NCBI GenBank assembly: GCA_945861305.1
Contig: CAMATW010000040.1
Coordinates: 1 to 21,172, forward strand
Length of the DNA stretch: 21,172 nt
Direction of reading: 5' to 3'
DNA from: Bordetella parapertussis
GTDB taxonomy: Bacteria; Pseudomonadota; Gammaproteobacteria; Burkholderiales; Burkholderiaceae_C
Shown here: one piece after another, positions 1 to 21,172 of the stretch
Position numbering within the stretch: position 1 is the stretch's first letter
Layout: each line of letters begins with the position of its first letter
The notes under the pieces: generated by a model
What the model was told of the DNA's origin: nothing
The model's database searches: none
Seen by the model: the letters and a program-made list of their open reading frames with translations, nothing else
Program-made: the position numbers and the translations under genes

Positions 1-446
1 CGCTCAGGATGAGCCGCCGCAAAATTCCACGCGATGCGCCCGCCCATGGAATGCCCGCCCACCGCCACGCGCTGCAAACCTAAGTGATCGAGCAGCGCCA
101 GCAAGCGGGCCACATCCGCTTCGTCCGAGTAATCGTTGTTCACCGCCGGCCCAGTGAGACCAAAGGCCGGCACATCGATGCGCACCACCCGCCACTGTGT
201 TTCAAGCGCTTGCGACCAAGCGTCCCAGGTCTGCAAGCTCGCGCCAAAGCCGTGCAATAAAACGAGGGTGGGCGCGTCGCGTGGGCCGGTGTCTTGAATG
301 AAATAAGACTGCGCTCCAACCATCAGCTGCGCTGTGCCAGCCCTTGCGTAGCTTTGCAGAAGGCGCTCGCGGGCGAGATCGGGCGTCCAAGCCAACCAAA
401 GCGAAACCGAAACCAAAAGGGCAGCCAACATGGCAAAAACTTTCAT
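1..446 (-). CDS. Alpha/beta hydrolase, membrane-anchored or secreted (partial, C-terminus beyond window)
   Basis: The first 148 residues are visible, and the gene continues past base 1. The N-terminus (MKVFAMLAALLVSVSLWLAW) is a hydrophobic signal-anchor or signal peptide. After a short linker comes a typical alpha/beta hydrolase start: an HGFG oxyanion-hole motif near residue 69, a segment like VVRIDVPAFGLTG, and the nucleophile elbow GHSMGG with the catalytic serine. The acid and histidine of the triad lie outside the window. The start at 446 gives the complete hydrophobic segment; an in-frame ATG at 431 would shorten it. Substrate cannot be told; this family includes esterases, lipases and C-C bond hydrolases. 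It lies 115 bases downstream of phaM on the same strand, so it may have its own promoter in 447-561, where I see no gene and only a weak TTGTTT/AAACAA dyad (479-498). Confidence 0.85.
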   Translation of the reverse strand, partial: MKVFAMLAALLVSVSLWLAWTPDLARERLLQSYARAGTAQLMVGAQSYFIQDTGPRDAPTLVLLHGFGASLQTWDAWSQALETQWRVVRIDVPAFGLTGPAVNNDYSDEADVARLLALLDHLGLQRVAVGGHSMGGRIAWNFAAAHPE

Positions 447-561
447 CGTTGACTCGACTCTAACAAAGCCGAAGTTTGTTGTTTATTTGGAGAAACAATG
501 TGGGCTTGGCGTTGATTACCTTGGGCACTTACACGCCCTACACCGCCAAGGTTTACTGCAG

Positions 562-1083
562 CTAAGTTTTTGCAGCACGCTGCGGGGTTTTGCGCGCCTT
601 GGCTGTAGCGCCTGTCTTCGCAGCTGTTCTAGGTTTTGCCGCAACCGGCTTTTCGCTTGCCGTGGCCGCAGTGTTCTGTTGCATCTCTTGCATGGTCTTG
701 GCGGCAATGCTTTGAAACTGTTGGCTGACAGCGCCCCACCATTGCATGGGGTCAACCACAGGCTGCGCAGCCTTCGCCTTTCCCGCCATGGCCGAGGCCA
801 CATCGGCCATGCCGAGGTTCATGCCCTGCAAGGTTTCCAAGGTCATACGCTGAACCTCTAGGGCTTGAATCGTGGCGCTTAAAGTCTTTGCGTTTTGGTC
901 CAACCAAAACTGCACAGACTTCAACTCTTGAATGCGCTTTTCCAGCTCTTTGGGGTCCAAGGTGGGCGTGACCCACTGCGCGGCTTGGGGCATACCCGCA
1001 GGCCCACCGGCAGCGGCAAACTGCTTTAAAAAATCAAAGCCTGGCATGAGGTTGTCGAAGTTGAACGGGGATGCGCTGGCCAT
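562..1083 (-). CDS. phaM: PhaM family PHA granule regulatory protein
   Basis: This 173-residue protein has the layout of the betaproteobacterial PhaM family. The N-terminus is hydrophobic and Phe/Gly-rich (FDFLKQFAAAGGP). A middle block follows with a W-x-PTLDPKELEKRIQELK-type segment and VQFWLDQN, predicted to be an amphipathic coiled region. The C-terminal tail is rich in Ala, Lys and Arg (AAKPRTAAKTGATAKARK), as in histone-like DNA-binding tails. In Ralstonia/Cupriavidus, PhaM binds and activates PHB synthase PhaC and tethers granules to the nucleoid. The start is supported by AAAGGA shortly before ATG. It follows exbD by 9 bases and is probably in the same transcript, which is an unusual partner for a TonB system. 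The function is by family resemblance; no PHA gene is next to it here. Confidence 0.85.
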   Translation of the reverse strand: MASASPFNFDNLMPGFDFLKQFAAAGGPAGMPQAAQWVTPTLDPKELEKRIQELKSVQFWLDQNAKTLSATIQALEVQRMTLETLQGMNLGMADVASAMAGKAKAAQPVVDPMQWWGAVSQQFQSIAAKTMQEMQQNTAATASEKPVAAKPRTAAKTGATAKARKTPQRAAKT

Positions 1084-1092
1084 GGTTGTCCT

Positions 1093-1506
1093 TTAGGGTG
1101 AGGTGCGTTCAGTGATAAAGCCAATTTGCGTCATACCCGCACGTTGCGCGGCCGCCATGGCTTGCGCCACCCGTTCGTAGCGCACGGCGCGGTCGCCGCG
1201 AATATGCAGGGGCGACTGCGGTTTCTTTTGCGCCGCTTCTTGCAACAGGGTTTGCAATTGGGTGTCGTCTACCGCGGCGTCGTTCCAAAAATACTTGCCC
1301 TCCGCGTCCACCGTCAGGCGTATGGTTTGCGGCTTGGCGTCTTGGGGTTGGTTGCTGGCGCGGGGCAATTCAATATTGACCGCGTGCTTCATCACAGGAA
1401 TGGTGATGATGAAGATGATGAGCAGCACCAACATGACGTCCACCAAGGGTGTCATATTGATCTCGTTCATCACCTCGTCGCTGTTGTCTTGGGTACCGAA
1501 TGCCAT
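1093..1506 (-). CDS. exbD: ExbD/TolR-family proton channel subunit
   Basis: This 137-residue protein has a short cytoplasmic N-terminus, one transmembrane helix at about residues 19-40 and a periplasmic domain. The helix carries the conserved Asp (D23 in PLVDVMLVLL) that conducts protons in ExbD/TolR. The preceding MNEINMTPLVD signature is typical of the family. It works with ExbB to power TonB, coupling the proton gradient to outer-membrane transport. It starts 3 bases after the exbB stop, with AAGGGG upstream of the ATG. Tight packing with tonB and exbB argues for ExbD rather than TolR, since no tolA/tolB/pal is present. Confidence 0.95.
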   Translation of the reverse strand: MAFGTQDNSDEVMNEINMTPLVDVMLVLLIIFIITIPVMKHAVNIELPRASNQPQDAKPQTIRLTVDAEGKYFWNDAAVDDTQLQTLLQEAAQKKPQSPLHIRGDRAVRYERVAQAMAAAQRAGMTQIGFITERTSP

Positions 1507-1509
1507 GGT

Positions 1510-2199
1510 TTACCCCTTGGCTTTCACACGCGAACCCGTCACCAGCAGAGCATGCAGGTCGTGAGCAAAGCGGTTCATTCGGATGATGACGGCTTTGTTG
1601 CCGCGCACCAAGGCGTTGTAGCCCAGCACCGCAGGAATGGCCACCGCCAAACCCAGCGCCGTCATGATGAGAGCCTCACCAATGGGGCCGGCCACTTTGT
1701 CGATGGTTGCCTGTCCCGCCATGCCGATTTGCATGAGCGCATGGTAGATGCCCCAGACCGTGCCAAACAAACCCACAAACGGCGAGGTAGAACCCACCGA
1801 CGCCAAAATCGCCATGCCCGATTGCAACTCGGCGGTGGCGTCGTCGATGGTGTTTTGCAAGCTGCGTGTGACCCAATCGCTTTTGTCGAGTTCTTGTCGC
1901 AACTCCGGCTGCGAAGTGCTGTTATTCAAATGCGCCAACGCCTCTTGGCCGCGCATGGCCAACGCCCTGAAAGGGTTGTTCTCCTCGTTGCCCAAAGCCT
2001 GTAAGCCAGCCGCCACATTCGGGCTATGCCAAAACGCTTCGATGCGCCCTGCTTGCTTTTGGGCGCTCAAGAAATTGAGCGACTTCAAAATAATGACCAC
2101 CCAAGAAGCCAGTGACATGACCAGCAGCAAAATCGCTACAAAGCGGGTAACAGCGTCACCCTCGGTCCATAAATTGATGAGTCCAAATTCGTTGTTCAT
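1510..2199 (-). CDS. exbB: ExbB, MotA/TolQ/ExbB proton channel family
   Basis: This 229-residue inner-membrane protein has an N-terminal helix (about residues 17-40, FVAILLLVMSLASWVVIILK), a cytoplasmic loop, and two C-terminal helices. The first of these includes the conserved stretch STSPFVGLFGTVWGIYHAL; the second is GEALIMTALGLAVAIPAVLGY, with a small-residue-rich pore helix. It forms the pentameric channel around ExbD and energises TonB. It sits between tonB and exbD with gaps of 9 and 3 bases. AAAGAG precedes the ATG. Length and motifs are those of a normal intact ExbB. Confidence 0.96.
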   Translation of the reverse strand: MNNEFGLINLWTEGDAVTRFVAILLLVMSLASWVVIILKSLNFLSAQKQAGRIEAFWHSPNVAAGLQALGNEENNPFRALAMRGQEALAHLNNSTSQPELRQELDKSDWVTRSLQNTIDDATAELQSGMAILASVGSTSPFVGLFGTVWGIYHALMQIGMAGQATIDKVAGPIGEALIMTALGLAVAIPAVLGYNALVRGNKAVIIRMNRFAHDLHALLVTGSRVKAKG

Positions 2200-2208
2200 G
2201 TCTGCTCT

Positions 2209-2928
2209 TTATTCCAAAGTGAATTGAATCGGTACTTGGTACCACATGGCTTCTGCCACACCGCCTCGCTTGCCTGGCACATAGCGCCAACGCATGGCCG
2301 CTTCCATCGCAGATTTGTCTAAACGCTCAAAGCCACTGGTGGTGAGGAGCTCTACCTTTTGCGCACGACCATCTTCGCCGATCAGCACTTTCACCACCAC
2401 CCGCCCCTGCTCGCCCAAGCGCTTGCTCATGCGCGGGTAGTCTGGCGGCGGATTGTGCAGGTAATCGGCTTTGGAGGACGGCAACTCCACCTTCGGGGGC
2501 GGAAGTGGGGTTGGTGCAGCCGGCGGTGGAGTGGGTGCAGGCGGGGGTGGCGGCGCAGGGGGTGCAGGTGCAGCCGCAGGCACTGCGGGCGCAGTAGGTG
2601 CTGCCGTGGGCGCACTCAGCACCGCTGGCGGCTCGGGGCTAGCCACTGGTGGCGCAGGTGTCAACACCGGCTGCACTGTTTTGGGCGGCGGTATGAGTGG
2701 CACCGGCTTGGGGGGGTCAACGGGCTTGGGTGGCTCGGGCGGCTCGGGCGGCTTCACCGGTTCGGGCGGCTTTGGGGGAGGTGGGGGCGGTTCTGCTTGG
2801 CTGATGGCCATCACCGGTACCACCACTTCCACCATTCGCTGCAACAAGCCTTGGTGCAAGGCCCACAGCGCAGCAAAGTGGAACAGCACCACGCTGGAGA
2901 CGATGACGGGGGTACGGGACAATTTCAA
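2209..2928 (-). CDS. tonB: TonB energy transducer
   Basis: This 239-residue protein has a single N-terminal membrane anchor (about residues 7-27). A long Pro-rich spacer (about 45-155) follows, with repeated KPPEP/PPKP units and then Ala/Pro blocks, and then a TonB C-terminal domain. That domain shows the family pattern YPRMSKRLGEQGRVVVKVLI, dG, TTSGFERLDKSAMEAAMRWRY and ends in a beta strand (VPIQFTLE). It transmits energy from ExbBD to outer-membrane receptors. Its start overlaps the stop of the upstream PCu(A)C gene by 4 bases, so the two are translationally coupled, which suggests a role in copper or another metal's uptake. The Pro-rich part is low-complexity GC-rich DNA and yields long false Gly-rich open frames on the plus strand. 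Confidence 0.95.
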   Translation of the reverse strand: MKLSRTPVIVSSVVLFHFAALWALHQGLLQRMVEVVVPVMAISQAEPPPPPPKPPEPVKPPEPPEPPKPVDPPKPVPLIPPPKTVQPVLTPAPPVASPEPPAVLSAPTAAPTAPAVPAAAPAPPAPPPPPAPTPPPAAPTPLPPPKVELPSSKADYLHNPPPDYPRMSKRLGEQGRVVVKVLIGEDGRAQKVELLTTSGFERLDKSAMEAAMRWRYVPGKRGGVAEAMWYQVPIQFTLE

Positions 2929-3425
2929 TGTTTATGTTCTTGGGGCTGACTGCTTGCTTTGGGAACCTGCACACGGACGTCTACCTTGACTTCGCCCGCC
3001 TGCTTGAAGGTTAACCAAACAGGGAAACTGTCACCCTCTTGCAAGGGCTTCTTCAAACCCAGCAACATCAAGTGGTAACCATTGGGGTTGCCCTTGGCAA
3101 TAGATACTTCACCACCTGCAGGAATGTCGATGCTGCTCAAAGGACGCATTTTCATGATGTCGCCGTCCATGGTCATTTCATGGATTTCCACCTTCTCAGC
3201 CACTTGGGTTTTGGCCGACAACAATTGATCCGCCTTTTTCCCCTCATTTTTGATGCTCTTGAAATACACCGCGCCATTTTGCGAGCCTGCCAAAGAAGGT
3301 ACTGCGTAGGGATGGCGAACAAACAGCTCCCCGACTGCAAAGCCGTGGGCTTGGGCTGAGAGCGCCAGCAATGAAGCCAGACAAAATATCAAGAGGCGAA
3401 AAATGAGGTTAAAGAAGTTTTTCAT
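2925..3425 (-). CDS. Periplasmic copper chaperone PCu(A)C
   Basis: This 166-residue protein has a signal peptide (residues 1-26, ending ALSAQA) and a PCu(A)C/DUF461 domain. Copper-ligand residues are visible as H82, M93 and the HLM pair H118/M120, matching the family's H-X10-M-(about X21)-H-X-M pattern with a slightly longer third spacer. Family members bind Cu(I) in the periplasm and deliver it to the CuA site of cytochrome oxidase or to importers. The ATG at 3425 is preferred over an in-frame ATG at 3458, because only the shorter form begins with a proper signal peptide and it has GAAAG upstream. It is the first intact gene of the tonB-exbB-exbD-phaM operon and overlaps tonB by 4 bases. Confidence 0.9.
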
Positions 3426-3445
3426 GGTTTTTTCTTTCAATGTTA

Positions 3446-3490
3446 TCAATGAGTCCACTTCAACTCAGCCAGCAAGGTGCGGCCGGTTGT
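3446..3490 (-). pseudogene. Possible relic of a TonB-dependent receptor C-terminus
   Basis: Reading the minus strand just upstream of the PCu(A)C gene, one frame gives [14 protein letters not shown] followed by a stop at 3446-3448. This resembles the last beta strand of TonB-dependent receptors, which often ends with (P)GRT-x-x-A-x-L-x-W/F near the C-terminus. The frame is closed upstream by an amber codon at 3491-3493, preceded by GLALWA, and no start or larger domain fits in the 100 bases before the crotonase stop. The location, 20 bases before a copper chaperone that leads into tonB-exbBD, is where a metal receptor gene would be expected. The match is only about 14 residues, so chance similarity is possible. 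Confidence 0.35.
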
Positions 3491-3552
3491 CTATGCCCAC
3501 AGCGCCAGGCCACTGTTTGTCGAGTTGGTACTACAAGTAATAAGTGCGCTAA

Positions 3553-4359
3553 TCAACCGAAATCAGGTGGGCGCTTGGCTTTGAGTGACGCCACGCCTTC
3601 GCGCACATCGGGGCCGCCAAAGCCCATGAACTCCAGCGCCAACGATGTGTCAAAGGCCGGACCGGCTTGGCGCAGCCAGTTGTTCAAGGCGTACTTGGTC
3701 CAGCGAATGGCACTTTGGCTGCCATTGGCCAATTTGTCGGCCACTTCATAAGCCTTGTTTTGCAACTGATCATCTTCCACACACAAGGACACCAGCCCAA
3801 TGCGCTCAGCCTCTTCGCCGCTGACCGCCTCGCACAGCATGAGGTAGTACTTGGCTTTGGCCATGCCGCACAGCAAAGGCCAAATGATGGCGGCGTGGTC
3901 ACCGGCTGCCACACCCAAGCGGGTATGACCATCGACGATCTTGGCGCTTTTAGCGGCGATGGAAATGTCGGCCAACAAGCCTGCCACCAAACCTGCGCCC
4001 ACAGCTGGGCCGTGCAGGGCGCTGACAATGGGTTTGTCGCAGTTGATGACGTTGTAGACCAAGTCCCGCGCCTCCTTCCATACCCGTGTACGCACCTCGA
4101 AGTCCTCGGCCATGTCTTGCACCAGTTGCAAGTCGCCGCCGCCTGAAAACCCCATGCCCTCGCCGCGCAACACCGCGCAACGCACGCTGTCGTCACGCCC
4201 CACATCACGCCAAATCTCGCACAGCTCTTCATGGCCAGCGTGCCCAGCGGTGGGCAGTTTGCCGTTGCTGGCCTTCATTTGGATATCCAGCACGCTGTCC
4301 TTGGGGCCGCGGCGGGTGATGGACAGGGTGGTGTAAGCGCTGTAGTCAATGGCTTTCAT
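3553..4359 (-). CDS. Crotonase-fold enoyl-CoA hydratase/isomerase family protein
   Basis: This 268-residue protein has the crotonase fold. One oxyanion-hole segment is FSGGGDL (residues 71-77), and the other is HGPAVGAG (116-123). The C-terminal helices ([15 protein letters not shown]) follow. When aligned by hand to rat mitochondrial hydratase, the two catalytic glutamates are replaced: V125 stands where Glu144 would be and H145 where Glu164 would be. It is therefore unlikely to be a standard enoyl-CoA hydratase. Other crotonases with altered residues act as isomerases, hydrolases, decarboxylases or C-C lyases. The start overlaps the FAH-family gene stop by 4 bases, so the two are co-translated and probably serve the same acid or aromatic catabolic route. 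Substrate unknown. Confidence 0.9.
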
Positions 4360-5378
4360 AAATGGCTCTTGGTTGTAAGTGGTGCGATGGTTTGGTCAAT
4401 CGCGCCAAACATGCTTTGACCGTCCCGCCCCTTCATCTCGATACGTACCGTGTCACCGAACTGCATAAAGTCGGTGCTGGCTTTGCCGTCCAAGATGGTT
4501 TCAATGGCGCGTTTTTCGGCGATGCAGCTGTAGCCCTTGGGCCAGTCTTTGCGGCCATCGACCTCGACCGCTTTGTTGCTGACGGTGCCGCTGCCGATGA
4601 TGCTGCCAGCACGTACATTGCGGGTTTTGCACAGATGGGCAATGAGTTGCCCGAAATGAAATGTCATCTCGGGACCAGCTTCGCACATGCCCACACGCTT
4701 GCCGTTCCAGTCCACCCGCATGCTCAGGTGCAAACGACCCTGCTCCCACGCGTCGCCCAACTCGTCCAAGGTAACGGCCACGGGGCTGAACGCGGTGGCG
4801 GGCTTGCCTTGAAGAAAGCCAAAGTTTTTGGCCAGCTCGTTGGGGATGAGTCGGCGCAGCGACACATCGTTGGCAATCATCACCAAACGTATGCCGTCCA
4901 ACGCCTGTTCAGGCGTGGCTTGCATGGGTACATCGGCGGTGATGACCGCCACCTCGGCCTCGAAGTCGATGCCATAGTCAGTGCTGGGGCACACCACATC
5001 GTCGCAAGGGCCTAAAAAGTCGTCGCTGCCGCCTTGGTACATCAAGGGGTCTTCGTAAAAATTGGCAGGCACCTCGCTGTTGCGCGAAGCGCGAACCAAC
5101 TCTACATGGTTCATATAGGCCGAACCATCGGCCCATTGGTAAGCACGCGGCAAGGGCGCCATGCACAGCTTGGGGTCAAACGGGAAAGCATGACGTGATT
5201 TGCCTTGGGTCAGGGTCTGCGACAGGTCCTCGAGTTGGGGAGAAATGAAGTTCCAGTCATCCAAGACCTGTTGCAGTTGGGTGGCAATGCCGCTCGCATA
5301 ATGAGCAGTGGTTAAATCACGCGACACCACCACCAATTGCCCATCGCGAGACCCGTCTTTGTAAGTAGCCAGTTTCAT
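4356..5378 (-). CDS. Fumarylacetoacetate hydrolase (FAH) family protein
   Basis: This 340-residue protein has an N-terminal domain ([20 protein letters not shown]) and a FAH catalytic domain from about residue 120. Likely metal ligands are E140 and E142 in DFEAEV and D171 in ANDVSLR. K192 in GKPATAFSP and a GSGTVSN loop complete the active-site pattern. Relatives hydrolyse C-C bonds in acylpyruvates or fumarylacetoacetate, hydrate 2-oxo-pent-4-enoates, or decarboxylate oxaloacetate, so the exact reaction is not set. The length fits the two-domain bacterial subgroup. It is the upstream partner of the crotonase gene (4-base overlap), and its start codon shares CATG with the divergent DUF3108 gene, so any promoter must lie inside that neighbour. 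Confidence 0.92.
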
Positions 5379-6558
5379 GAAAGCATTCTATCCAGCGTCA
5401 GATTTGACAAGCCCTTGGGTCTGGGGCTTGGTGGTGTTGGTGTTCGTACTGCATTTGCTGGGCTTGCAAACCCTCTCAACCTCGCTCAGTGGGCCCAAAG
5501 TGCCCTTGCCTGCGCACTTGCCTGAACCCGTGGCACATCTGCGCTTGTCTGCGCCCCCACCCACAGCCCCTATCGAACTCAAGCCCTTGCCCTCGTCCAC
5601 CACCGCCAAACAAATGCAAGTGGCAAAGGTCGTGGCACCCCCCTCGGCCAGTTCGGGCGCCACGGCGCGGTTGGATGTGGCCGACAAGCCCGAGGATCTG
5701 CCAGCCAACCTACCAAAACCCGAGTATCCGCCCAGCACTTCAGCACCGGCGCCTGAAACTCTGGAACCTGCGCCTGCGCCAGCCATCGAAAAAACCTTAC
5801 CCGCAGCAAACTTGCCTGAGCCAGTGGCGCCGCCACCGGTTGAGACACCTGCACCCCCCACGCCGCCAAGCGTCAACGCCCCAACCCCTGCTGCGCCACC
5901 TTGGCTGGCGCAGGCCAAGTTTGTCTGGCCAGCGCCTGTTCTGCTGAACTATGATTTGGTCGGTACCTCCAAAGGCGTTCGCTACACCGCCAACGCCAGC
6001 ATCAGCTGGAAGCAGCAAGACAACAGCTACCAACTGCGCCATGAAATTCAAGCGTTTTTATTTGGCAACCGCAGCCAAACCAGCGCAGGACAAATGGGTG
6101 CCACAGGCTTGCTGCCCACACGTTTTGGCGACCAATTTCGCCAAGAACAAGCGGCACATTTCGACCGCGCCAAGGGAGTGTTGATTTACAGCGCCAACAC
6201 GCCCAGCCAAGCCATTGAAGAAGGCGCACAAGACCGCGTCAGCATGTTTGTGCAACTGGCTGGTGCCATGGCGGGTACGCCCGTTTTGCGCAACGCTGGG
6301 CAACAGCTGAATTTTCAAGTGGTGTCGGCCAAACAAGCCGAGGTGTGGACATTTGCGCTACTGGGCACTGAAAAAATCAAGCTGCCCTTGGGCGAGATTG
6401 ACAGCTTGAAACTGCACAGGGTGCCACGCAACGAATACGACCAAAAAATCGATATGTGGCTCAGCCCTGCCCATGGCTATTTGCCGGCTCGCATACGCAT
6501 CACCCTGGCCAATGGCGATGTGATTGAAGAAACCCTGAAATCGGTGGCCAAGCCCTGA
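5377..6558 (+). CDS. Membrane-anchored proline-rich DUF3108 protein
   Basis: This 393-residue protein has three parts. One transmembrane helix lies near residues 13-33 (VWGLVVLVFVLHLLGL). A Pro/Ala-rich linker of about 150 residues follows, with many PAP/PPP/PEP units. A C-terminal globular domain of about 200 residues (from AKFVWPAPVLLNYDL) is rich in beta strands and fits DUF3108, a domain of unknown function in proteobacterial envelope proteins. The overall plan resembles TonB: inner-membrane anchor, extended periplasmic spacer and C-terminal domain. The sequence shows no enzyme motif. The start at 5377 overlaps the divergent FAH start; no clear Shine-Dalgarno precedes it, so a slightly later start (for example TTG in codon 11) cannot be excluded. 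Function unknown. Confidence 0.85.
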   Translation: MKAFYPASDLTSPWVWGLVVLVFVLHLLGLQTLSTSLSGPKVPLPAHLPEPVAHLRLSAPPPTAPIELKPLPSSTTAKQMQVAKVVAPPSASSGATARLDVADKPEDLPANLPKPEYPPSTSAPAPETLEPAPAPAIEKTLPAANLPEPVAPPPVETPAPPTPPSVNAPTPAAPPWLAQAKFVWPAPVLLNYDLVGTSKGVRYTANASISWKQQDNSYQLRHEIQAFLFGNRSQTSAGQMGATGLLPTRFGDQFRQEQAAHFDRAKGVLIYSANTPSQAIEEGAQDRVSMFVQLAGAMAGTPVLRNAGQQLNFQVVSAKQAEVWTFALLGTEKIKLPLGEIDSLKLHRVPRNEYDQKIDMWLSPAHGYLPARIRITLANGDVIEETLKSVAKP

Positions 6559-6606
6559 ACAGGCGTTGACAGTTACATTATCAGTTTTTGAGTCGTCTGT
6601 AGCCTG

Positions 6607-8082
6607 ATGAATGCTGTCACCTCCGCTGAAAAAGCCTCCCTCACCCTTGCTGCGTTGCGCGCCGTGCTGCCCGCGCACGCGGTGCTGTCCTCCAGCGAAA
6701 ACACCACGCCTTATGAGTGCGATGGCCTGACCGCTTACCGCCAACGCCCCATGTGCGTGGTGCTGCCCGAAACCGAAGCGCAAGTGCAAGCCGTGCTGCG
6801 CACCTGCCAGCGCTTGGGTGTGCCGGTGGTGGCTCGCGGTGCGGGCACCGGTTTGTCGGGCGGGGCCATGCCCCATGCCCAAGGCGTCACCTTGTCCCTG
6901 GCCAAGTTCAACAAAATTTTGAAAATGGATGTGCACAGCCGAACCGCCGTGGTGCAGTGCGGTGTGCGCAACTTGGCCATCAGCGAGGCCGCCGCGCCTT
7001 TAGGGCTGTACTACGCGCCTGATCCATCGAGCCAAATCGCTTGCACCATTGGTGGCAATGTGGCGGAAAACTCCGGCGGTGTGCATTGCTTGAAATATGG
7101 CCTCACCCTGCACAACGTCTTGAAGGTGAAAGGCTTCACCATGGACGGAGAGCCCATCGAGTTTGGTGGCGACGCTTTGGATGCCCCAGGCTTGGACCTG
7201 TTGCCACTGGTGGTGGGGTCTGAAGGCATGTTGGCCGTTACCACCGAGGTGACGGTGAAGCTCACGCCCAAGCCGCAATTGGCACGTTGCATCATGGCCA
7301 GCTTTGACGACTTGCGCAAAGCCGGTGACGCGGTGGCGGCGGTTATCGCGGCGGGCATCATCCCCGCGGGCTTAGAGATGATGGACAAGCCCATGACCGC
7401 TGCGGTGGAAGACTTTGTCCAAGCCGGCTACGACCTGAGCGCAGAAGCGATTTTGCTGTGCGAGAGCGACGGCACGCCTGAAGAGGTGGAAGAAGAAATT
7501 GGCCGCATGAGCGCGGTGCTGCAACGCTGTGGCGCAACCGCGATTGCGGTGAGCCGCGACGAGGCCGAGCGCCTGAAGTTTTGGAGTGGCCGCAAAAACG
7601 CGTTTCCAGCAAGTGGGCGCATCAGCCCCGACTACATGTGCATGGACTCAACCATTCCGCGCAAACGCTTGGCAGATATTTTGTTGGCGATTGCCGAGAT
7701 GGAAAAAAAGTACGGCTTGCGCTGCGCCAATGTGTTTCATGCGGGTGACGGCAATCTACATCCGCTGATTTTGTTTGATGCCAACGATCCCGACCAGCTG
7801 CACCGCTGCGAACTCTTTGGCGCGGACATACTGGAGACCAGTGTCGCCATGGGCGGCACCGTGACCGGCGAGCACGGCGTGGGCGTGGAAAAACTCAACT
7901 CTATGTGCGTGCAGTTTTCAGCTGCTGAAAACGAGCAAATGTTTGGCGTCAAACGCGCCTTCGACCCACAGGGTTTGCTCAACCCCGGCAAGGTGATCCC
8001 CACCCTGCAACGCTGTGCCGAGTACGGCAAGATGCTGGTGCGCGGGGGGCAAATCAGCCACCCGGATTTGCCGAGGTTCTAG
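6607..8082 (+). CDS. glcD: Glycolate oxidase FAD-binding subunit GlcD
   Basis: This 491-residue protein is similar along its length to E. coli GlcD as I recall it, with shared stretches such as PYECDGL, RGAGTGLSGG (77-86, FAD site), YYAPDPSSQIACTIGGNVAEN, GLEMMD, FWSGRKNAFP, NVFHAGDGNLHPL, GEHGVG and FDPQGLLNPGK. It has an FAD_binding_4 domain followed by the C-terminal FAD-linked oxidase domain. GlcD oxidises glycolate to glyoxylate and normally needs GlcE and GlcF. Neither is here: the next gene is yggS on the opposite strand. Glyoxylate is the substrate of the sgaA product encoded 6 kb away. There is no good Shine-Dalgarno before the ATG. A TTGACA at 6566-6571 is a possible -35 element without a convincing -10. 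A different D-2-hydroxyacid substrate is possible. Confidence 0.92.
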   Translation: MNAVTSAEKASLTLAALRAVLPAHAVLSSSENTTPYECDGLTAYRQRPMCVVLPETEAQVQAVLRTCQRLGVPVVARGAGTGLSGGAMPHAQGVTLSLAKFNKILKMDVHSRTAVVQCGVRNLAISEAAAPLGLYYAPDPSSQIACTIGGNVAENSGGVHCLKYGLTLHNVLKVKGFTMDGEPIEFGGDALDAPGLDLLPLVVGSEGMLAVTTEVTVKLTPKPQLARCIMASFDDLRKAGDAVAAVIAAGIIPAGLEMMDKPMTAAVEDFVQAGYDLSAEAILLCESDGTPEEVEEEIGRMSAVLQRCGATAIAVSRDEAERLKFWSGRKNAFPASGRISPDYMCMDSTIPRKRLADILLAIAEMEKKYGLRCANVFHAGDGNLHPLILFDANDPDQLHRCELFGADILETSVAMGGTVTGEHGVGVEKLNSMCVQFSAAENEQMFGVKRAFDPQGLLNPGKVIPTLQRCAEYGKMLVRGGQISHPDLPRF

Positions 8083-8140
8083 GTCGCCACGCTGCGCTCG
8101 CGATGACCTGAGACTGCTTCGCAAAGCTCGCAATAACGGG
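8083..8140. repeat. Degenerate dispersed repeat, two direct half-copies
   Basis: Two short related segments lie in tandem between the convergent glcD and yggS genes. One is CGCTGCGCTCGCGATGAC (8090-8107 area) and the other is TGCTTCGCAAAGCTCGCAAT then AAC (8115-8137). Both resemble the motif (T)GCTTCGCTxCGCTCGCAATGAC, which I know as a common intergenic repeat in Burkholderiales genomes. The copies are degenerate and there is no open frame in the spacer. Assignment to a repeat family is from memory and would need a genome count. Confidence 0.5.
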
Positions 8141-8150
8141 CAAAGTTATT
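8132..8150. terminator. Possible weak bidirectional hairpin
   Basis: AATAAC (8132-8137) and GTTATT (8145-8150) form a perfect 6-bp inverted repeat around a 7-base loop, placed between the convergent ends of glcD and yggS; its last base lies in the yggS stop codon. The stem is AT-rich and there is no real T-run on either side, so intrinsic termination would be weak. It is listed because nothing better is present between these two genes. Confidence 0.25.
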
Positions 8151-8839
8151 TACCTCGCTCCAAAAACCGCTGTCCCCACCCGTACCAGGGTGCTGCCGGC
8201 TTGCACCGCGGCCTCCAAGTCGGCGCTCATGCCCATGGACAAGGTGTCAAAGTGCGGCAAGGCCAAGGCGGTTTGCAGCTCATCAAACAAGCGCTTGGCC
8301 TTGGCATGCACCGCCACCTGTGCGTCAAAACCCGCCACCGGATCGGGGATGGTCATGAGGCCGCGCAAGGCCAGTCGCGGCAAGGCCGACACTGTTTGCG
8401 CCAAAGCTAGTGCATCAGCAGGTGCGACACCGGCTTTGGTGGCACCGCCATCGATGTTGACTTGCAAACACACTTGCAAGGGCGGCAAATGCGCTGGGCG
8501 TTGCTCGCTCAAGCGCTGGGCGATTTTCAGACGGTCCACGCTGTGCACCCAGTCAAAGTGTTCGGCTACCAAGCGGGTTTTGTTGCTTTGCAAAGGGCCG
8601 ATGCAGTGCCACACCAAGCCCGCCACGATTTTGAGCGCGGCGATTTTGTCCACGCCTTCTTGCACATAGTTTTCGCCAAAGTCGCACTGGCCGAATGCGG
8701 CCACGGCGGCGACTTGATCGGCGGGAAAGGTTTTGGACACAGCCAGCAGTTGCACGCTGTGGGGTTGGCGGCCCGCTTGCAACACCGCTTGTGTGATGCG
8801 TTCACTTAACCCTTGATAACGACTGCTCAGTTCATCCAT
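8150..8839 (-). CDS. yggS: YggS/PROSC family pyridoxal 5'-phosphate homeostasis protein
   Basis: This 229-residue single-domain alanine-racemase-N fold (type III PLP) protein has the PLP lysine at K36 in LLAVSKTFP. Other family marks are FGENYVQE, WHCIGPLQSNK, the Asp/His region WVHSVD, and the phosphate-binding end LSMGMSADLEAAVQAGSTLVRVGTAVFG. Members carry PLP without known enzymatic activity and buffer intracellular vitamin B6 and amino-acid pools. A start at 8956 is open but would add 39 residues of unconserved sequence running into the divergent pilT-like gene. MDELSSRY at 8839 fits the family's usual N-terminus. Only 26 bases separate it from the divergent ATPase gene, the same yggS/pilT-type pairing seen in many gammaproteobacteria. 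Confidence 0.95.
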   Translation of the reverse strand: MDELSSRYQGLSERITQAVLQAGRQPHSVQLLAVSKTFPADQVAAVAAFGQCDFGENYVQEGVDKIAALKIVAGLVWHCIGPLQSNKTRLVAEHFDWVHSVDRLKIAQRLSEQRPAHLPPLQVCLQVNIDGGATKAGVAPADALALAQTVSALPRLALRGLMTIPDPVAGFDAQVAVHAKAKRLFDELQTALALPHFDTLSMGMSADLEAAVQAGSTLVRVGTAVFGAR

Positions 8840-8865
8840 GATGGGACTGTAACAAGACCCATCCC
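8840..8865. promoter_or_regulatory. Short divergent spacer with inverted repeat (yggS / pilT-like)
   Basis: The 26 bases between the two divergent start codons contain GATGGG (8840-8845) and CCCATC (8858-8863), a perfect 6-base dyad around 12 bases. It could be an operator or a leader hairpin affecting both start sites. The spacer is too short to hold two full promoters, so the promoters must extend into the coding regions. No strong Shine-Dalgarno is visible for the plus-strand gene. Functional meaning is unproven. Confidence 0.3.
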
Positions 8866-9876
8866 ATGAACCCTTGCATTGAACATTGGCTTGCCCAAAC
8901 CCTCGCACTTGGCGGCTCAGACCTGCATTTGAGTGCGGGCTCACCTCCCATGGCAAGGGTGCTGGGGGAGCTGCAAGCCTTGGATGACAGCACCCTCCTT
9001 AGCGACCTCATGGCGAAAGAACTGAAAGCACTCTTACCTGACTGGATGGCGCAAGACCATGACGCCGCAGTCGCCCTCGCTGGCCTTGGCCGCTTTCGGG
9101 TGAATGTGTTTGCACAGGCGCGTGGTTGGTCCAGCGTGTGGCGCTGCATCCCCGAGCAGATTCCCCGTTTGCAGGACTTGAACACACCCGCCTGCCTGAC
9201 GCAGTGGCTGCAACACCCCAACGGCTTGCTGCTGGTGACAGGTGCTACGGGGTCCGGCAAGTCCACCACCTTGGCAGCCCTGCTGGCCCATCTCAACCGC
9301 ACCCAACCCTTGCACATCCTGACCCTTGAAGACCCCATCGAATTTGTCCACCACAACCAATGCAGCTTGGTGCAGCAGCGCAATGTGCCAGGACACAGCG
9401 CGGACTTCGCCACGGCTTTACGCGCCGCATTACGCCAAGACCCCGATGTCATTTTGGTGGGCGAATTGCGCGACCTGCCCACCATTGAACTGGCTTTGCG
9501 CGCCGCAGAAACAGGGCATTTGGTGTTGGCCACGCTGCACACCCGCAGCGCCACCCAAGCGATTGAGCGCTTGGTGGACGTCTTTCCCGGTGAAACAAAA
9601 GCCTTGGTTCGCCAGCAACTCAGCCTGTCGTTGTTGGGAGTGGTGCATCAGGTCTTGTGCAAAAGCGCCGATGGCACGCGGCGCGTGGCAGCCCATGAAG
9701 TGCTTTATGCCAGCCCTGCTGTGCGGCAAATGATCCGCGACAACAAGGCCGCCCAACTGCCCAACGCCTTGCAAACCGGCGCACAGTGGGGTATGCAGAC
9801 CTTGGCGCAAAGCCTTGCGCAATTGCAAGCCCAAGGCGTGATTTCGGCGAGCGAGTTAGCACGACACGCTGGATAG
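8866..9876 (+). CDS. PilT/YggR-type secretion ATPase
   Basis: This 336-residue hexameric GspE/PilT-family ATPase has a short N-terminal PAS-like part (SDLHLSAGSPPMARV, residues 18-32). Walker A is GATGSGKST (126-134), the Asp box LTLEDPIEF (152-160), Walker B with catalytic Glu DVILVGELRDL (194-204), and the His box GHLVLATLH (217-225). The C-terminal QMIRDNKAAQLPNALQTG segment is the usual PilT arm. PilT powers type IV pilus retraction. The family fit is very strong, but the N-terminus is diverged from typical betaproteobacterial PilT, GEMRD is GELRD, and no pilU or other pilus gene follows. It may be a YggR-like paralogue rather than the main retraction motor. It is divergent from yggS, as in E. 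coli (yggR-yggS) and Pseudomonas (pilT-yggS). Confidence 0.9.
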   Translation: MNPCIEHWLAQTLALGGSDLHLSAGSPPMARVLGELQALDDSTLLSDLMAKELKALLPDWMAQDHDAAVALAGLGRFRVNVFAQARGWSSVWRCIPEQIPRLQDLNTPACLTQWLQHPNGLLLVTGATGSGKSTTLAALLAHLNRTQPLHILTLEDPIEFVHHNQCSLVQQRNVPGHSADFATALRAALRQDPDVILVGELRDLPTIELALRAAETGHLVLATLHTRSATQAIERLVDVFPGETKALVRQQLSLSLLGVVHQVLCKSADGTRRVAAHEVLYASPAVRQMIRDNKAAQLPNALQTGAQWGMQTLAQSLAQLQAQGVISASELARHAG

Positions 9877-9883
9877 CTAAGAT
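9856..9883 (+). promoter_or_regulatory. Candidate sigma70 promoter for the beta-hydroxyacid dehydrogenase
   Basis: TTAGCA (9856-9861) and TAAGAT (9878-9883) are 16 bases apart, each matching four of six consensus positions. They overlap the end of the PilT-like gene and lie 33 bases before the next start codon. This is a motif-level guess; the gene could instead be read through from upstream. Confidence 0.25.
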
Positions 9884-9916
9884 AGAACAACCCAGTTTTC
9901 AGGAAAGTTTTCACCC

Positions 9917-10822
9917 ATGGCCCGCACCAACCCCAAAACCTACGCACCCAGCACCCCCACCAAAGTGGCTTACATTGGCCTGGGTGTCATGGGCTACCCC
10001 ATGGCCGGCCACTTGGCGCTGGCCGGTCACCACGTCACCGTTTACAACCGCAACCCTGCCAAGGCCAAAGACTGGTGCGCCGAGTTCTCTGGCCATGCCA
10101 GCGCCCCCACACCGCGTGAAGCAGCCCTTGGCGCAGACATGGTGTTTTGTTGCGTAGGCAATGACGATGATTTGCGTGCGGTCATGTTGGGTGCCGATGG
10201 CGCCTTGGCTGGCACCAAAGCCGGTGCCCTGCTGATCGACCACACCACCGCCTCGGCCAATGTGGCCCGCGAACTGTTTGCCGCAGCTCTTGCCAAGGGC
10301 GTGCATTTCGTGGATGCCCCTGTTTCAGGCGGTGAGGCTGGCGCCATCAACGGCATGCTGACCGTGATGTGCGGCGGCGAGACCGCTGCTTTTGAGCGCG
10401 CCAAGCCCGTGGGCATGGCCTTCTCCAAAGCCTTCACCTTGATGGGCGAAAGCGGTGCGGGACAGCTCACGAAAATGGTCAACCAAGTTTGCATTGCCGG
10501 GTTGGTGCAAGGCCTCTCCGAGGGCATTGCCTTTGGCATGAAAGCCGGCCTGAACATGGAGCAGGTGTTGGAAGTGATTGGCAAGGGTGCAGCGCAAAGC
10601 TGGCAAATGGACAACCGTGGCAAAACCATGGTAGCCGACAAATTTGACTTTGGCTTTGCGGTCGACTGGATGCGCAAAGACTTGGGGCTGGTCATGGACG
10701 AAGCCAAGCGCAATGGTTCACGCTTACCAGTGACTGCCTTGGTCGACCAGTTTTACGCCGATGTACAAGCCATCGGCGGCAAGCGCTTTGACACCTCTAG
10801 CCTGATCAAGCGCTTGCGCTAA
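9917..10822 (+). CDS. Beta-hydroxyacid dehydrogenase (3-hydroxyisobutyrate / tartronate semialdehyde reductase family)
   Basis: This 301-residue protein has a Rossmann domain with GLGVMG (21-26), the substrate-binding motif DAPVSGGEAGA (133-143), and the catalytic lysine K186 in GAGQLTKMVNQ. The helical C-terminal domain carries a conserved RKDLGL segment. Members reduce or oxidise small beta-hydroxyacids such as 3-hydroxyisobutyrate, tartronate semialdehyde, glyoxylate/succinic semialdehyde or 6-phosphogluconate. The family is clear but the substrate is not. A tartronate semialdehyde or glyoxylate reductase role would tie in with glcD and sgaA in this window, but no gcl is adjacent. AGGAAAG lies upstream of the ATG. 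It converges on the dolP-like gene with a gap of 6 bases. Confidence 0.92.
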   Translation: MARTNPKTYAPSTPTKVAYIGLGVMGYPMAGHLALAGHHVTVYNRNPAKAKDWCAEFSGHASAPTPREAALGADMVFCCVGNDDDLRAVMLGADGALAGTKAGALLIDHTTASANVARELFAAALAKGVHFVDAPVSGGEAGAINGMLTVMCGGETAAFERAKPVGMAFSKAFTLMGESGAGQLTKMVNQVCIAGLVQGLSEGIAFGMKAGLNMEQVLEVIGKGAAQSWQMDNRGKTMVADKFDFGFAVDWMRKDLGLVMDEAKRNGSRLPVTALVDQFYADVQAIGGKRFDTSSLIKRLR

Positions 10823-10828
10823 AGCACC

Positions 10829-11470
10829 TTACTTGGCAGGCTTGGCTGTCTCCCCCGGTGGCGCCGGTGGGGGCAACAGGTTGCGTAGTTCGTCCTCGCT
10901 GATGATCTCAAACAAGCGCACGACTTTGTTCACGCCCCCAACATTGCGTGTCACTTGGGTTGCGCTGGTGGCTTCGCGCTGGGTGACGCGGCCCATCAAA
11001 TAGACCGTGCCGCGCTCGGTCACAATCTTGAACGCACTGGCGAACAAGTCGCGACTGTCAATAAAGCTGGCTTTGACTTTGGCGACGATCAGCAAGTCGT
11101 TGGAGCGCTCAGACAAATTGGACAAGGGCATGACGGCCAACTCATTCACCACCGCTTTGACGTTTTCAATTCGCTCGACCAATTGCAACACCGCTTTGCG
11201 GTCTTTCTCGGCAGTGACTTCGCCGGTGAGCAAGACCTGCCGGTTGAAGCTGGTGACATTCACGTGCACGCGCTCGCCCAAGTTGTCGCGAATGCGCGAC
11301 TGTGCACGTAATTCAATCGATTCATCTTCGAGTTGAGCGCCCGAGGTGCGTCGATCACTGGCCACCATGGCCGTGCCCGCCACGCCTGCAATCATCAAAG
11401 GCGCACACGCGCCCAAGGTGCAGACCAGCAACAAGCCACTGACGGCTTTGACTACAAAAGATGGTTTCAT
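10829..11470 (-). CDS. BON-domain outer-membrane lipoprotein (DolP/YraP-like)
   Basis: This 213-residue protein has a lipoprotein signal peptide ([13 protein letters not shown], lipobox Cys22), two BON domains (about residues 45-115 and 120-195) and a Pro-rich tail ([10 protein letters not shown]). The BON pattern is seen in [16 protein letters not shown] and [15 protein letters not shown]. coli DolP (YraP) is a dual-BON lipoprotein that supports outer-membrane integrity. Position supports the link, because it follows the SIS gene exactly as yraP follows diaA in E. coli. An in-frame start at 11581 is open, but 11470 gives a proper lipoprotein signal, has AGGAGA about 8 bases upstream, and overlaps the SIS-gene stop by 4 bases (ATGA), so coupling is likely. 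Confidence 0.9.
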
Positions 11471-12066
11471 GATGGGTTCTCCTGTTCGCCTAACAACTGA
11501 CTGTCCACCCCGTCGCACAAACAGTGCAACACCAGCAAGTGAACTTCTTGAATTCTGGCCGTACGGTCGTGGGGCACACAAATATGGACGTCCGTCTCGC
11601 GCAACAACTGCCCAATTTTGCCGCCGCCCTTGCCTGTGAGCGCCACCACGATCAAATCTCTTTCATGGGCGGCCTCGATAGCAGCCAGCACATTGCGAGA
11701 ATTGCCGCTGGTGGAAATGGCCAACAAAACGTCGCTGGGTTGTCCCAAAGCCCGCACTTGTTTGGAAAAAATTTGATCGAAGTGGTAGTCGTTGGCAATC
11801 GCGGTCATGATGGAGCTGTCGGTAGACAGGGCAATCGCACCGAGTTCAGGGCGTTCGCGTTCAAAACGCCCGACAAACTCTGCGGCAAAGTGTTGCGCAT
11901 CTGCCGCCGAACCCCCGTTGCCGCACGCCATGACTTTGCCGCCGCCGGTGACGCACATCAAGAGTGCCCCCACAGCGGCAGCGATGGGTTTGCTTAAGGT
12001 TTGGGCCGACTGGTATTTCAGATCAGCGCTGTCGATGAACTGCTGCTCAATGCGTTGCTCTAACAT
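11467..12066 (-). CDS. SIS-domain protein, GmhA/DiaA family
   Basis: This 199-residue single SIS-domain protein has the sugar-phosphate loop [10 protein letters not shown] (48-57), an [10 protein letters not shown] loop and an ALTGKGGG turn. GmhA isomerises sedoheptulose 7-phosphate to D-glycero-D-manno-heptose 7-phosphate for LPS core. DiaA is a diverged relative that binds DnaA and stimulates replication initiation. The locus (yraN before, dolP after) is that of diaA. However, the zinc and catalytic residues of GmhA are all present by hand alignment: H59 and E63 (HFAAE), Q173 and H181 (QEVHLLVLH). From memory, E. coli DiaA lacks the Glu and the final His. The protein may therefore be an active heptose isomerase, a DnaA regulator, or both. 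It is 36 bases downstream of yraN. Confidence 0.93.
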
Positions 12067-12102
12067 AAACGAATCATACCTTTGCAGAGTGACGGAATCC
12101 TT

Positions 12103-12477
12103 TCATGCCTCAAAGGCGGCTTTAAGCCAGATCAAGTTATCTGCTTGCAGCAGCACTGCATCAAAGCGGCATGGAGGAGGTGTTGGGTACCTGCGCAAAA
12201 AGTGTCTGGCCGCGTACACAAGACGTCTGCGCTTGGTGGCGCTGATGCTGGCACCCGCTCCCCCAAAATCGTCTCTTGCGCGAGCCCTGACCTCGACGAA
12301 CACCAAAGTCCCATCGCACTCGCGCACAATCAGGTCAATTTCGCCACCGCCTCGCCCAGGCGTGCGGTAGTTAGTGGCAAGCAGCGTCAGGCCATGCTCT
12401 AGCAAATGCCGCAAGGCGCGTTGCTCGGCAGCATCGCCGCGTTGCTTGGTGTTGGGTACAGGTAAAGAGGTGTTCAT
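12103..12477 (-). CDS. yraN: YraN/UPF0102 family endonuclease-fold protein
   Basis: This 124-residue protein of the restriction-endonuclease-like fold starts with the family helix RGDAAEQRALRHLLEHGL. It carries the nuclease-type core GEIDLIV (E46, D48) and LVFVEVRAR (E62, with Arg where Lys is more common). The family is conserved in bacteria; a role in DNA or Holliday-junction processing has been suggested but is not settled. An open start at 12696 would overlap most of rsmI's 5' end and adds unrelated sequence, so MNTSLPV at 12477 is chosen. Its start codon touches the TTG start of rsmI on the other strand. Order rsmI / yraN / SIS / BON is the conserved E. coli layout minus lpoA. Confidence 0.93.
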   Translation of the reverse strand: MNTSLPVPNTKQRGDAAEQRALRHLLEHGLTLLATNYRTPGRGGGEIDLIVRECDGTLVFVEVRARARDDFGGAGASISATKRRRLVYAARHFLRRYPTPPPCRFDAVLLQADNLIWLKAAFEA

Positions 12478-13391
12478 TGGTTCAACGTTTTGATTCCGCG
12501 TTAGTGGCAGCCCACGATGCCAGTGCTTCACAAGCGCATCCGCCAGCCTGCCTGTATGTATTGGCCACGCCCATTGGCAATTTGGCGGACATGGGTCTGC
12601 GGGCTTTGCATGTGCTGACGCTGGTCGACGCCATGGCTTGCGAAGACACGCGCCACAGCCAGAGCTTGCTGCGTGGCTATGGCATAGACAAACCATCGAG
12701 TGCTTTTTTGGCGCTGCATCAACACAATGAGACGAGTGCTACAGAGCAAGTAATTTTGCGCTTGCAAAGCGGTCAGCGGGTGGCCTATTTAAGTGACGCA
12801 GGTACACCGGCGATCAGCGACCCAGGCGCAAAGTTGGTGGCCGTGGTTCAAGCCGCAGGTTTTCGGGTCATCCCTATTCCTGGCCCCAGCAGTGTCACCA
12901 CGTTGCTAAGTGTGAGTGGCTGCCTAGGCGACGGGAGTTTTGTCTTTTTAGGTTTCTTGCCCAGCAAATCACAAGAGCGTCAAACTGCCATTCAAGCGAT
13001 GGCGCAAGAGTCACGGGCTCAGGTTTTTTTAGAAGCTCCGCATCGAATTGAAGCAGTCGCCAAGGACATGGCTTTGCTGGGTGAGCGAATGCTCAGCGTT
13101 GGGCGCGAACTCACCAAGCAGTTTGAAGAGGTGGCGGTGATGCGCGCTGACAGGCTCAGCTCATGGCTTGACGCGTCTGCACAGCGCAGCAAAGGTGAAT
13201 TTGCTTTGGTCTTGCACCCCTTGGCGGTTGCCGCACCGGGCTTGGGAGAGGCCGAGCGGGTGCTGGACTTGCTGCTCGCCGAATTGCCCACCAAAAGCGC
13301 TGTGCGCTTGGCCGCGCAAATCTCAGGTGCGCCGCGCAACGCCTTGTATGCATTGGCCTTGCAAAAGAAACCTGAGCAAGGCAGTGAGTGA
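12477..13391 (+). CDS. rsmI: 16S rRNA (cytidine1402-2'-O)-methyltransferase RsmI
   Basis: This 304-residue protein of the tetrapyrrole (corrin/porphyrin) methylase fold methylates the 2'-O of C1402 in the 16S rRNA decoding centre. Visible signatures are LATPIGNLADMGLRAL (29-44), CEDTRHSQSLL (55-65), YLSDAGTPAISDPG (104-117), IPIPGPSSV, GFLPSK, EAPHRI, and VGRELTKQFEE. The start is TTG at 12477, supported by AAAGAGG six bases upstream, inside the yraN 5' codons. A GTG at 12504 has no such site. It ends only 3 bases from the convergent hprA stop, so transcripts from the two must overlap or terminate inside each other. Confidence 0.96.
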   Translation: MVQRFDSALVAAHDASASQAHPPACLYVLATPIGNLADMGLRALHVLTLVDAMACEDTRHSQSLLRGYGIDKPSSAFLALHQHNETSATEQVILRLQSGQRVAYLSDAGTPAISDPGAKLVAVVQAAGFRVIPIPGPSSVTTLLSVSGCLGDGSFVFLGFLPSKSQERQTAIQAMAQESRAQVFLEAPHRIEAVAKDMALLGERMLSVGRELTKQFEEVAVMRADRLSSWLDASAQRSKGEFALVLHPLAVAAPGLGEAERVLDLLLAELPTKSAVRLAAQISGAPRNALYALALQKKPEQGSE

Positions 13392-13394
13392 AAC

Positions 13395-14342
13395 TTAAGT
13401 CACCAAGTGTTGTGGTTTGTCGGCCACGAACGCCTCAATGTTGTCGATCAACTGGTCAGCCAAAAACTGCATGGCTTGCTGCGAGGCCCATGCCACATGT
13501 GGCGTCAAAATGAAATTGGGTGAACGAATATCCAGCAAAGGGTTGCCGTTTTTGGGGGGCTCTTGACTCAGCACATCAAAACCTGCACCGGCAATCACGC
13601 CGGTTTGCAAAGCCACTTTCAAAGCCTCCTCGTCCACCAAACCACCGCGTGAGGTGTTGATGAGCAAAGCGCTGCGCTTCATCTGTTGCAACTGAGCCAT
13701 GCCAATGAAGTGGCGTGAAGCTGGTGTCAAGGGACAGTGCAAAGAAATGATGTCCGATTCAGCGAATACCTGCTCAGGGGGCACAAAGTCCACGCCTGCG
13801 GCCTTGGGTGGCGCATGGTCGGCAAACAACACCTTCATGCCCAAAGCGCGTGCAATTTGCGCTGTGGCTTGACCCAGCACCCCTTCACCAAAAATACCCA
13901 AGGTGCTGCCATGCAAGTCGCGTATGGGGTAATCGAAAAAGCAAAATTGCTCTTCGGTTTGCCAGCGGCCATTGAGCACATCGTCGCGGTAGGCCATCAA
14001 ATTGCGGCGCAAGGCAAAAATCAAGGCGAAAGCATGTTCTGGCACGGTGTGAACCGCATAGTTGCGAATATTGGCCACCGCGACACCGCGTTCACGACAC
14101 GCCTCCACATCCATCACGTCATAGCCGGTAGCGGCCATGGCAATCAGTTTGAGGTCGGGCAGTTGCGCCAAAGTGTCACGACGGATGGGCACTTTGTTGC
14201 TGATCGCAACGGTTGCCCCTTGCAAACGCTCGACCACGTCTTCGGGTCGGGTCTGCACATGCTCGACCCATTCATGCGCAAAAGCCGGTGCGCGCAGCTC
14301 AGCCCTTAACGACTGCCTGTCCAGAAATACTATTTTTTGCAT
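13395..14342 (-). CDS. hprA: Hydroxypyruvate reductase / glycerate dehydrogenase (D-2-hydroxyacid dehydrogenase)
   Basis: This 315-residue NAD(P)-dependent enzyme has the nucleotide loop GEGVLG (152-157). The catalytic set is R232 (NTSRGGLVD), E261 (DVLSQEPP) and H282 (TPHVAW). Family markers such as ATGYDVMD, NIRNYAVHTVPEHAFAL and FCFFDYPIRDLHG fit glycerate dehydrogenases. The likely reaction is hydroxypyruvate to D-glycerate. The SgaA product encoded upstream makes hydroxypyruvate, which supports this over other 2-oxoacids. ATG 14342 is chosen because AAGGA is five bases before it; ATG 14348 would touch the same site with no spacing. The first 44 bases lie inside the end of sgaA, implying translational coupling. 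It is the last gene of the cbb-type operon and converges on rsmI. Confidence 0.9.
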   Translation of the reverse strand: MQKIVFLDRQSLRAELRAPAFAHEWVEHVQTRPEDVVERLQGATVAISNKVPIRRDTLAQLPDLKLIAMAATGYDVMDVEACRERGVAVANIRNYAVHTVPEHAFALIFALRRNLMAYRDDVLNGRWQTEEQFCFFDYPIRDLHGSTLGIFGEGVLGQATAQIARALGMKVLFADHAPPKAAGVDFVPPEQVFAESDIISLHCPLTPASRHFIGMAQLQQMKRSALLINTSRGGLVDEEALKVALQTGVIAGAGFDVLSQEPPKNGNPLLDIRSPNFILTPHVAWASQQAMQFLADQLIDNIEAFVADKPQHLVT

Positions 14343-15552
14343 GCTCATCCTTGTTGAAGACCGGCGCACCCAAGCCAGAGGGCGCAGCGTGCTGGCGCCA
14401 ATAGTTGCCCGCGGCTGCAGAACCGCTGCCAGGTTGCAGCGCAACGCCGCAGTCGAGCATGGCCATTTCAGCACCATTGATCGCCGCCATCAAATGCACC
14501 TCGTTCATATCGCCAAGGTGCCCGATGCGAAAGAGTTTGCCAGCGACTTTGGACAAACCGCCCCCGAGTGACAAGTTGTAACGACGATAAGCGCGAGCAA
14601 TCACTTCCGAGCCTGCAATGCCTGCGGGCAACATCACCGCAGTCACGGTGTCCGAATGCCACTTGGCTTCTACCGCACACAACTTGAGTTGCCAACCTTG
14701 GGTCACTGCAGCGCGTACACCTTCAGCCAAGTAATGGTGGCGGGCAAAGACATTGTCCAAACCTTCTTCGTGCAGCATTTTCATGGACTCGATCAGTCCG
14801 TACATCAATGGCAAAGCGGGGGTATAGGGAAAATAGCCGGTGTTATTGCTTTGCAGCATGTCTTGCAAGTCAAAGTAGGCGCGCTTGAGTTGAGCTATTT
14901 TGTGTTTTTCTAACGCTTTGGCACTGACACACAAAATGCCCAAACCTGCGGGGAGCATCAAGCCTTTTTGCGATCCGCTGACCGCCATGTCCACACCCCA
15001 GTCGTCGAAACGAAAATCGATGCAACCCAAGGAAGAAACACAATCGACGAACAAGAGCGCTGGGTGTGCGGCATCGTCCAAGGCTTCGCGTACGCCTGCG
15101 ATGTCTGAGGCTACACCAGTAGCGGTCTCATTCTGACAAGCCAGCACCGCTTTGAAGCTGTGCTGTGTGTCGTTTTTCAAGATGTCTGCGAATTGCTGCA
15201 AGGGCACACCGGTGCCCCATTCGCACTCGACAACATGAACGTCCAAGCCAAGACGTTGGCACATGTCAATCCACAAATGGCTGAACTGACCAAACCGCGC
15301 TGCAAGCACTTTGTCGCCAGGCGACAAGGTGTTGGTCAATGCCGCTTCCCAGCATCCTGTGCCTGATGAGGGGAATATGAAAGGCGTACCGGTTTTGGTG
15401 CGGAAAATGTCCTTCAACCCACCCAAGATGGTATGCGTGAGATGAGGGAAATTGGGCGAGCGGTGGTCTTCCATGGACACCATCATGGCGCGTTGTATGC
15501 GCTCTGGCACATTGGTGGGACCGGGGACAAACAAGAAATTACGACCAACCAT
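14299..15552 (-). CDS. sgaA: Serine--glyoxylate aminotransferase (class V)
   Basis: This 417-residue class V PLP aminotransferase begins MVGRNFLFVPGPTNVPERIQ, a family hallmark. Other marks are FPSSGTGCWEAALTN (60-74), CQNETATGV (139-147), FVDCVSSLG and the PLP lysine K196 in SGSQKGLMLPAG. Family members (SgaA of methylotrophs, plant AGT1) transfer the amino group of serine to glyoxylate, giving hydroxypyruvate and glycine. The neighbours glyA and hprA make or use exactly these compounds. The start at 15552 has AAGGAG six bases upstream; a TTG at 15567 is not needed. The C-terminus runs about 15 residues into hprA and seems longer than the core family, perhaps through loss of an earlier stop. 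An alanine- or aspartate-glyoxylate specificity is not excluded. Confidence 0.93.
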   Translation of the reverse strand: MVGRNFLFVPGPTNVPERIQRAMMVSMEDHRSPNFPHLTHTILGGLKDIFRTKTGTPFIFPSSGTGCWEAALTNTLSPGDKVLAARFGQFSHLWIDMCQRLGLDVHVVECEWGTGVPLQQFADILKNDTQHSFKAVLACQNETATGVASDIAGVREALDDAAHPALLFVDCVSSLGCIDFRFDDWGVDMAVSGSQKGLMLPAGLGILCVSAKALEKHKIAQLKRAYFDLQDMLQSNNTGYFPYTPALPLMYGLIESMKMLHEEGLDNVFARHHYLAEGVRAAVTQGWQLKLCAVEAKWHSDTVTAVMLPAGIAGSEVIARAYRRYNLSLGGGLSKVAGKLFRIGHLGDMNEVHLMAAINGAEMAMLDCGVALQPGSGSAAAGNYWRQHAAPSGLGAPVFNKDEHAKNSISGQAVVKG

Positions 15553-15594
15553 AGCGAGCTCCTTCAATTGTTTAAAAAAATATCGACCTATTCT

Positions 15595-16890
15595 TCAAGG
15601 ATGCAAAACACTTGCGCCATACACAGGGAATGGCTCCACCAACTCAGCGACCTTGGCACGCGCCTTGGCGATGTGCTGAGCGTCGTCTGGCGCTTCCAGC
15701 ACATCCGCGATCAAATGCGCGGTCATACGCGCTTCTTCTTGGCCAAAGCCACGCGTGGTCATGGCAGGGGTGCCCAAACGAATCCCGCTGGTGACCATGG
15801 GTTTTTCAGGGTCGTTGGGAATGCCGTTTTTGTTGCAGGTGATGTGGGCATGACCCAAAGCAATTTCGGCAGCTTTGCCCGTGATGCCTTTGGCTCGCAA
15901 ATCGACCAACATCACATGGCTTTCGGTGCGGCCACTGACGATGCGCAAACCCCGCTCGACCAAGGTTTTGGCCAAGGTGTCTGCATTCAACAAGACTTGT
16001 TGTTGGTAGGCCTTAAAGGCGGGTTGCAAGGCTTCATGAAAGGCTGTGGCCTTGCCTGCGATGACATGCATCAAGGGTCCACCTTGCATGCCGGGGAAAA
16101 CCGCGCTGTTGATTTTTTTCGACATCTCTTCGCTGTTGGTCAAGATGATGCCGCCACGGGGTCCGCGCAAACTTTTGTGGGTAGTTGAGGTGACCACATC
16201 GGCATAGGGCACCGGGTTGGGGTATGCGCCACCAGCGATCAAGCCGGAGTAATGGGCCATGTCCACCATCAAGTAAGCACCAATACTTTTGGCGACTTGG
16301 GCAAACTTTTCCCAATCAATCTTCAACGAGTAGGCCGATGCGCCAGCGATGATCAGCTTGGGCTTGTGCGTGTGCGCCATTTTCTCCATGGCGTCATAGT
16401 CAATTTCTTCGGCCGCATTCAAACCATAACTCACCACATTGAACCATTTGCCGCTCATGTTCAAGTGCATGCCATGGGTCAGATGGCCGCCTTCTGCCAA
16501 GCTCATGCCCATGATGGTGTCGCCGGGCTGAAGTAAGGCCAAGAACACCGCTTGATTGGCTTGTGAACCGGAGTTGGCCTGCACATTGGCGAAATTTGCA
16601 CCGTAAAGTTCTTTGAGTCGGTCAATACAAAGTTGTTCCACGATGTCGACAAATTCACAACCGCCGTAATAACGTTTGCCAGGGTAACCCTCGGCGTATT
16701 TGTTGGTCAGGACTGAGCCTTGAAGGCGCATCACCGCTGGGCTGGTGTAATTTTCGGAGGCGATCAGTTCGATGTGCTGCTCTTGGCGGGCAGCCTCTTG
16801 CAGCACTGCTGACCACAACTGTGGGTCGCTATGAGACACATCTGAGTGATCAGGGAAGGACATCTTTGCGGGGGAAGTTTTGGTCAGCAT
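15595..16890 (-). CDS. glyA: Serine hydroxymethyltransferase GlyA
   Basis: This 431-residue PLP enzyme interconverts serine and glycine with tetrahydrofolate C1 units. Full family signatures are visible: [13 protein letters not shown] (41-53), [14 protein letters not shown] (64-77), [14 protein letters not shown] (102-115), [13 protein letters not shown] (209-221), and the PLP lysine K239 in [13 protein letters not shown]. An N-terminal extension of about 15 residues ([17 protein letters not shown]) precedes the core. Lying between the Calvin aldolase and sgaA, it is probably a dedicated photorespiratory or serine-cycle copy; a second housekeeping glyA elsewhere is expected but not seen here. 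Codon 1 lacks a strong Shine-Dalgarno (AACAACC), and an ATG at residue 10 is possible. The preceding spacer is very AT-rich, with a weak hairpin. Confidence 0.96.
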
Positions 16891-16901
16891 GGTTGTTTTT
16901 C

Positions 16902-16925
16902 AAAAAATTAAAATGGCAAATTTTA
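16902..16925 (-). terminator. AT-rich hairpin plus T-run between cbbA and glyA (possible attenuator)
   Basis: On the minus strand a perfect 6-bp inverted repeat TAAAAT / ATTTTA with loop TTGCC is followed by a run of six T. It occupies most of the 39-base spacer after the aldolase gene. The stem has only A-T pairs, so it would be a leaky terminator at best. The same stretch contains TTATAAAAT, which could instead act as a -10 element for an internal promoter. Either way it could set the output of glyA-sgaA-hprA relative to the Calvin genes. Confidence 0.3.
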
Positions 16926-16929
16926 TAAT

Positions 16930-17967
16930 TTAAGGGTAACGACCTGCCATAGCGTCAAGAGAAACCACTTTAATACTGGCGGCTTTGCCTGCACAGCCAA
17001 ACGCCTCAAAGCGGGCTTTGCAAATGCCCTTGGCGGCTTTGCGTGCAGCGATCAAGGCTTTGCGTGGATCAAACTCACTGCGGTCTTGGGCAAACGATTG
17101 GCGCATCGCGCCAGTCATGGCCAAGCGGATGTCGGTATCAATGTTCACCTTGCGCACCCCCGAGCGGATGCCGCGCTGAATTTCTTCCACGGGCACGCCA
17201 TAGGTTTCTTTGATGTCGCCACCAAACTCGCGGATGATGGCCAACCATTCTTGCGGCACGCTGGAGGAGCCATGCATCACCAAATGGGTGTTGGGAATGG
17301 ATTGGTGGATGGCTACGATTTGGTCCATGGCCAAAATATCGCCCGTGGGTTTGCGGGTGAATTTATAAGCACCGTGGCTGGTGCCAATCGCAATCGCCAA
17401 GGCATCCACACCGGTGCGCTCAACAAAATCTTTGGCTTGCACAGGGTCGGTGAGCAGCATGTCGTGGGTGAGTTTGCCCACAGCGCCAATGCCGTCTTCT
17501 TCACCGGCCTCGCCGGTTTCCAATGAGCCCAAACAACCTAACTCGCCCTCTACAGACACACCTACAGAATGTGCCATTTCGCACACGCGGCGAGTGACGT
17601 CGATGTTGTATTCGTAGGACGAAGGTGTTTTGCCGTCTTGCATCAGCGAGCCATCCATCATCACGCTGGAAAAGCCTGAGCGAATCGACTGCTGACACAC
17701 GGCAGGTGACACGCCATGGTCTTGGTGCATCACCACCGGAATATCGGGATGGGTCTCAACCGCAGCCAAAACCAAGTGACGCAGATAGGCCTCTCCAGCG
17801 TATTTGCGCGCACCTGCAGACGCCTGCAATATCACGGGACTGTCGGTCTCTTGAGCAGCCTCCATGATGGCCTGCACTTGCTCGAGGTTGTTGACGTTGA
17901 AAGCAGGGATGCCATAGCCATGCTCGGCAGCATGGTCTAACAATTGGCGCAGGGATACGAGGGCCAT
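16930..17967 (-). CDS. cbbA: Fructose-bisphosphate aldolase, class II, Calvin-cycle type
   Basis: This 345-residue zinc-dependent aldolase has zinc-binding HQDHG (81-85), [20 protein letters not shown], the GTSHGAYKF phosphate/zinc loop, HGSSSVP and KVNIDTD. The length and the GELG-x-LG-x-LETG pattern fit the class II subtype found in proteobacterial cbb operons. It joins glyceraldehyde 3-phosphate and dihydroxyacetone phosphate to fructose 1,6-bisphosphate, and by the same chemistry makes sedoheptulose 1,7-bisphosphate in the cycle. GGAGA lies before the ATG. It is 30 bases after the phosphoribulokinase stop, with which it must be co-transcribed. Naming it cbbA rather than fba rests on this context. 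Confidence 0.95.
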
Positions 17968-17992
17968 GAATTTCTCCAGTTAAAAAGGGGGT

Positions 17993-18009
17993 GGCCTTCA
18001 GGCCTTTTT
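17993..18009. terminator. Small GGCC-TTCA-GGCC hairpin at cbbP end
   Basis: GGCC (17993-17996), loop TTCA, GGCC (18001-18004), then TTTTT on the plus strand. On the minus strand, the sense strand of the operon, it is preceded by AAAAA and followed by ACCCCC and TTTTT. A 4-bp stem is short and the hairpin overlaps the cbbP stop. It may slightly slow or protect the transcript 3' end; strong termination is unlikely since the operon continues. Confidence 0.2.
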
Positions 18010-18870
18010 CTTGCGCTCCATCATGCGCCACACGAACGGCGTGAAGATGAGTTGCATGGCGAGTTCCATCTTGCCGCCAGGCACCACCACGGTATTGGCG
18101 CGAGACATGAAGGAGTCGGGGATCATGTTGAGCAAGTAGGGGAAGTCGATGCCTTTTGGGTTGGCAAAACGAATCACCACAAAACTTTCATCAGGTGCGG
18201 GAATTTCTCGCGCAATGAAGGGGTTGGAGGTATCCACGCAGGGAACACGCTGAAAGTTCACATGGGTGTGGGCGAACTGTGGGCAGATGTAATTCACATA
18301 GTCGGGCATGCGGCGCAAAATAGTGTCTGTCACCGCCTCAGTGGAATAGCCACGCTTGGATTTGTCGCGCCACAGTTTCTGTATCCACTCCAAATTGATG
18401 ACGGGCACCACGCCGATCAGCAAGTCGGGGTGCTGTGCAATATTGACCTCGGGGGTAACAACCGCGCCGTGAAGGCCTTCATAAAACAACAAATCGGTGC
18501 CGCTGGGCACATCTTCCCAAGGCGTGAAAGTGCCAGGGTCTTGTTTGTAGGGTGCGGCCTCTTCGTTGTCGTGCAAGTATTTACGCCGCTTACCTGTGCC
18601 GGTTTCGCCATAAGCGCGAAACAAGGTTTCGAGTTCTGAGAACAAATTTGTGGTTGGCCCAAAGTGGCTGAAATTTTTATCGCCCTGCTTTTCTGCCTCT
18701 GCGGCTTTTTTGCGCATTTCCAAACGGTCATAGCGGTGAAAACTGTCGCCTTCGATAATGGCAGCACTTACCTTTTCACGCCGAAAAATGTTCTCGAACG
18801 TGCGCGTCACCGAGGTGGTGCCAGCACCTGATGAACCGGTGATGGCAATGATGGGGTGTTTAACGGACAT
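17998..18870 (-). CDS. cbbP: Phosphoribulokinase
   Basis: This 290-residue protein is the normal size for the proteobacterial octameric PRK. The P-loop is GSSGAGTTS (12-20), followed by the acid segment IEGDSFHRYDR, the YEGLHG loop, and a KRGYSTEAVTDTILRRMPDY segment with conserved basic residues. It phosphorylates ribulose 5-phosphate to ribulose 1,5-bisphosphate, the dedicated RuBisCO substrate, so its presence marks a functional Calvin cycle rather than a RuBisCO-like protein pathway. The start has GAAAG upstream. It lies between cbbF (31-base gap) and cbbA. Confidence 0.97.
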   Translation of the reverse strand: MSVKHPIIAITGSSGAGTTSVTRTFENIFRREKVSAAIIEGDSFHRYDRLEMRKKAAEAEKQGDKNFSHFGPTTNLFSELETLFRAYGETGTGKRRKYLHDNEEAAPYKQDPGTFTPWEDVPSGTDLLFYEGLHGAVVTPEVNIAQHPDLLIGVVPVINLEWIQKLWRDKSKRGYSTEAVTDTILRRMPDYVNYICPQFAHTHVNFQRVPCVDTSNPFIAREIPAPDESFVVIRFANPKGIDFPYLLNMIPDSFMSRANTVVVPGGKMELAMQLIFTPFVWRMMERKKKA

Positions 18871-18901
18871 GGTTTTCTTTCAATCAATCAGGGACAAAAC
18901 A

Positions 18902-19996
18902 CTAGGCCCTGAAGAGCGTGCGCTCGGCGAACAAGGGGTTATCGATTTCACGCGGCACAGGTTCCCTGTGATATCGCTCAATTCGCTCAACTTCATTTTT
19001 AGAGCCAAACACCAAGCCGATACGTTGGTGCAGGCCTGTGGGCGTAACGCTCAGCATGGGTTCACGCCCGGTGCTAGCGCGACCTCCCGCTTGCTCCATG
19101 ATCATGCCGATGGGGTTGGCTTCGTAGAGCAAACGCAAGCGGCCAGGCTTGCTGAGGTCTTTGGTGTCGCGGGGATACATAAAGACGCCTCCGCGCATCA
19201 AGATCCGATGCGCTTCTGCCACCATGGATGCAATCCAGCGCATATTGAAGTCTTTGCCACGCTCACCCGATTTGCCAGCCAAGCATTCGTCTACATAGCG
19301 CTTGATGGGTGGCTCCCAAAAGCGACTGTTGGAGGCGTTGATAGCAAATTCTTGGGTGTCGACGGGCACTTGCAACTTGGGGTGGGTCAACATGAACTCC
19401 CCCAAGTTTGGTTCCAGCGTAAAAGCGGATACCCCATTACCCACGGTCAACACCAGCATGGTGGTGGGGCCGTAGAGCGCATAACCTGCCGCCAATTGCG
19501 TTGCGCCTGCTTGTAAAAAATCTGCTTCGACCAAATCGCGGCCGCTGTCGATGGCGTCTTGCGGTGCTCGCAGGATGGAGAAGATGCTGCCCACAGACAC
19601 ATTCACATCGATATTGGACGAGCCATCCAAGGGGTCAAACACCAACAGGTATTTCCCACGCGGGTACTTGCCAGGTATTTGGTAGGGGTCGGTCATTTCC
19701 TCTGAGGCCATACCGGCCAAATGACCCGCCCATTCATTCACGCGAATAAACAGGTCATTGCTCAGCACATCGAGCTTCTTCTGTGTTTCACCCTGCACAT
19801 TGATCGCACCACCGTCTTGTGCGGCATGGTCACCATACAAGCCACCCAGTTCACCCATGGCTACAGCGCGGGCAATGGCTTTGCAAGCCAAGGCCACATC
19901 CAAAATCAAGGCATTGAATTCGCCTTTGGAGTCCGGAAAGCGACGGCGTTCTTCAATCAGGTATTGGGTCAGTGTGGTGCGTTGACGTAAGGGCAT
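18902..19996 (-). CDS. cbbF: Fructose-1,6-bisphosphatase, class I
   Basis: This 364-residue class I FBPase carries the metal and substrate motif [10 protein letters not shown] (121-130). Others are [57 protein letters not shown] and ASTGREP. It hydrolyses fructose 1,6-bisphosphate and, in autotrophs, often sedoheptulose 1,7-bisphosphate. A strong GGAGG lies four bases before the chosen ATG. As part of the cbb set it is probably the autotrophic isozyme; some heterotrophs of this group keep a second fbp. It lies 18 bases after cbbY. Confidence 0.96.
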
Positions 19997-20014
19997 GATG
20001 CCTCCATGGTGTTT

Positions 20015-20722
20015 TTATGCTTGATGCCAAGTGCGCAACTGCTCAACACTGACGCCTTCTAAATTGGGCAATACCCGCAACGCTCCCGTGAAGTCGTGAT
20101 GTGATGTGAAATTATTGGGTGTGATGATGGTTTTGAGTCCTGCTGCGACAGCCGCACGCAAGCCATTGGAAGAGTCTTCCAAAGCCAAACAAGCAACAGG
20201 GGGCAATCCCAATCGGGCCAATGTTTGCACATACACCTGGGGATGGGGTTTTTTCTTGGGGGCGGTAGACGCGTCTTCGATGACGATAAACAAGTCTTTC
20301 CAATCTGGGCCAATGGCGTTGCGCAACAGCACCGCGATATTGACAGGCGAGGTGGTGGTGGCAATCGCCAAACGCAGGCCTTGATGATGTGCTTGCTGAA
20401 TCAGCGCCAATACCCCAGGGCGCAACTGAACAGCCCCACCTTGCACAGCAGCTTCATAGGCCGCTGTTTTCAAAGCGTGAAGGTGGTCAATGGTGTCACG
20501 CAAGCCTGAACCGTCTATGTCTTTCATGTCAGGATGCACATGATTCCAATAGTGCAACATCCGCTCTTTGCCGCCCGATATTTCTAACAAGCCTGTGTAC
20601 AAGGCCACATCCCAATGCCAGTCTAGGCCTTGCTCAGCAAAGGCGTGGTTAAAGGCGGCCAAGTGTGCGCTTTCGGTGTCGGCTAAGGTGCCGTCGACAT
20701 CGAATATCAGCGCTTTAAGCAT
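20015..20722 (-). CDS. cbbY: CbbY, HAD-family xylulose-1,5-bisphosphate phosphatase
   Basis: This 235-residue HAD phosphatase has the nucleophile motif FDVDGTLADTE (7-17, D8/D10), the second motif ATTTSP, lysine in KKKPHPQVY and the acid motif ALEDSSNG. The cap region GGKERMLHYW fits CbbY. In red-type RuBisCO organisms CbbY removes xylulose 1,5-bisphosphate, a misfire inhibitor, acting with the activase CbbX. That pairing is present here. MLKALIFDVDG at 20722 is the usual family start; an in-frame ATG at 20749 overlaps the cbbX stop by 8 bases and would couple translation, so the start is uncertain by 9 codons. A general phosphoglycolate phosphatase (CbbZ) is a less likely reading. Confidence 0.9.
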   Translation of the reverse strand: MLKALIFDVDGTLADTESAHLAAFNHAFAEQGLDWHWDVALYTGLLEISGGKERMLHYWNHVHPDMKDIDGSGLRDTIDHLHALKTAAYEAAVQGGAVQLRPGVLALIQQAHHQGLRLAIATTTSPVNIAVLLRNAIGPDWKDLFIVIEDASTAPKKKPHPQVYVQTLARLGLPPVACLALEDSSNGLRAAVAAGLKTIITPNNFTSHHDFTGALRVLPNLEGVSVEQLRTWHQA

Positions 20723-20741
20723 CAGATCACTTTCAACATGT

Positions 20742-21172
20742 TTATTCATCCGAGCGAACGTCCGCTTGCTGAAAGACCCGACTGGCGGCGAAGTCAGACG
20801 CAGTCAGGGTCCTTAAATCATCGACGCTGAGCTGTCGGTCGCGGTCGGCAAAGAGCCTGCTGGCCTGGCGCAGGCGCGCCCGGTCCAATGCATTGCGCAC
20901 GCTGCGGGCGTTGGCAAAGTGGGGCTGCTGCACCCGCAAGCTGAGGTAGCGCTGGAACACCGCGTCGGCATCCGGCGCAAACACATAGTTCTGCTGAACC
21001 AGCATTTTTTGCGAAATCTGCACCAACTCGTCAACCGAATAATCGGGGAAGTCGAGGTGGTGTGCGACGCGTGAACTCATGCCGGGGTTGGATTCGAAGA
21101 AGGTATCCATCCGGTCTTTGTAACCCGCCAGAATCACCACCAGGTCATCGCGCTGGTTTTCCATGACTTGCA
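20742..21172 (-). CDS. cbbX: CbbX, AAA+ red-type RuBisCO activase (partial, N-terminus beyond window)
   Basis: The last 142 residues are present, and the gene continues past base 21172. Visible are QVMENQRDDLVVILAGYKDRM (end of the AAA+ core, sensor-1 area), the NPGMSSRVAHHLDFPDY segment with the arginine-finger/pore-proximal region, and the C-terminal helical lid with ANARSVRNALDRARLRQASRL (sensor-2 region). Walker A and B lie outside. CbbX remodels inhibited form I red-type RuBisCO, so cbbL and cbbS are expected upstream on the minus strand, just beyond the right edge. The stop lies 20 bases before the preferred cbbY start. Confidence 0.95.
   Translation of the reverse strand, partial: QVMENQRDDLVVILAGYKDRMDTFFESNPGMSSRVAHHLDFPDYSVDELVQISQKMLVQQNYVFAPDADAVFQRYLSLRVQQPHFANARSVRNALDRARLRQASRLFADRDRQLSVDDLRTLTASDFAASRVFQQADVRSDE

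Follow-up and report, generated by a model that had tools for sequence, protein, structure and literature searches.

What do three enzymes of glyoxylate conversion do at the end of a Calvin-cycle operon, and which route do they serve? The window, a stretch of 21,172 nt from an uncultured and probably freshwater bacterium, carries on its minus strand a single run of cbbX (partial), cbbY, cbbF, cbbP, cbbA, glyA, sgaA and hprA (Table 1). The three genes at the end of the operon probably serve to make glycerate from RuBisCO's two-carbon waste and a one-carbon unit. An earlier note on this DNA described the eight-gene order with its short gaps and overlaps, and coordinates and family matches bear it out: cbbX and cbbY overlap by 8 nt, the gaps from cbbY through cbbF, cbbP, cbbA and glyA to sgaA are 18, 31, 30, 39 and 42 nt (the last being the largest), sgaA and hprA overlap by 44 nt, and 3 nt separate the end of hprA from the convergent rsmI. 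Since the eight genes occupy all of positions 13395..21172, this part has no room for cbbE, cbbT, cbbG, cbbK or cbbZ, as the note had said. The window end cuts cbbX, and the likely start of hprA is not the longest-ORF start at 14477 but 14342 (315 aa), where relatives keep an identical 44-nt overlap with sgaA. The likely start of sgaA is 15552.

Table 1. Features of the operon and its surroundings in the window
Gene	Product or description	Position	Strand	Best evidence
cbbX	red-type RuBisCO activase, truncated at the window end to its C-terminal 142 codons	20742..21172	-	TIGR02880 207.5 bits, model positions 152-284
cbbY	HAD phosphatase	20015..20749	-	PF00702/PF13419
cbbF	class 1 fructose-bisphosphatase	18902..19996	-	NF006779 511 bits, cut-off 349
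cbbP	phosphoribulokinase	17998..18870	-	NF011997 515 bits, cut-off 362
cbbA	class II fructose-bisphosphate aldolase	16930..17967	-	TIGR01521 605.5 bits, cut-off 496
glyA	serine hydroxymethyltransferase (SHMT)	15595..16890	-	NF000586 643 bits, cut-off 335
sgaA	serine-glyoxylate aminotransferase, class-V aminotransferase	14299..15552	-	closest solved structure 6pk1, named serine-glyoxylate aminotransferase
hprA	hydroxypyruvate reductase (D-2-hydroxyacid dehydrogenase)	13395..14342	-	PF02826 180 bits; NF005069 370 bits, below cut-off 448
rsmI	convergent housekeeping gene bounding the operon	12477..13391	+	TIGR00096 226 bits, cut-off 168
glcD-like	FAD subunit, about 5 kb away, outside the operon	6607..8082	+	NF008408 736 bits, below cut-off 897

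The operon glyA contains a 13-residue motif that we take to be the PLP-lysine site, and hprA has the sequences NTSRGG, SQEPP and HVAW, presumably catalytic; its gene context suggests hydroxypyruvate as the substrate. A full-length homologue of cbbX on contig L069 reaches 524.8 bits, above the TIGR02880 cut-off. CbbY scores 59 bits on the phosphoglycolate phosphatase model TIGR01449 (cut-off 180), and no phosphoglycolate phosphatase was found within the operon. The glcD-like gene, kept in L004 and L074, encodes a candidate supplier of glyoxylate. Compared with three relatives, glyA, sgaA and hprA have dN/dS values of 0.018-0.057, similar to the 0.000-0.054 of fba, prk and fbp, which argues that the operon is not a chance assembly. 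The eight genes are presumably co-transcribed. A scan gave 2 promoter-like matches against a shuffle mean of 4.4 and 12 terminator-like matches against 11.1, so the signal is not above chance; every minus-strand terminator-like match is intragenic, and given that the single minus-strand promoter-like match lies inside cbbA, glyA-sgaA-hprA may be transcribed separately.

The joining of a glyoxylate-to-glycerate branch to cbb genes, which the earlier note had pointed out, is found in relatives too: ten further draft genomes, most of them assigned to Comamonadaceae or Burkholderiales by their labels, share the gene order whole or in part, with glyA and sgaA neighbours in nine and cbbA and glyA in eight. 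All presence and absence counts given here for relatives refer to the draft bins of these ten, whose completeness is not stated, and not to the window's own genome. Since the window begins within cbbX, its cbbLS genes are presumed rather than seen; in L069, a 12-kb contig, the operon spans from inside cbbL through hprA, and both L069 and L149 read cbbL-S-X-Y-F-P onward. In L074, L146 and L147 cbbR is divergent from cbbL-S-X-Y-F-P, the arrangement of a red-type cbb operon. Form I RuBisCO was found in eight of the ten, the copy in G001 not being that of the operon. One relative, G010 (L074/L148), has an operon without glyA and without about 290 codons of sgaA, and neither gcl over its cut-off nor gcv was found there; with these losses the route is broken in G010, and something else must cope. 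In a related group, sgaA alone lies between cbbR and cbbL, which is a second, different linkage to cbb. The 44-nt sgaA/hprA overlap also occurs in 11 non-cbb loci, two of which (L032 and L071) have ftfL next to it.

Gene content and order, their conservation, the partner genes present or absent in relatives and the positions in gene trees together favour, with rather better than even confidence, the view that the operon combines Calvin-cycle enzymes with the front half of the serine cycle as a salvage route. The genes for SHMT, SgaA and HprA are clustered, as serine-cycle genes are. SgaA would transaminate glyoxylate with serine as the donor, yielding glycine and hydroxypyruvate; GlyA would combine glycine with a methylene-tetrahydrofolate unit to regenerate serine; HprA would form glycerate by reducing hydroxypyruvate, and a kinase whose gene lies outside the operon would convert it to phosphoglycerate. 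If flux runs in this direction, the net result would be glycerate from glyoxylate plus a C1 unit, with the amino group cycling and neither CO2 nor ammonia lost. The C1 unit would come mainly from formate via formate-tetrahydrofolate ligase (FTHFS), an enzyme that can also work in reverse, and the glyoxylate from the oxygenase reaction of RuBisCO via glycolate, possibly from external glycolate too. The partners that such C1-coupled salvage calls for were each found in eight of ten relatives, namely FTHFS (as pieces only in G002 and G007, and not found in G003 and G008), glcE of glycolate dehydrogenase over its cut-off, and the MOFRL glycerate kinase domain. The earlier note had named the absence of glycerate kinase and of glycine cleavage genes as arguments against a linked salvage pathway; the second absence is what the relatives show, while the first is not. 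The glyoxylate carboligase route (glycerate pathway) was rejected, as the earlier note had also held, with gcl over its cut-off in none of the ten.

A module that mainly assimilates external glycolate or purine-breakdown glyoxylate together with C1 compounds, the cbb linkage reflecting shared autotrophic or methylotrophic growth rather than RuBisCO oxygenation, is unlikely but is the most durable of the other readings. It would suit the glycerate kinase gene that, by inspection, lies amid purine-degradation-like genes in L096-L098, as well as the PQQ alcohol dehydrogenases of the methanol/ethanol family, above cut-off in seven of ten relatives. Among three of these examined, the position that we take to be the lanthanide-binding site reads D-Y-D in L105 and L106 and D-Y-V in L107, and L106 has a MoxJ-like neighbour scoring 115 bits, below the cut-off of 212. 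However, glyA, sgaA and hprA sit within the cbb operon itself, and this position, together with the tie of sgaA to cbb at two different places in two groups, points to RuBisCO-derived glyoxylate. One PQQ candidate scored 404 bits on PQQ ethanol dehydrogenase and 399 on an XoxF-like methanol dehydrogenase structure. Formaldehyde oxidation linked to H4MPT was rejected, Fae being found in just one of ten relatives.

The earlier note had preferred a plant-like C2 cycle, in which glycine cleavage and SHMT turn two glycines into one serine with loss of CO2 and ammonia; this now seems improbable. Such a cycle would use all three operon enzymes too, and the counts for glcE and the glycerate kinase domain suit it equally. 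The related group with sgaA beside cbbL has gcvP and gcvT in eight of nine genomes, two of the gcvP being fragments only; a review (PMC8307300) describes a plant-like glycolate pathway as confirmed in purple non-sulfur bacteria, and a survey (PMC7895386) reports the glycine cleavage P-protein as enriched in Calvin-cycle genomes. But neither gcvP nor gcvT was found in any of the ten operon-bearing relatives, and at a detection rate of 0.83, the mean for seven further markers in these bins, the chance of missing gcv in all ten is about 2e-8, supposing independent bins. The C2 cycle was therefore dropped as the main reading, and a better fit is the alternative that the note had mentioned, a serine cycle reduced to its front half; as a whole, the note's interpretation is partly supported.

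It is very improbable that the genes belong to a complete serine cycle supporting methylotrophic growth. The genes of such a cycle include glyA, sgaA and hprA, and in the SHMT tree, which here speaks for our main reading too, the operon glyA joins that of glyA-sgaA clusters (SH-aLRT 99), some of them bearing mtkA (L045, L048 and L049; genomes G029 and G030), apart from the family's housekeeping SHMT (support 99). Yet malate thiokinase was found in none of the ten relatives, whose matches were just 44-56% identical and were taken as succinyl-CoA ligase, as against 7 of 11 comparison genomes (G020-G030) with mtkA at at least 75% identity; queries with mtkA, mcl and gck gave no match in the ten layout A loci, and the Fae count points the same way. 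Two results of the SHMT tree count against our main reading: other mtkA-bearing clusters (e.g. L050, L053, L055, L065 and L070) have a glyA on the housekeeping side, so that 'serine-cycle-type SHMT' does not form a single clade, and in the loci L020, L032, L035 and L071, which have the 44-nt overlap, glyA lies outside the operon-glyA group. The SHMT tree omits rows of fewer than 180 residues as well as seven loci that are duplicates or overlap, the HprA tree rows of fewer than 200 residues and L148, a duplicate of L074, and the SgaA tree six of 76 loci (L051, L068, L070, L073, L074 and L076) with less than about 350 query residues covered, together with L153, a duplicate. A role in the beta-hydroxyaspartate cycle, with BhcA as the aminotransferase, is scarcely credible: BhcA is the best NCBIfam model for sgaA, but the 587 bits lie below the cut-off of 650 and within the 577-610 bits of ten SgaA homologues (a range that includes no BhcA protein as positive control), four of them in loci with mtkA, and the operon, unlike that of Ruegeria pomeroyi, has no bhcB, bhcC or bhcD.

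Returning to C1-coupled salvage, we tentatively propose, at slightly less than even confidence, that phototrophic Comamonadaceae have a natural photorespiration without CO2 loss: the half serine cycle of the operon would condense RuBisCO-derived glyoxylate with a formate-derived C1 unit, having taken the place of glycine cleavage, glyoxylate carboligase and the remaining serine-cycle steps, and would turn each oxygenation product into a C3 acid, gaining carbon overall. Two-carbon waste would thus be recycled while avoiding the CO2 loss of plant photorespiration. Bypasses of this kind are an engineering goal; the operon is a candidate natural one, placed in the CO2-fixation operon of bacteria whose relatives carry pufM, a photosynthetic reaction centre gene indicative of phototrophy, in nine of ten cases.

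Among known systems, Cupriavidus necator is presumably akin to the bacterium studied here. It too is a Calvin-cycle betaproteobacterium, but differs in using glyoxylate carboligase (the glycerate pathway) and a malate cycle and in having gcvTHP, and the portion of the source cited annotates no dedicated serine- or glycine-dependent transaminase (PMC7486775). Engineered formate entry in Synechocystis is alike in that formate-THF ligase supplies the C1 unit that turns glycine into serine; it is engineered and retains glycine decarboxylase, and adding FTHFS failed to bring about the formate incorporation that had been expected, which counts against our main reading (PMC7372957). For Methylococcus capsulatus Bath, which has RuBisCO, a putative glycolate oxidase and SgaA, a serine-cycle variant of phosphoglycolate salvage has been proposed, with phosphoglycolate-derived glyoxylate entering the serine cycle, and an sga mutant has a growth defect; unlike here, the organism is methanotrophic and has gcv genes as well, and the passages cited describe no cbb-glyA-sgaA-hprA operon (PMC8388818). 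Sphaerotilus has sga, glyA and hprA but lacks mtkBA and mcl; its incomplete serine cycle would be fed by RuBisCO oxygenase, with glyoxylate proposed to come from 2-phosphoglycolate, a role the authors regard as compensatory, and S. sulfidivorans has hydroxypyruvate reductase and glycolate dehydrogenase activity only under methylotrophic growth. Neither 'operon' nor 'glycine cleavage' appears in the main text of that paper (PMC13300288). The idea of C1-coupled salvage is thus already published for Methylococcus and Sphaerotilus, whereas the missing alternative routes and the fusion of the salvage genes into the cbb operon are new here.

The operon in the window runs cbbX-cbbY-cbbF-cbbP-cbbA-glyA-sgaA-hprA, with cbbX represented by its C-terminal 142 codons only; family matches and coordinates bear out the order on one strand described in the earlier note. 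From cbbX to hprA the junctions consist of an 8-nt overlap, gaps of 18, 31, 30, 39 and 42 nt and a 44-nt sgaA/hprA overlap; only 3 nt separate the end of hprA from the convergent rsmI. Because these eight genes occupy the entire stretch, none of cbbE, cbbT, cbbG, cbbK and cbbZ lies within it, as had also been noted. CbbY reaches only 59 bits on the bacterial phosphoglycolate phosphatase model (cut-off 180), and the motifs that we take to be catalytic are all present in SgaA, GlyA, HprA, PRK and FBA. Measured against L001, L069 and L005, three loci with the same layout, glyA, sgaA and hprA have dN/dS values of 0.018-0.057, and fba, prk and fbp values of 0.000-0.054; the genes are thus under purifying selection. 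Given a promoter-like site on the operon strand inside cbbA, of a kind whose hits do not exceed chance, glyA-sgaA-hprA could be transcribed from a promoter of their own.

Positions of the operon and of individual features in the window and in related loci
Sequence	Positions	Strand	Feature
Window	13395-21172	minus	operon, cbbX to hprA
Window	9917-10822		tartronate-semialdehyde-reductase-like gene (232 bits, cut-off 341), conserved near the operon
L014 (layout B)	10013-11200		sgaA between divergent cbbR-type regulator and cbbL, as in other layout B loci (Rhodoferax-like genomes)
L074 (layout A, G010)	around 7910-8331		truncated site; hprA intact
L107 (PQQ alcohol dehydrogenase locus)	1405-3084		protein close to those of L105/L106; D-Y-V where those have D-Y-D
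L143 (G001, bin closest to window)	6559-10641		form IA-like RuBisCO next to CsoS2-like protein (by inspection)

A search of the genome collection with SgaA returned 76 loci, among which three layouts stand out. Layout A, that of the window, is found at L001-L008, L069 and L074 (genomes G001-G010). The 12-kb contig of L069 reads cbbL(part)-cbbS-cbbX-cbbY-cbbF-cbbP-cbbA-glyA-sgaA-hprA, while L146 (G002) carries a divergent cbbR followed by cbbL through to glyA, and L149 (G004) spans cbbL to glyA. sgaA follows glyA in nine of the ten loci, L074 being the exception, and glyA follows cbbA in eight, the G006 contig starting inside glyA and G010 lacking that gene. Layout B comprises 15 loci, 11 of them seen running on into cbb genes; here cbbL-S-X-Y-F-P come after sgaA in the same orientation, and upstream lie a divergent cbbR-type regulator and, further away, the photosynthesis genes ppsR, bchG and bchP. 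With sgaA placed between regulator and cbbL, its linkage to cbb is thus at the opposite end of the operon. At L014, the one layout B locus scanned, a CbbR model gives the regulator 310 of 450 bits, and a phosphoglycolate-phosphatase-like gene (210 bits, cut-off 225) comes last. In group D (L021-L024, L026, L027) sgaA has no cbb neighbours in the fetched stretches and was not seen within a cbb operon; in one D genome (L151) the cbb genes stand without it. The remaining loci include serine-cycle clusters with mtkA, mcl, ftfL or gck. The lineage is presumably freshwater, to judge from titles of records ('pond' for L001, for example) and from the sample codes. Records L003, L048 and L069 are titled Bordetella, Klebsiella and Rickettsia; their sgaA groups with Burkholderiales bins, and the titles look wrong.

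In an SgaA tree of 73 rows, built by a quick method, layout A, layout B and group D each form one clade (SH-aLRT 99, 98 and 100), as do all three jointly (99), with A and B pairing at only 83. By the joint clade, sgaA has one origin in all three, and it stands at two different cbb-operon places in layouts A and B. HprA of layout A likewise forms one clade (100). In the SHMT tree, the operon glyA shares a group (99) with the glyA genes of glyA-sgaA clusters, including those of the mtkA-bearing L045, L048 and L049 and of genomes G029 and G030. The non-operon SHMTs of G001-G005 and G009 and the sole SHMT of G010 group separately (99), in a housekeeping-side group that also takes in SHMTs from three layout B genomes (out of nine) and two D genomes (out of three); G006 has a further SHMT fragment, unplaced in the tree, and G007 and G008 only the operon copy. 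Two placements count against a simple origin story: glyA of other mtkA-bearing clusters (e.g. L050, L053, L055, L065, L070) is found on the housekeeping side of the tree, and that of L020, L032, L035 and L071 in yet another group. The latter loci are among 11 non-cbb loci (L020, L028-L035, L051, L071) with the exact 44-nt sgaA/hprA overlap, of which two (L032, L071) have ftfL directly after hprA, and L028 and L029 other genes. One genome with this overlap, G027, contains form I RuBisCO and pieces of ftfL; family searches there found no gcvP, gcvT or mtkA, and no gcl over cut-off.

Partner genes were searched by family in 30 genomes, ten of layout A, nine of layout B (G011-G019) and eleven for comparison (G020-G030), an inventory drawn from the draft bins of relatives rather than from the window's own genome. 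These relatives support the front half of the serine cycle, the alternative of the earlier note, as the reading of the operon. On established biochemistry and this inventory, SgaA would convert serine and glyoxylate to hydroxypyruvate and glycine, GlyA would form serine from glycine and methylene-THF, and HprA would turn hydroxypyruvate into glycerate; the three alone would close the amino-group loop, with no second aminotransferase, ammonia or CO2. Since glycine cleavage is absent from the layout A inventory (gcvP and gcvT each 0/10), the C1 unit would have to come from another source, and FTHFS would be the available entry point for formate. FTHFS was found in 8/10 layout A genomes (in G002 and G007 as pieces only; not in the draft bins G003 and G008) and 7/9 of layout B, one layout A protein being confirmed by 890 bits on an FTHFS model (cut-off 652). 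A MOFRL glycerate kinase domain occurs in 8/10 and 7/9, and glcE over cut-off in 8/10 and 7/9, respectively.

Glyoxylate carboligase over cut-off was found in none of the ten layout A and nine layout B genomes, with weaker related-enzyme matches in all 30; yet the window carries a tartronate-semialdehyde-reductase-like gene (see table). Malate thiokinase was likewise found in 0/10 and 0/9, the matches there, 44-56% identical, being taken for succinyl-CoA ligase; seven of the 11 comparison genomes have it at 75-100% identity. The plant-like C2 cycle preferred in the earlier note, in which glycine cleavage supplies methylene-THF and one CO2 is lost per two glycines, finds no support in the relatives and is set aside as the main reading on the gcvP and gcvT counts: assuming independent bins, a gene that is present would go undetected in each of the ten with a probability of ~2e-8 (seven other markers are detected in these bins at a mean rate of 0.83). 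In layout B, gcvP is present in 8/9 genomes (G011 and G012 as fragments only) and gcvT over cut-off in 8/9.

Form I RuBisCO was matched in 8/10 layout A and 9/9 layout B genomes; of the other two, G005 gave no more than a weak RuBisCO-like match and G006 no match. The G001 match looks by inspection, in sequence and neighbour, like carboxysomal form IA with CsoS2; as this is not the operon's RuBisCO, the operon type is seen in 7/10. It is either a second RuBisCO with a carboxysome or bin contamination. Also found were pufM (9/10 and 7/9), PQQ methanol/ethanol dehydrogenase over cut-off (7/10 and 0/9, with one fragment in B) and Fae (1/10 and 0/9). The D-Y-D/D-Y-V position of the L105-L107 dehydrogenases is one we take to be the lanthanide-binding site. 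At the six layout A loci fetched (L089-L094), the gene after FTHFS, in the same orientation, encodes a conserved protein, cytochrome c peroxidase- or MauG-like by inspection, and in six layout B genomes (G014:C218, G015:C21, G017:C51, G018:C4, G019:C27, G011:C198) FTHFS lies ~0.9 kb from gcvP. Glycerate kinase in L096-L098 (layout A) stands among genes resembling purine degradation, a possible second source of glyoxylate.

The G010 operon is without glyA and without ~290 sgaA codons, and fba is separated from what is left of sgaA by ~60 nt of other sequence; the gap is either a real deletion or an assembly error. Its sole SHMT is of housekeeping type, and neither gcl over cut-off nor gcv was found in this draft bin. 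Thus, unless the assembly is wrong, at least one relative manages without the route.

Among the matches listed, titles and abstract openings of open-licence PMC papers contain no description of a cbb operon with glyA-sgaA-hprA. C. necator relies on the carboligase and malate routes, does not operate the C2 cycle and has no annotated transaminase dedicated to serine or glycine (PMC7486775). In Synechocystis, an added FTHFS failed to give the expected incorporation of formate (PMC7372957). A review of purple non-sulfur bacteria lists four known salvage pathways; the half-serine-cycle route is not one of the four, and the plant-like one is described as confirmed in these bacteria (PMC8307300). 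For M. capsulatus Bath, phosphoglycolate salvage through a variant of the serine cycle has been suggested (PMC8388818), and for Sphaerotilus the proposal, with some enzyme activities, is an incomplete serine cycle that lacks mtkBA and mcl and receives 2-phosphoglycolate as its feed (PMC13300288). The pathway has already been proposed; what is new, in genomes where the tested alternative routes were not found, is its conserved place as an extension of the cbb operon.
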